Below are positions 1 through 64,000 of a stretch of DNA of 64,000 nt, in pieces. The translations under genes were made by a program, and so were the position numbers. The notes beneath the pieces were generated by a model. That model was not told where the DNA came from and did no database searches. It saw only the letters and a program-made list of their open reading frames with translations. Within the stretch, counting starts at the first letter, position 1; each line of letters begins with the position of its first letter. The DNA is taken from contig NZ_CP133465.1 of the NCBI RefSeq assembly GCF_031191185.1, positions 126,501-190,500 on the forward strand, given 5' to 3'. The DNA comes from Prevotella nigrescens. Lineage in GTDB: Bacteria; Bacteroidota; Bacteroidia; Bacteroidales; Bacteroidaceae.

Positions 1-1249
1 GGTCGCGCAGTTCGTCGCCGTATTCGCTGTTGGTTGTCTTGTCGCGATTGGTATAATCAGACTCGATTTGTGAGAGATACTCCTGCTTTGTACGTTCAAA
101 TTCAGTTGGCGTAAATCCGTATTGGCGTACACGTTGAGCCTCGCGATAGATGGCTTTTAATGCTTCCAAGTCCTTGCCTTCCTTGGCAGAGCCCCCCAAG
201 TTGAATGCTTCTTTTGTGCTTGAAAGCATATAGTTGCCGTCATAACAATATGCCATGGTGAAAGGACAGTCGGCTTTCTGCTTCATTTCGCTGAAACGTT
301 GGTTTAGCATCATGGTTATCATGGTCTTCATATAGCTGTCAATGTAATATGCCTGACTTGTTTTCATTTCGTCAGGGAATACGTCGTGCTTCATCATGAT
401 GCCGATAGTAGTGTTCTGCATCTCCTTATCCTTGTCGAAGACATAGATGGCTTGTGCGTTGTCTTGCACCGGAAGCTTCGTTACCTGGGCTGCGTTGGCA
501 GGAACTTTAGCATTAGCCCACAGCTTCTTAATCTGTGCTTCGATGTGGTCTACGTCTACATCGCCCACAACGATGATACATTGATTGTCCGGACGATACC
601 ATTTGTGATAGTAATCACGGAGAGCTTGATACTTGAAGTTGTCTACCACGCTCATCAAACCGATAGGCAAGCGAAGTCCGTACTTGTTGTTAGGATAGAG
701 CTTTGGCAACGAACGGTCGTAGATACGCATCATAGCATTCTGTCCTAACTGCCATTCTTGGTGAATGACACCACGTTCCTTGTCTATTTCCTTGTCGTCG
801 AGTGTCAGACCGTTCGACCAGTCTTTCAAAACCAACAAGCAAGAATCGAGTGCTGTCTGACGCTTTGTCGGAACGTTGCTGATGCGGTAAACAGTCTCTT
901 CGATAGAGGTGTAAGCGTTCAAATCGCTGCCAAACTGCACGCCGAGTGAGCGTGTAAACTCCAACAGAGTAGAGTCTGGAAAGTGTTCGGAACCATTGAA
1001 TGCCATGTGTTCAAGGAAGTGAGCCAAGCCACGTTGTGGTTCTTCTTCCTGAATAGAGCCGACACGCTGTGCAATATAAAAGTTTGCTACGTGTTCTGGC
1101 CAGTTGTTGTGCAAGATGTAATAAGTCAGCCCATTGCTGAGTTTACCCTGCCTCACGTTCTTATTCATAGGAATAGACCCAAACTGCTGTGCGTTTGCCA
1201 TTCCTGCAACAAAGAACAAGGCTGCAAAAAGGAAATGTTTTAGTTTCAT
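1..1249 (-). CDS. M16 family zinc peptidase (insulinase-like), N-terminal part
   Basis: The reading frame starts at 1249 and runs off the left edge, so only about 416 N-terminal residues are visible. A Sec signal peptide ends near residue 20 (ANA-QQ). HFLEH at residues 77-81 is the inverted zinc-binding motif HxxEH of M16 proteases, followed by AFNG. The remaining visible part matches the M16 N-terminal domain and the start of the inactive domain (RPDNQCIIVVGDVD). Bacteroidota homologues are usually about 930 residues, periplasmic or envelope-attached, and degrade peptides. The start is supported by a TAnnTTTG promoter element 40 bp upstream. Cleavage specificity cannot be read from the sequence. 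Confidence 0.93.
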   Translation of the reverse strand, partial: MKLKHFLFAALFFVAGMANAQQFGSIPMNKNVRQGKLSNGLTYYILHNNWPEHVANFYIAQRVGSIQEEEPQRGLAHFLEHMAFNGSEHFPDSTLLEFTRSLGVQFGSDLNAYTSIEETVYRISNVPTKRQTALDSCLLVLKDWSNGLTLDDKEIDKERGVIHQEWQLGQNAMMRIYDRSLPKLYPNNKYGLRLPIGLMSVVDNFKYQALRDYYHKWYRPDNQCIIVVGDVDVDHIEAQIKKLWANAKVPANAAQVTKLPVQDNAQAIYVFDKDKEMQNTTIGIMMKHDVFPDEMKTSQAYYIDSYMKTMITMMLNQRFSEMKQKADCPFTMAYCYDGNYMLSSTKEAFNLGGSAKEGKDLEALKAIYREAQRVRQYGFTPTEFERTKQEYLSQIESDYTNRDKTTNSEYGDELRD

Positions 1250-1288
1250 TTTATAAGTTAGATTAAAAATATTGTTTACTAAGTTGCA

Positions 1289-1296
1289 CAAAGGTA
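1289..1296 (-). promoter_or_regulatory. Promoter -7 element of the M16 peptidase gene
   Basis: On the minus strand this reads TACCTTTG, matching the Bacteroidota -7 consensus TAnnTTTG. It lies 40 bp upstream of the peptidase start. No good -33 box is visible. Confidence 0.6.
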
Positions 1297-1560
1297 CTTA
1301 TTTTCCTATAATAATTCAGCATTTTTCTTATATTTCTATGGTTGTCTTGTTAAATATAGAGAAAGTCATTGCTATTTTGTCTTTCTTTTATGTTTCCCAC
1401 TTCATCGGTAACTAATAAAATCTTTGTACAGCACAGAATATTTATCATTAGTAAGGATTTTGTCTGATGGAACGAGCCGATTACTTTATACATTCCGCTC
1501 TTATAGTTCTATTTATACCTGTATATAATACGACTTTCAACGGACTTTTGCAAATTATCT

Positions 1561-1636
1561 AAGCTTAGATAGAAGTTTCTCTAAGCTTAGATACAAATCT
1601 ACTAAAGCTTAGATACAAATTTATCAAAGTTTTGAG
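1561..1636. repeat. Three and a half 22-bp tandem repeats with TAAGCTTAGATA core
   Basis: AAGCTTAGAT occurs at 1561, 1583 and 1605, exactly 22 bp apart, and a degenerate fourth unit AAGTTTTGAG starts at 1627, again in phase. Each full unit contains the palindrome AAGCTT followed by GATA and an A/T-rich spacer. The period equals about two helical turns, so the cores lie on the same face of the DNA. The array is about 280 bp upstream of the phosphoethanolamine transferase start. A protein-binding iteron or operator array is possible; function is unknown. Confidence 0.75.
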
Positions 1637-1864
1637 AAATTAACTTGATGCCTATATAACGAATATGGGGCATAGAGAAAATAAAACGGAACTGGTAAAT
1701 AATTATGATTTCATCGGTATATTAGTCGCAAATTGCACAAGGTATTGATTTCTAACTATAGTTATTCCACCTTATTATATATATGGGTAAAGGAAACAGA
1801 GATAATGGTAAAACTCATGGGAACTGATACTGCAAACATAAAGCAGATAATTAATTGCTAAAAC

Positions 1865-1895
1865 TTGATTAATCTTTTTTTTTGCCGTACCTTTG
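1865..1895 (+). promoter_or_regulatory. Promoter of the phosphoethanolamine transferase gene
   Basis: TACCTTTG at 1888-1895 matches the -7 consensus TAnnTTTG and a TTG at 1865-1867 lies 20 bp upstream as a -33 element. Transcription would start near 1902, giving a leader of only about 10 nt before the ATG at 1912. Confidence 0.6.
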
Positions 1896-1911
1896 CCACA
1901 AAGTATAGAAG

Positions 1912-3759
1912 ATGACTGTTTTAAAAGTTATAGCCAAAGTTTTAGAGGAAGTAAGTCTGCCTATTAGGAACAATTTTTGCTTTTTCTTCTTTATGTATCT
2001 CGTTGGTATTGTTGTTTCGTATGCGGAACTTCCTGCTAACAGAGAAGATGCATCGGTATATGGAAACCTTTGGTTAGAACTGTTTTTCGACCTCTACATC
2101 ATTTGTATTTTACTTTCGCTGATACCTAAACGTGTGCGTTGTTGGCTGACTGGAGCATTTTATGTAGTAGCCTACACCACAAGCATAGCCGATCTTTTTT
2201 GTTGGGTGAAGTTCCAATCGCCCTTAAATCCGTCAATGTTACTGTTGGCTGCAGAAACCGATAAGCGCGAAGCAAGTGAATTTCTAAGTAGCTACATCAA
2301 TTCAGAAGTGCTTACATCGAGTGTCGGATTGCTGTTGCTTATAGTTGTCGTGCATTGTTTGTTTGCAGTGTGGAATATTTATCGCAGACGGAAAAACATA
2401 AGACTTCCAATGTGGATAGGCATATTGAAAGACAAAAGTGCCTGTTTTATCGGGCTAATCGCACCCTTTTTGCTTGTAATATCGGCTGTTTCGTCTTTCC
2501 ACAATAAACGCGAGATGGTGCAGATGTTCTCGTTAAAGACGATAGGTGCAGTAGAACACGAACTTACTACACCTGATTGTGCTGTATTTTACACACCTGT
2601 CTATCGACTTGTATTCAGTCTTTATGCCAACCATTTGGCATCGCAACAAATAGACAGGCTGGTAGAAGCGAAAGACCATGCGACCGTTCAAGGTTGCACT
2701 TTCGATGCAAAGAACATAGTTTTGATTATCGGCGAAAGTCTCGGACCTCACCATTCGCAGCAGTACGGATACTTTATGAAGACTACGCCACACCAAGTTG
2801 CGCTGGAGAAATCGGGGCTTCTCATACCTTTCACCGACGTAGTAGCACCGTGGAACCTTACGAGTTTTGTTTTTAAAAACATCTTTTCAATGCACGTTGT
2901 TGGTCAGGAAGGCGAATGGTGCGACTATCCGCTCTTCCCACAATTGTTCCGCAAGGCAGGCTATCATGTGTCTTTCATCACCAATCAGTTCCTTCCGCAA
3001 GCCAAAGAAGCCGTCTACGACTTCAGTGGAGGCTTTTTCTTGAATAATAAAGAACTGTCGCAATCGATGTTCGATACTCGGAATACACGCTTGCATACCT
3101 ACGATGAAGGATTATTGACCGACTATGACAGCAGGCTGAAGGCAGAAAACAAGGAACACAACCTGATTATATTCCACCTGATAGGTTGCCATGTGTCGTA
3201 CAATCGGCGCTATCCAGCGGATAGAAAGCATTTTAAAGCATCAGATTATAAGCAGAAACGCCCGGAACTAACGCTGCAACGGCGTTATATGGTGGCACAC
3301 TACGACAATGCCGTGCTGTACAACGACTCGATAGTAGACCAGATAGTGAGACGTTTTGCCAATGAAGAAGCTGTGGTAATCTATATGCCCGACCACGGTG
3401 AAGAGTGTTTTGAAGGCAAACGAGACATTATATGCCGCAACCATTCTGCCAAGATTGATTACGACTTAGCACGCTACGAATTCCGAGTTCCATTCTGGAT
3501 ATACTGCTCGCCCAAATATATAAAGAGGCACCCAGAAGTGTTTGCACAAATAAAAGCAATAAGGCATAAACGTTTTATGACCGATGCTTTACCCCATCTG
3601 CTGCTCCATTTAGGTGGTATAAAGGCGAAAGACTATCACGGCGAATACGATATTCTGAGTCCACAATACAACGAGGAGCGTCCACGAATACTTAAAAACA
3701 CGACTGATTACGACGACCTGGTGGTTGCACATAAACGAAAAACTGCGATGAAACCGTAG
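1912..3759 (+). CDS. Sulfatase-fold phosphoethanolamine transferase (EptA/CptA-like)
   Basis: The 615-residue protein has several N-terminal membrane segments (about residues 20-40, 56-72, 80-98, 136-155, 176-195) and a periplasmic alkaline-phosphatase-fold domain from about residue 265. GES at 274-276 matches the first metal site of this family, T317 (NLTS) is placed like the phosphorylated threonine, and DHGE at 494-497 is the second metal site. Family members move phosphoethanolamine from phosphatidylethanolamine to lipid A, core sugars or other envelope glycans. It is first in a row of rightward envelope genes. The exact acceptor cannot be deduced; a related phosphoglycerol transferase activity is a less likely alternative. 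Confidence 0.88.
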   Translation: MTVLKVIAKVLEEVSLPIRNNFCFFFFMYLVGIVVSYAELPANREDASVYGNLWLELFFDLYIICILLSLIPKRVRCWLTGAFYVVAYTTSIADLFCWVKFQSPLNPSMLLLAAETDKREASEFLSSYINSEVLTSSVGLLLLIVVVHCLFAVWNIYRRRKNIRLPMWIGILKDKSACFIGLIAPFLLVISAVSSFHNKREMVQMFSLKTIGAVEHELTTPDCAVFYTPVYRLVFSLYANHLASQQIDRLVEAKDHATVQGCTFDAKNIVLIIGESLGPHHSQQYGYFMKTTPHQVALEKSGLLIPFTDVVAPWNLTSFVFKNIFSMHVVGQEGEWCDYPLFPQLFRKAGYHVSFITNQFLPQAKEAVYDFSGGFFLNNKELSQSMFDTRNTRLHTYDEGLLTDYDSRLKAENKEHNLIIFHLIGCHVSYNRRYPADRKHFKASDYKQKRPELTLQRRYMVAHYDNAVLYNDSIVDQIVRRFANEEAVVIYMPDHGEECFEGKRDIICRNHSAKIDYDLARYEFRVPFWIYCSPKYIKRHPEVFAQIKAIRHKRFMTDALPHLLLHLGGIKAKDYHGEYDILSPQYNEERPRILKNTTDYDDLVVAHKRKTAMKP

Positions 3760-3785
3760 ATTATTGACGTAAGAAAGTAATATAC

Positions 3786-4904
3786 ATGGATAGTAGAACG
3801 AACAAAACAATAAGTCGAAGAGCAGTGGGGAAGATGTTAAATCGCACAGAATGCAACATCTTGCGCGGCATTGCCATTGCCGGTATAGTGCTTCATAACT
3901 ACTGTCACTGGCTTCGCCCCATCGTAAAAGAGAACGAATACCAGTTCAATCAGCACAATGTGGACTGGTTCAACAACATTATGGCGCACAGTTTCACCGA
4001 GCTGACGTTTTTTCATCTGCTTTCTTTCTTTGGTCATTACGGCGTGCCCATCTTCCTTTTCTTGTCGGCTTACGGCTTGGTAATGAAATATGAATCGGGC
4101 AATGGCACCGCAAATCAGCCGAGCACATATCGCTTTTTACGCTTCCATTGGCTGAAACTCTTCCGTATGATGATAGTGGGCTTTGCCGTATTCGTATTGA
4201 TTGATGCAATAACTGCGGGGCAACACCATTACGAAGTGATGGACATTGTGGCACAAATGGGCTTGTTCAACAACCTTCTGCCCAATCCCGACGACATAAT
4301 ATGGCCTGGTCCTTATTGGTTCTTCGGCTTAATGCTTCAACTATACATCGTTTACCGCTTGTTCTTGTACAGAAAGGGCTGGACGTGGGTGGTGTCTTTC
4401 ATTGTTGTTTGTACCATCATCGAATTGCTGTGCGACCCTAATGGCGAACCATTAAACCGTTGGCGATATAATTTTATTGGTGGAATGCTGCCTTTTGGTT
4501 TGGGTTTGCTCTGCGCAAAGTATATGCGAGACGTGCCTTTGCGTATTTACGGAGCAACGTTTATAGGCTCGTTGCTCTTCATTCGGTCTGGTAGTAACTA
4601 CTTTTTTACATGGCTTTTCGTGCCAATGTTTGTGTGTTTAGCAAGTATCAGCTTTGTAAAACTGCTTTCGTATTGGAATCGGTGTTATCCCAAATATACT
4701 TTTGGGGTGGCAAAAACGTTTGAATGGTTAGGTGTTATATCAGCAGCACTGTTTATTTCGCACCCTATTACACGGAAAATAACTATTCCGATATCGCGTA
4801 GTGGAGATTATTGGACAGGACTGTTACTCTACATTATTACTTCTGTTTGTGTCGCTTGGCTGTTCAAAGAAATAATGAAACGTGTACCATCGCCAAAACT
4901 TTGA
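3786..4904 (+). CDS. Acyltransferase family 3 membrane protein
   Basis: This 372-residue protein begins its conserved part with LRGIAIAGIVLHN (residues 26-38), the typical first membrane helix of acyltransferase-3 enzymes with the catalytic-type histidine. About ten hydrophobic helices follow. The family transfers acetyl or other acyl groups to carbohydrates of LPS, O-antigen, capsule or peptidoglycan. The gene lies 26 bp after the phosphoethanolamine transferase and 1 bp before a second acyltransferase, suggesting an operon. A second possible start is the ATG at 3834 (MLNRTE), just ahead of the conserved region; the choice is not certain. Substrate unknown. Confidence 0.85.
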   Translation: MDSRTNKTISRRAVGKMLNRTECNILRGIAIAGIVLHNYCHWLRPIVKENEYQFNQHNVDWFNNIMAHSFTELTFFHLLSFFGHYGVPIFLFLSAYGLVMKYESGNGTANQPSTYRFLRFHWLKLFRMMIVGFAVFVLIDAITAGQHHYEVMDIVAQMGLFNNLLPNPDDIIWPGPYWFFGLMLQLYIVYRLFLYRKGWTWVVSFIVVCTIIELLCDPNGEPLNRWRYNFIGGMLPFGLGLLCAKYMRDVPLRIYGATFIGSLLFIRSGSNYFFTWLFVPMFVCLASISFVKLLSYWNRCYPKYTFGVAKTFEWLGVISAALFISHPITRKITIPISRSGDYWTGLLLYIITSVCVAWLFKEIMKRVPSPKL

Positions 4905-4905
4905 T

Positions 4906-5928
4906 ATGAGAAGAAAAGGATTAGAACTTGCAGATATTAGCCGGTTCCGTGGAGAACTGATGGGCTTGGCAATATTGTTTGTCATGCTTTTCCATGTAAG
5001 CGTACCTCGTACAGATATGTTCTTCGGACTTCATCGTATCGGAAATATAGGTGTCGATATGTTTTTCTTTCTCAGTGGTGTAGGACTTTGGCATTCCTGG
5101 ACGAAAAGTTCCGATACAATGCGGTTCTATCAAAAGCGACTTTTACGAATTTATCCTGCATGGCTAATTGTAGCATCGCTGTATTACATTCCTGATTTCT
5201 TTTCTATTCCATGGTTGCAACATCATGGGAACAGTACGGATATAATCGATTTAATCGGTGATATTACGATAAATTGGGACTTTTGGATACACGATGAATT
5301 AACGTTCTGGTATATCCCCGCAACTATGATGTTGTATTTGGTTACACCTGCTTACTTGACACTTATTGTGAAACACCCCATATACCGATGGATTCCTGCC
5401 GTCATGATGGTTTGGTGTGTGGTTGTTCAATATGTTTTGCCCATCTATAATGTTGTAGGACACCTTGAAATATTCTGGAGCCGTGTACCTATTTACTTTA
5501 TTGGACTTAATTTTGGTGCTGCCGTAAAAGAAAAACGAGTTCTGGAAAGTAGTTCCATTTGGCTTGTTCTCTTAGTTTTTTTAGGAACATTTGCTACTTG
5601 TGTTTATTTGGAACAAGTACGACATGGACGTTTTCCCTTGTTTTTGGAACGTCTGATATATATACCGCTCACAATAACAGGAGTATTCCTGCTTTGCAAA
5701 ACATTAGGTTGGTTGTCGAATAAACGTCTGAACAAGGTTCTTATATTTGTGGGAAGCATAAGTTTAGAAATCTATTTACTGCACAACCACTTTATACTTA
5801 TCTATATAGAACAACTTAGATGGCATTATTGGTCAAAGTTTTTTGCAACACTTGTTATAGTGCTGCCCTTTGCGTGGCTTCTACATAAAGGTGTAGAAAA
5901 ACTAACAATGATAATAAAAAAGAATTAA
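4906..5928 (+). CDS. Acyltransferase family 3 membrane protein
   Basis: A 340-residue integral membrane protein with the family signature: an R-F-R-G segment leading into the first helix with FHV (around residues 13-31) and NIGVDMFFFLSGVGL (about 47-61), where the glycine-rich turn after the second helix is typical. I chose ATG 4906 (MRRKG), which follows the previous stop by 1 bp; an upstream ATG at 4882 would add eight residues and overlap that gene. It is not a close duplicate of the preceding acyltransferase. It probably O-acylates the same envelope glycan at another position, which is inference from co-location. Confidence 0.85.
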   Translation: MRRKGLELADISRFRGELMGLAILFVMLFHVSVPRTDMFFGLHRIGNIGVDMFFFLSGVGLWHSWTKSSDTMRFYQKRLLRIYPAWLIVASLYYIPDFFSIPWLQHHGNSTDIIDLIGDITINWDFWIHDELTFWYIPATMMLYLVTPAYLTLIVKHPIYRWIPAVMMVWCVVVQYVLPIYNVVGHLEIFWSRVPIYFIGLNFGAAVKEKRVLESSSIWLVLLVFLGTFATCVYLEQVRHGRFPLFLERLIYIPLTITGVFLLCKTLGWLSNKRLNKVLIFVGSISLEIYLLHNHFILIYIEQLRWHYWSKFFATLVIVLPFAWLLHKGVEKLTMIIKKN

Positions 5929-5932
5929 GACT

Positions 5933-6811
5933 ATGAAGGAGATTATCAGATTAGTACGCCCACATCAGTGGATAAAGAACCTTGTAGTGTTGTTTCCTGT
6001 CTTCTTTGGTAGGGCTTTGGGTAATATAGAATCGCTTTACGAAGGTTGTATAACGATGATGGCATTTTCTTTTATAGCTTCTTCCATATACTGTTTGAAC
6101 GATATTGTTGATGTAAATGATGACCGTCGGCACCCGCAAAAGTGCAATCGTCCTTTAGCTTCTGGCAGAATAAGCATTACACAAGGTTATTGTATTATGG
6201 CAGTAATGGTGATTTTATCGATTGTTTCGCTTATTTTCTTGCCTGCCCACCGTATTGAAACGGGTGGCGTTATTGTTTTTTATTGGGCTTTAAACGTTGC
6301 TTATTGTTTATTTCTAAAGCAACATGCCATTATAGACGTTTGTGTTGTTGCGTTTGGTTTCGTATTACGTATTCTCGCAGGAGGTATCGCAACCGATATT
6401 CGATTGAGTAAATGGATAGTTTTAATGACTTTCCTTTTGATGCTATTTCTTTCGTTTGCCAAGCGTCGCGACGATGTTTTACGTATGAACGAAACTGGCG
6501 AAGCACCGCGGAAAAATACTATTCGTTATAATCTGACCTTCATAAATCAAGCCATTACCATAACTGCAAGTGTTACATTGGTATGTTACATTATGTACAC
6601 AGTAAGCCCTGAAACAATCGCAAATTTCCATACAGACAATCTCTATCTAACAAGTGTTTTCGTCCTTCTGGGTTTGTTACGGTATATTCAGCTTACAGTA
6701 GTAGACAAAAAGAGCGGTGATCCGACAAAAGTCCTTATTCACGACCGTTTCATTCAATTTATTGTATTGGGCTTTGGACTAACATTTCTTGTTATAATAT
6801 ATTTCTTATAG
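5933..6811 (+). CDS. UbiA-family phosphoribosyl-polyprenyl-phosphate synthase
   Basis: This 292-residue polytopic protein carries the aspartate-rich motif of UbiA prenyltransferases, NDIVDVNDD at residues 56-64 followed by RRHP and NRPLASG, and a second conserved patch FAKRRDD around 175. The opening LVRPHQWIKN and the K-R-R-D segment are those of the decaprenyl-phosphate phosphoribosyltransferase branch (Rv3806c type), which joins PRPP to polyprenyl phosphate, rather than of quinone or heme enzymes. The next gene, 1 bp away, carries the matching phosphatase and GtrA domains. It sits in the inner membrane. The substrate assignment is family-based; a quinone-type prenyltransferase is the alternative. 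Confidence 0.85.
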   Translation: MKEIIRLVRPHQWIKNLVVLFPVFFGRALGNIESLYEGCITMMAFSFIASSIYCLNDIVDVNDDRRHPQKCNRPLASGRISITQGYCIMAVMVILSIVSLIFLPAHRIETGGVIVFYWALNVAYCLFLKQHAIIDVCVVAFGFVLRILAGGIATDIRLSKWIVLMTFLLMLFLSFAKRRDDVLRMNETGEAPRKNTIRYNLTFINQAITITASVTLVCYIMYTVSPETIANFHTDNLYLTSVFVLLGLLRYIQLTVVDKKSGDPTKVLIHDRFIQFIVLGFGLTFLVIIYFL

Positions 6812-6812
6812 T

Positions 6813-7775
6813 ATGAAAGTATATGCCTTCGATTTTGATGGAACATTGACGAAAAAGGATACTTTTGTCGAATTCATCGAATATTCTAAAGGATATGGGA
6901 AAACTTTTTGGGGACTTATGTTGTTTTCTCCTATCCTTGTGTTAATGAAATTACGTCTATATCCTAACTGGAAAGCCAAACAGCGTATATTCTCATGGTT
7001 CTTTAAAGGAATGGAAATAGACGAATTTAATAAACTTTGCCAAAATTTCGCAACAGCAAAACAAGACATAATCCGCCAAAGTGGATTAGAAACGATTCGT
7101 AAAGCACTTAGCCAAGAAGATAGTGTGATTGTTATTACGGCAAGTATAGAAAACTGGGTGAGACCTTTCTTTCAAGAATTTGGAGATAAGATACGAATCG
7201 AAGGCACACAGATAGATGTCAGATTAGGCATTATAACAGGCAGCTTTTTAACAAAGAATTGCTATGGACAAGAGAAAATAAAGCGATTAAAAAGAGCATT
7301 TCCATATAGAAAAGCCTACAAACTAATTGCCTTTGGTGACAGTAAGGGCGATAGTTATTTACTAAAAGAGGCAGACGAAAGCTACTATAAGCCTTTCCGG
7401 ACGAAACGGAGGATAAACTTCGATGAAATCGTTCGTTTTTGTGTTGTAGGTGTTTTAGCTACCGCACTTCAATATGGAATATATCTTTTATTAATTAAAT
7501 GGATCGACCCACGAATTTCTAATACCATTGGCTATTTGTTAAGCTTTATGTTTAACTATATAGCATCGACGAAATTTACTTTTAAAGTTAAATCAACAGC
7601 AAAGCGTGGAGCAGGCTTTGCTGTCGCACATCTTGTCAATTATGGATTACAAACTATACTTTTAACTTTCTTTCTTTGGTTCGGATTGCCTAAGACAATT
7701 GCCATGATTCCTGTTTTCGGTATATGTGTTCCTATAAATTTCCTATTAGTGCGTTTATTCTTAAAACGACAATAG
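6813..7775 (+). CDS. HAD-IB phosphatase fused to a GtrA-type membrane domain
   Basis: Residues 1 to about 192 form a HAD subfamily IB phosphatase: DFDGT at 7-11 has the nucleophile and acid aspartates, TAS at 109-111 is motif II, and GDSKGD at 175-180 is motif IV. From about 203 to 320 there are four hydrophobic helices of the GtrA family (IVRFCVVGVLAT, FNYIASTKFTF), thought to help flip polyprenyl-phosphate sugars. The gene follows the UbiA synthase by 1 bp. I infer that the HAD part removes the 5-phosphate from polyprenyl-phosphoribose-5-phosphate and the GtrA part aids its translocation. Both domains appear complete and in one frame, so this is a true fusion. Confidence 0.87.
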   Translation: MKVYAFDFDGTLTKKDTFVEFIEYSKGYGKTFWGLMLFSPILVLMKLRLYPNWKAKQRIFSWFFKGMEIDEFNKLCQNFATAKQDIIRQSGLETIRKALSQEDSVIVITASIENWVRPFFQEFGDKIRIEGTQIDVRLGIITGSFLTKNCYGQEKIKRLKRAFPYRKAYKLIAFGDSKGDSYLLKEADESYYKPFRTKRRINFDEIVRFCVVGVLATALQYGIYLLLIKWIDPRISNTIGYLLSFMFNYIASTKFTFKVKSTAKRGAGFAVAHLVNYGLQTILLTFFLWFGLPKTIAMIPVFGICVPINFLLVRLFLKRQ

Positions 7776-7809
7776 GATAAGTTTATGGGTAAGACTTACC
7801 TACGAACAC

Positions 7810-7840
7810 TTGTGAGGTATATTATAAATGTGTATCTTTG
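7810..7840 (+). promoter_or_regulatory. Promoter of the DUF6080 gene pair
   Basis: TTG at 7810-7812 and TATCTTTG at 7833-7840 are separated by 20 bp, matching the Bacteroidota -33/-7 pattern. The inferred transcription start is near 7847, just before the ATG at 7862. It could transcribe the DUF6080 pair separately from the genes upstream. Confidence 0.65.
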
Positions 7841-7861
7841 CAACTCTTAATCAAGAAGTAA

Positions 7862-9211
7862 ATGTCTGTATCAGGTGTTTTTGCAATAAAAAAAGAAGAG
7901 CGTTTATTAGCATTTTCTATGCTTTTAGTCTTCTTGGCATTTAATGCACTGCTCATAAGTAGCCATTTTGGAGTCTATACAATGGGAGCGCATGGAGGTT
8001 TTTGGTCGCTGTTCACCAAAAATTTCCGTATGTCTGGTTACGATAATTGGTCATGGATTACCATTTCTTGTATGCGAGTCCACTTTGAAACCATACGGCA
8101 TCCACTATTTTTAACACTGCTTTATCCTTTGTATTGGCTCGACCATTGGCTTATAAATGCTGTGGGGATTAATTTTGCAGTATTCTTTATGGCTGTTATC
8201 GTTGTTTTTTCAGCATTCTATAGTGTTATTTTCACTTACCGGATTTTGTGTGAGGTATTAGATTTGAAGCGAAAAGACGCAACTTTACTCACGCTTTTCT
8301 TTTTCTCTTTCGGTCATATTCTTGTTCCAGCAATGGTCCCCGACCATTTTATAATATCCTTAATGTTGCTTACACTTACACTTTATATTGCAGGAATGCG
8401 GCAAAAGCAAGGAAAGTTAATAAAAGCGTGGGAATCTTTCCTTCTAATGTTCTTTACGGCAGGAATAGCTGCTTCGAATGCAGGAAAAACAATCTTGGCT
8501 GGTATTTTTACAAACGGTAAAAAGCTCTTTAGTTTTAAATATCTTGTAGTGGGTATTCTGCTCCCTTTAGCTTTACTGTTTGGAATACAACAAATACAAT
8601 ACTATCAAGTAGAAGTTCCGCAAGAAGAAGTAACCAATAAAATTGTAAAAAACAATAAAAAGAAACAACCTGGAAAATTTGAGGCTCATACAAAAGAACG
8701 CAATGCATGGTTGCAAGCACATACGGGACGCGCAGCGAGCAGTGAAGGGATAGGAAAGCTGATGGATATTTCTACTTCTCGAACTCAAACATTAATCGAA
8801 AATTTCTTTGGCGAGCCCATTCAGCTACACCAAAAATATCTTCTAAAAGATGTATCTTGGGATCGCCCCATATTTGTAAAGTATAGTTGGATAGCCAATT
8901 ATGTCGTTGAAGCATTAATAGTATTGCTTTTCATTATCGGAATTTTAGCAGGTTGGCGTTACAAGTTTATGAAAATGCTTCTGTTATGGTTTGCCTGCGA
9001 CTTTACGTTGCACATTATTATGGGCTTTGCCATCAATGAAGTATATATTATGACAGCAGGCTGGGCTTTCATAATTCCTATTTCCATCGGATATTTGCTG
9101 CGTATTCTTTCTCATCAGTCTCGACTTATTTTGCGCATTATATTGCTGGCATTAACAAGTTGGTTATGGATTTATAACGGCGGACAAATCATTTGTTATC
9201 TCATTCAATGA
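7862..9211 (+). CDS. DUF6080-type polytopic membrane protein, possible GT-C transferase
   Basis: A 449-residue membrane protein with roughly ten hydrophobic helices, a hydrophilic loop rich in lysine near residues 245-285, and a conserved stretch after it (DISTSRTQT, ENFFGEPIQLHQ). It shares with its downstream neighbour RHPLF in the first loop, PDHFI near 160, NYVVEA, and NEVYIMTAGW near the C-terminus. I recognise it as the DUF6080 group of Bacteroidales, whose function I do not know to be established. Size, topology and place behind a polyprenyl-phosphate sugar cassette fit a GT-C glycosyltransferase; that is inference. It has its own promoter. Confidence 0.75.
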   Translation: MSVSGVFAIKKEERLLAFSMLLVFLAFNALLISSHFGVYTMGAHGGFWSLFTKNFRMSGYDNWSWITISCMRVHFETIRHPLFLTLLYPLYWLDHWLINAVGINFAVFFMAVIVVFSAFYSVIFTYRILCEVLDLKRKDATLLTLFFFSFGHILVPAMVPDHFIISLMLLTLTLYIAGMRQKQGKLIKAWESFLLMFFTAGIAASNAGKTILAGIFTNGKKLFSFKYLVVGILLPLALLFGIQQIQYYQVEVPQEEVTNKIVKNNKKKQPGKFEAHTKERNAWLQAHTGRAASSEGIGKLMDISTSRTQTLIENFFGEPIQLHQKYLLKDVSWDRPIFVKYSWIANYVVEALIVLLFIIGILAGWRYKFMKMLLLWFACDFTLHIIMGFAINEVYIMTAGWAFIIPISIGYLLRILSHQSRLILRIILLALTSWLWIYNGGQIICYLIQ

Positions 9212-10644
9212 AAGCTATTGTAGGTTTCCTTAGTATTAAGAGAGAAGAACACCTACCAGTGGGCTTATTCTTTGTGTGGCAACTATTGTTACAAACTCTT
9301 GCCATTACAAAATATGTACCATTATTTACGAATCCATCGAGCAATTACTATAAATTGTTTGTAGACAACTACCATCTCTCTGGTTTCGATCCTTTAACCT
9401 ATTTGGTAGTTTCCGATTGGTCGTTAGCATTCGATGTAAACCGACACCCACTGTTGGCACTCTTTTATTATCCTTTTGCGTTGTTAAACGAATTGCTCAT
9501 TTATATTACGGGAACAAACTTTGCCATTTATATAGTTGCATGTGTTTTGCTATTCTTCTCTACCTGTGGTTTTGTTCTTATGTTGCGTATTTTGCGCCAA
9601 ATCATCGGTATATCTTCTTTCGATTCAGCGCTTCTTGCATTCTTTCTCTATTCTTTTGCTCACGTTTTACTTTCAAGTATAGCTCCCGACCATTTCATTT
9701 TGTCGATGTTTATGCTTTTGCTCACGTTGTATATTGCAGGAAAATGTATGAAAGAACAGAAAGAAATGGGCATTTGGCAAACTGTTCTATTGTTTTTGCT
9801 TACTGCAGGCATATCTCTGAATAATGGCTTAAAAATATTTCTTGCCAATCTTTTTACACGAGGCAAACGATTTTTCACTATAAAGAACCTTCTTTTAGCA
9901 ATTATTCTACCCTCTGCAGCCATCTTTACAATTGGAGAATGGCAACACGAACAGTTTATTGCCGATAAAGTAACAGCATTAAAAATTAAAAAGCGTAATG
10001 CCATTAAGGCAGAACGCAAGGCTATGTTTGCTGCATTTAAAGATACTACCCACATTAAAGATAGTGTAAAACAAGAGAAAGTTTTCCAAAATATGTGGAG
10101 AGAACATCGCAGAAATGTGTTGAGAGCAGAAGATAAACAACCACAAAAAGCACATTCGGGCAAACCAGTAAGTAAGCTACGTTTTCTGAATTGGACAGAT
10201 ATTTCTACTTCTCGTACAGAAACGATTGTGGAAAATTTATTTGGCGAATCCATACAGCTACATCAAACGCATAAATTAGAAGATATAATGAAGACACGTC
10301 CTGTTATTGTTTCCTATAATTGGGCAGTCAATTATATTGTAGAAGCTATAATTTTTCTCCTTTTCATCGTAGGAATTTGGTGTGGACAGCATTCTAAATT
10401 TTTGTGGCTCTTCCTTTCTTTTGCTGCATTAGATATGGTATTGCACATTGGTTTAGGCTTTGGCATAAACGAAGTTTATATAATGGCTGCTCATTGGATT
10501 TATGTTATACCTCTGTCTATTGCTTTTCTTGTGCACAAAAGCTATGGAAAAAGACTGTTCGGAGTGCGTACTTTGCTTGTCCTGCTTACACTGTATCTCG
10601 TTGTCTACAACGGTTCATTGCTCATCAAGTATTTGTATTTTTAA
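9208..10644 (+). CDS. DUF6080-type polytopic membrane protein, paralogue of the preceding gene
   Basis: A 478-residue membrane protein paralogous to the preceding one along its length: RHPLL, PDHFI, DISTSRTET, ENLFGESIQLHQ, NYIVEA and NEVYIMAAHW occur in the same order, and the central lysine-rich loop is longer here. I chose the ATG at 9208, which overlaps the upstream stop as ATGA and indicates translational coupling; an ATG at 9193 would add five residues. The pair probably arose by tandem duplication and may act as two transferases in series or as a heteromer. Function is not established. Confidence 0.75.
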   Translation: MKAIVGFLSIKREEHLPVGLFFVWQLLLQTLAITKYVPLFTNPSSNYYKLFVDNYHLSGFDPLTYLVVSDWSLAFDVNRHPLLALFYYPFALLNELLIYITGTNFAIYIVACVLLFFSTCGFVLMLRILRQIIGISSFDSALLAFFLYSFAHVLLSSIAPDHFILSMFMLLLTLYIAGKCMKEQKEMGIWQTVLLFLLTAGISLNNGLKIFLANLFTRGKRFFTIKNLLLAIILPSAAIFTIGEWQHEQFIADKVTALKIKKRNAIKAERKAMFAAFKDTTHIKDSVKQEKVFQNMWREHRRNVLRAEDKQPQKAHSGKPVSKLRFLNWTDISTSRTETIVENLFGESIQLHQTHKLEDIMKTRPVIVSYNWAVNYIVEAIIFLLFIVGIWCGQHSKFLWLFLSFAALDMVLHIGLGFGINEVYIMAAHWIYVIPLSIAFLVHKSYGKRLFGVRTLLVLLTLYLVVYNGSLLIKYLYF

Positions 10645-10656
10645 ATATTAGTAGTT

Positions 10657-11616
10657 ATGAAAGCAAGTGTCTCTATCGTTTTATGTACTTACAATGGGGC
10701 AAAATACCTCAGCGAACAGTTAGATTCTATTCTCGCACAGACATATCCGCCGCACGAAATAATAATACAAGACGATAATTCTACCGATGAAACCGTTGAT
10801 ATTATTCACGAGTATGCTCGTAAATATAGTTTTATGAAGTTTTTCAAAAACAATTCTGAGCATGGTGTAAATGGTAATTTTATTTCTGCTATGCAACGAG
10901 CCACAGGCGATTATATAGCAATTTCCGACCAAGATGATATTTGGGAAACAGACAAAATAGAAAATCAGATGAATAGTATTGGTAAAAACTTACTTTGTTC
11001 TGGTTTTTCGCGTCCTTTTTCCACCGATGGCTCGTTTGCCTATTTCGACCATCGAAAACGTAATGTAAGCGTAGTCCGAATGTGTTTCTTGGGGCTCCCC
11101 GGACATACATTGTTGTTCCGCCGTGAACTTGTAAATATGTTGCCGACATTGGAACATTCAATTTACAAATATTCTATGTACGATGCTGCACTTTCAATAA
11201 CGGCAGCTGCACATAAAAGCATCGTATTCATCGACAAAATACTGGTTAATTTCCGCCGACATTCTGCAGCGACTACCTATAACGATTATAAAAAAAGTTT
11301 GCCATCGTGGCAAAATGCTTTATACATGTTGCGGTGGGGAATAAAGCATTACAAGGAAACAAGAAAGCGCATACGTCCTATTTTTGCAGCAAAACTGTTG
11401 CTTTTAAATTATGTAAATGCTAATAACGACGAGGCAAATGCTGCAAAAACGATACTCGAATTAGAATTGCAAAACGGCATTTTACCTTTTTTAAAATTGC
11501 AATATTGCTGTATGAAGAATTATAAGCACCTATTTCATACCGAAGGAAAAGGATTTTTACGATTCATTCGTGCAGCTCTTTATCCCATTATGCAGCTACA
11601 AATGTATGCACAATAG
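10657..11616 (+). CDS. Family 2 glycosyltransferase
   Basis: A 319-residue cytoplasmic GT-A fold enzyme. VLCTYNG at the N-terminus, QDDNSTDET at residues 38-46 and SDQDDIW at 90-96 provide the nucleotide-sugar and metal-binding residues of GT2 enzymes, with a C-terminal region resembling rhamnosyl- or galactofuranosyltransferase-like members. It lies 12 bp after the second DUF6080 gene and is last in the decoration cluster. It probably adds a sugar to the lipid-linked or LPS glycan made by this locus. Donor and acceptor are unknown. Confidence 0.9.
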   Translation: MKASVSIVLCTYNGAKYLSEQLDSILAQTYPPHEIIIQDDNSTDETVDIIHEYARKYSFMKFFKNNSEHGVNGNFISAMQRATGDYIAISDQDDIWETDKIENQMNSIGKNLLCSGFSRPFSTDGSFAYFDHRKRNVSVVRMCFLGLPGHTLLFRRELVNMLPTLEHSIYKYSMYDAALSITAAAHKSIVFIDKILVNFRRHSAATTYNDYKKSLPSWQNALYMLRWGIKHYKETRKRIRPIFAAKLLLLNYVNANNDEANAAKTILELELQNGILPFLKLQYCCMKNYKHLFHTEGKGFLRFIRAALYPIMQLQMYAQ

Positions 11617-11698
11617 TTACTTTGTTATTCAACCTATCCTAAAAATTATGTAAACAAATTTTGTTTTAAATAAATTCTAAAAAATAATAAGTAGAAAT

Positions 11699-11935
11699 AT
11701 GCTGGTACAAATCTTTGGTTTCGCCATTCTATCTTTTATACTTGTGGTAATGTATGGCATTAAGTTTAAGCCTAAAAGTGAAGTACTTCCTATGTTAAGC
11801 GTACTTGTTTGTATGCTTTTAAGTAAAATACTGCGTCAATTGTTCAATTTAAATACCATAGAAGTAACACTGCTTTCTATTTTCTATTTATTCTTGTTAG
11901 CGTTACTCCTCAAGATTTTTGTATCAAATAAATAG
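11699..11935 (+). CDS. Small three-helix membrane protein, unknown
   Basis: A 78-residue, strongly hydrophobic peptide with three predicted membrane helices (about residues 3-22, 31-48, 55-74). I do not recognise a family. An AT-rich leader precedes the ATG, as for other genes here, and it points in the same direction as the glycosyltransferase that ends 82 bp upstream. It could be a small accessory subunit of the decoration cluster or an unrelated gene; it may also be spurious. Confidence 0.45.
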   Translation: MLVQIFGFAILSFILVVMYGIKFKPKSEVLPMLSVLVCMLLSKILRQLFNLNTIEVTLLSIFYLFLLALLLKIFVSNK

Positions 11936-12093
11936 TCTATATTTAAAATAATATATGGTAGATTTCAACGAAATTATGCCTTTCTAAATTTTATATGAAA
12001 AATTATTTCTTTGTAATATAAAAACGATGCATTTATAATATAAAAAAAATATTTTCTTATTATATTTTTTATGTATAAGTTAGAGTTTTTTTC

Positions 12094-12324
12094 TTAGCTA
12101 AAATAAGTTATAATTTCAGTGAAAGCTTTTCTCACGTCATACGTCCTAGTAAAATAAAGATAAAAGTAAGGGGTACCTATTGCGAAACCTACGAAATAAA
12201 ATACTGCCCCACGCCAATCTTTCTCCTTAATATTCTTGTACATTTTAAATAATATTCCTAAATCACAGTAAACGACAAAGATAGCTGCTAGTATATGTAA
12301 TACACTTAATATAACTCCTAACAT
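12094..12324 (-). CDS. 76-residue two/three-helix membrane protein, paralogue 0 of 4
   Basis: The 76-residue protein has an N-terminal hydrophobic helix (residues 3-25), a short basic segment KMYKNIKEKDWR, a second hydrophobic region (40-58), and a conserved tail KAFTEIITYFS. It differs from the paralogue at 15368-15598 at only seven positions. I do not recognise a family. Its upstream DNA is cut by the right end of IS1380 relic A at 12336, 11 bp from the start codon, so the promoter seen upstream of the other copies is missing and this copy may be silent. Confidence 0.6.
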   Translation of the reverse strand: MLGVILSVLHILAAIFVVYCDLGILFKMYKNIKEKDWRGAVFYFVGFAIGTPYFYLYFTRTYDVRKAFTEIITYFS

Positions 12325-12335
12325 ATAATTTCTTT

Positions 12336-13104
12336 CCTTAATTCCGCAGTATTATTCCTTGTGAGGTACTTTTATATATTGAAGTGACATTTTTGGGATT
12401 TATCCATTGATATGGGGATTTTCTGGGGTTCTTGGTTCTTGCATAATCATGAAATCCCCCACCCAAACCAATGGGGAAGTATGATAACCACAAAGAAATA
12501 CTGTTTATTCAATGAAGACCTCAGAGTAGTATGCTTTATTTGTATATAGGTTCAGAACGTTCTGCCTTCCAGTGCGCACCCATTTTGCTGGCACGCTGAC
12601 AAAATGCAGGATAAAGGCTTTCAGCCTGCTTGTCTTTTTCAATGGCTTGACCTTATCGCTGATATGACGGACGAGATAGAGATAGAAGTTCTTCAGCATG
12701 GCGGTAACCATCATGAAAACCATGTTCTCAGCCATAAAGGAAAAGGGCAGATGCGACCATCCGAAGTCATTGTTCTGTATGTCGAAGTTCTTTTCGCTTG
12801 CTCCACGCTCATTATAAATACTTCCATAACAGAATGCTTTGCCGCTACTTCCACGTTTACCCAATACAGATTCGGTAAGTTTTTCAAAGCCCAACTTTGA
12901 GAAAACGTCCATAATGTGATAAAATCCACCGAAAGAAGTGATATTCACGTTTTTAATTGCTACCTTTGCCATGTCAGTTTTTTGCTTACTTGTTATGTTT
13001 GCAGCACTAAGATAGGTGAAATTTCAGACATATTCAAGTGTTTTGAAAATTTTGTTTCTCAGGCACTTGGGATTCTCACAAGAATTTATGCTGCAGAATT
13101 AAGG
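12336..13104 (-). mobile_element. IS1380-family element, internally deleted relic A
   Basis: The relic is bounded by imperfect inverted repeats: CCTTAATTCCGCAGTAT at the right end (12336-12352) and its counterpart ending AGAATTAAGG at 13104. It keeps an in-frame joined transposase of 155 residues (12505-12972). Full-length members of the family are about twice this size. No target-site duplication is evident. Confidence 0.75.
12505..12972 (-). pseudogene. Internally deleted IS1380-type transposase
   Basis: The 155-residue reading frame joins the transposase N-terminus (MAKVAIKNVNITSFGG, to about residue 52) directly to the C-terminal part (DFGWSHLPFSFMAENMVF, VPAKWVRTGRQNVLNLYT). IS1380 transposases are usually more than 400 residues, so the catalytic DDE centre is lost although the frame stays open. 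It cannot be an active transposase. The same N-terminus occurs in relic C at 14266-14574. Confidence 0.75.
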
Positions 13105-13151
13105 TATTATAAGATGCGAACACGAACTTACTTTTTTAAGCCAGTACAATA

Positions 13152-13533
13152 ATGAAATATTTTTTTATATTCGTGTTAGTATTATTCTCTTGTTCAGATC
13201 CAAGGGGAAAAATTACCCTATAATTTGAGCGCACAAGTAGTTTATGAATATCCTGCGCATTTTGAGATAATAGATTCGCAAGGATTTCCTGTACTTGGGC
13301 CAGGCTTTAGATATACAAGGTCTTCCAGTTTTATAATTGCAACAACTATTGCCTATGGTTACAATAAAAGCGGTATAATAGTGCAGGTTACAGATAAACA
13401 AAAAAGAGTCCATTATTTAAAGACAGAGGTGAAAAAAATAAATAATGATTATAATATAACTTTTATAGAAATAAGTAACAAAGCTTTTAATAAAGAAAAA
13501 AAGAAATATAAATGGAAGATGGTTAGTATATAG
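13152..13533 (+). pseudogene. Exported lipoprotein gene with a frameshift
   Basis: ATG 13152 opens a lipoprotein signal sequence with FVLVLFSC, the cysteine at residue 14 being the lipidation site, but this frame stops after 23 codons. The +1 frame continues without interruption from about 13201 to 13533 as QGEKLPYNLSAQVVYEYPAH and onward, about 110 residues. One extra C in GATCC at 13199-13201 would explain the break. The body contains VTDKQK, also seen as LTDKQK in the lipoprotein at 13642. It starts 47 bp after the left end of IS1380 relic A. It is either a decayed gene or a sequencing error. Confidence 0.6.
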
Positions 13534-13545
13534 TTATTATGGCTT

Positions 13546-13629
13546 ATTTCTGACATGTCCAAGTGTTTTGAGAACTTTGTTTCTCAGGCACTTGGAGTTC
13601 TTACAAGAATTTATGCTGCGGAATTAAGG
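13546..13629. mobile_element. Lone IS1380 left end (relic B)
   Basis: These about 84 bp match the left ends of relics A (about 13018-13104) and C (about 14623-14706) nearly base for base, ending in CTGCGGAATTAAGG. No transposase or right end is attached. The next gene begins 12 bp downstream. Confidence 0.7.
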
Positions 13630-13641
13630 TAAAAAATAGAT

Positions 13642-14058
13642 ATGAAAAGATTTGGCTTACTATTGATTGGCGTAATGCTTGTTATTACAACTAACTGTAA
13701 TAATCAGCAGTTAAATAACACATATTCATCGAATAACTTATCATTTATAAAGAATGATAAACTTCATTATAATATCTTCTTAGTCGCATGTGACACCTGT
13801 GTTCCTATTATAAATAAGGGCTATAGAGTGCGTGTTAAGCTGACAGATAAACAGAAAAGTATCGTTAAGAAAATAAAAAAGGAAATGTGGAGGCACTTAT
13901 TATCTGATAAGAAGACCGATTTTGCAGCAAATCTGATCCTCTATGATATTTATGATAAAGATGCTATTCTACTCTTTGTATTAGGTAACAATATAAGAGA
14001 TTGGAGGAAAAATCTAAAACGGGATGATACATTGTTTTGGTTGAAGAAATTAAAATGA
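13642..14058 (+). CDS. Orphan lipoprotein, unknown function
   Basis: A 138-residue protein with a hydrophobic signal followed by VITTNC, a plausible lipobox with Cys19. The mature part is basic in the middle (KLTDKQKSIVKKIKKEMWRH) and I recognise no domain. It shares LTDKQK with the broken gene at 13152-13533, so the two may be distant relatives. It begins 12 bp after a lone IS1380 end and is followed by a strong hairpin at 14199-14240. Its role is unknown; an immunity-type lipoprotein would fit but is speculation. Confidence 0.65.
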   Translation: MKRFGLLLIGVMLVITTNCNNQQLNNTYSSNNLSFIKNDKLHYNIFLVACDTCVPIINKGYRVRVKLTDKQKSIVKKIKKEMWRHLLSDKKTDFAANLILYDIYDKDAILLFVLGNNIRDWRKNLKRDDTLFWLKKLK

Positions 14059-14198
14059 ATTCGTATTGGTCATCAAATATAAAGCGTTATGAGGAATATT
14101 ATATTCATTTTATCGATGCTTCTCATAAGGGCGGGACACTCCTAAAGCAGATACGAGCAATGGTAAGCTTTGGACAAAGAAAGTGAATTAATAAAAAT

Positions 14199-14240
14199 AC
14201 TTATCAATGGGGTATAGCATATATTGCTCCATTGATAAGT
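14199..14240 (+). terminator. Intrinsic terminator after the orphan lipoprotein gene
   Basis: A perfect 12-bp stem, ACTTATCAATGG with CCATTGATAAGT, encloses an 18-base loop and is followed by an AT-rich tract TAAAGTTTTGATTT. Confidence 0.75.
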
Positions 14241-14263
14241 TAAAGTTTTGATTTCCTCTATTA

Positions 14264-14706
14264 CCTCAATTCCGCAGCATTATTCCTTGTGAGGTACTTT
14301 TATATATTGAAGTGACATTTTTGGGATTCATCCATTGATATGGGAATTTTCTGGGGTTCTTGGTTCTTGCATAAGCATAAAATCCCCAAACCAATGGGGA
14401 AGTATGATAACCACAAAAAATACTTCCATAACAGAATGCTTTGCCGCTACTTCCACATTTACCCAATACAGATTCAGTAAGTTTTTCAAAGCCCAACTTT
14501 GAGAAAACGTCCATAATGTGATAAATTCCACCGAAAGAAGTGATCTTCTCGTTTTTAATTGCTACCTTTGCCATGTCAGTTTTTTGCTTACTTGTTATGT
14601 TTGCAGCACCAAGATAGGTGAAATTTCTGACATATCCAAGTGTTTTGAGAACTTTGTTTCTCAGACACTTGGAGTTCTCACAAGAATTTATACTGCGGAA
14701 TTAAGG
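14264..14706 (-). mobile_element. IS1380-family element, deleted relic C
   Basis: A 443-bp derivative of the same element as relic A. The right end reads CCTCAATTCCGCAGCAT (one mismatch to relic A) and the left end finishes GCGGAATTAAGG at 14706. Only about 50 transposase N-terminal codons remain before the sequence jumps to the right terminal region. Confidence 0.75.
14266..14574 (-). pseudogene. Truncated IS1380-type transposase
   Basis: The first about 52 residues (MAKVAIKNEKITSFGGIYHI) match relic A, then the frame runs out of the transposase into the terminal non-coding part of the element and ends at the inverted repeat. The deletion point differs from relic A, so these are independent deletion derivatives. 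Confidence 0.7.
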
Positions 14707-15321
14707 ATGAAAGTGTTTTTACTTCTTTTATTATTATATTTTCCTCTTAACAGTAAAGTAGCGGAAGATCATCAGGTGGATGTTACCTTATCGTATGAAT
14801 CTGGGTATATTTCCAAGAGTCTATATATAAATGGAAAGAAAGAAGCTGTCTATAAAAGCAAGAAAAAGAAACCTATAAGGCTCTCAAAAGTCGAGAAAGA
14901 TATGCAAAATATCTTTTTCGAACAATTAAAATACTTGGAATCGTGGGGGGTGATTATAAAATATCCAGAGGTTATTTTCGAAGACCTTTGTATTATCTCT
15001 GATATATTATCCAATTATGATAAGTCGGAAATTCAATCTTTTATTCAAACAAAAGGCGATTGTAAAACAATTAATATATTAAAAATCAACAAATATTACA
15101 CATATATTAATGCAAGAGTCGATTATGTTTTAACGCTCACAATAGTTATAGAAAAAGGTTTACTTAAAGAGTTCCGATATGAATACATGCCAGATTTTTC
15201 TGACGAGACCGTTATTTACAGATGTCAGTACAAATATGATAATTATGGTAGAATTATATATATAACAACTTTGGGGAAAGAAAAAAATGAGATTAGAATA
15301 ACATATGCGAGTTTAAGATAA
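14707..15321 (+). CDS. Orphan exported protein, unknown function
   Basis: The start at 14707 gives a clean signal peptide MKVFLLLLLLYFPLNSKVA; a longer open frame from 14518 would cross the IS relic and is rejected. The 204-residue product has a lysine-rich segment near residues 38-48 and a C-terminal part rich in beta-type alternation (YRCQYKYDNYGRIIYITT) ending at the stop. I recognise no family. The ATG directly abuts the left IS end at 14706, so expression would have to start inside the relic. An IS end lies 1 bp after the stop. Confidence 0.6.
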   Translation: MKVFLLLLLLYFPLNSKVAEDHQVDVTLSYESGYISKSLYINGKKEAVYKSKKKKPIRLSKVEKDMQNIFFEQLKYLESWGVIIKYPEVIFEDLCIISDILSNYDKSEIQSFIQTKGDCKTINILKINKYYTYINARVDYVLTLTIVIEKGLLKEFRYEYMPDFSDETVIYRCQYKYDNYGRIIYITTLGKEKNEIRITYASLR

Positions 15322-15322
15322 T

Positions 15323-15339
15323 CCTTAATTCCGCAGCAT
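15323..15339. mobile_element. Lone IS1380 right terminal repeat (relic D)
   Basis: CCTTAATTCCGCAGCAT is identical to the right inverted repeat of the other relics apart from one base. Directly after it begins the duplicated block holding a 76-residue membrane gene. Confidence 0.7.
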
Positions 15340-15367
15340 TTTTTTATGTATAAGTTAGAGTTTTTTC

Positions 15368-15598
15368 TTAGCTAAAATAAGTTATAATTTCAGTGAAAGC
15401 TTTTCTCACGTCATACGTCCTAGTAAAATAAAGATAAAAGTAAGGGGTACCTATTGCGAAACCTACGAAATAAAATACTGCCCAACGCCAATCTTTCTCC
15501 TTAATATTCTTGTACATTTTATATAATATTCCTAAATCCAAGTAAGCGACAAAAATCGCTAATAGTATAAGGCCTACACTTAAAATAACTCCTAACAT
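15368..15598 (-). CDS. 76-residue membrane protein, paralogue 1 of 4
   Basis: This copy differs from the one at 12094-12324 at seven of 76 residues, mostly in the first helix. Its upstream region is intact: a minus-strand TATTTTTG promoter element lies at 15654-15661, about 56 bp before the start. It is the downstream end of a three-copy tandem array transcribed leftward. The family is unknown; two hydrophobic stretches separated by KMYKNIKEKDWR suggest an inner-membrane protein. Confidence 0.65.
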   Translation of the reverse strand: MLGVILSVGLILLAIFVAYLDLGILYKMYKNIKEKDWRWAVFYFVGFAIGTPYFYLYFTRTYDVRKAFTEIITYFS

Positions 15599-15653
15599 AT
15601 AATTTCTTTTATAATAGTAATATTTTTGGGGGTATTAATAAATTGTTTCATTG

Positions 15654-15661
15654 CAAAAATA
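15654..15661 (-). promoter_or_regulatory. Promoter -7 element of 76-residue paralogue 1
   Basis: Reads TATTTTTG on the minus strand (TAnnTTTG). The same element at the same relative place occurs at 16033-16040 and 16423-16430. Confidence 0.55.
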
Positions 15662-15701
15662 GAGATATTTATTAAAACTACAACACAAATAGCAATATTT
15701 T

Positions 15702-15733
15702 AACTATTCAACGTTCATTACCGCTGAATAGTT
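15702..15733. terminator. Hairpin between paralogue genes 1 and 2
   Basis: AACTATTCA and TGAATAGTT form a 9-bp stem around a 14-base loop. The element is repeated exactly at 16112-16143 and partly at 16632-16660. On the plus strand it is followed by TTTTTT after a short spacer. It separates the units of the tandem array and may end the upstream leftward transcript, though the minus-strand tract after the stem is AT- rather than T-rich. Confidence 0.5.
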
Positions 15734-15747
15734 ACTAGAGTTTTTTC

Positions 15748-15978
15748 TTAGCTAAAATAAGTTATAATTTCAGTGAAAGCTTTTCTCACGTCAAGATCCC
15801 AAAAAAAATAACAATAAAAAAAAGGGGTACCTATTGCTAAGCATACGACATTAAATACTACAGAACGCCAATCTTTCTTCTTAATATTCTTGTACATATA
15901 ATATAATAGTCTTAAATTCAAGAAAACGACAAAGATAGCTGCTAGTATATGTAATACACTTAATATAACTCCTAACAT
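15748..15978 (-). CDS. 76-residue membrane protein, paralogue 2 of 4
   Basis: Same length and layout as its paralogues: MLGVILSVLHILAAIFVVFL helix, KMYKNIKKKDWR-like basic segment, second hydrophobic region and the tail DVRKAFTEIITYFS. Its first 18 residues are identical to copy 0, while the second half (NVVCLAIGTPFFYCYFFW) differs, so it may be a recombinant. A TATTTTTG promoter lies at 16033-16040. Confidence 0.65.
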   Translation of the reverse strand: MLGVILSVLHILAAIFVVFLNLRLLYYMYKNIKKKDWRSVVFNVVCLAIGTPFFYCYFFWDLDVRKAFTEIITYFS

Positions 15979-16111
15979 ATAATTTCTTTTATAATAGTAA
16001 TAATTTTTTGGTATTAATAAATTGTTTCATTGCAAAAATAGAGATATTTATTAAAGCTACAACACAAATAGTGATATTTTAACTATTTTTAGTTTTAGGT
16101 GGATATAACGT

Positions 16112-16143
16112 AACTATTCAACGTTCATTACCGCTGAATAGTT
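16112..16143. terminator. Hairpin between paralogue genes 2 and 3
   Basis: Identical copy of the AACTATTCA/TGAATAGTT stem-loop seen at 15702-15733, at the equivalent place in the tandem unit. Confidence 0.5.
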
Positions 16144-16158
16144 ACTAGAGTTTTTTCC

Positions 16159-16389
16159 TTAGCTAAAATAAGTTATAATTTCTGCGAAAGATTTTCTCAG
16201 GTCAAACGTCACAAAAAAATGATGATAAAAAATAGGGGTACATATTGCTAAACTTACGACATCTAATACTACTGAGCGCCAATCTTTCACCTTAATTTTC
16301 TTGTACATATTATATAAATGTCTTAAAATCAAGAAAACGACAAAGATTGCTGATAGTATATGGATTACACTTAATATAACTCCTGACAT
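16159..16389 (-). CDS. 76-residue membrane protein, paralogue 3 of 4
   Basis: The most diverged copy, opening MSGVILSVIHILSAIFVVFL and ending DLRKSFAEIITYFS. The basic segment is KMYKKIKVKDWR. The hydrophobic pattern is preserved, arguing that the protein is under selection rather than drifting. A TATTTTTG promoter lies at 16423-16430. Unknown function. Confidence 0.65.
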   Translation of the reverse strand: MSGVILSVIHILSAIFVVFLILRHLYNMYKKIKVKDWRSVVLDVVSLAICTPIFYHHFFVTFDLRKSFAEIITYFS

Positions 16390-16923
16390 ATAATTTTTTG
16401 ATATTAATAAATTGTTTCACTGCAAAAATAGACAATTTATTAAAACCGTAACACAAATAGTAGTATTTTAACTATTTTTAGTTTTAGGTGAATATAACGT
16501 AACTATTCAGCGATAAGGTGTATAAACTATTTTTGATTATCAACAAGTTACATAAACAGATACATACAAATTCTGGTAAAGAATATCATTTCGAGCCTTT
16601 CTACTACAATATTACGTTTATAAGTTCTTGACATTCAACGTTCATTATCGCTGAATAGTTACAATATAACAGCTTAAATTTAATATTTGTTAAAAATCGG
16701 GAGGGGTAATACTTTTCTAAGAAATATTTATAAATTTGTATTCGAAGAATGTCAGGAAAAGCATATTATTACGATCTGCCCAAATAATTGGACCAACAAT
16801 GAAACGAAAGGGGAGTATGTAATTCTTGCCTTTACGAATAAACAACAAGATAAAATTATTTTATCTATCCGTAAGAAAATAACTTCTTCACAAATAATAA
16901 TAAAAACTAAGAACAATATACCT
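16390..16923. other. Intergenic region before the outer-membrane receptor gene
   Basis: This stretch holds the last promoter of the 76-residue gene array, a half copy (16501) and an imperfect copy (16632-16660) of the array hairpin, and a TAAATTTG promoter-like element at 16731-16738 facing right. An open frame from 16687 in phase with the next gene has no signal peptide and is probably leader sequence. Confidence 0.5.
16731..16738 (+). promoter_or_regulatory. Possible promoter of the outer-membrane receptor gene
   Basis: TAAATTTG matches TAnnTTTG. The implied leader of about 180 nt before ATG 16924 is long; no clear -33 box is seen. Confidence 0.4.
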
Positions 16924-19809
16924 ATGCTTATCAAACCACAACAACTATTATTGCTTCTGCTCTTTATATGCATAGGGGCAAAAGCACAAGAACGAACCAT
17001 TTTGCTGCAGGGATATGTGAGAGATGCATTTACAAACGGAGGCATAAAAAATGTGTCTGTGATTTTGATGGATGAAGACAGTACCATTATAGATAAACAA
17101 ACCGTGAAATACATTGATGAGGATAAAACTTATATGGAATCTTATTACAGTTTCAATATTCCTGCCTCTCCTAAAAAGTATATTGTTAAAGCGGAACAAT
17201 CTGGATACGAATCGGCTTTTTCTAATTATAATGTGAAGTATATTGCAAGAAACCAGTCGTTCCAAGTTCCAACAATATATATGAAACGAAAATCGAAACT
17301 ACAACAAGTGAACGAATTAGACGAAGTTGTGGTAAAAGCTACTAAAGTAAAGATAGTTTTTAAAGGCGACACAGTTGTTTATAATGCAGACGCTTTTAAT
17401 TTGCCCAATGGTTCTATGCTCGACGAACTTATCAGGCAAATGCCTTCGGTAACACTTAATTCGGCAGGAGAGATATTCAAAGATGGAAAGAAGGTTGATA
17501 ATCTTTTGCTGCAAGGAGAAAAATTTATGAAGGGAGAGAAGAACCAAAAGATATTGTTGAGAAATCTCCCGGCTTACACGGTAAAGAATATAAAATTTTA
17601 TAACCGAACGAATGAGAAGAACCAATATTTAGGTTACAACAACGAGAAGAAAGAGTTTGTAATGGACGTGCAATTAAAAAAAGAATATGCTACAGGCTAT
17701 ATTGTAAATGCCGAGGCTGGTCTTGCTACACACAAACGTTACAATACAAAACTATTCGGACTAAGATATACTCCACTTTCGCGCTTGTCGTTTTTTAGTA
17801 GTGCTAATAATATTAACCAAGATTTGCGTCCGGGTTCTGATGGAGAATGGGACGCTTATAAAGCAGGAGACGGAGTTTTAAGTTTCAAGATTGCAGGTTT
17901 AGACTGGTTTCTGAAAAATACAGACAAGTCGGTGTCCAACGAATTTTATGTAAAGACACTTTGGCGCGATGGTAATTACGATGCTAAAACTATTACCACG
18001 ACTTTCTTGCCTACACATAACAATTATGCTGCGTCTACCCTGCATACAAATGGGAAAGAGACTTCGATTACAGCGCAAAACGATTTTATTGTCTCTAAAT
18101 CGTTCTATCTATATGCATCTACATTCTTTGAATATTGGAAAACATCGGGTACACTGAATTCGAAATTGGCAACTTTCCAAGCTAATCCTTTCAACAGCGT
18201 TAAGAATACAGAAGATTTGCTGAATGACGTCTTTAATAAAAACGATTCCACTATAAGGAAACAGCTTGTAAATAGCAACAAACAAGACAGCGACAACCGA
18301 TTTTATCGTTATGGAATATGGCAGACACTTGAGGTTTCGAAAAAACTTCCATGGGGAGACAATATTAGTTTAGAAGCAGAAGCATCGTACGTAAAGGAAC
18401 GCAAAAAGAATTTTAATGGTTACCAGCTTCAGTTTATGCAAACAAATACAAATGAAACGGAACACCAATATGTGAATGAGCCTTCGCACCACTATAATAT
18501 TGCAGCCAAGTTGGCATATAACATTCATCTGCTAAATAATTGGAACTTTAATGCAAGTTACGGTTATCAGCAAAATTATCAATACGACAGTTTTAACAGG
18601 TACCGGTTAGATAAGCTTTCGGGGTGGACAAATAGCAGACATCGGCTCACGGATTTGCCTTCTACAAGAGATTCACTATTGTTGGCTATGGACTTAAACA
18701 ACAGCTACCAAACATGGAATAGATTTCACATGCATAGTGGAACAATGCGGATTTTCTATGATAAAGAAGGTAGAAAAGGTACTACGCGGATAGATTTTTT
18801 ATTACCATTGGCTTATAAGTATAATTGTATGAATTATCTGCGCAGTGATATTGACACATTGGTTTCTCGGCGCGACTGGCTTTTTACGCCTACAATTTCG
18901 TATAGTTTCAGAGGTGCAAATGGAAAAAATTGGCAACTGGCATACAACATGGAAGTTACAACGCCCGATTTGAAACAAACAATAAGAGTAACCGATACAT
19001 CGAAGCCGTTGTCGGTTTATATGGGGAATGGTGATTTACAGAATACTACGACGCACAGTTTCTCGGCAAGTTATGGCAACATTATACAGAAACTAAAAGG
19101 ACAGTATTATTTAAGTGCCGACTTTAAATTGTTTCATCAGGCTGTGGGCAATGCAATGTCGTATAACACAACAACAGGAATTTACACTTATCAGCCACGC
19201 AATATAAACGGTAATTGGATTGCTGGATTTAATAATGGCTTTTCAGTCCCCTTAGACAAGAGAAGGATATGGACTTTAGAAAACAATATGAGTTTAAAAC
19301 TCAATAACAATGTAGACTTCGTTACCCTAAACTCCATTCAGAGTTACGGCATAAGCAAAGTGCGTAACTTCTATTTTACCGATGGTATAAAACTCACTGT
19401 ACAGAAAAATAGTTTGCGCATAGCATTCATAGGAAATATAGATATTCATAACTCGAAAAGTTTGAACAGCTATTTTAAGACTTTCAGTGTTTGCGACTTT
19501 TACTACGGCTTGGCTGGCAACTATACGCTTCCTTACGATATACAGTTTGCCACCGACCTGAAAATGTATGGCAGGAGAAAATACAGCGACCAATCTTCCA
19601 ACAACAACTGTCTTGTCTGGAATGCATCGCTCGTAAAAACATTTATGCACGACAGGCTAAACATCAGCATTACAGGCTACGACATTCTACAGAATATCTC
19701 GAACCACACATACATTGTGAATGGACAAGGAAGAGAAGAAACGTTTTACAACAACATTCCAAGCTATGTCATGCTGACTATTGGATACAGAATATCGAAA
19801 AAACCTTGA
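16924..19809 (+). CDS. TonB-receptor-like outer-membrane protein with CarboxypepD_reg-type domain
   Basis: I start at ATG 16924, which gives a signal peptide MLIKPQQLLLLLLFICIGAK ending in AQ; the frame is open from 16687 but that extension has no signal. The 961-residue product has an N-terminal regulatory-like beta-sandwich (about 22-115, LLQGYVRDAFTNGGIKNVSV), then LDEVVVKATK, a plug-like segment (GDTVVYNADAFNLPNGSMLD, LIRQMPSVTLNSAG), and a long C-terminal part with aromatic alternating strands typical of a 22-stranded barrel. It resembles the group of outer-membrane beta-barrel proteins related to SusC but has no SusD partner. Substrate unknown. Confidence 0.85.
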   Translation: MLIKPQQLLLLLLFICIGAKAQERTILLQGYVRDAFTNGGIKNVSVILMDEDSTIIDKQTVKYIDEDKTYMESYYSFNIPASPKKYIVKAEQSGYESAFSNYNVKYIARNQSFQVPTIYMKRKSKLQQVNELDEVVVKATKVKIVFKGDTVVYNADAFNLPNGSMLDELIRQMPSVTLNSAGEIFKDGKKVDNLLLQGEKFMKGEKNQKILLRNLPAYTVKNIKFYNRTNEKNQYLGYNNEKKEFVMDVQLKKEYATGYIVNAEAGLATHKRYNTKLFGLRYTPLSRLSFFSSANNINQDLRPGSDGEWDAYKAGDGVLSFKIAGLDWFLKNTDKSVSNEFYVKTLWRDGNYDAKTITTTFLPTHNNYAASTLHTNGKETSITAQNDFIVSKSFYLYASTFFEYWKTSGTLNSKLATFQANPFNSVKNTEDLLNDVFNKNDSTIRKQLVNSNKQDSDNRFYRYGIWQTLEVSKKLPWGDNISLEAEASYVKERKKNFNGYQLQFMQTNTNETEHQYVNEPSHHYNIAAKLAYNIHLLNNWNFNASYGYQQNYQYDSFNRYRLDKLSGWTNSRHRLTDLPSTRDSLLLAMDLNNSYQTWNRFHMHSGTMRIFYDKEGRKGTTRIDFLLPLAYKYNCMNYLRSDIDTLVSRRDWLFTPTISYSFRGANGKNWQLAYNMEVTTPDLKQTIRVTDTSKPLSVYMGNGDLQNTTTHSFSASYGNIIQKLKGQYYLSADFKLFHQAVGNAMSYNTTTGIYTYQPRNINGNWIAGFNNGFSVPLDKRRIWTLENNMSLKLNNNVDFVTLNSIQSYGISKVRNFYFTDGIKLTVQKNSLRIAFIGNIDIHNSKSLNSYFKTFSVCDFYYGLAGNYTLPYDIQFATDLKMYGRRKYSDQSSNNNCLVWNASLVKTFMHDRLNISITGYDILQNISNHTYIVNGQGREETFYNNIPSYVMLTIGYRISKKP

Positions 19810-19875
19810 AACTTTAGCAAGTACAGCTTGTTGAAGCGAAAGGCAGAATAATTTTTAATATTTAATTTTACCAAT

Positions 19876-19983
19876 ATGAAAGAGCTTTCTAAATTTTTCG
19901 CTGCTCCGAGTAGAAAGCTTTTAATGCATAAAGAGCTAAAGCCTATTAATTGGTACCTGATAAAAGCAAAGGCTCGTGTTTGA
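19876..19983 (+). CDS. Possible 35-residue peptide
   Basis: A short frame from ATG 19876, preceded by an AT-rich leader like other starts in this window, encodes MKELSKFFAAPSRKLLMHKE and 15 further residues. It is basic and has no hydrophobic helix. No family is recognised. It follows the receptor gene by 66 bp in the same direction. It may be a fragment or chance frame. Confidence 0.2.
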   Translation: MKELSKFFAAPSRKLLMHKELKPINWYLIKAKARV

Positions 19984-20100
19984 CGACAGGACTGGCATAA
20001 CTTTTTATCACAAAGAACAAGATGCTTTTCTTATCGCTTGAAAGTATTCGTTGGGAAAGTTTTCTACCGAGCATCACCTTTCAGAACATTGTTCTATGCC

Positions 20101-20193
20101 AGGAAAAACGCATTATATTTTCCCCCTATTCCTGTTTAGGGAAATGATGAAAAGGGGGAGTGAAAGCAAGGTGGGATTATAATGCGTTTTCCC
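20101..20193. repeat. 93-bp inverted-repeat element
   Basis: Left arm AGGAAAAACGCATTATA (20101-20117) pairs with right arm TATAATGCGTTTTCCCT (20177-20193) with one mismatch in 17 bp. The 59-bp centre contains a C-run (20122-20126) and a G-run (20154-20158) that could extend the fold. It could be a MITE-like element, a strong bidirectional terminator or a structured RNA. Confidence 0.55.
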
Positions 20194-20446
20194 TATAAGC
20201 ATTAAGTTATTGTTCCATAAACATATAAATGCCATTTCATCGTTGTGTAAATATCATTATAATGACATCTAACTACTAATTAATGTCCATTTAAACAGAA
20301 CACATTTGTTCATAATCATAGTTATAACAATCTGAATATTCGTGGAGAAGAAATAATAGTAAGCATCTTTTATAAATCTTAGCTACAATTAGAAGAATAA
20401 AGAGTAGATTTCATGGGCACGAAACTCTTTATGAGACCATTGGCAG

Positions 20447-21232
20447 CTAAAGATTCACACCACAACCAAACAAGGCAAAATCGCCTTTCAAAGGGTCATC
20501 GGGGAATATCTTAAGTAAGACATCGGTCAATCGGCGTGCAACCGACATGGTTGTCGATGTAGTATTCAGTAATTCCAAACTATTGGCTTGCTGCAACACA
20601 TGTGTATCTAAAGGAATTATAAGCGATTGTTTGTCTATCAGGTCGTGCCAGATTCCCAAATCGACGGGGGAGTCGTTGCGCACCAACCAACGCAGAAACA
20701 TACAGATACGCTTGCACGACGATGAAGTGTTTTTAGGCACAATGCCCACCACTTGCCGTTCGGCAAAGAATGCGCACAGTGCTTCTATGGCAACAATAGC
20801 TTCTATTTTATCGGTTGTTTCGCCGTTTTTCTCGCTTGCAAAATGTTTTATATATTCGGCAATGCTGCCATAGCGGTTCAGCATTTCGGCAAGTACAGAG
20901 AAAAACGAGTGCATGGTATGGTTGGTATAAAGGCGATAAAAGCAAGCGGAATTGTCGGGAATATCTCGCCGAAAACCTTCTTTGACAATCCACTCGTAGG
21001 GATTTCCTTTTGCACAATCGAGCAGGAACTGAATGCGCGGCATAAACACCCTGCGCGAACCGTAGCTTAAACACGCTGCCATGAAAGCCATAACTTCCTT
21101 GTTTTGCCTGCCATCTACTTGGTGCATAAACCACGATGGGTCGCCGTCAAGAAAGTTCTCGTTCTCGTATAAAGCAGCAAAAGCTACGAGTTTCTCCTTC
21201 GTAGCTTTGCTTATTCGTTGTGCTTGTTTCAC
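20447..21232 (-). CDS. TIGR02757 family protein (DUF2400)
   Basis: The 261-residue protein matches the TIGR02757/DUF2400 family, seen in MAFMAACLSYGSRRVFMPRI, SSCKRICMFLRWLVR and the stretch LIIPLDTHVLQQA, and has the usual length. The helical composition and the LDTH(V/M) segment recall the HhH-GPD-like DNA-glycosylase/endonuclease superfamily, but no activity is established to my knowledge. It follows bcp with a gap of 10 bp and is probably cotranscribed with it. Cytoplasmic. Confidence 0.85.
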   Translation of the reverse strand: MKQAQRISKATKEKLVAFAALYENENFLDGDPSWFMHQVDGRQNKEVMAFMAACLSYGSRRVFMPRIQFLLDCAKGNPYEWIVKEGFRRDIPDNSACFYRLYTNHTMHSFFSVLAEMLNRYGSIAEYIKHFASEKNGETTDKIEAIVAIEALCAFFAERQVVGIVPKNTSSSCKRICMFLRWLVRNDSPVDLGIWHDLIDKQSLIIPLDTHVLQQANSLELLNTTSTTMSVARRLTDVLLKIFPDDPLKGDFALFGCGVNL

Positions 21233-21242
21233 AATTATACCT

Positions 21243-21704
21243 TTATTCCACCCCTAACTTCAAGATTTGTTCGGCGTGTTCCTTCACCTTAATCTGCTTT
21301 GGAGTGAAGATCTCTTCTATCACTCCCTCTTCGTTTATAATAAAGGTGGTGCGATAAGTGCCCATATAGGTGCGGCCGCACATCTTCTTTTCGCCATAAA
21401 CGCCAAACGTTTCGTTCAGTGTCTTGTCTACATCGGCTATCAATGGGAAAGGAAGATTGTATTTCTCGATGAACTTCTTGTGCGATTTCTCGTCCTGAAC
21501 GCTCACACCTATTACGGCGTAGCCACGCTTCTGCATCAGCTCGTAGTTGTCGCGAAGGCTGCAAGCCTGCGATGTGCAACCGGGCGTAGAATCCTTTGGA
21601 TAGAAGTAAAGCACAATCTTCTTGCCTTTATAGTCGCTTAGTTTAATCTCTTTTCCGTCTTGGTCGGTTCCCAACAGTTCGGGAGCCTTGTCGCCTATAT
21701 TCAT
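21243..21704 (-). CDS. bcp: Thioredoxin-dependent thiol peroxidase (Bcp/PrxQ)
   Basis: This 153-residue peroxiredoxin has PGCTSQAC at residues 41-48: Cys43 is the peroxidatic cysteine and Cys48 the resolving cysteine of atypical 2-Cys PrxQ enzymes. The AhpC/TSA fold is complete to the C-terminus. It reduces hydrogen peroxide and organic peroxides using thioredoxin in the cytoplasm. A minus-strand TAACTTTG promoter element lies 43 bp upstream. It heads a two-gene unit with the TIGR02757 protein. Confidence 0.95.
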   Translation of the reverse strand: MNIGDKAPELLGTDQDGKEIKLSDYKGKKIVLYFYPKDSTPGCTSQACSLRDNYELMQKRGYAVIGVSVQDEKSHKKFIEKYNLPFPLIADVDKTLNETFGVYGEKKMCGRTYMGTYRTTFIINEEGVIEEIFTPKQIKVKEHAEQILKLGVE

Positions 21705-21746
21705 ACTTTAATGTGTTTAAATTGTTTTATTGAGTTACTACTGTTG

Positions 21747-21754
21747 CAAAGTTA
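21747..21754 (-). promoter_or_regulatory. Promoter -7 element of bcp
   Basis: Reads TAACTTTG on the minus strand (TAnnTTTG), 43 bp upstream of the bcp start. Confidence 0.55.
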
Positions 21755-22012
21755 GTCATTATTTTTTGTATTTATTCCATCTCCCCCACATAATAAATAT
21801 AAAATCGAAAAGTTTGTATTGGACATTCATGGAAAAAGTTACAATTTACAAAAGATTTGTTCTTATACGCCTTGATATCTTTTTGTAACCGACACTACAC
21901 TTTTTCTAACATTTAAACCGTATTATTCTCAAATACATGACAAAATGTGTTAAAACATAATAATAAACAGAACATTTTTCCAATAAAGGCTCCAATGATA
22001 GTGTAAAAATGT

Positions 22013-22020
22013 TATTTTTG
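22013..22020 (+). promoter_or_regulatory. Promoter -7 element of the C4-dicarboxylate transporter gene
   Basis: TATTTTTG matches TAnnTTTG and lies 27 bp before ATG 22048. It also overlaps the upstream in-frame ATG at 22009, showing that the protein must start at 22048. Confidence 0.6.
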
Positions 22021-22047
22021 TATTATCATAACACAAAAACAAATAAT

Positions 22048-23364
22048 ATGGGGACTTTAGTAATTGCAGAATTACTCGTGGTTTTGGCTATGATATTTAT
22101 TGGCGCACGAGTGGGAGGAATTGGATTAGGTATTTATGGCATGATTGGCGTGTTTGTCCTTGTCTTTGGTTTCGGACTTAAACCAGGCTCAGCACCAATC
22201 GACGTTATGATGATTATTGTTGCCGTAATTACGGCTGCTGCAGCTTTGCAGGCATCTGGTGGCTTGGAGTACTTGGTAGGAATAGCCGCCAAATTCTTGA
22301 GAAAGCACCCCGAACAGATTACTTACTTCGGTCCTCTGACCTGCTGGCTGTTCTGCGTCGTTGCAGGAACAGCACACACGTCTTATTCGTTGTTACCTAT
22401 TATTTCCGAAATAGCACAAGCCAACAAGATACGACCCGAACGCCCGATGAGTCTGAGCGTTATTGCAGCCTCGCTGGGAATAACGGGAAGCCCCGTAAGT
22501 GCGGCTACCGCTGCATTAATCAGTCAGGATATTCTCGGCGCAAAAGGCATCGAGCTGGGCACAATCCTGATAGTCTGTATTCCTGCATCGCTCATTGCTA
22601 TCTTGGTAGCAGCCTTTATTCAGAACCGCGTAGGCAAGGAATTGGAGGACGACCCTGAATACAAGCGCAGAGTGGCAGAGGGTATCATCAACCCTGAAGA
22701 AGACAAACGCAACCTTGAAATTGCAGAAGAACAACCTAACCCACACGCAAAATACTCTGTTTGGGCATTCTTTGCAGGCGTTATCTTGGTGGTCATCTTC
22801 GGTTTCTTCCCCAAACTGCGCCCTGAAGGCGTTACTATGAGCCAGACAATCGAAATGGTAATGATGTCAATTGCTGCAGTCATACTCCTTGTCGGCAAGG
22901 CAAAGGCAAGCGATGCAGTGAATGGAAACATATTCAAAGCAGGTGTGAATGCCGTTGTAGCCATCTTCGGTATTGCGTGGATGGGCAGCACTTTCTATCT
23001 CGGCAACCAAGAATACTTGAACAATGCCCTGTCGGGTATGATTTCGACGGCACCTTTCTTGTTCACAGTGGCGTTGTTCATTATGAGCATTATGCTCTTC
23101 TCTCAAGCCGCAACCGTAACTACTCTCTACCCTGTGGGCGTAGCCTTGGGCATCAATCCTATGTTTTTGGTGGCAATGTTCCCCGCTTGCAATGGCTATT
23201 TCTTCTTGCCAAACTACCCTACCGAGGTGGCGGCACTCGACTTCGACCGCACGGGAACAACGCGCGTGGGCAAGTATGTAATCAATCACAGCTTCCAGCT
23301 GCCTGGCTTTGTTACGACCGTCGTTTCTATCGGTGTGGCTGCAATCATCGTGCAGTTCCTTTAA
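22048..23364 (+). CDS. Anaerobic C4-dicarboxylate transporter (DcuA/DcuB family)
   Basis: A 438-residue inner-membrane antiporter with about ten helices. GARVGGIGLGIYGMIGVFVL near the N-terminus and HTSYSLLPIISEIA around residue 110 are hallmarks of the Dcu family, which exchanges fumarate, aspartate or malate for succinate during fumarate respiration. The start at 22048 (MGTLVIAEL) fits the promoter position. The next genes encode a periplasmic asparaginase and a porin, which suggests aspartate made outside the cytoplasm is imported here and succinate exported. DcuA versus DcuB cannot be separated by eye. Confidence 0.92.
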   Translation: MGTLVIAELLVVLAMIFIGARVGGIGLGIYGMIGVFVLVFGFGLKPGSAPIDVMMIIVAVITAAAALQASGGLEYLVGIAAKFLRKHPEQITYFGPLTCWLFCVVAGTAHTSYSLLPIISEIAQANKIRPERPMSLSVIAASLGITGSPVSAATAALISQDILGAKGIELGTILIVCIPASLIAILVAAFIQNRVGKELEDDPEYKRRVAEGIINPEEDKRNLEIAEEQPNPHAKYSVWAFFAGVILVVIFGFFPKLRPEGVTMSQTIEMVMMSIAAVILLVGKAKASDAVNGNIFKAGVNAVVAIFGIAWMGSTFYLGNQEYLNNALSGMISTAPFLFTVALFIMSIMLFSQAATVTTLYPVGVALGINPMFLVAMFPACNGYFFLPNYPTEVAALDFDRTGTTRVGKYVINHSFQLPGFVTTVVSIGVAAIIVQFL

Positions 23365-23423
23365 AGAATAATGAAGGTAAAAAGCAAACTAAACATTAAC
23401 AACTTATTAAAATTCAATTTATT

Positions 23424-24479
23424 ATGAGAAGATTTAAGATTTCAGTTCTATTGGTATTGACACTGTTGGTGTCTTCAGTGGTATTAGCACAGAAACCTAA
23501 GATTCGTATTTTGGCAACAGGTGGCACAATCGCAGGTGTTTCTGCATCGGCAACAAGCTCTGCGTATGGCGCAGGACAAGTTGGCGTTCAGACTTTGATA
23601 GACGCCGTGCCTCAGATAAAGGACGTTGCAAACGTTTCGGGCGAGCAGATTGTAAACATCGGCAGCCAAGATATGAACGACGCAGTGTGGTTGAAGTTGG
23701 CAAAACGTATCAATCAGCTGTTGAACGAAGAGGGTTACGACGGCGTATTGGTTACTCACGGTACCGACACAATGGAAGAAACAGCTTACTTCCTTTCGTT
23801 GACGGTTCACTCTGACAAGCCTGTTGTATTGGTGGGTTCTATGCGCCCTTCTACTGCTATCAGTGCAGACGGTCCTGCTAACCTCTACAATGGTATCTGC
23901 GCCGTAGCCGACCCATCTTCAAAAGGACAGGGTGTAATGGTTTGTATGAACAACGAACTGTTTGAAGCCAAATCTGTATTGAAGACCCATACCACAGACT
24001 GCGCAACTTTCAAAGGCGGTATTTACGGCGAAATGGGTTATGTTTACAATGGCAAACCTGTTTATTTGCACAAGCCAATGGCGAAGCAAGGACTTCAATC
24101 AGAGTTCGATGTAAAGAACTTGACCGCACTTCCAAAGGTGGGAATCGTTTACGGCTATGCCAACTGTTCGCCACTTCCGATGCAAGCTTTCGTAGATGCC
24201 AAGTACGACGGCATTGTTTTGGCAGGTGTGGGCGACGGCAACTTCTATAAAGATGTGTTCGATGTTGCTCTGAAAGCTGTCGGCAATGGCATCAATGTCG
24301 TACGTGCAAGCCGTGTTCCGTTCGGTCCTACCAACCTTAACGGCGAGGTAGACGATGCGAAATACCACTTCATTGCATCTTTGAACCTTAACCCGCAAAA
24401 GGCTCGCGTGCTTCTGATGCTTGCCTTGACAAAGACGAAGGATTGGCAGAAGATTCAGCAATACTTCGCTGAATACTAA
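23424..24479 (+). CDS. ansB: Periplasmic type II L-asparaginase
   Basis: The 351-residue precursor has a signal peptide ending near residue 23 (VLA-QK). TGGTIAG at residues 32-38 holds one catalytic threonine and THGTDTMEETAY at 111-122 holds the second with the catalytic lysine region downstream (GSMRPSTAISADGPANLY). It hydrolyses asparagine to aspartate and ammonia in the periplasm. It lies 59 bp after the dicarboxylate transporter and 108 bp before a porin gene, so aspartate produced would be a ready transporter substrate. Confidence 0.93.
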   Translation: MRRFKISVLLVLTLLVSSVVLAQKPKIRILATGGTIAGVSASATSSAYGAGQVGVQTLIDAVPQIKDVANVSGEQIVNIGSQDMNDAVWLKLAKRINQLLNEEGYDGVLVTHGTDTMEETAYFLSLTVHSDKPVVLVGSMRPSTAISADGPANLYNGICAVADPSSKGQGVMVCMNNELFEAKSVLKTHTTDCATFKGGIYGEMGYVYNGKPVYLHKPMAKQGLQSEFDVKNLTALPKVGIVYGYANCSPLPMQAFVDAKYDGIVLAGVGDGNFYKDVFDVALKAVGNGINVVRASRVPFGPTNLNGEVDDAKYHFIASLNLNPQKARVLLMLALTKTKDWQKIQQYFAEY

Positions 24480-24493
24480 TCGCCGTGCATAAA

Positions 24494-24533
24494 ATCGTAA
24501 AGGAGCGAGAAGGAAATATCGCCCCTTTACGAT
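24494..24533 (+). terminator. Hairpin between ansB and the porin gene
   Basis: ATCGTAAAGG (24494-24503) pairs with CCTTTACGAT (24524-24533), extended inward by GCGA/TCGC. No U-tract follows, so it is more likely an attenuator or mRNA-stabilising hairpin inside the operon than a full terminator. Confidence 0.5.
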
Positions 24534-24587
24534 AGTAACATTGAGAGAAAACCACTTTTCCCACTCACAACATAAAGACAAAGAATT

Positions 24588-25784
24588 ATGAAAAAGACGA
24601 TACTTTTAAGCGCATTGTTGGCAATTGCAACAAGCGGAATGGCACAAGACAACCACAGCTATGGTGCCGGAGACGGCGATTTCAAATCGCTTTCTGAAGA
24701 AGTTGCGAAGCTGAAGAAGCACAACGACATGTTCAACGTTTATTTCAACTACGCTGCTTCGGGTCAGATTTCACAAGATGCAAACAAGGATTGGGGCACA
24801 AGGTTTGCCAACAAGCAGTTGCGCATCGAAATAAAAGGTAACCTGACCGACAAGCTTTACTACCGTTTGCGCCACCGTTTGAACAAGGCGAACGGCGCAC
24901 AGAGCGAAGACAACTTCGCCAAGGCTACCGACATCATGATGGTTGGATACAAGTTCAACGACAAACTGAAGATTGAAGCAGGTAAGATGTGCCAGATTTG
25001 GGGCGGTTTCGAGTTCGACGAAAATCCAATGTACATCTACCAATACTCCGATATGGTAGACAATATGGACAACTTCATGGCGGGTGTGGTACTCAGCTAC
25101 AAGCCAGTACCCACACAAGAGCTTGCCTTTGAGGTGAGCGATGCCCACAACAACAAATTTGCAACAGAGTATGGAAGCAACCCCGTATCGTTGGAGAAGA
25201 ACGGAGTCCGCCAATTAAAGGCTTCAAGAAATCCGCTCACCTACATTGCCAACTGGAACGGAAGCTTCTGCGACAACAAGTTGCTCACACGTTGGTCTTG
25301 GGGAATACAGACGCAGGCTGAGCACAAATACTCTCGCATGTTGGTTTTAGGTCAGCAGCTAAACCTTCCGAGAATGCAATGGTACTTCGACTATATGGGC
25401 GCATTCGACGGTTTAGACCGTTTGAAGATTGCATCAAGCGAAGCAACGGCAGTGCCTGCACATACAGGAGAATCGTATTTCAGCGACGTTCACTACAACT
25501 CATTCATCACAAAGATGAACTGGCAGTTTGCTCCTCAATGGAACTTAATGCTGAAAGGTATGTACGAAACAGCAAGTGTAACAAAGATAGAGCAGATGAA
25601 GGACTATCGCAAGAGCTACGCCTATATGGGTAGCATAGAGTACTACCCTGTAAAAAGTCAGGACTTCCGCATCTTCTTGGCATACATTGGCCGCAAATAC
25701 GACTACAGCAAGGCTTCAGGATTGAAGGATTACAACACGAATCGCATTGAGATTGGATTTATGTACAGAATTAAAGCCTACTAA
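24588..25784 (+). CDS. Outer-membrane porin (phosphate-selective porin O/P-like)
   Basis: A 398-residue protein with a clear signal peptide (MKKTILLSALLAIATSGMAQ), a short hydrophilic segment EEVAKLKKHNDMFNV, then alternating beta strands and a C-terminal strand ending in an aromatic-rich pattern (IEIGFMYRIKAY). The pattern and the segment QLRIEIKGNLTDKLYYRLRH resemble OprP/OprO-like porins of Bacteroidota. It probably admits small anionic solutes, here asparagine or dicarboxylates, to the periplasm for the upstream gene products; this is inferred from position. Confidence 0.82.
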   Translation: MKKTILLSALLAIATSGMAQDNHSYGAGDGDFKSLSEEVAKLKKHNDMFNVYFNYAASGQISQDANKDWGTRFANKQLRIEIKGNLTDKLYYRLRHRLNKANGAQSEDNFAKATDIMMVGYKFNDKLKIEAGKMCQIWGGFEFDENPMYIYQYSDMVDNMDNFMAGVVLSYKPVPTQELAFEVSDAHNNKFATEYGSNPVSLEKNGVRQLKASRNPLTYIANWNGSFCDNKLLTRWSWGIQTQAEHKYSRMLVLGQQLNLPRMQWYFDYMGAFDGLDRLKIASSEATAVPAHTGESYFSDVHYNSFITKMNWQFAPQWNLMLKGMYETASVTKIEQMKDYRKSYAYMGSIEYYPVKSQDFRIFLAYIGRKYDYSKASGLKDYNTNRIEIGFMYRIKAY

Positions 25785-25841
25785 ATCACAAACTTAAAAG
25801 TCTTAAAAACAACATTACCTTGCGTTTAGCTACATACATCA

Positions 25842-25874
25842 AAGAGCCCTGTCAGACTTTCCGACAGGGCTCTT
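25842..25874. terminator. Bidirectional intrinsic terminator
   Basis: AAGAGCCCTGTC (25842-25853) and GACAGGGCTCTT (25863-25874) form a perfect 12-bp stem with a 9-base loop. It lies between the porin gene and a convergent gene and can serve both. Confidence 0.85.
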
Positions 25875-25903
25875 CCATATTATTTTCTGATTTTCTCAGC
25901 TAC

Positions 25904-26470
25904 TTAAAACGTAAGACCAAGACCAAATATCACAGAATGACGCGTTGCTTCCAAGTTGGGTATATTCGAATGCGTGTATTTAAACTGCTTCAGGTTGTAG
26001 CCCAACTGAAAGTTTACACCGAAATGCTTTGCAAACATCTTTGTATATCCTACACCAAGATTGAACAATACGCCCGGCGTGAAATCATCTTCCTCGCTGT
26101 CTATACCATATCCCAAGTCTGTAAATACATAAGCATCTTTCATCTTTTCGATGGGCTTATACCTTAACGTTACATAGATAGGAAGCGTATTGACATATCC
26201 TTGAGTATATCTTGAAAGACCAAAGCCTGCTCCCACTGAAACTTTAGGGTGTACATCGTAGCGTGCTGCTAAGGTCAGCGAGTTTCCACCCATTTTATAA
26301 TCACTCCGAGTGTCTGTATGCCGATTTATACTTACTTTTTCAGTCAATCCGAAATAATAATGGTAGTCTAAATCAACGTGAAACTTGCACTGCGCCTCAG
26401 CATCCATTGATTGAAACAGTATCAATGCAAACAAAATAACTATTGATTTCAAGCGAAATATTTTTGTCAT
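25904..26470 (-). CDS. Outer-membrane beta-barrel protein
   Basis: A 188-residue protein with a signal peptide ending near AEA-Q (residue 27) and eight or so amphipathic strands, ending in the terminal signature VIFGLGLTF with C-terminal phenylalanine, as expected for a small outer-membrane barrel. GYTKMFAKHFGVNFQLGYNL is typical of the OMP_b-brl family of Bacteroidota. Its role is unknown. It lies opposite to the porin operon. Confidence 0.8.
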   Translation of the reverse strand: MTKIFRLKSIVILFALILFQSMDAEAQCKFHVDLDYHYYFGLTEKVSINRHTDTRSDYKMGGNSLTLAARYDVHPKVSVGAGFGLSRYTQGYVNTLPIYVTLRYKPIEKMKDAYVFTDLGYGIDSEEDDFTPGVLFNLGVGYTKMFAKHFGVNFQLGYNLKQFKYTHSNIPNLEATRHSVIFGLGLTF

Positions 26471-26523
26471 AAACTATAATAATTAAAATGCACAATCTTG
26501 TTGTTTAATATAATCTTTAGCAA

Positions 26524-26964
26524 TTATGGGTGCTCTTCCCCACCACCTTCAGGCTTCTTCTTGCCCTTCGTTTTCGGCTGTGCAGGCACTTTGAAGAACT
26601 CTACTCCGTGCAGTGTCCGGAAATCGGGACTTGGCGTAAACAGAACCTGCGTCTTCGTGATGTGTGTAGACGGCTTGAAGTCCTCTTCCTTCTCCACGGC
26701 TTTCGAGGTGAATGTGGGGCGGAAGGAGCCGAGCGGTCCTGCGTCCACGATGCTTCCCTGCGAGCAAAGACGGTTCAACACTGTGCGGAATTTGTAGAAA
26801 ACGGCTGCAATGTCAGCTTGTCCTACGGTAGAATCTTCCGCCATAATCTCACAAAGTTTGTCGAAACTTACACGTTGCTTTTGGCAAACAGGGCTGGCTA
26901 CATACATCATTGAGCCTTTCTTGGCACCGATTGCCATTTTGCGTTTGTTTAATGAATAGTCCAT
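26524..26964 (-). CDS. HU-related DNA-binding protein
   Basis: A 146-residue protein of the Bacteroidales HU-related family (TIGR01201 type): an N-terminal domain with KKGSMMYVASPV, a helical part (LCEIMAEDSTVGQADIAAVF), and the beta-arm region GPLGSFRPTF. The C-terminal tail is lysine-, proline- and glycine-rich (KTKGKKKPEGGGEEHP). These proteins are thought to bind DNA in nucleoid organisation. An internal ATG (MAIGAKK, nine residues later) is a less likely start. Confidence 0.85.
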   Translation of the reverse strand: MDYSLNKRKMAIGAKKGSMMYVASPVCQKQRVSFDKLCEIMAEDSTVGQADIAAVFYKFRTVLNRLCSQGSIVDAGPLGSFRPTFTSKAVEKEEDFKPSTHITKTQVLFTPSPDFRTLHGVEFFKVPAQPKTKGKKKPEGGGEEHP

Positions 26965-27087
26965 AGTATGTGTATTTATAGTTTAAAAAGTATAGCGCAC
27001 CGTTCAGAAAGTTCGTACACTTCACTCGCTTCTTGTATGCGCCGGGTACAGGGAAAACGAGGATGTTTGTTTTATATGCCGAACAAG

Positions 27088-27663
27088 CTAATAAAGCAGC
27101 AGCAGTCCGGCAACTGCTGCATAGCAAATCATGCGGATAGGGTTTATCTTCAGCCACATCGTGCCAACAAAGGTGGTAATAAATAAGGCAAGACTTATGC
27201 AGAATTGCCATAAGTTTATATTGGGCGACGAGAAGTTTTCGGCATTGCAGAGCAACAAGGTTGCAGCAGCCAGCAGACCAACCACCACAGGACGAAGCCC
27301 CATAAAGACAGATTGAACCAAGGGCGTCTTCATATATTTCAGGAACATCTTGCTGATGAGAAGCATCAGAATGAGCGAAGGCAGCACCAATGCAACTGTG
27401 GCTGTAACACTGCCTAACACTGCCATTCCGCCTGTAAAGCCTGCATTGTGCACTGCCGTGTAGCCGCAATAGGTAGCCGAATTTATGCCAATAGGACCAG
27501 GTGTCATCTGCGAAATAGCCACGATGTTGGTAAATTCTGCTGAAGACAGCCAGTGGTGGCGTATCACCGTCTCGGTCTGGATAAGCGAAAGCATTCCGTA
27601 ACCGCCACCGAAACCAAACAGTCCAATAATGAAGAAAGTGTAAAAGAGTTGCAGAAAAATCAT
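27088..27663 (-). CDS. Chromate transporter half-protein (CHR family)
   Basis: A 191-residue, six-helix protein. FGFGGGYGMLSLIQTE near residue 18 and SQMTPGPIGINSATYCG around 50 match the CHR domain of ChrA-type transporters. Many Bacteroidota carry two short CHR proteins in tandem instead of one long one, and the partner gene lies 2 bp upstream. Chromate efflux is the named activity of the family, but physiological substrate here is unknown; related anions are possible. Confidence 0.9.
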   Translation of the reverse strand: MIFLQLFYTFFIIGLFGFGGGYGMLSLIQTETVIRHHWLSSAEFTNIVAISQMTPGPIGINSATYCGYTAVHNAGFTGGMAVLGSVTATVALVLPSLILMLLISKMFLKYMKTPLVQSVFMGLRPVVVGLLAAATLLLCNAENFSSPNINLWQFCISLALFITTFVGTMWLKINPIRMICYAAVAGLLLLY

Positions 27664-27665
27664 GT

Positions 27666-28280
27666 CTATTCGGTTGGAACAATGAATTTACCATACAAAT
27701 ATCCGCCTGCAGCCGCTGCGATGAGCACGTAGATGGGATTTACGCCCAAGTAGGCAATCAGCAATGCGGTAACAATCGGTATCCAGCAGTTCGCCAGATT
27801 AATCTTTGCGTTTTTCGCAAGCGTGAATGTTGGCACGGCAATGAGCGCGACGACGGCAGGGCGAATGCCACGAAACATGGCTGCCACCCACGCTATGTCC
27901 ATGAACTGGTGGAAGAAAAGTGCGATGAAAAGAATGATAAGGAACGATGGCAACGCTGTTCCCAGACTCGTGCACAGTGCTCCCGGTGTCTTTCGGAGCT
28001 TGTATCCGATGAAAATACTTATGTTTACTGCAAACACGCCGGGACAACTCTGTGCAATCGCAATAAGGTCGATGAACTCTTCCTTGCCTATCCACCTCTG
28101 CTTATCCACCACTTCGTTCTCTATAATAGAAATCATGGCGTAGCCGCCGCCCAGTGTGAACGCACCAATCTTGAAGAATGTCTTGAAGGCATTCCAATAA
28201 ATGGCAAGCCCGCCTCTTCCGTTTGAGGCAGAAGAAGACAGGCTTGCATTGTTTAGTTCTTTGTTCTTGTTGTCTGACAT
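27666..28280 (-). CDS. Chromate transporter half-protein (CHR family)
   Basis: The 204-residue partner of the following gene. After a serine/asparagine-rich N-terminus of about 25 residues comes FKIGAFTLGGGYAMISIIENE and then IAIAQSCPGVFAVNISIFIG, the same two CHR motifs at the same distance. The pair would form a heterodimer in the membrane. It starts 2 bp after the purL stop, so all three genes are probably one transcript; a functional link to purine synthesis is not apparent. Confidence 0.9.
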   Translation of the reverse strand: MSDNKNKELNNASLSSSASNGRGGLAIYWNAFKTFFKIGAFTLGGGYAMISIIENEVVDKQRWIGKEEFIDLIAIAQSCPGVFAVNISIFIGYKLRKTPGALCTSLGTALPSFLIILFIALFFHQFMDIAWVAAMFRGIRPAVVALIAVPTFTLAKNAKINLANCWIPIVTALLIAYLGVNPIYVLIAAAAGGYLYGKFIVPTE

Positions 28281-28282
28281 TG

Positions 28283-31200
28283 CTATTTTATTCGTTCCTC
28301 AACCCATCGGCGCGCATTGACAAATGCCTCTATCCACGGAGTAACTTCGTCGTTGCGACGGTCTATTGGGTACCACGCTTGTTGCCAAGGGAATACAGAA
28401 CGTTCGAGGTGAGGCATCATTGCGAGGTGTCTACCATCGTCAGAGCAGATACCAGCTACATTGTAATTGGAGCCGTTCGGGTTGCCCGGATACTGCGCAT
28501 AGTTGTATTTCGCAACAATATTATAACGATCTTCAGGTTCAGGAAGCATAAACTTGCCTTCTCCATGTGCCACCCAGATGCCAAGTTTGCTGCCACTAAG
28601 CGACCCTAACATAACGCTTTCGTTCTTAGGAATGCTTAATCCGAGGAAAGCACTCTCGAACTTATGGCTGTCATTGTGTACTAATCGGGCACGATTCTTG
28701 TGTTCAGGATTGATAAGATTGAGTTCTACCATCAGCTGACAGCCATTGCAGATGCCTAAAGAAAGAGTGTCTTCGCGTGCATAGAAGTTGTCGAGTGCTT
28801 GTTTTGCCTTTGGATTATAGAGGAAAGCACCTGCCCAACCCTTTGCTGAACCGAGCACATCGGAGTTGGAGAACCCACCGCAGAACACTATCATATTTAC
28901 TTCTTCAAGTGTCTCGCGACCCGAAATGAGGTCGGTCATCATAACATCTTTCACCTCAAAACCTGCAAGATAGAGGCTGTAAGCCATTTCGCGGTCGCCA
29001 TTAGTTCCTTTTTCCCGAATGATGGCAGCCTTTGGTTTGTGGCGTGTCAGATGCGTTGTTGTGTCGTTGTCCTTCCATCTATTTGGATTTAAACCGTACT
29101 GCTGCAACTTGCCTGTGAAGCTTTCGTTGAACTTCATCTCTATTGGTTGCTTCTTATAGTTATCGTGTCGTTTCTCGGCTAACCCATTTGCAGTCTGCTT
29201 ACGGTCTAACAAGTAAGATGTTTCGTACCAAGCTTCACGCAAAGCATCGATGTCGAAGTCATGTTTCCAACTTCCATCGGCAATGCTAAGCGTACGGCTT
29301 TTGGTGTTTGGATAGCCAATGCGTGCGAAACCAATGCAATTGTCTTCCAAGAAAGCCCTTACTTCGTCGTTGTGTTCGTTGGCAACTTGAATGATGACAC
29401 CTGGATTTTCGGCAAACAACTTGCGCACAATGTCGTCGCCTTGCATATCGTGCAAGTTGATGTTCAGACCACCTTCAGGATTTGCAAAAGTCATTTCGAG
29501 CAGCGTTGTAATCATACCACCAGCCGAAATATCGTGTCCTGCAAGAATCCAACCGCGGCGAATCATCTCTTGAATGGCATCGAAGCAATCGCAAAAGTAG
29601 CGAGGCTCCTTCACGGTAGGAACGTCAGAACCAACCTTGCCCAGGCTTTGTGCAAAGGCAGAACCGCCCAGACGCTGCTCGTCGAAGCTGAAATCAATGT
29701 GATAAAGGCGTGTATTCTTGTCGTTTACCAATACTGGCGAAACCACTTGGCGCACGTTGCTCACCTCTGCACCGCTTGAAACGATGACTGTTCCCGGCGA
29801 AACAATCTTCTCGCCGTTAGGATATTGCTGTGTAAGCGACAGCGAATCCTTACCCGTTGGTACGTTCACACCAATGGCGCAGCAGAAATCCGACAAGGCT
29901 TTCACTGCATTGTAAAGGCGTGCGTCTTCTCCCTTTTGAGCACGGCAGGGCCACATCCAGTTTGCTGAAAGACTGATGCTGTCCATTCCGTTGGCAAGCG
30001 GAGCCCATACAATATTGGTCAGCGACTCAGCCACAGAGAGCACCGAGCCTGCTTCCGGCGATGCCAAGCCTGCTTGCGGAGCGTGTCCGATAGCGGTGGC
30101 AATGCCCTTGTAACCACGGTAGTCGAGTGCTACCACACCACAATCAGACAGTGGCAACTGCACTTGTCCTTGGCATTGTTGGCGTGCTACACGTCCAGTA
30201 ACCGATCGGTCTGCTTTGTTTGTAAGCCAATCCTTGCAAGCTACGGCTTCTAATTGCAACACACGTGCAACGTAATCATCAATCTTTGCAATGTCGTAAG
30301 TAACATTGGCATATTTGCGTTCCACCGTTTCGTCTTTCATTACGGTCTTCGGTGAGTGCCCGAACATTTGCGCAACATCAAGGTCGAATGGTTTTACACC
30401 ATCTTTCTGAACGAACGAGAAGTGCGCATCGCCCGTTGTTTCGCCTACCACATACATCGGTGCACGTTCGCGTTCGGCGATGCGACGCACGTGGTCGAGA
30501 TACTTCTCGTCTATCAGCAAGCCCATACGTTCTTGCGATTCGTTGGCGATGATTTCCTTTGCACTCAGCGTTTTATCGCCGATAGGCAGCTTATCCATGT
30601 CTATTCTGCCGCCACAATCTTCTACCAACTCGCTCAAACAGTTCAAATGTCCTGCCGAACCGTGGTCGTGAATAGAAACAACAGGGTTTTCGTCTTCTTC
30701 CACCAACGCACGAACAAGATTGTAGGCGCGCTTCTGCATTTCGGGATTGGCACGCTGTATAGCATTCAACTCGATTCCGCTTGAATAGCGTCCAGTATCT
30801 ACCGATGACACCGAACCGCCACCAAGTCCGATGCGGTAGTTGTCGCCACCTACAACAACGACTTTGTTTCCTGGTTGTGGCGTTTTCTTCAAACAGTCGC
30901 GCTTCGCACCGTAACCTACACCGCCAGCAAGCATAACCACCTTGTCGTAAGCATATTTTTCGCCGTTTTCTTGGTGCTCGAAAGTCAAGACAGAACCTGC
31001 AATCAGCGGTTGTCCGAACTTGTTGCCAAAGTCGCTTGCACCGTTAGAGGCTTTCGTAAGTATCTGTTGAGGCGTCTGATAGAGCCATTCGCGCACTGGC
31101 AGAATGTCTTCCCAGTCACGCAAGGCGGGCGTCTTTCCATTTTCGTCTTGCAAGCGTGGATAAGCCGTCATATAAACTGCAGTTCCTGCAATAGGCCAAG

Positions 31201-32035
31201 AGCCTACACCACCGCCCATACGGTCGCGAATTTCGCCACCTGTGCCTGTTGCAGCACCGTTGAAAGGTTCTACGGTAGTAGGGAAATTGTGGGTTTCAGC
31301 CTTCAGCGAGATAACGCTCTCAATGTTCTTCACACGGAAGAAGTCGGACGTGCTTTGGTTTTTCGGAGCGAACTGTTCTATTTCGGGGCCTTCTGCAAAG
31401 GCTACATTGTCTTTGTAAGCAGACAGAATCTTGCCTGGATTTTCCTTTGTTGTTTTCTTTATAAGGTTGAAAAGACTGCTTTCCATCACCTTTCCGTCGA
31501 TGATGAATTCGCCACCGAATATCTTGTGGCGGCAGTGTTCCGAGTTTATTTGTGCAAAACCAAACACCTCAGAGTCGGTCAGTGGGCGGTTGTTCTGCTT
31601 CTCTACCTTATGTAAATATTCTATTTCCTCTGGCGACAGTGCCAATCCTTCCTCCTCGTTGAACTTCTCAAGATTGTCAACGAACTGTATTTCTGCTGGC
31701 TGAATATCCACGGTGAAGATGTCTTGGTTCAATCCATCGTAGTTACGGAATATCATTCTGTCCGGATTTGCTTCCATCGACTGCGAAGGGAAATATTCTT
31801 CTATACGAGAAATGCCACTGATACCCATATTTTGGGTGATTTCAACAGCATTTGTACTCCAAGGAGTAATCATTTCGCGACGTGGTCCAAGATAGTAGCC
31901 CGACAGTTCTTTATCGTTCATTACCTTTGCGTCGCCATAAAGCCAACTCAACTTTTCGACCTCTTCCTTTGTTGGATTATGGTCGATTTCAGTAGCAATT
32001 ACTGTATCGTAAGAAGCCAAGAAAAATAGAATCAT
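28283..32035 (-). CDS. purL: Phosphoribosylformylglycinamidine synthase (single-chain FGAM synthase)
   Basis: A 1250-residue single polypeptide with the linker/N-terminal region, two AIRS-type ATP-binding halves (HNFPTTVEPFNGAATGTGGE around 250, PTGKDSLSLTQ in the second half), and a C-terminal glutaminase with the nucleophile in LGICNGCQLM. It makes FGAM from FGAR, glutamine and ATP in the fourth step of purine synthesis. Size fits the large PurL of proteobacteria and Bacteroidota, without separate PurQ or PurS. A TATCTTTG promoter lies 83 bp upstream and a candidate sRNA locus further up. Confidence 0.97.
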   Translation of the reverse strand: MILFFLASYDTVIATEIDHNPTKEEVEKLSWLYGDAKVMNDKELSGYYLGPRREMITPWSTNAVEITQNMGISGISRIEEYFPSQSMEANPDRMIFRNYDGLNQDIFTVDIQPAEIQFVDNLEKFNEEEGLALSPEEIEYLHKVEKQNNRPLTDSEVFGFAQINSEHCRHKIFGGEFIIDGKVMESSLFNLIKKTTKENPGKILSAYKDNVAFAEGPEIEQFAPKNQSTSDFFRVKNIESVISLKAETHNFPTTVEPFNGAATGTGGEIRDRMGGGVGSWPIAGTAVYMTAYPRLQDENGKTPALRDWEDILPVREWLYQTPQQILTKASNGASDFGNKFGQPLIAGSVLTFEHQENGEKYAYDKVVMLAGGVGYGAKRDCLKKTPQPGNKVVVVGGDNYRIGLGGGSVSSVDTGRYSSGIELNAIQRANPEMQKRAYNLVRALVEEDENPVVSIHDHGSAGHLNCLSELVEDCGGRIDMDKLPIGDKTLSAKEIIANESQERMGLLIDEKYLDHVRRIAERERAPMYVVGETTGDAHFSFVQKDGVKPFDLDVAQMFGHSPKTVMKDETVERKYANVTYDIAKIDDYVARVLQLEAVACKDWLTNKADRSVTGRVARQQCQGQVQLPLSDCGVVALDYRGYKGIATAIGHAPQAGLASPEAGSVLSVAESLTNIVWAPLANGMDSISLSANWMWPCRAQKGEDARLYNAVKALSDFCCAIGVNVPTGKDSLSLTQQYPNGEKIVSPGTVIVSSGAEVSNVRQVVSPVLVNDKNTRLYHIDFSFDEQRLGGSAFAQSLGKVGSDVPTVKEPRYFCDCFDAIQEMIRRGWILAGHDISAGGMITTLLEMTFANPEGGLNINLHDMQGDDIVRKLFAENPGVIIQVANEHNDEVRAFLEDNCIGFARIGYPNTKSRTLSIADGSWKHDFDIDALREAWYETSYLLDRKQTANGLAEKRHDNYKKQPIEMKFNESFTGKLQQYGLNPNRWKDNDTTTHLTRHKPKAAIIREKGTNGDREMAYSLYLAGFEVKDVMMTDLISGRETLEEVNMIVFCGGFSNSDVLGSAKGWAGAFLYNPKAKQALDNFYAREDTLSLGICNGCQLMVELNLINPEHKNRARLVHNDSHKFESAFLGLSIPKNESVMLGSLSGSKLGIWVAHGEGKFMLPEPEDRYNIVAKYNYAQYPGNPNGSNYNVAGICSDDGRHLAMMPHLERSVFPWQQAWYPIDRRNDEVTPWIEAFVNARRWVEERIK

Positions 32036-32117
32036 ATTCGTTTTATGTAATTAGGTGTGTATCATAGAGGTTGCTAAATGCCATCAACGCACCTCTTATT
32101 AATAAGATTTTCTTTTG

Positions 32118-32125
32118 CAAAGATA
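32118..32125 (-). promoter_or_regulatory. Promoter -7 element of purL
   Basis: Reads TATCTTTG on the minus strand (TAnnTTTG), 83 bp upstream of the purL start. Confidence 0.6.
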
Positions 32126-32289
32126 CACTTTAATCGAGGAAAGTACAAGAAAATAACTTCCTTTTTTAGGATAGTTAGAAAAATTAACTGCCATTCTGGT
32201 TAAGTAAAACAAAGACCGTCAAACTTCATTTGAGACGAGCAAGACGAAGTAATGTCTTTCCGAAGAACCTGAAAAGAATACAAACGCAT

Positions 32290-32482
32290 ATAAAACAAAT
32301 ACGGAAACTCTCAACGAGCTTCCGTATTTATGTTGTTTAACTCAATTGTTATAGTCTATGAATAGAGGAAGCCTCACGGTCTCCTGATATCCCTTACTAC
32401 AATCTGTTAAACTTTTACCTTTAAAAAATAACTAAAAACCTAAATCTATTACTACTAACCTAAACAATCTATTAACCTTTTG
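32290..32482 (-). ncRNA. Candidate small RNA with own promoter and terminator
   Basis: On the minus strand a promoter (32489-32520) is followed about 150 bp later by an intrinsic terminator with a T-rich tract, with no open reading frame between. The predicted transcript is about 190 nt. It contains the hairpin GGAGACC-GTGA-GGCTTCC near its middle. Length and free-standing organisation are like 6S RNA or another housekeeping sRNA, but I cannot show the diagnostic 6S fold, so the class is left open. Confidence 0.5.
32297..32329 (-). terminator. Intrinsic terminator of the candidate sRNA
   Basis: AAATACGGAA and TTCCGTATTT form a 10-bp stem, extended by CTC/GAG around a short loop. On the minus strand the stem is followed by GTTTTATAT after TATTT, a U-rich tract, so it acts leftward. 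Confidence 0.75.
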
Positions 32483-32488
32483 ACACTG

Positions 32489-32520
32489 CAAAGATACACA
32501 GTTTTTGGAATTACTGCAAA
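32489..32520 (-). promoter_or_regulatory. Promoter of the candidate sRNA
   Basis: On the minus strand TTTG (32517-32520) and TATCTTTG (32489-32496) are 20 bp apart, an ideal -33/-7 pair. The inferred start is about 32482. Confidence 0.65.
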
Positions 32521-32782
32521 TGTTTTAGCGTTTGTTTTCCCTAAAAAAGCTAAATATTGATATAAATCAACGAGTTTCAATCAAAAAGCTCCAATTATCT
32601 TGTAAAAAGTGTATTTTCTTGCAATAGTATGCTCGAACAAGTTTGATATTGCTTGTTTAACTTTACGAAAACATTCGTTTTATCTTCTCAAATACTTTTC
32701 TTACTGCTGCATATCTATATGCTTTAAGCTTAGACCATTAGTTTTTTGATGTCAAGATAGACTTCTTTCAAATAATATTTCG

Positions 32783-32790
32783 TACATTTG
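32783..32790 (+). promoter_or_regulatory. Promoter -7 element of the small exported-protein cluster
   Basis: TACATTTG fits TAnnTTTG. It would produce a leader of about 175 nt before ATG 32972. Confidence 0.5.
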
Positions 32791-32971
32791 CAATCACTAT
32801 TTGTGTATTCTCATTGTTAATATAATGGGAATAGAAACAAATACTAACAATATAAATACGTCGCATTCGAATACGAAGAAGTAAGACGGAAGAGGAATGC
32901 CTACCACTGTTTTACTGTAGAAATGCAGAAAGAGAAATATCATCAGTAAACAAATAGAAATACAACGAGAA

Positions 32972-33493
32972 ATGAGAAAATTAGTTCTTCTATCATTATT
33001 AGCTATCTTTTGCAATGCCTTACCAGCCTTAGCACAGACCGAATATTCTCCTCAATGCAAGATGAACTTCGGAAAAGGTGAAGTGTACACGATAGAAGTG
33101 GGAGCCGTCGAAGACCAAGAAAGCGACACTACCATAGTTGGTCCTGTTGCCATTATATTGCTGAAGAACGGCAAAGAGGTATCGCGCTTTAATACATTTG
33201 CCATAGGCGATAACTGTCCAGCCGACGGATTTCACGACATAAAGGTTAAAGGACGCTACTTTACAGTAGAAGATACGTACTGTGCAGGGTTCTATTTCGT
33301 ACTGACTTATACCACATTTCGCTACGATACAAAGAGAAAAGAGTTTGTATTGCACCGTTATGGCGAAAGCTACATATACAGGGGAGACCCCGAAAAGGAC
33401 ATACCCGACAACTCATACTTAGTGAAAGAGTATATTCCTTTTAGTAAAGTAACAACTGATTTGTTGCTTAATCTAAGGAAACACTTCAAGTAA
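32972..33493 (+). CDS. Exported 173-residue protein, paralogue of the next gene
   Basis: A signal peptide ends near residue 21 (ALA-QT). The mature part shares with the protein at 33659-34180 the patterns GPVAIILLKNGKEVSRFNTF, NCPADGF, VKGRYFTVEDTYC and FVLHRYGESYI, ending LLLNLRKHFK. Cysteines at the NCP and TYC positions are conserved in both and may pair. No known family is recognised. Tandem duplication, periplasmic location and neighbours of immunity type suggest, but do not prove, a role as an immunity protein. Confidence 0.75.
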   Translation: MRKLVLLSLLAIFCNALPALAQTEYSPQCKMNFGKGEVYTIEVGAVEDQESDTTIVGPVAIILLKNGKEVSRFNTFAIGDNCPADGFHDIKVKGRYFTVEDTYCAGFYFVLTYTTFRYDTKRKEFVLHRYGESYIYRGDPEKDIPDNSYLVKEYIPFSKVTTDLLLNLRKHFK

Positions 33494-33658
33494 TGAGCCG
33501 AATTCTGACGAATGTACAATCGGCATGTGGCTATTACGACGATGCTAAAAAGTTGCATGCAAACTACATAGCCTTGCATCGAAAGATGAAAAGACGCACC
33601 ATCGCCTACAAATAACAGAAATAAAGAGGTGCTTGCCTTGCTTTATATAAATATAACA

Positions 33659-34180
33659 ATGAAAAGATTAGTTATCCTTTTAGTATTGACAGTCCTGTAT
33701 AACATCTCTTCTGCTTCGACTAAAGGCAAGATAATAGAGCAAAAGAGATTGTACTTTGGGAAAAATGCAGACTACTATGTAATTGCAAAAGAAAACGGGA
33801 AAGGTGGCGGAGATGTTCCGCAGTGTGGTCCGATTGATATTATACTGAAGAAAGGAAAGAGGGAAATATCGCGTTTCCAGTCTTTTCCTATATGGTACAA
33901 TTGTCCCTTAGACGGTTTTCTCGGTATCACTGTCAAAGGTCGTTACTTCACAATAGAAGACTCTTATTGCGACATAGCCGACCGAGTATATACCTTTACT
34001 ACATTCAGATACGATGCTACGAAGAAAGAGTTTGTGCTGCATCGGTACGGAGAAAGCTATATAGACAGCCGTGAACCTGAACGAGATATACCCGAAAAGT
34101 CGTACTTGGTAACAGAGTATATACCTTTCCAAAAGGTAACAGCCGAACTGTTGCTGGGTCTAAAAAAGAATTTCAAGTAA
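33659..34180 (+). CDS. Exported 173-residue protein, paralogue of the preceding gene
   Basis: I use ATG 33659, which gives the signal MKRLVILLVLTVLYNISSAS and exactly the same length as its paralogue; an ATG at 33629 would put ten residues before the signal. The two proteins are roughly half identical, best in the C-terminal half (KEFVLHRYGESYI, SYLVTEYIPFQKVTAELLLG). No family recognised. The gap of 165 bp after the first copy contains no clear terminator, so both may be cotranscribed. Confidence 0.75.
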   Translation: MKRLVILLVLTVLYNISSASTKGKIIEQKRLYFGKNADYYVIAKENGKGGGDVPQCGPIDIILKKGKREISRFQSFPIWYNCPLDGFLGITVKGRYFTIEDSYCDIADRVYTFTTFRYDATKKEFVLHRYGESYIDSREPERDIPEKSYLVTEYIPFQKVTAELLLGLKKNFK

Positions 34181-34208
34181 TCGAAATAACATATAAGAGT
34201 TCTCTCAA

Positions 34209-34565
34209 ATGGATATACTATATATAAATAAGGAGAAAATACTCTGTAACTTCGAGGAATTGAGCAACGTATGGGACGCTTCGGCAAATATATCTCTGTG
34301 CCTTGACATTCAAATACCAGACTTTGAACTTATCGTTACTGAATTATTGAAGAAGCCATCAAACGACTTAGCCTATAGCATTCTGTCGGAAATGGCAGAA
34401 AAGAACGGTTTAGACGAAAGATTGATGCGCTTGATTTATGAGCAAGGGGACAAGGCTTGCAAGGTAGCAATCAGTCTTCGGAACGACTTGCCAATGGATT
34501 TGAAAGTCAAATGTGCAGACTCCAATGATGCAGACGTCAGAGAACATTACTTCAATATGCCATGA
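34209..34565 (+). CDS. 118-residue cytoplasmic protein, unknown
   Basis: An acidic, helix-rich soluble protein with no signal peptide. It follows the exported paralogues by 28 bp and precedes the DUF2750 gene by 22 bp in the same direction. The spacing of leucines (ELIVTELLKK, LAYSILSEMAEK, LMRLIYEQGD) hints at a small helical-repeat fold. I recognise no family. Its place among immunity-type genes suggests a similar role; confidence in that is low. Confidence 0.6.
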   Translation: MDILYINKEKILCNFEELSNVWDASANISLCLDIQIPDFELIVTELLKKPSNDLAYSILSEMAEKNGLDERLMRLIYEQGDKACKVAISLRNDLPMDLKVKCADSNDADVREHYFNMP

Positions 34566-34587
34566 TTTGTATTAAACGAAAGAAACT

Positions 34588-34986
34588 ATGAAAGTATCTA
34601 AACAGGAAATTGAAGCTGTAACAGCACTCTCCCCAGAGGAGCGTTATGGCTATTTCATAAAACGAATATGCGATTGGGAGCAGGTGTGGGGGCTGTTTGA
34701 AGACGACTGCATTGTACTGAACGAGGCTAAGAATGGTAAGCTGTATGTGCTTTTGTTCCCATTTGAAGACTTTGCTTCGCACTATGCGACAAACACAAAA
34801 GGTATGCAAACAACCTCATATAGGAGTTTTGATATACACAAATTCGTTGAAACAATCATGAAAAAGTTGCAGGCAAACAACGTTAGCAATGCTTTGGTCT
34901 TCCCCGTACCCCATGGTTATGGACTGAACGTTACGATGGAAGAGATTGTCGAGGACATAAAAAACGAGTTGAAGAATTACGAATAA
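34588..34986 (+). CDS. DUF2750 domain protein
   Basis: A 132-residue soluble protein matching DUF2750: PEERYGYFIKRICDWEQVWG near the N-terminus, the central YVLLFPFEDFASHYA, and the C-terminal VFPVPHGYGLNVTMEEIVED. The length is typical of a single-domain member. The family often sits in loci of polymorphic toxins as a putative immunity protein, and here it has an SMI1/KNR4 fragment 5 bp downstream. No toxin gene is in the window. Biochemical function is not established. Confidence 0.8.
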   Translation: MKVSKQEIEAVTALSPEERYGYFIKRICDWEQVWGLFEDDCIVLNEAKNGKLYVLLFPFEDFASHYATNTKGMQTTSYRSFDIHKFVETIMKKLQANNVSNALVFPVPHGYGLNVTMEEIVEDIKNELKNYE

Positions 34987-34991
34987 AATAT

Positions 34992-35228
34992 ATGAAGCAA
35001 ACCATTATAAAGAAATTGAGTGTCTTCTCTAACGAAAATCCTACATTATTGGGCAGCATTGCAACCAACAAGCAAATTGAAAATGCCAAAAAGATACTTC
35101 GTGTAACAATGAACGAAGACTACAAAGAGTTTATTCTGAATTTCGGAGGTTCGTATGCTAGTATGGCAAAAAACACCCTTTTGCAAAGCCATAATGCTTG
35201 TAAATACTCATCTTCTCAGGAACTCTAA
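34992..35228 (+). pseudogene. Truncated SMI1/KNR4 (SUKH) family protein
   Basis: The 78 residues correspond to the N-terminal third of SUKH proteins: ATNKQIENAKKILRVTMNED and YKEFILNFGGSYA match the typical beginning (helix, then the YKEFLLxxNGG-like motif). After about residue 58 similarity is lost and the frame ends, whereas the family is normally 130-180 residues. A tandem-repeat array follows within 20 bp, so the gene was probably cut by rearrangement. SUKH proteins are common immunity proteins of polymorphic toxin systems. Confidence 0.6.
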
Positions 35229-35239
35229 AGATCAGGAAA

Positions 35240-35345
35240 ACACCTTTTGCACTACAAAACCCACTGTTTTATAACGCAAAAACCACCCTTTCACCCTGCA
35301 AAAACCACTGTTTTGCATTGCGAAACAGGCGTGTTCGCAATACGC
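35240..35345. repeat. Degenerate 22-23-bp tandem repeats with TTTTGCA-TGCAAAA core
   Basis: Four to five units follow each other, roughly ACTGTTTTGCANTGCAAAACC, with starts near 35239, 35262, 35284, 35306 and 35329. Each has a near-palindromic core. Single related units recur at 53672-53760. Translation of the array gives spurious peptides, so it is not a gene. Confidence 0.65.
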
Positions 35346-35446
35346 AGACATACAGATGGTTATACAAACACATAGTGGGAGAAAAATGTTTACATGTTGA
35401 TTGTCGTCCATTGGGTATATAACTTCCATGGGAACGGCAATAAAAA

Positions 35447-35484
35447 AGGTCTTCGAACGCAGGTTCCATGCATTCGAAGACCTT
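35447..35484 (-). terminator. Intrinsic terminator of the ompA-like gene
   Basis: AAGGTCTTCGAA (35447-35458) and TTCGAAGACCTT (35473-35484) form a perfect 12-bp stem. On the minus strand it is followed by TTTTTT. Confidence 0.9.
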
Positions 35485-35567
35485 ATTCCGCTATGCTGAC
35501 AGCAATTTAATTCAATGGATAACAGGCTGTTTCGCCAGCATATTTGCCTGCATTGCCTACTTTCTTT

Positions 35568-36425
35568 TTATTTCTCTGCAGACTCGGGAGCCTTACCAAT
35601 GAGGTCCATAAACTGGTCGAGCTTAGGCGTAATGATAATTTGTGTACGGCGGTTGCGCTGCTTTCCAAGTTCCGTATTGTTGGTTGCAATAGGATTGAAC
35701 TCGCCACGTCCACCTGCAGTCAGGCGCTTTGGGTCTACACCGAAGTGAGATTGCAAGTACTGTGCAACCGATGATGCACGCAAACAAGAGAGGTCCCAGT
35801 TGTTACGAATGTTCTTCATCTGTGCACTTTGTGCGTTTACTGGAACGTTGTCGGTATTACCTTCAATCAGTACATCGTAGTCTCTGTAGTCGGTAATAAT
35901 TTTTGCAATCTTGCTAAGGGTCTGTTCTGCACGGTCGTTTACTTCGTACGAACCACTCTTATAGAGCATATTGTCTGCCAAAGATATATATACAACACCC
36001 TTCAACACCTGAACATCAACCTCTTTAAGTTCCTCCTTGCTGAGGCTGCGTGTAAGGTTGTTGGTGAGAACGAGGTTGAGCGAGTCGCTCTTAGTCTTCA
36101 CTTCTACAAGGTGTCGGATATATTGGTTACTCTCATTGATTTGGTCTACCAACTTCGAAATATTGATATTGTTTGAATTGGCATTGTTCAAACTCTGGTC
36201 AAGACTACTCTGCAAGGCTGCTGCACTTGCCTTTGCTTGTGCCAATTGGTCTTCCAAGCTCTTTATCCGGGCATTGTTTGCTGCAATCGTTTCCTTTGCG
36301 TTCTGATACTCACTCGATAGTCTTTGATTCTCCGATTGGCAGTTTTGCAAATCTTTCTTGCTGGCGCAACCTGTCATCAACAGTGCACCTGCACACAAGG
36401 TTAATACTAAAAGGTTCTTTTTCAT
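35568..36425 (-). CDS. OmpA family lipoprotein
   Basis: A 285-residue lipoprotein with lipobox LMTGC (Cys19). Residues about 25-105 form a coiled coil (QSENQRLSSEYQNAKETIAA and SLEDQLAQAKASAAALQSSL), and 165-280 are an OmpA C-terminal peptidoglycan-binding domain with NTDNVPV and the arginine-rich NRRTQIIITP. It would tether the outer membrane to the cell wall. The gene is monocistronic, with a TACCTTTG promoter 86 bp upstream and a strong terminator 84 bp after the stop. Confidence 0.92.
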   Translation of the reverse strand: MKKNLLVLTLCAGALLMTGCASKKDLQNCQSENQRLSSEYQNAKETIAANNARIKSLEDQLAQAKASAAALQSSLDQSLNNANSNNINISKLVDQINESNQYIRHLVEVKTKSDSLNLVLTNNLTRSLSKEELKEVDVQVLKGVVYISLADNMLYKSGSYEVNDRAEQTLSKIAKIITDYRDYDVLIEGNTDNVPVNAQSAQMKNIRNNWDLSCLRASSVAQYLQSHFGVDPKRLTAGGRGEFNPIATNNTELGKQRNRRTQIIITPKLDQFMDLIGKAPESAEK

Positions 36426-36510
36426 ATTGCTATAGTTTTTTAATTTATACTTATGACATTCGTTTTATCCGCATATAACGGACGCAGACTTATTGCACCT
36501 GCTTATTGTA

Positions 36511-36518
36511 CAAAGGTA
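36511..36518 (-). promoter_or_regulatory. Promoter -7 element of the ompA-like gene
   Basis: Reads TACCTTTG on the minus strand, 86 bp upstream of the start codon. Confidence 0.55.
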
Positions 36519-36610
36519 TTCATTTAAAAGCAGATACCCACAAAAGTAAGAAAGCTTTATGTTATTTTAAGCGAGTTTAAGCATTTTCAAAGTAAAAATG
36601 CTTGTTTTCC

Positions 36611-37015
36611 CTATTCTATAGGCTCTATCTTAGGTTCTTTTACATCGGAAGGCGCCGCGCCATTGTCGTTCGTTTCCTCTTTAGTAGCGGGCGGTGGTGT
36701 AGACGAAACATCGATAGGTTCCGGCTCCGGTATGCCTTTTACACCATTGTTTGCATCTTCTGTTTCTACATAATCTACCTTTTTGTTCTCTTTTACTTCA
36801 ACCTCCTTCGCTTCTTCTCTGGTCAATACAGGTATTTTCGACGTAGTATCGATACCTATCACCGTGCCCGACATGTCTACTTCGTACTTGCGTGGTGGCG
36901 CCATGTCGCGTGTTGCCATAAGTATCGACAGCAATAGCGAGCCTCCAAAAAGTATTCCCGCACAAACAGCAACGGGCTTGGTGTACGTAGGTTTCTTATT
37001 TTTCTGTGAGTTCAT
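36611..37015 (-). CDS. Single-helix membrane protein with acidic proline-rich tail
   Basis: The 134-residue protein has a short basic N-terminus, one membrane helix (about residues 15-33) and then a low-complexity periplasmic part rich in glutamate, proline and threonine (TREEAKEVEVKENKKV, PEPEPIDVSSTPPPATKEET). I do not recognise a family. The layout recalls the linker part of TonB-like or divisome-associated proteins but no C-terminal domain follows. Function unknown. Confidence 0.65.
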   Translation of the reverse strand: MNSQKNKKPTYTKPVAVCAGILFGGSLLLSILMATRDMAPPRKYEVDMSGTVIGIDTTSKIPVLTREEAKEVEVKENKKVDYVETEDANNGVKGIPEPEPIDVSSTPPPATKEETNDNGAAPSDVKEPKIEPIE

Positions 37016-37049
37016 AAGCGCATTTCAGAATAAAAAACGTATGCGAAAG

Positions 37050-37057
37050 CAAAGTTA
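37050..37057 (-). promoter_or_regulatory. Promoter -7 element of the acidic-tail membrane protein gene
   Basis: Reads TAACTTTG on the minus strand (TAnnTTTG), 35 bp upstream of the start. A second match, TACTTTTG, is at 37069-37076. Confidence 0.5.
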
Positions 37058-37115
37058 CATCTACTGTACAAAAGTACTTAAAATATACAATATTGCCAAA
37101 GGAAAGTATAAAATG

Positions 37116-37580
37116 CTATTGTTTATTCTTATTTATCTGATGTTCGGAAACTGCATCGCTTGCTTTATTGAGTGCTTTTCCAACATTATCTCCAAACTTT
37201 TTACCAGCCTCGCTTACTTTTCTTAAGAACTTCTTTCCATTCTTTTCTGCCTTGCCGGCAATTCTTCCGATGGCAGCGGACTCTCGTTCCATAAACTGTT
37301 CCATGCCGTCGCCTATGGTGCTGAGACCTTGCTTTATTTTCTCTTCCGAAGTTTTCTTCCTGTACAATGTAGTATCAGCCGTATTGATATTGTTGTCGGC
37401 AGAATTGTAAGTGCGGTTTTTTGTATCCTTTCCTGTGTTTTGTTGGTTCTGCTTCTGTGTAGAAACCCGTTTCTTGGCAGGCACAGGATAGTTTAAAACG
37501 GCATTTGTCTGTGCACTAACACGTGTGCCAAATCCTATAAGAAGGAGCAGCAGCAGAGTATAGATAGTCTTTATCTTCAT
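37116..37580 (-). CDS. Exported basic protein, unknown
   Basis: A 154-residue protein with a signal peptide ending at VSA-QT (residue 23), a polar asparagine/threonine-rich stretch (residues 35-75), and a lysine-rich helical C-terminal half (SEEKIKQGLSTIGDGMEQFM, GKKFLRKVSEAGKKFGDNVG). I recognise no domain. It is probably periplasmic. The two glycosyltransferase genes upstream run in the same direction with a 50-bp gap. Confidence 0.65.
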   Translation of the reverse strand: MKIKTIYTLLLLLLIGFGTRVSAQTNAVLNYPVPAKKRVSTQKQNQQNTGKDTKNRTYNSADNNINTADTTLYRKKTSEEKIKQGLSTIGDGMEQFMERESAAIGRIAGKAEKNGKKFLRKVSEAGKKFGDNVGKALNKASDAVSEHQINKNKQ

Positions 37581-37630
37581 ATCATTCTGTGAGTTTAATT
37601 TATAGAAATAACGTAGACAGCCCTATAATA

Positions 37631-38413
37631 TTACTTTTTTACGAACAGCCTGACCACAAACCAAGCGTGTTTTGCAAGGGTCGGGAGTATGCCATAGTGC
37701 CTACACATAACTTGAAACCGTTCGTACAGCGAAGTCCGATGATGCTTTGTAGTCTGTCCTTCTTCTAAGTAATTGGCAATTACCGCATGTACATTTCTTA
37801 ATAATAACCCTTCTTTTTCGCCTTCACGCATTATCTTTATGCACCAATCAATGTCGGCTGAATAACGGAAACGTGTATCGAAAGGAATCTTTTTGGCAAT
37901 GTCCAATCGGGCATAAAAGGCTTGATGGCATACCAACATACCATCGCGGAACGAACGCCAAGACAGCTTTTCGGGCGGTTGCAGCCTGCGATGATATAAG
38001 AAGTTCCCTTTTTCGTCTACAATATCGGTATCTCCATATACGACGGCAGGACGCCTTTCGCCATCGCCAACCTCGGCTGCCAATGCTACTTTTTCTATTG
38101 TATCGGCAGCGGGAAAGCGGTCGCCAGCATTCAAAAACACCACATAATCGCCATTTGCACGTGCCAATCCTTTATTCATAGCATCATAAAGCCCTTTGTC
38201 CGGCTCGCTTTTTATACGAACAACATGCCCATTTTCCGCACTATCCGAAAGCTCTTTATAAGCGTCTGCAATTGCCAAAGTGTTATCGGTTGATGCTCCG
38301 TCCACGATAATATGTTCTATTGTGGGAAAGCTTTGTCGTAATACGCTATCGAGTGTAGGCTTTAATACATCGGCAGCATTATAGGTTATGGTTACTACAG
38401 AGAATGTTATCAT
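37631..38413 (-). CDS. Family 2 glycosyltransferase
   Basis: A 260-residue GT-A enzyme of the WcaA type. VVTITYN at the N-terminus, VDGASTDNT at 37-45 and FLNAGDRF around 95 give the nucleotide-sugar and metal-binding sites; SADIDWCIKIM corresponds to the acceptor-side catalytic acid region. It overlaps the upstream GT4 gene by 4 bp (ATGA), so the two are translationally coupled and likely act on the same polysaccharide. Sugar specificity unknown. Confidence 0.92.
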   Translation of the reverse strand: MITFSVVTITYNAADVLKPTLDSVLRQSFPTIEHIIVDGASTDNTLAIADAYKELSDSAENGHVVRIKSEPDKGLYDAMNKGLARANGDYVVFLNAGDRFPAADTIEKVALAAEVGDGERRPAVVYGDTDIVDEKGNFLYHRRLQPPEKLSWRSFRDGMLVCHQAFYARLDIAKKIPFDTRFRYSADIDWCIKIMREGEKEGLLLRNVHAVIANYLEEGQTTKHHRTSLYERFQVMCRHYGILPTLAKHAWFVVRLFVKK

Positions 38414-39684
38414 ATTTGTTTGTTGTTTGAATTGGCAAGCGCTTTCTTGTAAATATCGATGTATTGTGCTGCTACACGCGCTTGTGAATAGTTTTCCTTG
38501 ACTTTTTTAATGGCGTCTGCAGAAAGTTTATCGTAGTCGGCAATGTTCAGCACCCAATAGATACCATTAGCCAAATCGGCAGAATCTTTCTGTTCAACGA
38601 TATATCCATTGCGTTTATGATCTATCATTTCAGGTATTCCTCCCACTTCAAAGCCTACGCAAGGGATACCGCAAGCCATTGCTTCCATGATGGTATTGGG
38701 GAGATTATCTGATAAAGATGGAGTTACAAACACGTCAACAGCATTGTAGACATCTACTATTTGTTGTGTATCAGCCACGTATCCTAATGGAAACATCGGC
38801 AACTCGAAGTCGTTACACAATTCTTCGGCATGCCCACCGAGTACAATCACGGCTGTATTTGTTAATGTTTCAGGGTGTTGTCTCACCATTTTCTGGCATG
38901 CATCAACTAAATAACCCATACCTTTATTATGGTTTGTAACGCGTTGCGATGCGAAAAGTATCAGACGTTTATCGGCAGGCAAGCCTAATTTTTTACGTGC
39001 TTCGTTTTTATTAGTCCTGCAAAAGATATTGGAATCTATTGGGTTCGGAATACTTTCAATGATATTCTTGCCTATTAATGCACTCTTTTTTGCTTCATTT
39101 TGCAGCCATTTACTGCATGCTATATATATAATATGTGAATGTCCTTTTATTTGTTCCTTACGTCGCCACGTCCTTTTTGCAAGGTCACAACCGAAAGGAA
39201 AGGGCAGCAAACGGCATTTTTCGCAGTGCGTTTCAAACTTCCTGCAGTCCAATGTTATATGGCAAATGGCGGTGGCAGGCCATATATCGTGCATTGTCCA
39301 CACAAGGGGCTTGCCTGCCTTCAGTACTTTTTCTATATTGTTGAGCGATATAAAACCTTGATTTATCCATGCTAAATGAATGACATCGGCATTCTTAAAT
39401 TCTGGCAATTGCGTTATATCAGTTCCTGTATTGGCTATATCAATCGCAAAAAGATTTCGCTTTGAAAATCGCAAATGACAAAATATGCACCATCTTTCCC
39501 ACAATTTGTTCCATCGTGTGCGCCAGTTGTTCTTTATAGCAAATACCGTTTTATCGTCACTCAACTTGTCCCGAACAAGCATAGATGCATCTATTCCACT
39601 TTTATTCAGTGCATCTTTTAAACGATTTGCAGCTACTGCAGCTCCGCCCGTCCGTTCACTTGTATTTACAATTAATACTCTCAT
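38410..39684 (-). CDS. Family 4 glycosyltransferase
   Basis: A 424-residue GT-B enzyme. The N-terminal domain begins MRVLIVNTSERTGGAAVAAN; the C-terminal Rossmann domain has LFASQRVTNHNKGMGYLVDA and the donor-binding segment FVTPSLSDNLPNTIMEAMAC with the EX7E-like pattern leading to GIPCVGFEVGGIPEMI. A cysteine-rich insertion (about residues 150-175, CHITLDCRKFETHCEKC) resembles similar inserts in Bacteroidota enzymes. A TATCTTTG promoter lies 19 bp upstream of the start. It is likely involved in surface polysaccharide synthesis. Confidence 0.93.
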   Translation of the reverse strand: MRVLIVNTSERTGGAAVAANRLKDALNKSGIDASMLVRDKLSDDKTVFAIKNNWRTRWNKLWERWCIFCHLRFSKRNLFAIDIANTGTDITQLPEFKNADVIHLAWINQGFISLNNIEKVLKAGKPLVWTMHDIWPATAICHITLDCRKFETHCEKCRLLPFPFGCDLAKRTWRRKEQIKGHSHIIYIACSKWLQNEAKKSALIGKNIIESIPNPIDSNIFCRTNKNEARKKLGLPADKRLILFASQRVTNHNKGMGYLVDACQKMVRQHPETLTNTAVIVLGGHAEELCNDFELPMFPLGYVADTQQIVDVYNAVDVFVTPSLSDNLPNTIMEAMACGIPCVGFEVGGIPEMIDHKRNGYIVEQKDSADLANGIYWVLNIADYDKLSADAIKKVKENYSQARVAAQYIDIYKKALANSNNKQI

Positions 39685-39702
39685 TCTACTTTTTTCGTAT
39701 TA

Positions 39703-39710
39703 CAAAGATA
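39703..39710 (-). promoter_or_regulatory. Promoter -7 element of the GT4-GT2 operon
   Basis: Reads TATCTTTG on the minus strand, 19 bp from the start codon, implying a leader of about 10 nt. Confidence 0.55.
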
Positions 39711-39993
39711 AGAGTTTTCGGCGAAACAACGGAAAGAAGACTCAAAGAATGGCATAAAAGTTAGATTACAGCAGATTATATTGCCCGAATAAACAAGTTT
39801 ATTACCACTTTGAAGAGCTGTATCAACACTGTTTTAGTCCACTCTAACTTGGCACCTACATCGTGTTAAACACATAATCCCAAAGTTGTTCAGGCATTAT
39901 CATAACGTGGAAACACATTTTCCGAAACATAAAAAAAGAATAAAGAGACTTCAATCTTTTCGATAAAACAATGTGAATTATAAAGAAAAATGC

Positions 39994-40001
39994 TATATTT
40001 G
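39994..40001 (+). promoter_or_regulatory. Promoter -7 element of the DUF6122 gene
   Basis: TATATTTG matches TAnnTTTG. It overlaps the upstream in-frame ATG at 39990, which therefore cannot be the translation start. Confidence 0.55.
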
Positions 40002-40028
40002 CACCTCTCTAACGATTTTAAACAAGCA

Positions 40029-40385
40029 ATGTCAATCGCATTATCAAGAGCTTTTGTACACTATGGACTTCATTTTCTCGCACCTTTATTGTTTGCACAA
40101 TTCTTTAAACGCGAGCATAGAATGAAGGCATTTTGGATTATGTTGGCGACAATGCTTGTAGATATGGACCACTTATTGGCTACACCTATGTTTAATCCGT
40201 ACCGTTGCAGCGTAGGTTTTCACCCCCTTCACTCTTATTTTATGGTAGGTATCTACGCACTTTTGTGTGTGTTGCCCTACGAAAGACTAAAATTACCGTG
40301 GTGGTTTCGCCCCATTGGAATAGGATTATTCTTTCACATGCTCACCGATTTACAAGATTTTTATTTATGGCAACAGTGGTTATAA
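40029..40385 (+). CDS. DUF6122 family membrane protein
   Basis: The 118-residue protein has four hydrophobic segments and histidine/aspartate pairs: HYGLHFLAPLLFA, MLVDMDHLLATP, CSVGFHPLHSY and HMLTDLQDFY. This layout, a small membrane protein with conserved DxDH and HPLHS, is that of DUF6122 and recalls metal-dependent membrane hydrolases of the LexA-binding/DUF457 kind, though activity is unproven. The start at 40029 is set by the promoter. Confidence 0.75.
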   Translation: MSIALSRAFVHYGLHFLAPLLFAQFFKREHRMKAFWIMLATMLVDMDHLLATPMFNPYRCSVGFHPLHSYFMVGIYALLCVLPYERLKLPWWFRPIGIGLFFHMLTDLQDFYLWQQWL

Positions 40386-40447
40386 ACATGTTTAGAACTA
40401 TGACACTGTGCTCCATTAAGTAACTTTCTAAAAGGATTTAATGCCCA

Positions 40448-40479
40448 TTTGGTGCTTTCATCTCTTTTTCGTACTTTTG
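40448..40479 (+). promoter_or_regulatory. Promoter of the yicC-gmk-nadD operon
   Basis: TTTG (40448-40451) and TACTTTTG (40472-40479) are separated by 20 bp, an ideal -33/-7 pair. ATG 40501 follows 21 bp later. Confidence 0.75.
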
Positions 40480-40500
40480 CAATAATAAAATGTAAGGACT

Positions 40501-41379
40501 ATGATACTATCAATGACAGGCTACGGCAAAGCTGTCGTAACCTACAAGGAAAAGAAAATAAACGTTGAAATAAAGTCGCTAAACAGCAAGAACTTCGATC
40601 TTTCAACTCGTATTGCTCCTTTATATAGAGAAAAGGAAATGGAGATAAGGCAAACTCTTGCCAGTTTGTTGGAACGCGGCAAAGTAGATTTCTCGCTTTG
40701 GATAGAGAAAGATGCTGTATTAGACGCAACACCTATTAATGCGCAATTGGTAAAGAACTACTATCAACAAATAAAGAACATAGCAGCAGAAATAGGCATT
40801 CCGGAACCTGCAGAATGGTTTCCTACATTGCTGCACTTACCCGATGTTACAACAAAAACCGAGATTGAAATACTCGACGAAGAAGAATGGGAAGTTACAA
40901 AACAAGCTATCAATAATGCAGTAGAAAACCTTATAGACTTCCGTAAACAGGAAGGAACTGCACTTGAACGTAAGTTCCACGAAAAGATTAATAACATAGA
41001 AGCGCTTTTAAAAAGCATAGAACCTTATGAAGAAAGCCGAGTTCCAAAGATAAAAGAAAAAATTATAGAGGGATTGGAGCAGGTTGCAAAAGTAGATTAC
41101 GACAGAAATCGCTTGGAACAAGAACTAATTTACTATATAGAAAAATTAGACATAAACGAAGAGAAGCAACGTTTAGCGAACCATCTGAACTATTTCCGTG
41201 AAACAATGGAAGAAAAAGGACACGGAGTTGGAAAGAAATTGGGTTTCATTGCACAGGAAATGGGACGCGAAATAAATACAACTGGCTCGAAAAGTAACCA
41301 AGCCGAAATGCAGAATATCGTGGTTAAGATGAAAGATGAGCTGGAACAAATAAAAGAACAAGTGCTGAATGCACTGTAA
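40501..41379 (+). CDS. yicC: YicC family endoribonuclease
   Basis: A 292-residue protein beginning ILSMTGYGKA, the signature of the YicC family, with SLNSKNFDLSTRIAP and the conserved C-terminal GKKLGFIAQEMGREINTTGS-K. YicC-type proteins have been characterised as RNases acting on small RNAs in other bacteria; the role in Bacteroidota is not known. The gene is first in an operon with gmk (11 bp gap) and nadD (6 bp gap), a common arrangement for yicC and gmk. Confidence 0.95.
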   Translation: MILSMTGYGKAVVTYKEKKINVEIKSLNSKNFDLSTRIAPLYREKEMEIRQTLASLLERGKVDFSLWIEKDAVLDATPINAQLVKNYYQQIKNIAAEIGIPEPAEWFPTLLHLPDVTTKTEIEILDEEEWEVTKQAINNAVENLIDFRKQEGTALERKFHEKINNIEALLKSIEPYEESRVPKIKEKIIEGLEQVAKVDYDRNRLEQELIYYIEKLDINEEKQRLANHLNYFRETMEEKGHGVGKKLGFIAQEMGREINTTGSKSNQAEMQNIVVKMKDELEQIKEQVLNAL

Positions 41380-41390
41380 AGAAACTACAA

Positions 41391-41963
41391 ATGCAAGGTA
41401 AACTAATAATTTTCTCAGCCCCATCTGGAGCTGGTAAAAGCACCATTGTGCAATGGTTAATGAAAGAACACCCCGAACTTAAATTAGCTTTCTCTATAAG
41501 TTGTACAACACGGCAGCCACGCGGTACAGAGAAAGATGGAGTAGAATATATCTTTCTCAGCCCCGAAGCTTTTAAAAAGAAGATAAACGATAATGAATTT
41601 TTGGAGTACGAAGAAGTTTATACCGACCGTTTTTATGGTACCTTGAAGAGTCAGGTAAATACGCAAATGGCTAAAGGACAAAACATAATCTTCGATGTTG
41701 ATGTGAAAGGCGGCTGCAACATAAAACAGTTTTATGGTGAAAAAGCATTAAGCTTGTTTATTCAACCACCTTCTATCGACGAACTTCGCAGACGTTTGGA
41801 GGAAAGACAGACCGATTCGGCAGAGGCTATAGAATACAGAATGGCAAAAGCTGAACACGAATTGACATTTGCCGATAAATTCGACTATATTATTGTGAAC
41901 GACGATTTGGAGAAAGCGAAGCATGAAACCTATAAAATTATAAAACAATTCATAGAGTCGTAA
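41391..41963 (+). CDS. gmk: Guanylate kinase
   Basis: The 190-residue enzyme has the P-loop SGAGKST at residues 12-18, the GMP-binding part SCTTRQPRGTEKDGVEYIFL, and the lid region RRLEERQTDSAEAIEYRM. It phosphorylates GMP to GDP with ATP in the cytoplasm. Length and motifs are standard. It lies between yicC and nadD. Confidence 0.97.
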   Translation: MQGKLIIFSAPSGAGKSTIVQWLMKEHPELKLAFSISCTTRQPRGTEKDGVEYIFLSPEAFKKKINDNEFLEYEEVYTDRFYGTLKSQVNTQMAKGQNIIFDVDVKGGCNIKQFYGEKALSLFIQPPSIDELRRRLEERQTDSAEAIEYRMAKAEHELTFADKFDYIIVNDDLEKAKHETYKIIKQFIES

Positions 41964-41969
41964 GGTGCA

Positions 41970-42551
41970 ATGAAGGTTGGAATATACGGCGGTTCGTTTA
42001 ATCCTATTCATAACGGACACATAAAACTGGCTGAAGTATTCTTAAAGGAACTTGGCTTAGACGAGGTTTGGTTTATGGTTTCGCCGCAAAATCCTTTTAA
42101 AATAAACAGCAAGTTATTAGACGATACACTGCGCTTGCAATTAGTGAAGAAAGCTTTGGAAGATAAAAAGAATATGATTGCTTGCAACTACGAGTTTAGT
42201 TTACCAAAGCCTTCGTATACTTGGGACACCTTACAACGACTTTCTTCTGATTTTCCTACCAATGAATTTATTCTTCTGATAGGTGGAGACAATTGGCAAG
42301 CGTTCGACAAATGGTATCACGCAAAGGATATTTTAGAAAACTATCGCATTGCCGTTTATCCGAGAAAGAGCAGTGAAACTGCAGGAAATTGCAATTTATT
42401 TTCGACTGAAAATGTAACCTTGCTGAACATTCCTCTTGTCAATATAAGCAGCACAGATATCCGGCAACACATAAAAAATGGAGAAACTATAAAAGGATTG
42501 GTTCCTGAATGTATTGAAAATGATATAAAAATGTTTTATAATAGAATATAA
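41970..42551 (+). CDS. nadD: Nicotinate-nucleotide adenylyltransferase
   Basis: The 193-residue protein has GGSFNPIHNGH at 7-17, the (H/T)xGH nucleotidyl-transfer motif, and ISSTDIR near the C-terminus, both diagnostic of NadD. It adenylates nicotinate mononucleotide in NAD synthesis. It is the third gene of the yicC operon. Confidence 0.96.
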   Translation: MKVGIYGGSFNPIHNGHIKLAEVFLKELGLDEVWFMVSPQNPFKINSKLLDDTLRLQLVKKALEDKKNMIACNYEFSLPKPSYTWDTLQRLSSDFPTNEFILLIGGDNWQAFDKWYHAKDILENYRIAVYPRKSSETAGNCNLFSTENVTLLNIPLVNISSTDIRQHIKNGETIKGLVPECIENDIKMFYNRI

Positions 42552-42616
42552 AAACTATCGGAAGATGCTGACAAGCTATACAAACAAGCACACTGTTGAA
42601 CGGAAATTATAATAAG

Positions 42617-44065
42617 ATGGCAGAACAAACTTTAAAAGAAAAAACGGCAAAAGGACTCTTCTGGGGAGCATTGAACAACGGTACAATGCAGATTTTGAAT
42701 GTGCTTATTGGTATTTTGTTGGCTCGTTTGCTTTCCAATGCCGATTACGGTCTAATGGGAATGCTTGCTGTTTTTACTGCTGTTGCAGGAGCCTTACAAG
42801 AAAGTGGCTTTACTTCTGCTATCGCAAATATAGAAAATCCTACGGACAACGACTATAATTCGGTGTTTTGGTTCAGCACTATTGTAAGTTGGTGCTCGTA
42901 TCTGGTGCTTTTCTTTTGCGCTCCGCTAATTGCTGACTTCTTCCACCATGCAGAACTCGTAAATCTTTCTCGTTTCCTATTTGTTTCTTTGCTTTTCTCT
43001 GCCATTGGTACTGCACCAACGGCATATCTGTTCAAGAACATTATGGTAAAGGAAACAACTATCTTGCGTGTATCGTCTTTGGTAGTTTCGGGCATTGTCG
43101 GCATCGTGTTGGCACTGCAGAATTATGGTTACTGGAGCTTGGCTTGGCAGCAGGTTCTATATATAACGCTTACAAGTTTAGGGCGTTTTTTTATAATCCC
43201 TTGGCGACCTTCCTTGAAAATAAGTTTTGCTCCAATACGCAGAATGTTCTCTTTCAGCTACAAAATCTTAATTACTACTGTTGTAAACATAGTGAGCCAA
43301 AACTTACTTACATTCATTTTCGGACGCCTTTACACGGCAAATGCTGTTGGAAACTTCTCGCAAGCATTCAAATGGGACACGATGGCAAGTACAATGGTAT
43401 CGGGAACTACATCGCAAGTGGCACAACCTGTATTGGCAGAAGTGAAGTCGGAAACAGAACGACAAGCAGTCGTTTTCAGGAAGATGCTACGTTTCACCGC
43501 CTTCTTAGCCTTCCCAGCCATGTTTGGTTTGAGCATGGTTGCACACGAATTTATAATTGTCCTCATATCCAACAAGTGGGCAGATAGTATTCCGCTGCTT
43601 CGCATACTTTGCATCAGTGGCGCTTTTCTGCCTTTCTACACATTATATCAGAATTTGATGATAAGCCGTGGCAAATCTGATGTATATTTATGGGTAACAA
43701 CTTCGCTTATTGCAGTTCAGTTATTGCTTGTTTTGTTGTGCCATAGCAAGGGAATGGTGTTCATGGTGAGCGCTTATACAGTAGCCACAGTACTCTGGCT
43801 GTTTGTTTGGCAATATTTTGCATATCGCGAAATCTCCCTTCGCTTATACGATGTTTTGTGTGACATTACACCTTATATGGTTATTTCTGCAGCAATTATA
43901 ATCGCAGTTTATTTTGCTACAAGCGGTATTCAAAATCTTATAATTCTCTTATTGACACGAATAATCTTGGCAGTTGCAGCCTACTTCATTGTCATGAAAC
44001 TATTAGGTTCTAAAATGCTCGACGAATGTATTGCCTATTTGTTTCATAAAAGGATAAAACCGTGA
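42617..44065 (+). CDS. Lipid-linked oligosaccharide flippase (Wzx/WzxC-like, MOP superfamily)
   Basis: A 482-residue membrane protein with about 12-14 helices. The N-terminus KTAKGLFWGALNNGTMQILN and the segment GLMGMLAVFTAVAGALQESGFTSAI are typical of WzxC-like polysaccharide biosynthesis proteins. These flip undecaprenyl-linked sugars across the inner membrane. I take ATG 42617 (MAEQTLKEK) as the start; an ATG at 42596 would add seven residues. It follows nadD by 65 bp and is not clearly tied to a glycan cluster nearby. Confidence 0.88.
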   Translation: MAEQTLKEKTAKGLFWGALNNGTMQILNVLIGILLARLLSNADYGLMGMLAVFTAVAGALQESGFTSAIANIENPTDNDYNSVFWFSTIVSWCSYLVLFFCAPLIADFFHHAELVNLSRFLFVSLLFSAIGTAPTAYLFKNIMVKETTILRVSSLVVSGIVGIVLALQNYGYWSLAWQQVLYITLTSLGRFFIIPWRPSLKISFAPIRRMFSFSYKILITTVVNIVSQNLLTFIFGRLYTANAVGNFSQAFKWDTMASTMVSGTTSQVAQPVLAEVKSETERQAVVFRKMLRFTAFLAFPAMFGLSMVAHEFIIVLISNKWADSIPLLRILCISGAFLPFYTLYQNLMISRGKSDVYLWVTTSLIAVQLLLVLLCHSKGMVFMVSAYTVATVLWLFVWQYFAYREISLRLYDVLCDITPYMVISAAIIIAVYFATSGIQNLIILLLTRIILAVAAYFIVMKLLGSKMLDECIAYLFHKRIKP

Positions 44066-44238
44066 AAGAGGAACTGTCAGATACAAGCAGATTTTGTAGC
44101 ACTTGGAAAGTTGGAAACAACCCTTTCGCTTACAAATCCCAAAGAATTGTTTTCGATTTTCAGAACGTTATTTCTTTCCATTCAAATATTCCCATTTACT
44201 AAATCGTAGGATACAAAACGCACCGAGAATAGTTTACA

Positions 44239-44281
44239 TTGAATAAAACAAATATCTCAATTGAATAGAACAGATATCTCA
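44239..44281. repeat. Two 22-bp-period direct repeats
   Basis: TTGAATAAAACAAATATCTCA (44239) and TTGAATAGAACAGATATCTCA (44261) differ at two of 21 bases and start 22 bp apart. They lie in the 292-bp gap after the flippase gene, which otherwise shows only the terminator at 44306. Confidence 0.65.
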
Positions 44282-44305
44282 TTTTTAGAATGAAAGAAAG
44301 GGAAA

Positions 44306-44339
44306 AAGAGCGAAACTCTACTCATAGAGTTTCGCTCTT
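44306..44339. terminator. Bidirectional intrinsic terminator
   Basis: AAGAGCGAAACTCT and AGAGTTTCGCTCTT form a 14-bp stem with a short loop. On the minus strand a T-run follows (TTTTTCCC), ending the barrel-protein transcript. Confidence 0.9.
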
Positions 44340-44357
44340 ACATATCTTCTTAATTAA

Positions 44358-44840
44358 TTAAAATTCGTAGCCCACTTTGACAGTAAGACCATCGTAAGTG
44401 CCCGATATTCTAAAATATTCATTGTAATCCCAGCTAAGACATTGGCTTGCATAACCAACACCAATTGTTACATTCGAGAATTTTATTCCAGTAGTTCCGC
44501 TAAAATAAAAACCACCATCTAATCCCTTTTCCAATGATGCTCCATAGCCTGGCTTTAGGTCTATGTAAGGCTTAATCTTGCCTTGTACAGGTACTGTTAC
44601 GTGTACATCAGCAAATACAGGCATTATGAAGTTTTCACTTTCTGTATAATAATTGAAGCCTAAACCACCACCAAGTCTGAAGTATTTATTTATATTGCCA
44701 CCGATGGCACCAACTAATTCCAGTCTACCTGAATTGCCACTGCCGAATGTATAGCCACCTTCAATGTTTCCACGAAGTTGCTGTGCTGATACTGTAATAC
44801 CAAATAAGACCGCTCCTGCTATTAAAAATAACTTTCTCAT
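44358..44840 (-). CDS. Small outer-membrane beta-barrel protein
   Basis: A 160-residue protein with a signal peptide (MRKLFLIAGAVLFGITVSAQ) and alternating strands (GGYTFGSGNSGRLELVGAIG, LRLGGGLGFNYYTESENF-like), ending VKVGYEF with the C-terminal phenylalanine of outer-membrane barrels. About eight strands. No specific function. It lies 23 bp after the M23 peptidase gene and shares its strand and terminator region. Confidence 0.78.
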   Translation of the reverse strand: MRKLFLIAGAVLFGITVSAQQLRGNIEGGYTFGSGNSGRLELVGAIGGNINKYFRLGGGLGFNYYTESENFIMPVFADVHVTVPVQGKIKPYIDLKPGYGASLEKGLDGGFYFSGTTGIKFSNVTIGVGYASQCLSWDYNEYFRISGTYDGLTVKVGYEF

Positions 44841-44863
44841 ATATTCTTACTATATCTTTACAA

Positions 44864-45865
44864 TTAGCTATACCTTAATATTTGGCCTTGTACAAGTGTT
44901 GTATATATACCTAAGTGATTCAGTTTACACAATTGTTCCTTGCTTATACCGTGCTGGCGTGCTATCGATTCGAGTGTTTCGCCTTCCGTTACCTTGTGGT
45001 AGAGTATTTGGTTACTGTTTGTTTGCTGTGCACCCGAATTGCGGCGAGCAGAGTAATCGGTATTCGGCATGCTGCTTTCATTAAACGAGTATCGGGTGCG
45101 CCCCTTTCCCTGAATATTCTCACGCGAATAGCCTGGACTTGCGTCTTTGCCACGAAGCGCTGTAGCACGAGCCGACTCGTTGTCCAAAGTTTGCTTGCGG
45201 AAAACGTAGAAATCGCCAGTTACGTCTTGGTGGGGAAAATCAAACAGAAGAGCCGGGTTGATGGCTACACCTGCCAAACGTGTTTCGAAGTGCAAGTGCG
45301 AACCTGTAGAACGCCCTGTGTTGCCACCGAGTGCGATAGGTTCACCGGCTCTAACAGTTTGGTTTGCATAGACAATTTGTTTTGAAAGATGCCCATAATA
45401 GGTTTCCAAGCCATTGTTGTGGCGAATGACTATATACTTTCCATAGCCTCTTGCATCGTATCCTACAATGCGAACCTTACCAGAGAATGCTGCGCGGATA
45501 GTATCACCGATATATACCTTAATATCGAGTCCTTTATGAGCACGTCCCCAACGACGGCCGTAGTTACTTGTAACCACCCTGCTTGGAGTAGGCATGTGGA
45601 AGCCACGCAAGTCTATTTTGTAGACATCAGGCAAATATCCTTGTGCGTGTGTTTTAGAGTTGCTCCAGTCGTTGTATAAAGATGCCGATGGACTTTCTAC
45701 TTCTTCTGCTTCTTGTAAGCGATTTATAACCATCGTGTCTAATGATTTGGCACGGCGGTCTACGGGCGATTGGCGTGCTATTAAGTCTTGTGCGCAAACT
45801 GGCGTAACAACAAAACCTAACAAAGCCGATAAACCTAATGTTTTTACTATTCTTTTTAAAGTCAT
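44864..45865 (-). CDS. M23 family peptidase with C-terminal LysM domain
   Basis: I start at 45865 (MTLKRIVKTLGLSALLGFVV), which begins a proper signal peptide ending at CAQ; the frame is open to 46012 but a promoter lies inside that extension. The 333-residue protein has an M23/LytM domain with HKGLD and SHLHFE supplying zinc ligands, then a linker rich in serine and asparagine and a LysM domain (VTEGETLESIARQHGISKEQ). It probably cuts peptidoglycan cross-links, or acts as an EnvC/NlpD-like activator; the intact zinc ligands favour catalysis. Confidence 0.9.
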   Translation of the reverse strand: MTLKRIVKTLGLSALLGFVVTPVCAQDLIARQSPVDRRAKSLDTMVINRLQEAEEVESPSASLYNDWSNSKTHAQGYLPDVYKIDLRGFHMPTPSRVVTSNYGRRWGRAHKGLDIKVYIGDTIRAAFSGKVRIVGYDARGYGKYIVIRHNNGLETYYGHLSKQIVYANQTVRAGEPIALGGNTGRSTGSHLHFETRLAGVAINPALLFDFPHQDVTGDFYVFRKQTLDNESARATALRGKDASPGYSRENIQGKGRTRYSFNESSMPNTDYSARRNSGAQQTNSNQILYHKVTEGETLESIARQHGISKEQLCKLNHLGIYTTLVQGQILRYS

Positions 45866-45983
45866 TATATTTTCTTTTCTGATTCGGTTATATTTCAAAT
45901 GGATTAACCGTTTGAGTTTCCAAAATGTTGTTCTTAAGTAGTTGAACAATACAAAAGACCAGCTAAATCGATTAAGAACGTTG

Positions 45984-45991
45984 CAAAGATA
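45984..45991 (-). promoter_or_regulatory. Promoter -7 element of the M23 peptidase gene
   Basis: Reads TATCTTTG on the minus strand, implying a start near 45977 and excluding the upstream ATG at 46012. Confidence 0.55.
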
Positions 45992-46130
45992 GGTATTTTC
46001 TAACAAAGACATTACTGTCTTAACAGTTTTTATTGTATTGCGAGATGGCTGTTCCGTCCACTTTATATATTTGTATATTTATCTTCAACTCCTTTACTTA
46101 GGGAGTCGTAGGACATTTGTTGGTATATAT

Positions 46131-48227
46131 TTACGAGATTGCTGCCCAGTTTATATTAGTATTTCTTAACTCTTTAAGTCTGTCCCAAAGCAAATTATAT
46201 TCACTTTTCGAGCAAGTAGGGTCGTTGTCTATTATCTTCTTGGCTTCGTCGCGAGCCAATTGGACCAGCTGTCCGTCGCGAGCTATATCTGCTATTTTCA
46301 GGTCGAACGCAATACCACTCTGTTGCGTACCCTCAAGGTCGCCCGGCCCGCGGAGTTTTAGGTCGGCTTCGGCTATTTCAAATCCATCGTTCGTATCGCA
46401 CATAATATCTATTCGTCGGCGTGTCTCGGTTGTCAGTTTATGGCTGGTTACCAGTATGCAGAAACTTTGTTCAGCACCTCTGCCCACCCTACCCCTAAGC
46501 TGATGTAGCTGTGACAAGCCAAAGCGTTGAGCATCTAAAATAACCATAACACTTGCATTTGGAACATTTACGCCTACTTCTATAACGGTAGTGGCAACAA
46601 GTATCTGTGTTTTCCCCTCCACGAAGAGTTTCATTTCGGCTTCTTTCTCCTTATCCTTCATCTTGCCGTGAATCTTGCTCATCTTAAATTCGGGGAACAC
46701 TTCTTTTAGTGCTTCATAACCACTTTCAAGGTTTTTAAGATCGATTTTCTCGCTCTCTTTGATTAGCGGGAATACGATGTAAACTTGACGTCCTAAGTTT
46801 ATCTGCTTGCGAATGCCGTCGTAGAGGCTTGTTGTCTGTGTGTCGAACTTGTGAATGGTTTGTATCGGTTTGCGTCCGGGAGGCAGTTCGTCTATCACAC
46901 TCACATCTAAATCGCCGTATAGGGTCATTGCTAAGGTGCGCGGAATAGGGGTAGCAGTCATTACAAGAATATGTGGTGGATTTTCGTTCTTGCTCCATAG
47001 TTTTGCACGTTGCGCCACACCGAAGCGGTGTTGTTCGTCAATGACAGCTAAGCCGAGGTTGTTGAACTGTACCTTGTCTTCTATAATGGCATGTGTTCCT
47101 ACAGCAATATGAATGGAACCATCGATGAGTCCGTCCATCACTTCTTTACGTTTTTTGCCCTTTACGATACCTGTGAGCAACTCTATGCGTAGGTTCATAC
47201 CCTTCAGAAGGTCTTTCAAGGTTTGTAAATGCTGTTCAGCAAGAATTTCGGTAGGTGCCATCAAACATGCCTGGAAACCATTATCGACGGCAATAAGCAT
47301 GGACATCAGTGCGACAAGTGTCTTTCCGGAACCGACGTCGCCTTGTAGCAAACGGTTCATTTGCTTTCCGCTCCCCATGTCGGCACGAATCTCTTTCATT
47401 ACGCGCTTCTGGGCATTGGTAAGTTCGAAAGGCAAGTTATGCGTATAAAACCAATTGAACTGTGTGCCAATAGTTTTGAAGTAGTAGCCTCTGTACTTCC
47501 TTCGCTGATCGCTCGCATACCTTAATATATTCAGCTGCACATAGAACAGTTCCTCAAACTTCAAACGAACTTGTGCTCGTTGTGTGTCGTCTACCGAGTT
47601 CGGATAGTGGATTTTGCGTAAAGCATCGTTGCGTGAAATAAGATGCAGGCGTTGGGTAATGAAGTTGGGTAACGTTTCGGGCAATGGCGTAACCAGTTTC
47701 TCTAAAAGCGTTTTGGTCAGTTTTTCTATGGTATGCGAGGTTATCCCCGACTTCTTCATTTTCTCTGTAGTCGTATAGAATGGTTGCATGCCCATGTTGT
47801 TGAGTTGCAGTTCTGAAGCGTCGTCTATGTCGGGGTGTGTAAATTGGAAGCGTTGATTGTAGATAGACGGTTTCCCAAATATTACATATTCTTTTCCGAT
47901 GAAGTAGTTCTTATATATATATTGTGTACCATTGAACCAAACGAGATCGCAAACACCGTGTCCATCGCTGAAGTGGGCAACGATGCGTTTCTTTCGTCGT
48001 CCCATATCAAATTCCTCGAAACTTAGGATATGCCCTTTTATTTGAACGTAGGGCATGTCGGGAACAAGTTCCGAAATGCGATAAACCTTTGTACGGTCTA
48101 TGTATTTATATGGATAGTACTCTAACAAGTCGCCATAAGTAGAGATACCAAGTTCTTTTCTCAGAATCTCTTTGCGGTGTGGTCCTACCCCCGTAAGATA
48201 CATTATGTCTTGTTGGAGTATGTCCAT
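46131..48227 (-). CDS. recG: ATP-dependent DNA helicase RecG
   Basis: The 698-residue protein has the N-terminal wedge/OB-fold domain, Walker A GDVGSGKT near residue 300, DEQH as the helicase motif II, TATPIPRTLAM as motif III and the C-terminal RecG signature with QLHQLRGRVGRG. It remodels stalled replication forks and branch-migrates junctions. Full length for the family. It follows ispD by 9 bp on the same strand. Confidence 0.97.
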   Translation of the reverse strand: MDILQQDIMYLTGVGPHRKEILRKELGISTYGDLLEYYPYKYIDRTKVYRISELVPDMPYVQIKGHILSFEEFDMGRRKKRIVAHFSDGHGVCDLVWFNGTQYIYKNYFIGKEYVIFGKPSIYNQRFQFTHPDIDDASELQLNNMGMQPFYTTTEKMKKSGITSHTIEKLTKTLLEKLVTPLPETLPNFITQRLHLISRNDALRKIHYPNSVDDTQRAQVRLKFEELFYVQLNILRYASDQRRKYRGYYFKTIGTQFNWFYTHNLPFELTNAQKRVMKEIRADMGSGKQMNRLLQGDVGSGKTLVALMSMLIAVDNGFQACLMAPTEILAEQHLQTLKDLLKGMNLRIELLTGIVKGKKRKEVMDGLIDGSIHIAVGTHAIIEDKVQFNNLGLAVIDEQHRFGVAQRAKLWSKNENPPHILVMTATPIPRTLAMTLYGDLDVSVIDELPPGRKPIQTIHKFDTQTTSLYDGIRKQINLGRQVYIVFPLIKESEKIDLKNLESGYEALKEVFPEFKMSKIHGKMKDKEKEAEMKLFVEGKTQILVATTVIEVGVNVPNASVMVILDAQRFGLSQLHQLRGRVGRGAEQSFCILVTSHKLTTETRRRIDIMCDTNDGFEIAEADLKLRGPGDLEGTQQSGIAFDLKIADIARDGQLVQLARDEAKKIIDNDPTCSKSEYNLLWDRLKELRNTNINWAAIS

Positions 48228-48236
48228 TCAGGCTCG

Positions 48237-48923
48237 TCAATTTTTTGTTTCTTTCTCCTTTATAAGTATTTCGGCCAATTTTAGGTCTAACGGTGTTGTT
48301 ATCTTAATGTTCTCCCGGTTGCCTTCTACTAACGATATTTTACAACCAAATTGCTCCATTACAGTAGCATCGTCGGTGAAGGATTCCTGATAAGGTTGTG
48401 CAAAAACCACCTTTGCCATCGCAATGTTAAACACTTGTGGCGTTTGTACACTGCGGTAATTGGCTCGTTCTACACTTCTTGAACTTCCGTTCTCTTCGAC
48501 AATGCGTAAACTTTCGGTTATGGGCATCACGGGAATAGCAGCACAAGTACGTTGTGCTTCGTCGTAACATCGCTTAATCGTATCGACCGATACAAAAGGA
48601 CGCACTCCATCATGAATTCCAACAAGTCCATCGTTGCTTTCTGGGATATGCGATAAACCATTGAGCGATGATTCGAAACGTGTAGAACCACCATTCACAA
48701 TTTGATGTTCGATGGTAAAAGCATACTTGTTGCATAGCTCCCGCCACAAGTCTTGTTGCTCTTCGGGGAGCACAAGAATAATATTCAATGTCTTATCGTA
48801 CTCATAAAAACGCTCGATGGTATGCATCAAGATGGGCTTGCCGCCGATGAGCAGGAACTGTTTGGGCAGTTCGCTCCCCATTCGTTGTCCTTTGCCACCT
48901 GCTACTATTACGATATAATTCAT
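48237..48923 (-). CDS. ispD: 2-C-methyl-D-erythritol 4-phosphate cytidylyltransferase
   Basis: A 228-residue cytidylyltransferase. VAGGKGQRMGSELPKQFLLI at the N-terminus holds the CTP-binding loop; VGIHDGVRPFVS and the C-terminal TTPLDLKLAE are diagnostic of IspD. It makes CDP-methylerythritol in the non-mevalonate isoprenoid pathway. It sits between recG and a DJ-1 gene on the same strand; the three are probably one transcript. Confidence 0.95.
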   Translation of the reverse strand: MNYIVIVAGGKGQRMGSELPKQFLLIGGKPILMHTIERFYEYDKTLNIILVLPEEQQDLWRELCNKYAFTIEHQIVNGGSTRFESSLNGLSHIPESNDGLVGIHDGVRPFVSVDTIKRCYDEAQRTCAAIPVMPITESLRIVEENGSSRSVERANYRSVQTPQVFNIAMAKVVFAQPYQESFTDDATVMEQFGCKISLVEGNRENIKITTPLDLKLAEILIKEKETKN

Positions 48924-48948
48924 TGTTTAATACGATTTAGGACATTGT

Positions 48949-49518
48949 TTAATGGAGTTTTATTAACTCTGAGACCAACATTCCGTCTTTCACATCTTTT
49001 GCAATTGCTGCTGAGGTGAGCTGTTCCAAGATAGCAAAACCGTAGATGAAAGCAGCAGCAGGTCCTTTGCCAGTAGTGATATTACCGTCTATTGTGCAAA
49101 GTTCTCCTGTGTATTCTGCACCAGTCAGTCGTTTTTCAAAACCAGGATAGCAAGTTGCATGCTTACCTCTTAATACTCCAACAGAACCTAAAACCATTGG
49201 CGCAGCACAGATTGCACCCAGACGTTTGCCTTTTTCGTTTTGCTCTACAAGCAATTTGCGCAACCCTTCGTGCAGGTTTAAGTTGGCTGCACCAGGCATT
49301 CCACCTGGCAGCATAAGTATGTCTGCATCAAAAAAATCATCGACCTCATCGAACAAAAGGTCAGCTTTAACTGTTATTCCGTTTGCAGATTTTACCATTA
49401 AGCTATTGGAGATGCTTACAGTCTTAACCTCAACTCCCCCTCTTCGGAGAATATCTACAGGTGCTAATGCTTCTATATCTTCAAAGCCATTAGCAAGAAA
49501 TTCGTATGCTTTTGCCAT
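48949..49518 (-). CDS. DJ-1/PfpI family protein (YajL/ThiJ-like)
   Basis: A 189-residue protein with the DJ-1 fold: the acidic residue in FLANGFEDIEAL near the N-terminus and the nucleophile elbow LGAICAAPMVLG with its cysteine around residue 105. Members act in protein repair, glyoxalase-like chemistry or chaperoning; the exact role is unsettled. A TATATTTG promoter with -33 box lies about 135 bp upstream. It heads the DJ-1-ispD-recG unit. Confidence 0.93.
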   Translation of the reverse strand: MAKAYEFLANGFEDIEALAPVDILRRGGVEVKTVSISNSLMVKSANGITVKADLLFDEVDDFFDADILMLPGGMPGAANLNLHEGLRKLLVEQNEKGKRLGAICAAPMVLGSVGVLRGKHATCYPGFEKRLTGAEYTGELCTIDGNITTGKGPAAAFIYGFAILEQLTSAAIAKDVKDGMLVSELIKLH

Positions 49519-49651
49519 ATATTTTCATTTAAACCTTTAACATTCCATCTTATTTTGTTATTTTTGCAAAAGGAAAGCATCGGTCAAGCTCTTTAGATAT
49601 GACCAGGAAGATGCTCAACAATGTATTCTTTCTCTTTAGGAAAGACGATTG

Positions 49652-49683
49652 CAAATATACAATATTATTCACAAACTGACAAA
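49652..49683 (-). promoter_or_regulatory. Promoter of the DJ-1-ispD-recG unit
   Basis: On the minus strand TTTG (49680-49683) and TATATTTG (49652-49659) are 20 bp apart, fitting the -33/-7 pattern. Confidence 0.6.
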
Positions 49684-49741
49684 GACGAAAGAGAAAAGAT
49701 TAGTTATGCGCTGTATTTGAAAACAGAATATAACTTTAGAA

Positions 49742-50638
49742 ATGAGATTTATGACAAGAAAAGAACTTAGTTTCGCGATCTTCGGAAATAGCAGACAAAC
49801 GCTTGAAGCCAACTATATAAAAGATGTCTTTGATTATCTTACTAAATATGGGGCAAGAACCTTTGTAGAGGAACATCTATACGAAGGACTTTGCAAGAAT
49901 CTGATTAAGAAGGAACAAGTAGCGGGGGTAATTAAAGAAAATGACTTTAATACCGATTATGCTATCTCTTTAGGAGGCGATGGTACGTTTCTTAGAGCAG
50001 CCAGCAGAGTAGGTGCAAAGCAAATTCCAATTATTGGAGTGAATATGGGACGTTTGGGTTTCCTTGCTGATGTGTTGCCTAACGAAATAGAAGAAGTCTT
50101 AGACGATATATATAAAGGTGATTTCGATATTGACGAACGTTCTGTTATCAAAATAGAAACGGAGAACGAGGTTATAGAGACGAGTCCCTACGCTCTGAAC
50201 GATATTTCTATACTGAAACGCGATAATGCATCAATGATAACAATACACGCCAGGATAGATGATGAATATTTGGTAACGTACCAAGCTGACGGCTTAATAG
50301 TGAGTACTCCCACCGGTTCTACAGCTTATTCGTTGTCAAATGGTGGCCCCATTATTGTTCCTCGGGGTGATATTCTGTGTCTGACCCCTGTAGCACCACA
50401 CAGTTTAAATATCCGTCCGATAGTGTTTAACGACGATGTTGTCATACGTTTAGAGGTAGAGAGTAGAAGCCATAACTATCTTGTTGCCATTGATGGACGT
50501 TCTGTAAAACTTAAGGAGGGAACCATGCTGACAATAAGGAAAGCTCCATTTGTAACACGAATAGTGAAGCGTCGGGATTATAGCTATTTCGCTACATTGC
50601 GCACGAAGCTGATGTGGGGTGCTGATTTGCGAAAGTAA
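49742..50638 (+). CDS. nadK: NAD kinase
   Basis: The 298-residue enzyme has SLGGDGTFLRAA with GGDG at 78-81, the catalytic motif of ATP-NAD kinases, and YQADGLIVSTPTGSTAYSLS, the NAD-binding region. It makes NADP+ in the cytoplasm. The start is either 49742 or an ATG three codons on (MTRKEL); nothing decides between them. Confidence 0.95.
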   Translation: MRFMTRKELSFAIFGNSRQTLEANYIKDVFDYLTKYGARTFVEEHLYEGLCKNLIKKEQVAGVIKENDFNTDYAISLGGDGTFLRAASRVGAKQIPIIGVNMGRLGFLADVLPNEIEEVLDDIYKGDFDIDERSVIKIETENEVIETSPYALNDISILKRDNASMITIHARIDDEYLVTYQADGLIVSTPTGSTAYSLSNGGPIIVPRGDILCLTPVAPHSLNIRPIVFNDDVVIRLEVESRSHNYLVAIDGRSVKLKEGTMLTIRKAPFVTRIVKRRDYSYFATLRTKLMWGADLRK

Positions 50639-50694
50639 CATAACGTCTCAAGCTATATGATGAAGACGAAATAAAGAAAAGGGTCTCCAACGTA

Positions 50695-52401
50695 ATGGGA
50701 ATAAAAGTTTTTTTCAACACTCCAGAAACTAAGTATGGAACCAAAGATATTTTCCTTTGGCTTTGGCGCGCATGGCGAGGCAACCGATTGCAGGCTGTCC
50801 TTAATGCTGTGGTTGGACTATTAGGTGTTGTAGTATCGCTATCGTCGGTATGGGCTGTGCAACATGCCATTGACGTTGCGGCGCACGAAGTTGAGGGGAA
50901 CATCATAATAGCCGTACTTCTTATGGGCGGTCTCATCTTGTCTAACTTTGCGCTGAATATAGCTTCGGTCTGGATACGAAACATCTTGGGAATAAAGGCT
51001 CAGAACAGAATGCAGCAAAAACTGCTCGATCGTATGTTACGTTCGAAGTGGAATGGCAAGGAAACCCATCATTCGGGCGACGTGTTAAATCGTTTAGAGA
51101 CCGATGTTACAAATGTTGTGAACTTCTTAACGGAGATTATACCGAACTCGCTTTCCACATTGGCACTTTTTGTTGGAGCGTTCGGTTACTTGTTTATGAT
51201 GGACTGGCGGTTGGCAATCGTTATTGTAATAATGATTCCTATCTTCATTCTTTTCAGCCGAGTCTATGTACGACAGATGCGCCATCTGACAAGTGAAGTG
51301 CGAACGTCCGACTCAAAGGTGCAAAGCATATTGCAAGAAACAATTCAACATAGGCTGCTTATTAAGACCTTAGAAGGAGATAGCGCTGCCGTTGATAGGC
51401 TCGAAGATACACAAAGTGTGTTGAGAAGCAATGTTGTACGGCGTACAAAGTTCTCAGTATTTTCTTACTTGGTGCTTAATTTAGGATTCTCTGTCGGTTA
51501 TCTTATTGCTTTTACTTGGGCAGCCGTCAGACTTTCGGGGGGCACATTAACCTTTGGTGGAATGACTGCCTTTTTGCAATTGGTAAACAAAATACAAAAT
51601 CCGGCACGTCAGCTTACGCATCTTGCACCTCAATTTGTGTCAGTTTTCACAGCAGCAGAACGATTGATGGAATTAGAAGAAAATCCATTGGAAGAACAAG
51701 GAGAACCTATCGAACTGAAGGCACCATGTGGTGTACGTTTCATAGACGTGGCTTTTGCTTATGATGATTCTGAAAATAATGTTATTGAACATCTTAGTTA
51801 TGACTTCTATCCAACATCTTGCACTGCCATTCTGGGCGAAACAGGTGCCGGGAAGACAACCATGGTGCGTATGATTTTGGCTCTTTTGCAGCCTAACAGT
51901 GGGAAAGTTGAAATCTATAACGAAAAAGAACACCACGACTTAAGCCCACTATTACGAACTAACTTCGTATATGTCCCGCAAGGAAATACACTTATGAGTG
52001 GTACAATTCGCGATAACCTTCGTCTCGGAAAACTTGACGCTACAGACGACGAGATGGCAGAAGCACTCAAACGCAGTTGTGCTGACTTTGTGTTTGAACT
52101 TCCTGACGGACTTGATACGAAGTGCACGGAACAGGGGGGAGGACTAAGTGAAGGGCAAGCCCAGCGCATCTCAATAGCACGCGCACTATTGCGTAACCGT
52201 AGCATCATGCTTTTCGATGAGGCTACATCGGCGCTTGACCCTGACACTGAGCGGAAACTTTTGCAAAATATTCTCTCGAAACGCGATAAAACCATCATAT
52301 TCATTACCCACCGACCAGCTGTGATGGAATATTGCGACCAAACAATAGAAATAAAAAAACGACATTCGTGCAGGGAATACATAAAGGAGAGACAAGTGTA
52401 A
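50695..52401 (+). CDS. ABC exporter, fused membrane and ATPase domains
   Basis: A 568-residue half-transporter. Six helices occupy about residues 35-320, and the nucleotide-binding domain has Walker A GETGAGKT at 381-388, the signature LSEGQ at 484-488 and Walker B SIMLFDEATSALD from 503. The layout is that of MsbA/multidrug-type exporters acting as homodimers; the substrate is unknown. It lies 56 bp after nadK and 42 bp before a TlpA-like gene. Confidence 0.93.
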   Translation: MGIKVFFNTPETKYGTKDIFLWLWRAWRGNRLQAVLNAVVGLLGVVVSLSSVWAVQHAIDVAAHEVEGNIIIAVLLMGGLILSNFALNIASVWIRNILGIKAQNRMQQKLLDRMLRSKWNGKETHHSGDVLNRLETDVTNVVNFLTEIIPNSLSTLALFVGAFGYLFMMDWRLAIVIVIMIPIFILFSRVYVRQMRHLTSEVRTSDSKVQSILQETIQHRLLIKTLEGDSAAVDRLEDTQSVLRSNVVRRTKFSVFSYLVLNLGFSVGYLIAFTWAAVRLSGGTLTFGGMTAFLQLVNKIQNPARQLTHLAPQFVSVFTAAERLMELEENPLEEQGEPIELKAPCGVRFIDVAFAYDDSENNVIEHLSYDFYPTSCTAILGETGAGKTTMVRMILALLQPNSGKVEIYNEKEHHDLSPLLRTNFVYVPQGNTLMSGTIRDNLRLGKLDATDDEMAEALKRSCADFVFELPDGLDTKCTEQGGGLSEGQAQRISIARALLRNRSIMLFDEATSALDPDTERKLLQNILSKRDKTIIFITHRPAVMEYCDQTIEIKKRHSCREYIKERQV

Positions 52402-52443
52402 CCCCCAACAGAAAGATATAAAACAATTAAATAAGAAGAAAAA

Positions 52444-53370
52444 ATGAGAAGAACAATTCTATCGACAATGTTTCTTTTGGCGACTTTCGCTACAGCTGCA
52501 GCACAAGACTTAGACAGCAAATATGCTACAAATCTGCTGAAGCCAGGAACTGTTGCGCCCGATTTCACACTGAGAACCGCCGACGAAAAGGACATAAAAC
52601 TACGAGAATTTCGTGGAAACTATGTCGTTTTAGACTTCTGGGCATCGTGGTGCCCCGATTGCAGAAAAGATATTCCAGCCATGAAACAGCTTTGGAGCAA
52701 CCTCATGGATTACAATGTGCGCATTATTGGAATATCGTTCGACACAAACAAAGAGGCTTGGGTCAATACATATTGGGACAAATATCAAATGAATTGGACG
52801 CAAGTAAGCGAACTGAAGAAGTGGAAGAAGGATACGAAAATAGACCGTTTGTATCACGTAGACTGGATTCCAACAATGTACCTCATAGATCCTAATGGAA
52901 GAATAGTCCTGGGCACGGTAGAGATAGAGAAGCTTCGTGCTACTCTTGAAGGGCTGAGACCCCAATTAAAGATGTCTACTGCCGATGTTATGCCCGTGTA
53001 TGTAGGTGGTAACGAGGCAATGCAACAATACCTGAAAGAGCATCAGCTTTATACCTTACAAACACGAAAGATGCGTATCAGTGCCAATGTTAAGGTGTCG
53101 TTCAGTGTAGAAATGGACGGAACAATTACCGGGGCACGTGTCCTGGACGTTGCCGAATTGAAGGCAAATAGTCCTAAGTACGACAAATTAAGCGAAGACA
53201 GGAAAGCTGAAGTATTGGCAGCTGCCACAGAGCATTTCCGAAAGGAAGCCATTCGGTTGGTAGAACACATGCCACTATGGACGCCTGCATTAAAGAACGG
53301 TCGTCCTGTCAAAGAGAAAACAACCATAGTCATAGAATTCGATCCCTATTATAAAGGACCAAAAAAATAA
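52444..53370 (+). CDS. TlpA-type thioredoxin with C-terminal TonB-like domain
   Basis: The 308-residue protein has a signal peptide ending near TAAAQD (residue 20), a TlpA/AhpC-TSA thioredoxin fold with CPDC at 70-73 (WASWCPDC) and cis-Pro in WIPTMYLI, then from about residue 187 a region matching TonB C-terminal domains: VYVGGNEAMQQYLKEH, NVKVSFSVEMDGTITG, RLVEHMPLWTPALKNGRPVK and a final IVIEFDP. The thioredoxin part would reduce or isomerise periplasmic disulphides. The TonB-like tail lacks the usual membrane anchor ahead of it. It is cotranscribed with the ABC exporter. Confidence 0.85.
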   Translation: MRRTILSTMFLLATFATAAAQDLDSKYATNLLKPGTVAPDFTLRTADEKDIKLREFRGNYVVLDFWASWCPDCRKDIPAMKQLWSNLMDYNVRIIGISFDTNKEAWVNTYWDKYQMNWTQVSELKKWKKDTKIDRLYHVDWIPTMYLIDPNGRIVLGTVEIEKLRATLEGLRPQLKMSTADVMPVYVGGNEAMQQYLKEHQLYTLQTRKMRISANVKVSFSVEMDGTITGARVLDVAELKANSPKYDKLSEDRKAEVLAAATEHFRKEAIRLVEHMPLWTPALKNGRPVKEKTTIVIEFDPYYKGPKK

Positions 53371-53470
53371 TTAACTTGCAATTAAAACGTAATGAACTAC
53401 GTTGAAAGAAGAGCTGTGTCTGCTAATGCAAAGATACTAATTTTAAAACTAATCACAACGCGACATATTG

Positions 53471-53493
53471 TTTCTAATGACCACCATTAGAAA
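53471..53493 (+). terminator. Intrinsic terminator of the TlpA-TonB gene
   Basis: TTTCTAATG and CATTAGAAA form a 9-bp stem with a five-base loop, followed by ATAATTTTTGG. Confidence 0.7.
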
Positions 53494-53679
53494 ATAATTT
53501 TTGGAAATGGATGTTATTCAATAACTTACATCATTAACCACGGGTAAGTATTCCCAATGACCGGTTTGGGTTTAAGACAGTACCCTAAACTTATCCCGAA
53601 CTGGCGTAGATACTGGAAATCGCCTTGGTTTTATAAAAATAATTCTGACAGAAAACGATAATTTCGATTTGGCATTGCG

Positions 53680-53736
53680 AAAGCGGCTGTTTTGCACGGT
53701 AAAAGCATAGGTTTTACGTTGCAAAACAGCCGCTTT
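53680..53736. repeat. Long hairpin of the TTTTGCA palindromic repeat family
   Basis: AAAGCGGCTGTTTTGCA (53680-53696) pairs perfectly with TGCAAAACAGCCGCTTT (53720-53736), and GTAAAA/TTTTAC extends the stem inward. Neighbouring bases repeat the same words (ATTGCGAAAGCGG, GGAATGCAAAACA). It belongs with the array at 35240 and could also serve as a bidirectional terminator. Confidence 0.7.
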
Positions 53737-53896
53737 TGGAATGCAAAACAATAGGTTTTATAATACACTGATAACAAGACTGTTAAGCAATCGCTATTCT
53801 TTTGAAAAATATTTACACTTATTTACCGTCAGATGCACGCAACCGAAGCAGTTTTAACAGGCTGTTCAGTGCTGTCCAAACATCTTGTTGGTTGAG

Positions 53897-54493
53897 CTAT
53901 TCTTTCAGCAATTGCTCGGCAACAGCTTCCAATTCGGCATACCATTCTTCGCCAAAGCGGCGAACAAGCGGAGCTTTCAGGAACTTATAAATAGGCAAAT
54001 CAAGTTCCCTACCCTTCTTCACCGCATCTTTGCAAATGTCCCAACGATGATAATTCAGACCTACAAGATTGTTTCCAAACTCCTTTACACGAATGGGATA
54101 GAGGGCGCACGAAATGGGTTTTACGAAGCTTGTCTTCCCTTCACGGTACGAACGCTCCAGTGCACAGAGGCAGCAATCTTTGTCGTGGAAGGTGAAAACA
54201 CAGTCTTTTCCGTGCACAATGCTGGTTACCAAGTCGCCTTCTCGGTCGGTATAAGCAACGCCCTGCTTGTCGATAACGGCTTGCGCAGACGCACTGAGGT
54301 CGCCCCACACCGCATCTACAACATCTTCTATGGCTGCTATTTCGTCCATAGAAACAGGTGCGCCAGCATCTCCTTCCACGCAACAGATACCCTTACAAGC
54401 ATCGAGGTCGCAACAGAACTTCTCCGTTATAATGTCAGGTGAAACCAAAACATCGCCAACCTGCAAGATAGGCATCATCTTCTTATCGCTCAT
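53897..54493 (-). CDS. DUF3109 cysteine-rich protein
   Basis: The 198-residue protein has the DUF3109 pattern: CCDLDACKGICC at residues 27-38, KDCCLCALE in the middle, and later ISCALYPIRV and RWDICKDA. The cysteine spacing resembles YkgJ-like zinc or iron-sulphur proteins, but no function is established. Its first eleven codons (MSDKKMMPILQ) are nearly identical to those of the uracil-DNA glycosylase gene just upstream, whose 3' end overlaps it by 11 bp. Confidence 0.87.
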   Translation of the reverse strand: MSDKKMMPILQVGDVLVSPDIITEKFCCDLDACKGICCVEGDAGAPVSMDEIAAIEDVVDAVWGDLSASAQAVIDKQGVAYTDREGDLVTSIVHGKDCVFTFHDKDCCLCALERSYREGKTSFVKPISCALYPIRVKEFGNNLVGLNYHRWDICKDAVKKGRELDLPIYKFLKAPLVRRFGEEWYAELEAVAEQLLKE

Positions 54494-55220
54494 TTCTTTC
54501 GTTTTCTCTTTCCTCAGTACGCATTAACCAATCTATTTCACCCATTCCTTGTTGCTTTAAATAAGCGTTGCAACATGTAAATTGGTGCTTTTTAAATTTA
54601 TACCTTTGCCTTGCAGTAGGGTGATATGATTCGATTATATGATGACGTTCGGTATCTATCAGTCTTTTTTTCCTCTTTGCATCATTTCCCCAAAGCATAA
54701 ATACAATGTTTTCACGGTTTTTATTTAATGCTTTAATGGCTGCGTCTGTAAAGTTCTGCCATTTAAATCTCTTATGACTATTGGGTTTAGCATCACGCAC
54801 TGTCAGTGTTGTATTCAGCAACAACACACCTTGTTCAGCCCAACGAGTCAAATCGCCTGATTCGGGCATAGTCTTGCAAAGGTTATCTTCTATCTCTTTA
54901 TAAATCTTTCGGAGCGATGGCGGCAGCTTTACTCCATCGGGCACAGAGAAGCTCAAGCCCATAGCTTGCCCTTGCTCGTGGTAAGGGTCTTGCCCCAGAA
55001 TAACCACTTTAACCTTGTCGAACGGACAAAGATTAAAAGCATTGAAAATAAGTTTTTCTGAAGGATAGCATGCTTCTTTATACTCGCTATTTAGTTCTTT
55101 AACGAGTTCAGTAAAGTAAGTTTTTTTAATTTCACCCCTCAAATGTTCTTCCCAAGAAGCCTCAAGAGGAACATCTGTACCATTAATCTGCAAGGTAGGC
55201 ATCATCTTCTTATCGCTCAT
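54483..55220 (-). CDS. Divergent uracil-DNA glycosylase paralogue (UDG family 1)
   Basis: A 245-residue family-1 UDG. GQDPYH at 76-81 with the catalytic aspartate, LPPSLRKIYKEI, GVLLLNTTLTV and FTDAAIKAL are intact. The DNA-intercalating loop, HPSPLS in family 1, is replaced by HPTARQ at 200-205, losing the leucine, and the loop is shorter by about two to four residues. The N-terminus MSDKKMMPTLQ copies that of the downstream DUF3109 gene, and the C-terminus has a polar tail (LMRTEERENERNER) past the usual end. Activity may be altered. Confidence 0.88.
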   Translation of the reverse strand: MSDKKMMPTLQINGTDVPLEASWEEHLRGEIKKTYFTELVKELNSEYKEACYPSEKLIFNAFNLCPFDKVKVVILGQDPYHEQGQAMGLSFSVPDGVKLPPSLRKIYKEIEDNLCKTMPESGDLTRWAEQGVLLLNTTLTVRDAKPNSHKRFKWQNFTDAAIKALNKNRENIVFMLWGNDAKRKKRLIDTERHHIIESYHPTARQRYKFKKHQFTCCNAYLKQQGMGEIDWLMRTEERENERNER

Positions 55221-55251
55221 TTCTTTCCTTTTATCTTTCCCAAATATGGGT

Positions 55252-55914
55252 TTACCAATCTATTTCGTCCAATCCCTGCTGCTTTAAATAAGCGTTGCAA
55301 CGTGAGAATTGGTGCTGACCGAACCAGCCACCTCTATTTGCCGACAGCGGAGAGGGGTGCACCGATTCGATAATACAATGGCGATTGGCATCTATCAATC
55401 GCTTTTTCGAGCGGGCAAAACCACCCCAAAGCATAAAGACAACGTGTTCGCGATGGGCACTGAGTGCCTCGATAGCGGCGTCTGTGAAGTTCGCCCAACC
55501 TAAAGTTTGATGACTGTTGGCTATATGTGCACGCACCGTCAGCGTGGCATTCAGCAGCAATACGCCTTGTTTCGCCCAACGTGTTAGGTCGCCCGATGTG
55601 GGTATGGGTTTGCCAAGGTCGTTTTGTATCTCTTTATAAATGTTTTGAAGCGACGGCGGCAGCATTATTCCTTCGGGTACAGAGAAGCTCAAACCCATAG
55701 CTTGTCCTTGCTCGTGGTAAGGGTCTTGCCCAAGAATAACCACTTTAACCTTGTCGAACGGACAAAGATTAAAAGCATTGAAAACAAGTTTTCCCGGTGG
55801 AAAGCACAAGCTGTTCCTATACTCGTTGCGCACACTTTCGGTGAGTTGGGTGAAGTAAGGTTTCGTAAACTCCCTCTCCAAGTGTTGTTTCCAAGAAGCC
55901 TCAATATCTACCAT
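55252..55914 (-). CDS. ung: Uracil-DNA glycosylase
   Basis: The canonical copy: 220 residues with GQDPYH at 62-67, GVLLLNATLTV, and the intact intercalation loop HPSPLSANRG at 186-195. It removes uracil from DNA in base-excision repair. It starts 70 bp after gpmI's stop side and ends 31 bp before the divergent copy, which is roughly 60-65 percent identical by eye. A terminator at 55937-55966 separates it from gpmI, so it needs a promoter of its own that I could not identify with certainty. Confidence 0.96.
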   Translation of the reverse strand: MVDIEASWKQHLEREFTKPYFTQLTESVRNEYRNSLCFPPGKLVFNAFNLCPFDKVKVVILGQDPYHEQGQAMGLSFSVPEGIMLPPSLQNIYKEIQNDLGKPIPTSGDLTRWAKQGVLLLNATLTVRAHIANSHQTLGWANFTDAAIEALSAHREHVVFMLWGGFARSKKRLIDANRHCIIESVHPSPLSANRGGWFGQHQFSRCNAYLKQQGLDEIDW

Positions 55915-55936
55915 AACATTTTCTTAGATACAATTC

Positions 55937-55966
55937 AGCCCTATCAGGCATAAGTCTGATAGGGCT
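55937..55966. terminator. Intrinsic terminator between gpmI and ung
   Basis: AGCCCTATCAG and CTGATAGGGCT form a perfect 11-bp stem with an 8-base loop, located 18 bp after the gpmI stop on the minus strand. Confidence 0.8.
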
Positions 55967-55984
55967 AAACCATTGTTTTTATCT

Positions 55985-57505
55985 TTATTTATCTTCTATC
56001 AAGCATTCGCCTGTCATCTCTTCGGGTTGTTCCAAGCCCATAATGTGGAGAATAGAAGGCGCAACATCAGCCAACCGTCCCGACTTTACACGAGCCGAAT
56101 TGTTGTCGGTAACGTATATAAAAGGCACAGGGTTCAACGAGTGTGCCGTATTTGGCGAACCGTCTTCGTTCAGCGCATTGTCGGCATTACCGTGGTCGGC
56201 AATGATGATAGCTTCATAATCGTTCGCCTTTGCAGCTTCGATAACTTCCTTCACACAGTTGTCTACCGCATGAACGGCTTTCGCAATGGCGTTCATAACG
56301 CCTGTATGACCTACCATATCGCCATTGGCAAAGTTCACAACAATAAAGTCGTACTCCGCTGTATTGATGGCTGCAACTAACTTATCCTTTACTTCGAAGG
56401 CGCTCATCTCAGGTTTCAGGTCGTAAGTAGCAACCTTTGGCGATGCCACCAAGATGCGGTCTTCGCCTTCGAAAGGCTCTTCGCGACCACCATTGAAGAA
56501 GAATGTAACGTGCGCATACTTCTCTGTTTCAGCCGTATGCAGCTGTTTCTTGCCTTGCTTACTTAGATATTCGCCAAGCGTCATGGCTACATTCTCTTTC
56601 GGGAACAAGATGTGTACGCCCTTAAAGTGTGCATCGTATGGTGTCATACAGTAATATTGCAAGTCCTTTATGGTGTGCATGCCCTGGTCGGGCATATCTT
56701 GCTGCGTAAGAACGTAGGTAAGTTCCTTAGCACGGTCGTTACGATAGTTAAAGAAAATAACCACATCGCCCTCGCCAATTGTTCCATTTACATTTGCATT
56801 GTTAATTGGCTTGATGAACTCATCGGTAACTCCGTCGGCATAACTTTCCTTTACTGCTTTCACCATATCGGTGGCTTGCTTTCCCTTTGCCTCGACAAGC
56901 AGATCGTAAGCCTCTTTCACACGTTCCCAACGCTTATCGCGATCCATTGCGTAGAAGCGACCAACGATAGATGCTATGTGCGCATCGTTCTTGTCGCAGG
57001 TCTTCTGAATGTCGGCAATAAAGCCTGCACCACTTTCAGGGTCGGTATCGCGACCGTCCATAAAGCAATGCACATAAACTTCTTTCAGACCGTATTCCTT
57101 GCCTATCTCGATTAATTTATGAAGATGATTCAATGAAGAGTGGACGCCACCGGTAGATGTTAAACCCATCAGATGGAGTTTCTTGCCCGTTTTCTGCGCA
57201 TAGCTGTAAGCGTTAATTATCTCTTTATTCTTCAGAATTTCACCATTTTCGCATGCCTTGTTAATCTTTACCAAATCCTGATATACAATTCGTCCGGCAC
57301 CAATGTTAAGGTGTCCTACTTCAGAGTTACCCATCTGACCGTCTGGCAGACCTACGTTTTCGCCCGAAGCCTGCAACTGTGAGTGTGAAGATACTGCATT
57401 CAGATAGTCCAAGTAAGGTGTTGGCGTATTGTAAATAACATCTCCTTTACCATGTTTTCCGAGACCCCAACCATCGAGAATCATCAGAAGTGCTTTTTTT
57501 GCCAT
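55985..57505 (-). CDS. gpmI: 2,3-bisphosphoglycerate-independent phosphoglycerate mutase
   Basis: A 506-residue glycolytic enzyme. LMILDGWGL near the N-terminus gives the metal-binding aspartate (D11), MGNSEVGH contains the phosphorylated serine (S61), [11 protein letters not shown] and IIADHGNAD supply further metal ligands. It interconverts 3- and 2-phosphoglycerate using two manganese ions. A promoter with both boxes lies about 40 bp upstream. Length is standard. Confidence 0.97.
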
Positions 57506-57542
57506 AATAATTTTACTCCTTTAATACCTATTTTACTGATTG

Positions 57543-57573
57543 CAAAGGTAAGAAAAAACTTACAAAGCACAAA
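57543..57573 (-). promoter_or_regulatory. Promoter of gpmI
   Basis: On the minus strand TTTG (57570-57573) and TACCTTTG (57543-57550) are separated by 19 bp. Confidence 0.65.
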
Positions 57574-57623
57574 GAAATATCGTTATTCTACTACTTTTTA
57601 CACTTATTCATTCTACTATTTTA

Positions 57624-58793
57624 TTAAAATAATGTGTAGAGCAAATAACCCCAGTGTGCCACCAATGCTGCCGCAAAACCACCGATGGTATGAGAAAGAA
57701 TAGCCTTTGAAGTAAGTTCCCGATAGCCGATTGTATCGAGCATAGCAGTATGTGTGCTGAGGAAACCGCTCCAACACATACCCATACCCGTAAACACGGC
57801 AATGGCATTCCCATCTATCCAACCATGAGAAAGGAAATTCGGAACAAGGCTCAAGGCGGCTCCAACGGCTCCAAGGGCAGTTATAGGAAAGGCTACTTGG
57901 TGTGGATCGGTAAATCCAAACAATGGTTCCAACAGCCAGTTTATATAGTTTGCAGCTTTGGGCAACACAGCAACTCCTTCGTAAGCGGCCCCCGTAAACT
58001 CGCCCGTCTTGCTCGGACCGAACGTCAGAATCATTACAAGGGTCGATATTATAAGCACCCCGGGAATAATGGCAACGCCTACATCTACTCCCGACTTACC
58101 TCCATCGAGCAGCGAATTAAGCGTACGCAAAAACACAGACTTCTCCTCTTCATGGCGTGGACGCTCCATTTGCTTCTCAAACTTCTCTGCATCGAGCGCA
58201 TTCTCCGTAAGATATTGCGGATAAGCCTTCAATACGAAGTGCTGCATGCAACGTGTTGAAACGATACAACCACAGCAAGCACCGAAGAAACCAATCAATG
58301 GCTCAACGAAATAACCTTGTCCGAGCATAAACACAATTACGATAAGTCCCATACCGAACGCTGTCCCGAAGTTGGTAAGCGAAATATATTGGAACTTCTT
58401 GAAATATCCGCTGAAATGCTTGTCTTGCGCCAACGTAATGATGGCGGGATTGTCTGAAAGGAAAGTAAGTATTGCTCCGAGCGATGCAACACCGGGAAGG
58501 TGAAACAACGGACGCATAAGCGGGCGCAGAATTTTCTCTATAAGGTCTACCACACCAAACTCTACGAGCAGCTTACCCAATGCTCCTGTCAGCACACAGA
58601 TAGCCATTAGATAAAAGCAAGTGTTCAATAACAAATCGTGCGCCGTGTGCATTATGGTGTTAAGCATTGGTGCAACGCCCATTATCCAGCCTATACCGCC
58701 GAATAAAGCAATTATAATGAGCAGACACATAACACCTTTTGGTAATATCTGCTTCGACTTTTTAGTCGTGTTGTTTTGTCGGTTTTGTTCCAT
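57624..58793 (-). CDS. Gate-domain (nucleoside-recognition family) membrane protein
   Basis: A 389-residue protein with about nine helices. The halves contain ILTFLSDNPAIITLAQ and the C-terminal TALGAVGAALSLVPNF, WSGFLSTHTAMLDTIGYREL, typical of the Gate/nucleoside-recognition superfamily and of the CD0519/CD1768-like membrane proteins. Related proteins include spore-maturation SpmA/B and concentrative transporter gates; the substrate here is not known. It lies 118 bp upstream of gpmI on the same strand. Confidence 0.78.
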   Translation of the reverse strand: MEQNRQNNTTKKSKQILPKGVMCLLIIIALFGGIGWIMGVAPMLNTIMHTAHDLLLNTCFYLMAICVLTGALGKLLVEFGVVDLIEKILRPLMRPLFHLPGVASLGAILTFLSDNPAIITLAQDKHFSGYFKKFQYISLTNFGTAFGMGLIVIVFMLGQGYFVEPLIGFFGACCGCIVSTRCMQHFVLKAYPQYLTENALDAEKFEKQMERPRHEEEKSVFLRTLNSLLDGGKSGVDVGVAIIPGVLIISTLVMILTFGPSKTGEFTGAAYEGVAVLPKAANYINWLLEPLFGFTDPHQVAFPITALGAVGAALSLVPNFLSHGWIDGNAIAVFTGMGMCWSGFLSTHTAMLDTIGYRELTSKAILSHTIGGFAAALVAHWGYLLYTLF

Positions 58794-58904
58794 TTTTGTT
58801 TAGGATTACATCACAGGTTTTAAATTTCGGGCGTAAAATTACTATATTTTCCTCAATTACAATACTAATTCCTGAAAAATATTTAATTCGTTCTTAACAT
58901 ATTC

Positions 58905-59200
58905 TGTAAGTGTAGAGTCAACCAGCAAGTGCAAAATTATAATATTCTTTTGTAGAACTCGCATTTGGGTGTTTGAAAATTTAGTTTCTGTCTTGGTCTT
59001 CTGTTTATTTTCTTCTGTATCATTGCAATCTTTTTGTCTGTGAAATCATCGAAGTTTGCCTACTTTGGGATATATTGCCTGATGAGTTTGTTTGTATTTT
59101 CAACCGCTCCTTTCTGCCATGAGGTATATGGCTTGGTACAAAAATAGCCTGGCATGGTGTTCCGTTTCTGCTTTCTCAGTATAACGAAAAGTTTTTTGTG
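58905..59200 (-). pseudogene. IS30-family transposase relic (C-terminal part)
   Basis: Reading leftward the DNA encodes YFCTKPYTSWQKGAVENTNK and LIRQYIPK, then a stop and DDFTDKKIAMIQKKINRRPR followed by QKLNFQTPKCEFYKRIL and another stop. This is the C-terminal rve/DDE region of IS30 transposases (SWQ-GA-EN, INRRPR-KLNF-TP). A frameshift occurs upstream near 59165. Nothing else of the element is visible. It fills most of the 441-bp gap between the Gate protein and the next gene. Confidence 0.75.
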
Positions 59201-59234
59201 CTATTGCTATGGCAGCGTTGCTCACAGGGAGAGA

Positions 59235-59840
59235 TTATTTATCTATCTTGGCATCGGCGTTTTTGTGCTTCTCTTCTATTTCTTTTTCCATCTTTTGGCG
59301 TGCTTGTTCGGCTTTTGTTTCATTATAGGCACGCAAAATGGGGTCTTCGGTATTGATGCCGTCGAATTTCTGGAATATTTCACGTTGCTTTTTTACGTGT
59401 TCTTTGTCGCGGCGGAGGCGTTTGTCGAGCATTAATCCTATATCAAATTCACGGATATCATGCTTTGGGGCAGCCTCTAATATATCACGTTTTGGCATTT
59501 GCTTTAGCAATTCTCTGCCATTCACTGTGTGTTTTCCCCATACAACAACTTCGCCAAGCGATTGTTTTTCAGGAAAAAGAAACACGGTATCCTTTTGTAC
59601 TTCTGTTTGTGTTAGTGTTTCTGTATGGTATTTTGTTTTAGAGAATGTTGCAGTTTCGTAAGCAACAGGAAGATTTATTATGCCACGATAATCGGTTTTT
59701 CCAAAATGTTTTCCATTTACAGCTATAAGAACATCGCGAATGGGCAAACTGCTTACGCCATCGCACACTTGGACTTGCTGGGCACAAACTATGGTAACGT
59801 GCATTATAAAGATAAATAACGATAATACCTTACGCTGCAT
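59235..59840 (-). CDS. Exported protein with carboxypeptidase-regulatory-like domain
   Basis: I start at 59840 (MQRKVLSLFIFIMHVTIVCA), giving a signal peptide; the frame is open to 59906 but the promoter at 59861-59868 lies within that part. The 201-residue protein has a short beta-sandwich like CarboxypepD_reg domains (VCDGVSSLPIRDVLIAVNGK, TDYRGIINLPV), an EVVVWGK segment resembling the TonB-receptor linker, and a charged helical C-terminus (KMEKEIEEKHKNADAKIDK). Looks like a receptor N-terminus without a barrel, perhaps a free-standing periplasmic protein. Confidence 0.7.
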   Translation of the reverse strand: MQRKVLSLFIFIMHVTIVCAQQVQVCDGVSSLPIRDVLIAVNGKHFGKTDYRGIINLPVAYETATFSKTKYHTETLTQTEVQKDTVFLFPEKQSLGEVVVWGKHTVNGRELLKQMPKRDILEAAPKHDIREFDIGLMLDKRLRRDKEHVKKQREIFQKFDGINTEDPILRAYNETKAEQARQKMEKEIEEKHKNADAKIDK

Positions 59841-59860
59841 AGATGTCTGGTTTACGATTG

Positions 59861-59868
59861 CAAAAGTA
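59861..59868 (-). promoter_or_regulatory. Promoter -7 element of the exported protein gene
   Basis: Reads TACTTTTG on the minus strand, about 21 bp before the chosen start. Confidence 0.5.
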
Positions 59869-59988
59869 AACTTTATATTCGGAATTGCAAGCTTATTAAC
59901 ACACAATTATCTGTAAATTTAATAAACGAAACAAAAGACCGAAAATGCCTTGATAATTATTTACTAATGCGCGATTTACAGAATGTTC

Positions 59989-60618
59989 CTATAGATAGAA
60001 TATAGACTCGTTACCCATATTGAAAAGTAAATCGAGAATGCTTAGATTAGGTTGGAAACCAATTTTCTGTTCGTACACCTGATAATAAGGTTTTAGCACA
60101 AAATCTTTATCTACGAGTGGGTGCTTCGGACGTATTACTTCGCGAAAATCAGTATATTCACCGATGAAATCGTTATTTTTTTCGATTGGTATAAACCTAT
60201 TGGTGGGTTTGAAATTGGGTTGTAAGTCGAGCAATTCGCAAAGCATGTATGTTATTTCGACATTGAAATCGAAAAGAAATTTCCACTTTTTTTCGAAGAA
60301 TGGGCGAATGTCGTCTTGATAATATTCGAAGAAAGGACTTTCACCGTATGCCGAAAGTAGTGCATTCCAATGCTGATGCCGCCAGTTATCGTGTTCGCTA
60401 ATGCAAACATCGCACATTTCGCATTTAGTATTATCGAACTTTTCTACTGGAATAGACAGAGTTTGCAGTCCGTTTGCTGTTGCAATAACACATCGGTTCC
60501 GATAAGTTTGCTTTACAAAATGGTCGTGTTGCTCAATTAAGCACACATCATATCGATTCAGCTTTTGGAACCACTGAATGGGAGCAAAGTAGGCAGAGGA
60601 AAGCAATGCAGACATCAT
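59989..60618 (-). CDS. WbqC family protein
   Basis: A 209-residue protein starting MMSALLSSAYFAPIQWFQKL, the typical opening of WbqC proteins (AYFAPIQYY). ETYRNRC-type and LSIPVEKF, EHDNWRHQHWNALLSAYG and PFFEYY follow as in the family. A longer open frame to 60687 passes through the lepB terminator and is rejected. WbqC proteins occur in O-antigen and glycan loci and may act in acyl-/amino-sugar modification; activity is unknown. It follows lepB. Confidence 0.85.
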   Translation of the reverse strand: MMSALLSSAYFAPIQWFQKLNRYDVCLIEQHDHFVKQTYRNRCVIATANGLQTLSIPVEKFDNTKCEMCDVCISEHDNWRHQHWNALLSAYGESPFFEYYQDDIRPFFEKKWKFLFDFNVEITYMLCELLDLQPNFKPTNRFIPIEKNNDFIGEYTDFREVIRPKHPLVDKDFVLKPYYQVYEQKIGFQPNLSILDLLFNMGNESIFYL

Positions 60619-60642
60619 AAAATTGGAATGAAAAGAAAGAAA

Positions 60643-60696
60643 AAATAGCATTGCTGACAAGTCTGCTTTACCAGATTTCCCAAACAATGCTATTTT
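60643..60696 (-). terminator. Intrinsic terminator after lepB
   Basis: AAAATAGCATTG and CAATGCTATTTT form a 12-bp stem with a long loop. On the minus strand the stem is followed by TTTTTTCTTTCTTTT. It lies between the lepB stop and the WbqC start, so WbqC is at least partly uncoupled. Confidence 0.8.
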
Positions 60697-60711
60697 GTCT
60701 TAAACAATATA

Positions 60712-62250
60712 TTATTTTATATTATCAACCCATTTAAACAATCGGTTCCAACGTATGCCACTAAAGCCACGACGGTCCGGATCGCTTGACCACCATATAA
60801 ATAATGGTTTGCCAACTATGTGGTCTTCAGGAACAAATCCCCAGTAGCGGCTGTCGGCAGAGTTATGTCGGTTGTCGCCTTGCATCCAATAATAGTCCAT
60901 CTTAAAGGTGTACGATGTTGCAGGCTTACCATTAATATATATCTTTCCGTTCTTTACATCGAGCTTGTTTCCTTCGTAAACTTTGATGCAACGTTCGTAA
61001 ACAGGCAGATTTTCTAAGGTAAGATTAATGCTCTTTCCTTTTGCCGGAATCCAAACAGGACCATAATTGTCGCGTGTCCATACTTTCCAACCAAGGTCGG
61101 AATTGCGTGGATAGTTAGAACCTGTATATATATCCTTATCTGTTACAGGACGAATAGCCTTAACCAAGCCATGTTGTTTCAATGCGTTTACCGCACGTTT
61201 GGTCAGCGGCATATAACCATCGTATTGTAAAGCTGCCTGATTGAGTACCAATCCTTGTTCAACATCGAAGCCGTGTAAGCGACTAAGACTCTGAACATCT
61301 TCGTTGCTTATACCTATTTCCTTGCGAAAATCGTCGTATTGCTCGCTCATTAAGTCGGCTGCAGTAACATTGTTGAACTTTACTAAATAAGCATATTCCA
61401 CATTTTCGGGTTCTTTGTTTGGTTTTCCGTCCAAATATACAATCTTATTCTTTATCTGGAGGGTCTGCCCTGGCAAACCTACACAACGCTTTACATAATT
61501 TTCGCGACGGTCGGTAGGACGTGATTCTATTTCTCCATAAGTAGCCACATTGTTTAAAATATAGTTGCGTCCAAGCGTATATGCTTTATCGTAGAAAGCT
61601 CGCTGTTGCAGTGCGTTCTTTTTAGTTGCAGCAAACTTCGGATTTTGTTGCATTAACAAACTTGTTCCCATTTCATAAACCATTCTGTAATAATCGTCTG
61701 CCTGATATTGTGGTTCGCTTACAATTGTATCGCCCGCAGGATAGTTGAAAACTACAATATCATTCAGCTTAACTTTTCCTAATCCTGGCACACGGCGATA
61801 TTCCCAATGTGGAAATTCTATGTAGCTTTTTATGTTAAAGAAAGGCATTGTGTGCTGCGTTAAAGGCATTGTAAGTGGTGTTTGTGGAATGCGTGGTCCG
61901 TAACTTAACTTGGAAACGAAAAGATAATCGCCTGTAAGCAACGACTTTTCGAGTGAAGAAGAAGGAATTACATAGTTCTGGAAGAAGAAAAGGTTAATGA
62001 AGTAGACTGCAACAAGCGCAAAAACAATGGCATCTACCCAACCCATTATAAATCGGACGGGGCCTTCTGAATTTTTCCACCATTGCCATTTTATTTTTTT
62101 TGAAATATAAACGTCGTAGATAAATGGCAGTACCAATAGTCCCCACCAGCTTTTTACCCAAAACAAGAAAGCGAGATAGAGCACTGCAACAATGATAAAT
62201 TTTGTCCACTGTTTCTTCGGGTCGAGTTTTGCTTTTTCTTTGTCAATCAT
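60712..62250 (-). CDS. lepB: Signal peptidase I
   Basis: A 512-residue S26 peptidase. Hydrophobic helices lie around residues 18-45 and 72-92, then the catalytic serine in IPSSSLEKSLLTGDYL (S99 most likely) and the lysine in YVKRCVGLPGQTL near 253. GDNRHNSADSRYWGFVPEDH is the C-terminal box. The region between the catalytic residues and the one near 290-390 are expanded, making it much longer than E. coli LepB but usual for Bacteroidota. It removes signal peptides at the periplasmic face. It follows dapB by 48 bp. Confidence 0.95.
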   Translation of the reverse strand: MIDKEKAKLDPKKQWTKFIIVAVLYLAFLFWVKSWWGLLVLPFIYDVYISKKIKWQWWKNSEGPVRFIMGWVDAIVFALVAVYFINLFFFQNYVIPSSSLEKSLLTGDYLFVSKLSYGPRIPQTPLTMPLTQHTMPFFNIKSYIEFPHWEYRRVPGLGKVKLNDIVVFNYPAGDTIVSEPQYQADDYYRMVYEMGTSLLMQQNPKFAATKKNALQQRAFYDKAYTLGRNYILNNVATYGEIESRPTDRRENYVKRCVGLPGQTLQIKNKIVYLDGKPNKEPENVEYAYLVKFNNVTAADLMSEQYDDFRKEIGISNEDVQSLSRLHGFDVEQGLVLNQAALQYDGYMPLTKRAVNALKQHGLVKAIRPVTDKDIYTGSNYPRNSDLGWKVWTRDNYGPVWIPAKGKSINLTLENLPVYERCIKVYEGNKLDVKNGKIYINGKPATSYTFKMDYYWMQGDNRHNSADSRYWGFVPEDHIVGKPLFIWWSSDPDRRGFSGIRWNRLFKWVDNIK

Positions 62251-62298
62251 AGGTTATAAAATTATTCTTTTTAGTTCCACATTGTGGACATTATTTAT

Positions 62299-63054
62299 TT
62301 AAAATTGAAACAAATCGTTTGTAGATAGCAGTCCACTATGTTCTTTCGTGTATTCGGCTGCCAAGACTGCACCCAAAGCAAAGCCCTTTCGGTTGTGCGC
62401 ATCGTGTGTAATTGTGATTTTGTCGGCATCAGAATCGTAGCATATACTATGAATGCCGGGAACTTCGCCTTCACGAATAGAAGTTATTGGGAGAACATTG
62501 GCAGCCATTTCCTTTGCCAGAGTAACTTTACCATCGGCGGCAACTTGTTTTCCTTTTTCCCATTTTGTTTTGCGGTCGATATTTCTTAAAATATCTTCAG
62601 CCAAAGTAATAGCAGTTCCAGAAGGTGCATCGAGTTTATGTATATGGTGTGTTTCTTCCATTGTAACATCGTATTGAGGATAATTGTCCATTATCTTGGC
62701 TAAATAACGATTTATTGCAGAAAATATAGCAACTCCGATAGAAAAGTTGCTCGCCCAGAACAAAGTTTGTCCTCCTTCGGTACAAAGACGTTCAATATCA
62801 GTCTTATGTTCATGTTGCCAGCCTGTAGAGCCGCTAACAACTTTTACATTATGCGCAAAAGCTTTCAAATAATTCCCATAAGCTGCTGTCGGATTTGTAA
62901 ATTCAATTGCCACATCAGCAGTAGCAAAAGCAGGAGAATCGAAATCTTCTTGGTTATCTTTATCTATTTTGCAAACTATTTCGTGCCCACGTTCAAGAGC
63001 AATTTGCTCTATCATGTGTCCCATTTTGCCATAGCCTATCAGTGCTATCTTCAT
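62299..63054 (-). CDS. dapB: 4-hydroxy-tetrahydrodipicolinate reductase
   Basis: A 251-residue enzyme with N-terminal MKIALIGYGKMGHMIE, the NAD(P)-binding loop, DVAIEFTNPTAA, ASNFSIGVAIF and the catalytic/substrate region EETHHIHKLDAPSGTAI. It is the second step specific to lysine and diaminopimelate synthesis. A TACCTTTG promoter lies 66 bp upstream; lepB is downstream in the same transcript. Confidence 0.97.
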   Translation of the reverse strand: MKIALIGYGKMGHMIEQIALERGHEIVCKIDKDNQEDFDSPAFATADVAIEFTNPTAAYGNYLKAFAHNVKVVSGSTGWQHEHKTDIERLCTEGGQTLFWASNFSIGVAIFSAINRYLAKIMDNYPQYDVTMEETHHIHKLDAPSGTAITLAEDILRNIDRKTKWEKGKQVAADGKVTLAKEMAANVLPITSIREGEVPGIHSICYDSDADKITITHDAHNRKGFALGAVLAAEYTKEHSGLLSTNDLFQF

Positions 63055-63119
63055 CCCTTTTCTAATTTGTATCGTTTCGTTTCAGCATAAAAGTATTATA
63101 AAATGCCTTTATACCTCTG

Positions 63120-63127
63120 CAAAGGTA
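63120..63127 (-). promoter_or_regulatory. Promoter -7 element of dapB-lepB
   Basis: Reads TACCTTTG on the minus strand, 66 bp upstream of dapB. Confidence 0.55.
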
Positions 63128-63375
63128 GTAGAATTAGTAGATAAAACAAAAAATATTTATTATTTTTAATGCTTCCCATATAACTTACAAAATATTTTTC
63201 ACATAAAATTCGAATAATGAAATTTTCCAAATTCACAATAGGTTGAGAATTATCAAGCAAACAATAGACTGGGCAAAAACATAAATGGGGAGACATACAG
63301 ACAAGGTTTTTAAGAAAAAATGCCATTGCATCGAAAATTATAATATATTTTCTTGCATAATGTTTTTCTTTTTTC

Positions 63376-63383
63376 TACTTTTG
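63376..63383 (+). promoter_or_regulatory. Promoter -7 element of the right-edge gene
   Basis: TACTTTTG matches TAnnTTTG; the TTG at about 63350-63353 region is a weak -33 candidate. The implied leader is about 63 nt. Confidence 0.55.
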
Positions 63384-63452
63384 CAGCAGAGAGAACTATA
63401 TCTTGAAATAAAGAAAACTTTTTATAAACAATTTAATAAACAATTCTGAAGT

Positions 63453-64000
63453 ATGAGAAAATTTTTATGTTTAAGAGCGTTAGTGGCAATAGTTATTGCT
63501 ACTTTGGGAGTGTCTGACAGTTTTGCACAAACTGGAGTAGAGGAACAACTTGTCTTCCTCGGAACGACAATGACAAAAGAAAATGGTAACAATCTTGACC
63601 CAGAGCATAAGTGGATTAAGTCGGGAACTGTAAAGTATGATGCAGATACACGCACCATTACATTGGAGAATGCAGAGATTGTTGTTACCAAAGAAAATTG
63701 TCCTCAGTATCAATCAGAAAGTGGAACTTGGTATCCTGTTATTGGTACATTCCGTTTTTATTGTCCGGTCGACAAGATTACGGTAAAATTAATAGGCAAG
63801 AACTCTATTAAGACAACTCAGACTGGTTTTGTGATGCTTACTTATCAAGAAGCGGAATCTGTGGATATAGATATGATAGGTGGCGGCAGTCTTACTATTG
63901 ATGCAGGATTGAATGGTATCGACGATAGACATATTGGTAAACTTACAATAAAAGATGTAGATATGGATATTCGTGCAGACAGATGTGGTCTTTGTGGCGG
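63453..64000 (+). CDS. Exported protein, N-terminal part, unknown
   Basis: The frame from ATG 63453 runs off the right edge; about 182 residues are visible. A signal peptide ends at SFA-QT (about residue 26). The mature part has repeating beta-type segments (TITLENAEIVVTKENCPQY, KITVKLIGKNSIKTTQ, SVDIDMIGGGSLTIDAGLNG, IGKLTIKDVDMDIRADRCG), the spacing of which suggests a right-handed beta-helix or carbohydrate-domain-containing surface protein as in Prevotella exported proteins. No enzyme motif is visible in the fragment. Confidence 0.75.
   Translation, partial: MRKFLCLRALVAIVIATLGVSDSFAQTGVEEQLVFLGTTMTKENGNNLDPEHKWIKSGTVKYDADTRTITLENAEIVVTKENCPQYQSESGTWYPVIGTFRFYCPVDKITVKLIGKNSIKTTQTGFVMLTYQEAESVDIDMIGGGSLTIDAGLNGIDDRHIGKLTIKDVDMDIRADRCGLCG

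Follow-up and report, generated by a model that had tools for sequence, protein, structure and literature searches.

A putative ribofuranose donor and transfer cassette with DUF6080 membrane proteins in Prevotella nigrescens

A gene cassette in a 64,000-nucleotide stretch of the Prevotella nigrescens genome (the window) probably makes a lipid-carried ribose from PRPP and translocates it through the inner membrane, after which DUF6080 proteins would link the sugar to a surface glycan, a form of extracytoplasmic ribofuranosylation. The original prediction of a polyprenyl-phosphate pentose donor pathway feeding membrane glycosyltransferases is supported as a whole; as far as sequence allows, the UbiA protein does not resemble a quinone enzyme, and the DUF6080 proteins look like GT-C enzymes and recur together with it.

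Organization of the locus

The five genes from which the pathway was predicted, coding for a UbiA protein, a HAD phosphatase fused to GtrA, two DUF6080 proteins, and a GT2 enzyme, are all intact open reading frames in that order and at the predicted positions, and Pfam agrees with each name (Table 1). The acyl- and phosphoethanolamine (PEtN) transferases expected upstream are also present, as a PEtN gene and two acyltransferase-3 genes; the PEtN gene matches the NCBIfam CptA models (E values of 6e-58 and 9e-53) at a level below the model cut-offs. DUF6080 copy B likely starts at ATG 9208, in which case its first 4 nt, ATGA, overlap the copy A stop; TTG 9193 is an upstream alternative (ORF 9193-10644). 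In relatives, a GT2 gene of this kind adjoins DUF6080 in some only.

Scans with promoter and terminator consensus sequences gave no signal (31 promoter-like sites with 39.7 expected, and 8 terminator-like sites with 7.8 expected), and the TAnnTTTGC box, the Bacteroidota-type -7 promoter element, was used instead. There are 43 such boxes in the window, with 20.3 expected.

Table 1. Features of the cassette, with window coordinates.
Feature	Position	Strand	Support or remark
TAnnTTTGC box	1888..1896	+	15 nt before ATG 1912 of first gene
PEtN-transferase-type sulfatase-fold membrane enzyme, CptA-like	1912..3759	+	PF00884
Acyltransferase-3 membrane protein 1	3786..4904	+	PF01757, E 3e-20
Acyltransferase-3 membrane protein 2	4882..5928	+	PF01757, E 7e-29
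UbiA-superfamily polyprenyl-phosphate 5-phosphoribosyltransferase (PPPRS/DPPRS type), most likely	5933..6811	+	PF01040, E 1.5e-24
HAD-IB phosphatase fused to GtrA-type flippase, predicted	6813..7775	+	PF12710, 8e-28; PF04138, 4e-20
TAnnTTTGC box, possible internal promoter	7833..7841	+	Precedes first DUF6080 gene
DUF6080 copy A, predicted GT-C glycosyltransferase	7862..9211	+	Pfam E 1e-172
DUF6080 copy B, predicted GT-C glycosyltransferase	9208..10644	+	Pfam E 5e-188
GT2 glycosyltransferase	10657..11616	+	PF00535, 2e-29; 12 nt after DUF6080 copy B

The UbiA protein and the HAD-GtrA fusion

Judged by its sequence, the UbiA protein is most likely a polyprenyl-phosphate 5-phosphoribosyltransferase of the PPPRS/DPPRS type, in agreement with its original assignment to the decaprenyl-phosphate phosphoribosyltransferases. 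Its best NCBIfam models carry that name, and it scores 211.8 bits with NF008978 (above the cut-off of 207) and 219.1 bits with NF008977 (below the cut-off of 234), and is likewise below the cut-off of NF008976. Sequence homology to Rv3806c extends across residues 4-284 in the match to PDB 8j8j (E 5.2e-41). The roles of the PRPP/Mg site residues in Rv3806c have been described (PMC10994848), and ten of the twelve PRPP-site residues (R22, K28, Y70, N73, D77, K87, R90, Y138, K143, and K208, Mtb numbering) are identical in the UbiA protein, the two substitutions being Q135 to N and Y157 to F. Nine of the ten (K208 is the exception) are the same in every one of the 17 PPPRS compared. The MenA protein of the same genome, used as a control, agrees at 5 of the 12 positions and has lost K28, Y70, K87, K143, and K208. 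In the favored pathway the UbiA protein would move Rib-5-P from PRPP onto polyprenyl phosphate.

The next gene codes for the HAD-GtrA fusion, which both Pfam matches bear out, with HAD-IB occupying approximately residues 1-200 and GtrA approximately 208-316. The HAD part is a predicted phosphatase: it carries the catalytic Asp motif as DFDGT close to its N terminus, and GDSKGD is also present. Both domains are present in 105 of the 120 HAD-GtrA homologues listed, and the only GtrA match in the genome is the one in this operon; a PDB sequence search with the fusion gave no usable relative. The HAD domain would remove the 5-phosphate to give polyprenyl-P-ribofuranose, which the attached GtrA domain would carry to the periplasmic face, and because the two are joined we propose that dephosphorylation and flipping are physically coupled. 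Such a fused protein also offers an easy way to approach flipping by experiment, a step for which direct evidence is lacking according to Kelly et al.

The DUF6080 proteins and their neighborhoods

The GT-C-like character predicted for both DUF6080 proteins agrees with fold searches using their modelled structures, in which GT-C enzymes make up 46 of the 50 matches listed in each of two lists, and a GPI-transamidase subunit the remaining 4. Three of the 46 GT-C rows are translocon complexes, in which the matched chain is presumably the oligosaccharyltransferase. AftA/B/D and Emb chains are also among the matches. The Foldseek matches are weak (best E 2e-4, TM 0.47), and the absence of GT136 and O-antigen-ligase-type GT-C folds from the lists is not evidence against either. 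The modelled proteins have the transmembrane bundle and the periplasmic loop after TM1 of a GT-C fold. An Asp in that loop, D61, is unchanged in all 57 rows of one alignment and all 48 of another that has many rows in common with it, and lies between helices 12-40 and 63-70 in the model; its position and invariance make it a candidate catalytic base. The last helix of the copy B model spans residues 447-477 of 478, and thus there is no room for a C-terminal CBM.

Sequence comparisons reach no known GT-C family. The DUF6080 profile has 7 matches in the PDB (E 0.047 to 2.7), none to GT-C enzymes, and no Pfam GT-C family is within reach of DUF6080 by sequence. Elsewhere in the genus, Pfam-less membrane proteins are found next to PPPRS; their match to the DUF6080 profile has a probability of 0.5%, so that homology is not shown, and a PDB sequence search with them gave no usable relative. 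A literature search on DUF6080 gave no match.

DUF6080, a membrane family without an assigned function for which the cassette offers a testable one, is present in 43 of the 60 sampled genomes of the genus, and its association with UbiA and the recurring gene order are as the predicted pathway would have them. PPPRS is found in 38 of the 43 genomes with DUF6080 and in 5 of the 17 without it (Fisher p 1.6e-5, kinship ignored); partial PPPRS matches of 21-34 bits in three genomes (G064, G091, and G092) were dropped before counting, and a 28-bit contig-end fragment adjoining DUF6080 in one (G015) was kept. The two genes are no more than 5 kb apart in at least 25 of the 38 genomes, a lower bound as the distances were taken from 46 DUF6080 places and not from every DUF6080 match; they are on separate contigs in 11, and 12 and 128 kb apart in two. 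UbiA and HAD/GtrA genes are upstream of DUF6080 in 9 of 13 named loci, and the PEtN and two acyltransferase genes are also upstream in 8 of the 13, with approximately 5 kb between the second acyltransferase and UbiA in one (L005). Of 29 relative loci, 22 have HAD or GtrA no more than approximately 1.5 kb away. A GtrA-DUF6080 fusion occurs in one of 120 proteins listed (P0052), a GtrA-DUF6080 fusion at locus L101 is in a cluster with UbiA, and in another genus (L099) a fusion of HAD with a divergent DUF6080 directly follows UbiA.

The GT-C fold is common to enzymes with many donors, and DUF6080 could use another one, such as a polyprenyl-PP-linked sugar or a polyprenyl-P-hexose, or be an inactive partner, with the pentose donor serving a different transferase. 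Two DUF6080 clusters (L010 and L012) have no PPPRS in reach, and some DUF6080 copies may therefore use another donor or draw theirs from elsewhere; however, L012 appears to be the same as a contig (G012:C66, both 32,390 bases) of a genome with PPPRS on a different contig. The fusions, the co-occurrence, the lack of any second GtrA match in the genome, and a PMT_2 search of the P. nigrescens genome that gave no match also argue against a different donor, and we consider it unlikely. The preferred reading is that the two DUF6080 proteins, whose predicted fold is consistent with this, would each put ribofuranose on a particular site of an envelope glycan; a PMT_2 GT-C protein adjoining PPPRS at one locus (L083) also speaks for it.

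The transferred sugar and related systems

A polyprenyl-phosphoribose or -arabinose was predicted originally; ribose is favored, and arabinose is not, because a DprE1 search gave no match in the P. nigrescens genome or in the 59 further genomes of the genus that were covered. In mycobacteria-like arabinofuranosylation, the donor would be epimerised to polyprenyl-P-arabinofuranose before use by DUF6080. The pathway entry is common to mycobacteria, as the 8j8j homology indicates, Aft and Emb chains are among the structure matches, and a PPPRS-DprE1-DprE2-HAD cassette is present in another Bacteroidales family (L085 and G086). However, the L085 DprE1 protein has no match in 60 of 60 genomes of the genus, P. 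nigrescens included, while the same query finds the full-length gene in G086, and there is no PF01370 epimerase match within the window; we regard arabinofuranosylation as quite unlikely. The ALO family PF04030 gave no match in 100 genomes, but it also misses the G086 DprE1 (which matches PF01565 only), and it was therefore dropped as a marker and the protein search used instead.

Xylofuranose or another pentofuranose would require conversion by an SDR epimerase encoded elsewhere, resembling Citrobacter ORF13. The genome has 14 PF01370 match rows outside the window, of which two fall within a single reading frame, and ORF12/ORF13 are a precedent (PMC11127046), but the Citrobacter epimerase gene sits in the cluster, and this reading is very unlikely. 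That the UbiA protein serves a quinone or heme precursor, as its superfamily membership would permit, and lies beside glycan genes by accident is highly improbable given its PRPP-site residues, a separate MenA in the genome (TIGR00751 140.7, cut-off 102.15), scores far below the cut-offs of the UbiA and CyoE models, and the recurring gene order with HAD, GtrA, and DUF6080.

In the favored pathway the sugar would stay D-Ribf, as no DprE1-type epimerase was found. We guess that LPS is the acceptor, and that the PEtN transferase and acyltransferases next door decorate the same glycan. There is about an even chance that DUF6080 represents a new GT-C family of the Prevotella lineage whose members are ribofuranosyltransferases and which, with the phosphatase-flippase fusion, adds ribofuranosyl side chains or short ribofuranans to a Prevotella envelope glycan, the multiple copies per cluster setting strain-specific ribose linkages. 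If true, this would place ribofuranosyl decoration in Prevotella, for which our literature search returned no glycan or LPS with Ribf (a mention of Ribf in the portions of the literature retrieved belongs to Streptococcus). The favored pathway itself would bring pentofuranose modification from PRPP to a lineage abundant in the mouth and gut; it predicts D-Ribf at the surface, which might influence recognition by the immune system, the adsorption of phages, and how diverse LPS or O-glycans are. Searches on DPPR synthase with Bacteroidetes, GtrA, or arabinofuranose returned a mycobacterial review only, and one on Bacteroidota O-glycans gave no lead.

The nearest precedent is the three-component pentofuranose system of Citrobacter youngae O1/O2, composed of ORF15 (PPPRS-PRP), ORF14 (MATE), and ORF12 (GT136), in a paper whose main text does not mention Bacteroid or Prevotella (PMC11127046). 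Both systems, the Prevotella one as predicted, have a UbiA-type PPPRS using PRPP, a HAD-family phosphatase step, a flippase, and a periplasmic GT-C enzyme; the Citrobacter system has no DprE1 and none was found here, with ribose as the default sugar in both. They differ in that the phosphatase is fused to the flippase here and to the synthase in Citrobacter, the flippase is GtrA rather than MATE, and the predicted transferase DUF6080, with models lacking a C-terminal extra domain, stands in place of GT136 with its CBM.

The mycobacterial decaprenyl-P-arabinose pathway, comprising Rv3806c, Rv3807c, DprE1/E2, Rv3789, and Emb/Aft, was the original analogy. It holds for the homologous first enzyme with its conserved PRPP site, and there are likewise a small multi-TM flippase and acceptor transferases of similar modelled GT-C fold. 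By itself it is not the closest precedent. DprE1 was not found in the 60 genomes of the genus, no arabinosyltransferase in the PDB could be matched to DUF6080 by sequence, and the phosphatase here is of the HAD type, to which Rv3807c is unrelated (PMC11127046). DUF6080 has no detected sequence similarity to the lipid A modification enzyme ArnT, and a different donor is expected. In the GtrABC O-antigen glucosylation system of Shigella and Salmonella (PMC11127046) the donor comes from a GtrB-type synthase and not from a UbiA-type PPPRS using PRPP, but the combination of a GtrA-type flippase, a GT-C transferase, and a polyprenyl-P-sugar donor is the same as that predicted here.

Gene organization and the predicted donor synthase

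The eight cassette genes lie on one strand, and the tight spacing claimed for them is seen at several junctions: 1 nt between the UbiA-type and HAD-GtrA genes, a 4-nt overlap (ATGA) between DUF6080 A and B, and 12 nt between DUF6080 B and the GT2 gene. The 86-nt gap ahead of DUF6080 A contains the box TATCTTTGC at 7833, and a like box at 1888 precedes the first cassette gene; we take both to be the Bacteroidota -7 promoter element. Given the box in this gap and the roughly twofold excess of TAnnTTTGC boxes in the whole window (43 versus 20.3 in dinucleotide shuffles, with 0 of 100 shuffles reaching 43), transcription of the DUF6080 genes may start from a separate promoter inside the operon. 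The nearest named matches place the window in a Prevotella genome: that of DUF6080 B is from P. pallens (93%), and copy A has an 89% match named P. intermedia.

Just downstream are two short ORFs that are probably decayed insertion sequences. They share a near-identical N-terminal stretch (MAKVAIKN...SFGG.YHIMDVFSKLGFEKL...), and each has the boxes TACCTTTGC and TATGTTTGC close to its start, separated by 33 nt. A weak, partial match to DDE_Tnp_1_4, below cut-off at E 1.5e-4, is seen for the first ORF, and the second has none. Another glycan region is located 26 kb from the cassette, with a GT4 glycosyltransferase and a Polysacc_synt_3 (Wzx-type) gene, and includes a GT2-like candidate ORF recognised by eye.

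Coordinates of features in the window and in fetched loci
Feature	Location	Coordinates	Strand
Cassette, eight genes	window	1912-11616	one strand
Phosphoethanolamine (PEtN) transferase	window	1912-3759
Acyltransferase-3 (AT)	window	3786-4904
Acyltransferase-3 (AT)	window	4882-5928
UbiA-type	window	5933-6811
HAD-GtrA	window	6813-7775
DUF6080 A	window	7862-9211
DUF6080 B	window	9208-10644
GT2	window	10657-11616
Short ORF, first	window	12505-12972	-
Short ORF, second	window	14266-14574	-
GT4 glycosyltransferase and Polysacc_synt_3 (Wzx-type) gene	window	37631-39684	-
		42596-44065	+
GT2-like candidate ORF	window	37631-38413
Second membrane-protein family	L078	8538-10025	-
	L079	6342-8036
	L081	5958-7427
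	L089	6447-7979
PPPRS-DprE1-DprE2-HAD	L085 (G086:C61)	8941-12494
Three tandem DUF6080 genes	L100 (G012:C66)	5985-10177

The original prediction placed the UbiA-type protein with the decaprenyl-phosphate phosphoribosyltransferases, and this is well supported: it matches the solved mycobacterial enzyme (PDB 8j8j, E 5e-41), passes the NF008978 (NCBIfam) cut-off, and is identical at 10 of the 12 residues named for PRPP, Mg or pyrophosphate in the available text on that enzyme (PMC10994848). The changes are Q135 to N and Y157 to F, the latter occurring in some mycobacteria according to the same text. Among 17 polyprenyl-phosphate 5-phosphoribosyltransferase (PPPRS) sequences from the loci examined, 11 of the 12 positions carry the same letters throughout, and position 208 is K in 13. 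MenA from the same genome, used as a control, keeps 5 of the 12, with K28 and Y70 (5-phosphate), K87, K143 and K208 lost. There is little room for the window protein to be a quinone enzyme, since the genome's UbiA-family matches are limited to this protein and MenA.

Fusions, distribution and linkage of DUF6080

In the proposed pathway, PRPP-derived lipid-linked ribose would be dephosphorylated and flipped (steps 2 and 3) by a single HAD-GtrA chain, and transferred by DUF6080. In HAD-GtrA, a HAD-IB phosphatase is combined with GtrA, which has no other match in the genome; both domains are present in 105 of 120 homologues among the matches listed (3882 found), the rest being mostly HAD alone. 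The cassette parts are tied together by this and two further fusion types: GtrA-DUF6080, in a 609-aa homologue (P0052) and a 619-aa protein (locus L101) within the order PEtN-AT-AT-UbiA-HAD-[GtrA-DUF6080]-DUF6080, and HAD-(divergent DUF6080), directly after UbiA in another genus (L099), where the long open frame reaches too far upstream and the real start is probably just ahead of the HAD motif.

Of 60 same-genus genomes, 43 contain DUF6080, against 0 of 40 genomes from other families of the order; a family-wide draw of 301 genomes yielded it in 20, of which 19 belong to this genus and one, with a divergent copy, to another. PPPRS was also counted in 43 of the 60 (weak partial rows dropped). 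These genome counts bear out the predicted co-occurrence with UbiA: 38 of the 43 DUF6080 genomes have both (Fisher p 1.6e-5, uncorrected for kinship), with five having DUF6080 only (completeness 50, 83, 86, 86 and 90%), five PPPRS only, and 12 neither. The two genes are at most 5 kb apart in 25 of the 38, on different contigs in 11, and 12 and 128 kb apart in two; in 22 of 29 relative loci, DUF6080 has a HAD or GtrA match beside it, in a flank of no more than 1.5 kb. In a tree of 69 rows (quick method, no bootstrap), copies A and B fall in separate supported groups (11 and 7 rows, SH-aLRT 100 for each), and therefore look by sequence like old paralogues that may serve different acceptor sites.

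As counter-evidence, two DUF6080 clusters (L010 and L012) lack PPPRS in the 10 kb upstream of them; by its identical length of 32,390 bases, L012 seems to be contig G012:C66, and genome G012 carries PPPRS on another contig. The three tandem DUF6080 genes of L100 are followed about 2 kb later by a GT2 gene (44% to that of the window), and PPPRS has no match anywhere in this 17-kb stretch. We fetched 15 stretches around PPPRS genes without adjoining DUF6080, and in seven a large membrane protein adjoins PPPRS: a PMT_2 GT-C in L083, and proteins without a Pfam family in six, four of one kind (L078, L079, L081 and L089) and two of other kinds (L080 and L087). Such neighbours would be compatible with exchange of the final transferase in some genomes, though they fall short of proving it. 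The four related proteins (about 490-560 aa, in this genus) share an invariant W-x-D-E-V-M after the first TM and Y-P-P-L-Y and R-P-D motifs (four-sequence alignment A3), and are possibly further GT-C transferases. Of the remaining eight, L085 has DprE1/DprE2, four (L086, L088, L091 and L092) have PEtN/acyltransferase genes, and L082 (a contig end), L084 and L090 have none of these neighbours.

Sugar and acceptor

The donor had been predicted to carry ribose or arabinose, and ribose is favoured. DprE1, queried with the protein from L085, has no match in 60 of 60 same-genus genomes, which argues against arabinose, and ribofuranose is therefore expected. A Xylf-type epimerase could possibly be supplied from elsewhere in the genome, which has 14 epimerase-family match rows, although none is inside the window. 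Across 100 genomes the DprE1 query has any match in 18, full-length only in its own genome (G086), the others being partial and inside frames of 691-1006 aa. The L085 cassette, from another Bacteroidales family, is itself a candidate arabinofuranose donor pathway outside the actinobacteria, judged from its gene content; its DprE1 scores 426.7 bits against the best model, NF053785, below the cut-off of 500. The searches gave no evidence for the acceptor: similarity of the PEtN transferase to CptA, an LPS-core enzyme, stays below cut-off, and ribofuranose was not found in the literature searched for Prevotella glycans.

Comparison with known pentofuranose systems

The cassette scheme follows a three-component pentofuranose concept already published (PMC11127046, available text). 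Among the titles and abstract starts of 18 papers since 2024 on GT136, pentofuranose or polyprenyl phosphoribose, such a system outside mycobacteria appears only in that founding paper, and DUF6080 is not mentioned in the literature searched. The Prevotella setting is new, as are the proposed role of the GtrA-phosphatase fusion as a donor processing unit and DUF6080 as a candidate terminal transferase. According to the available text of PMC11127046, the mycobacterial pathway uses the phosphatase Rv3807c, to which HAD phosphatases are unrelated, whereas the window phosphatase is HAD-IB; and in the Citrobacter system the HAD phosphatase is fused to the synthase, whereas here it is fused to GtrA.
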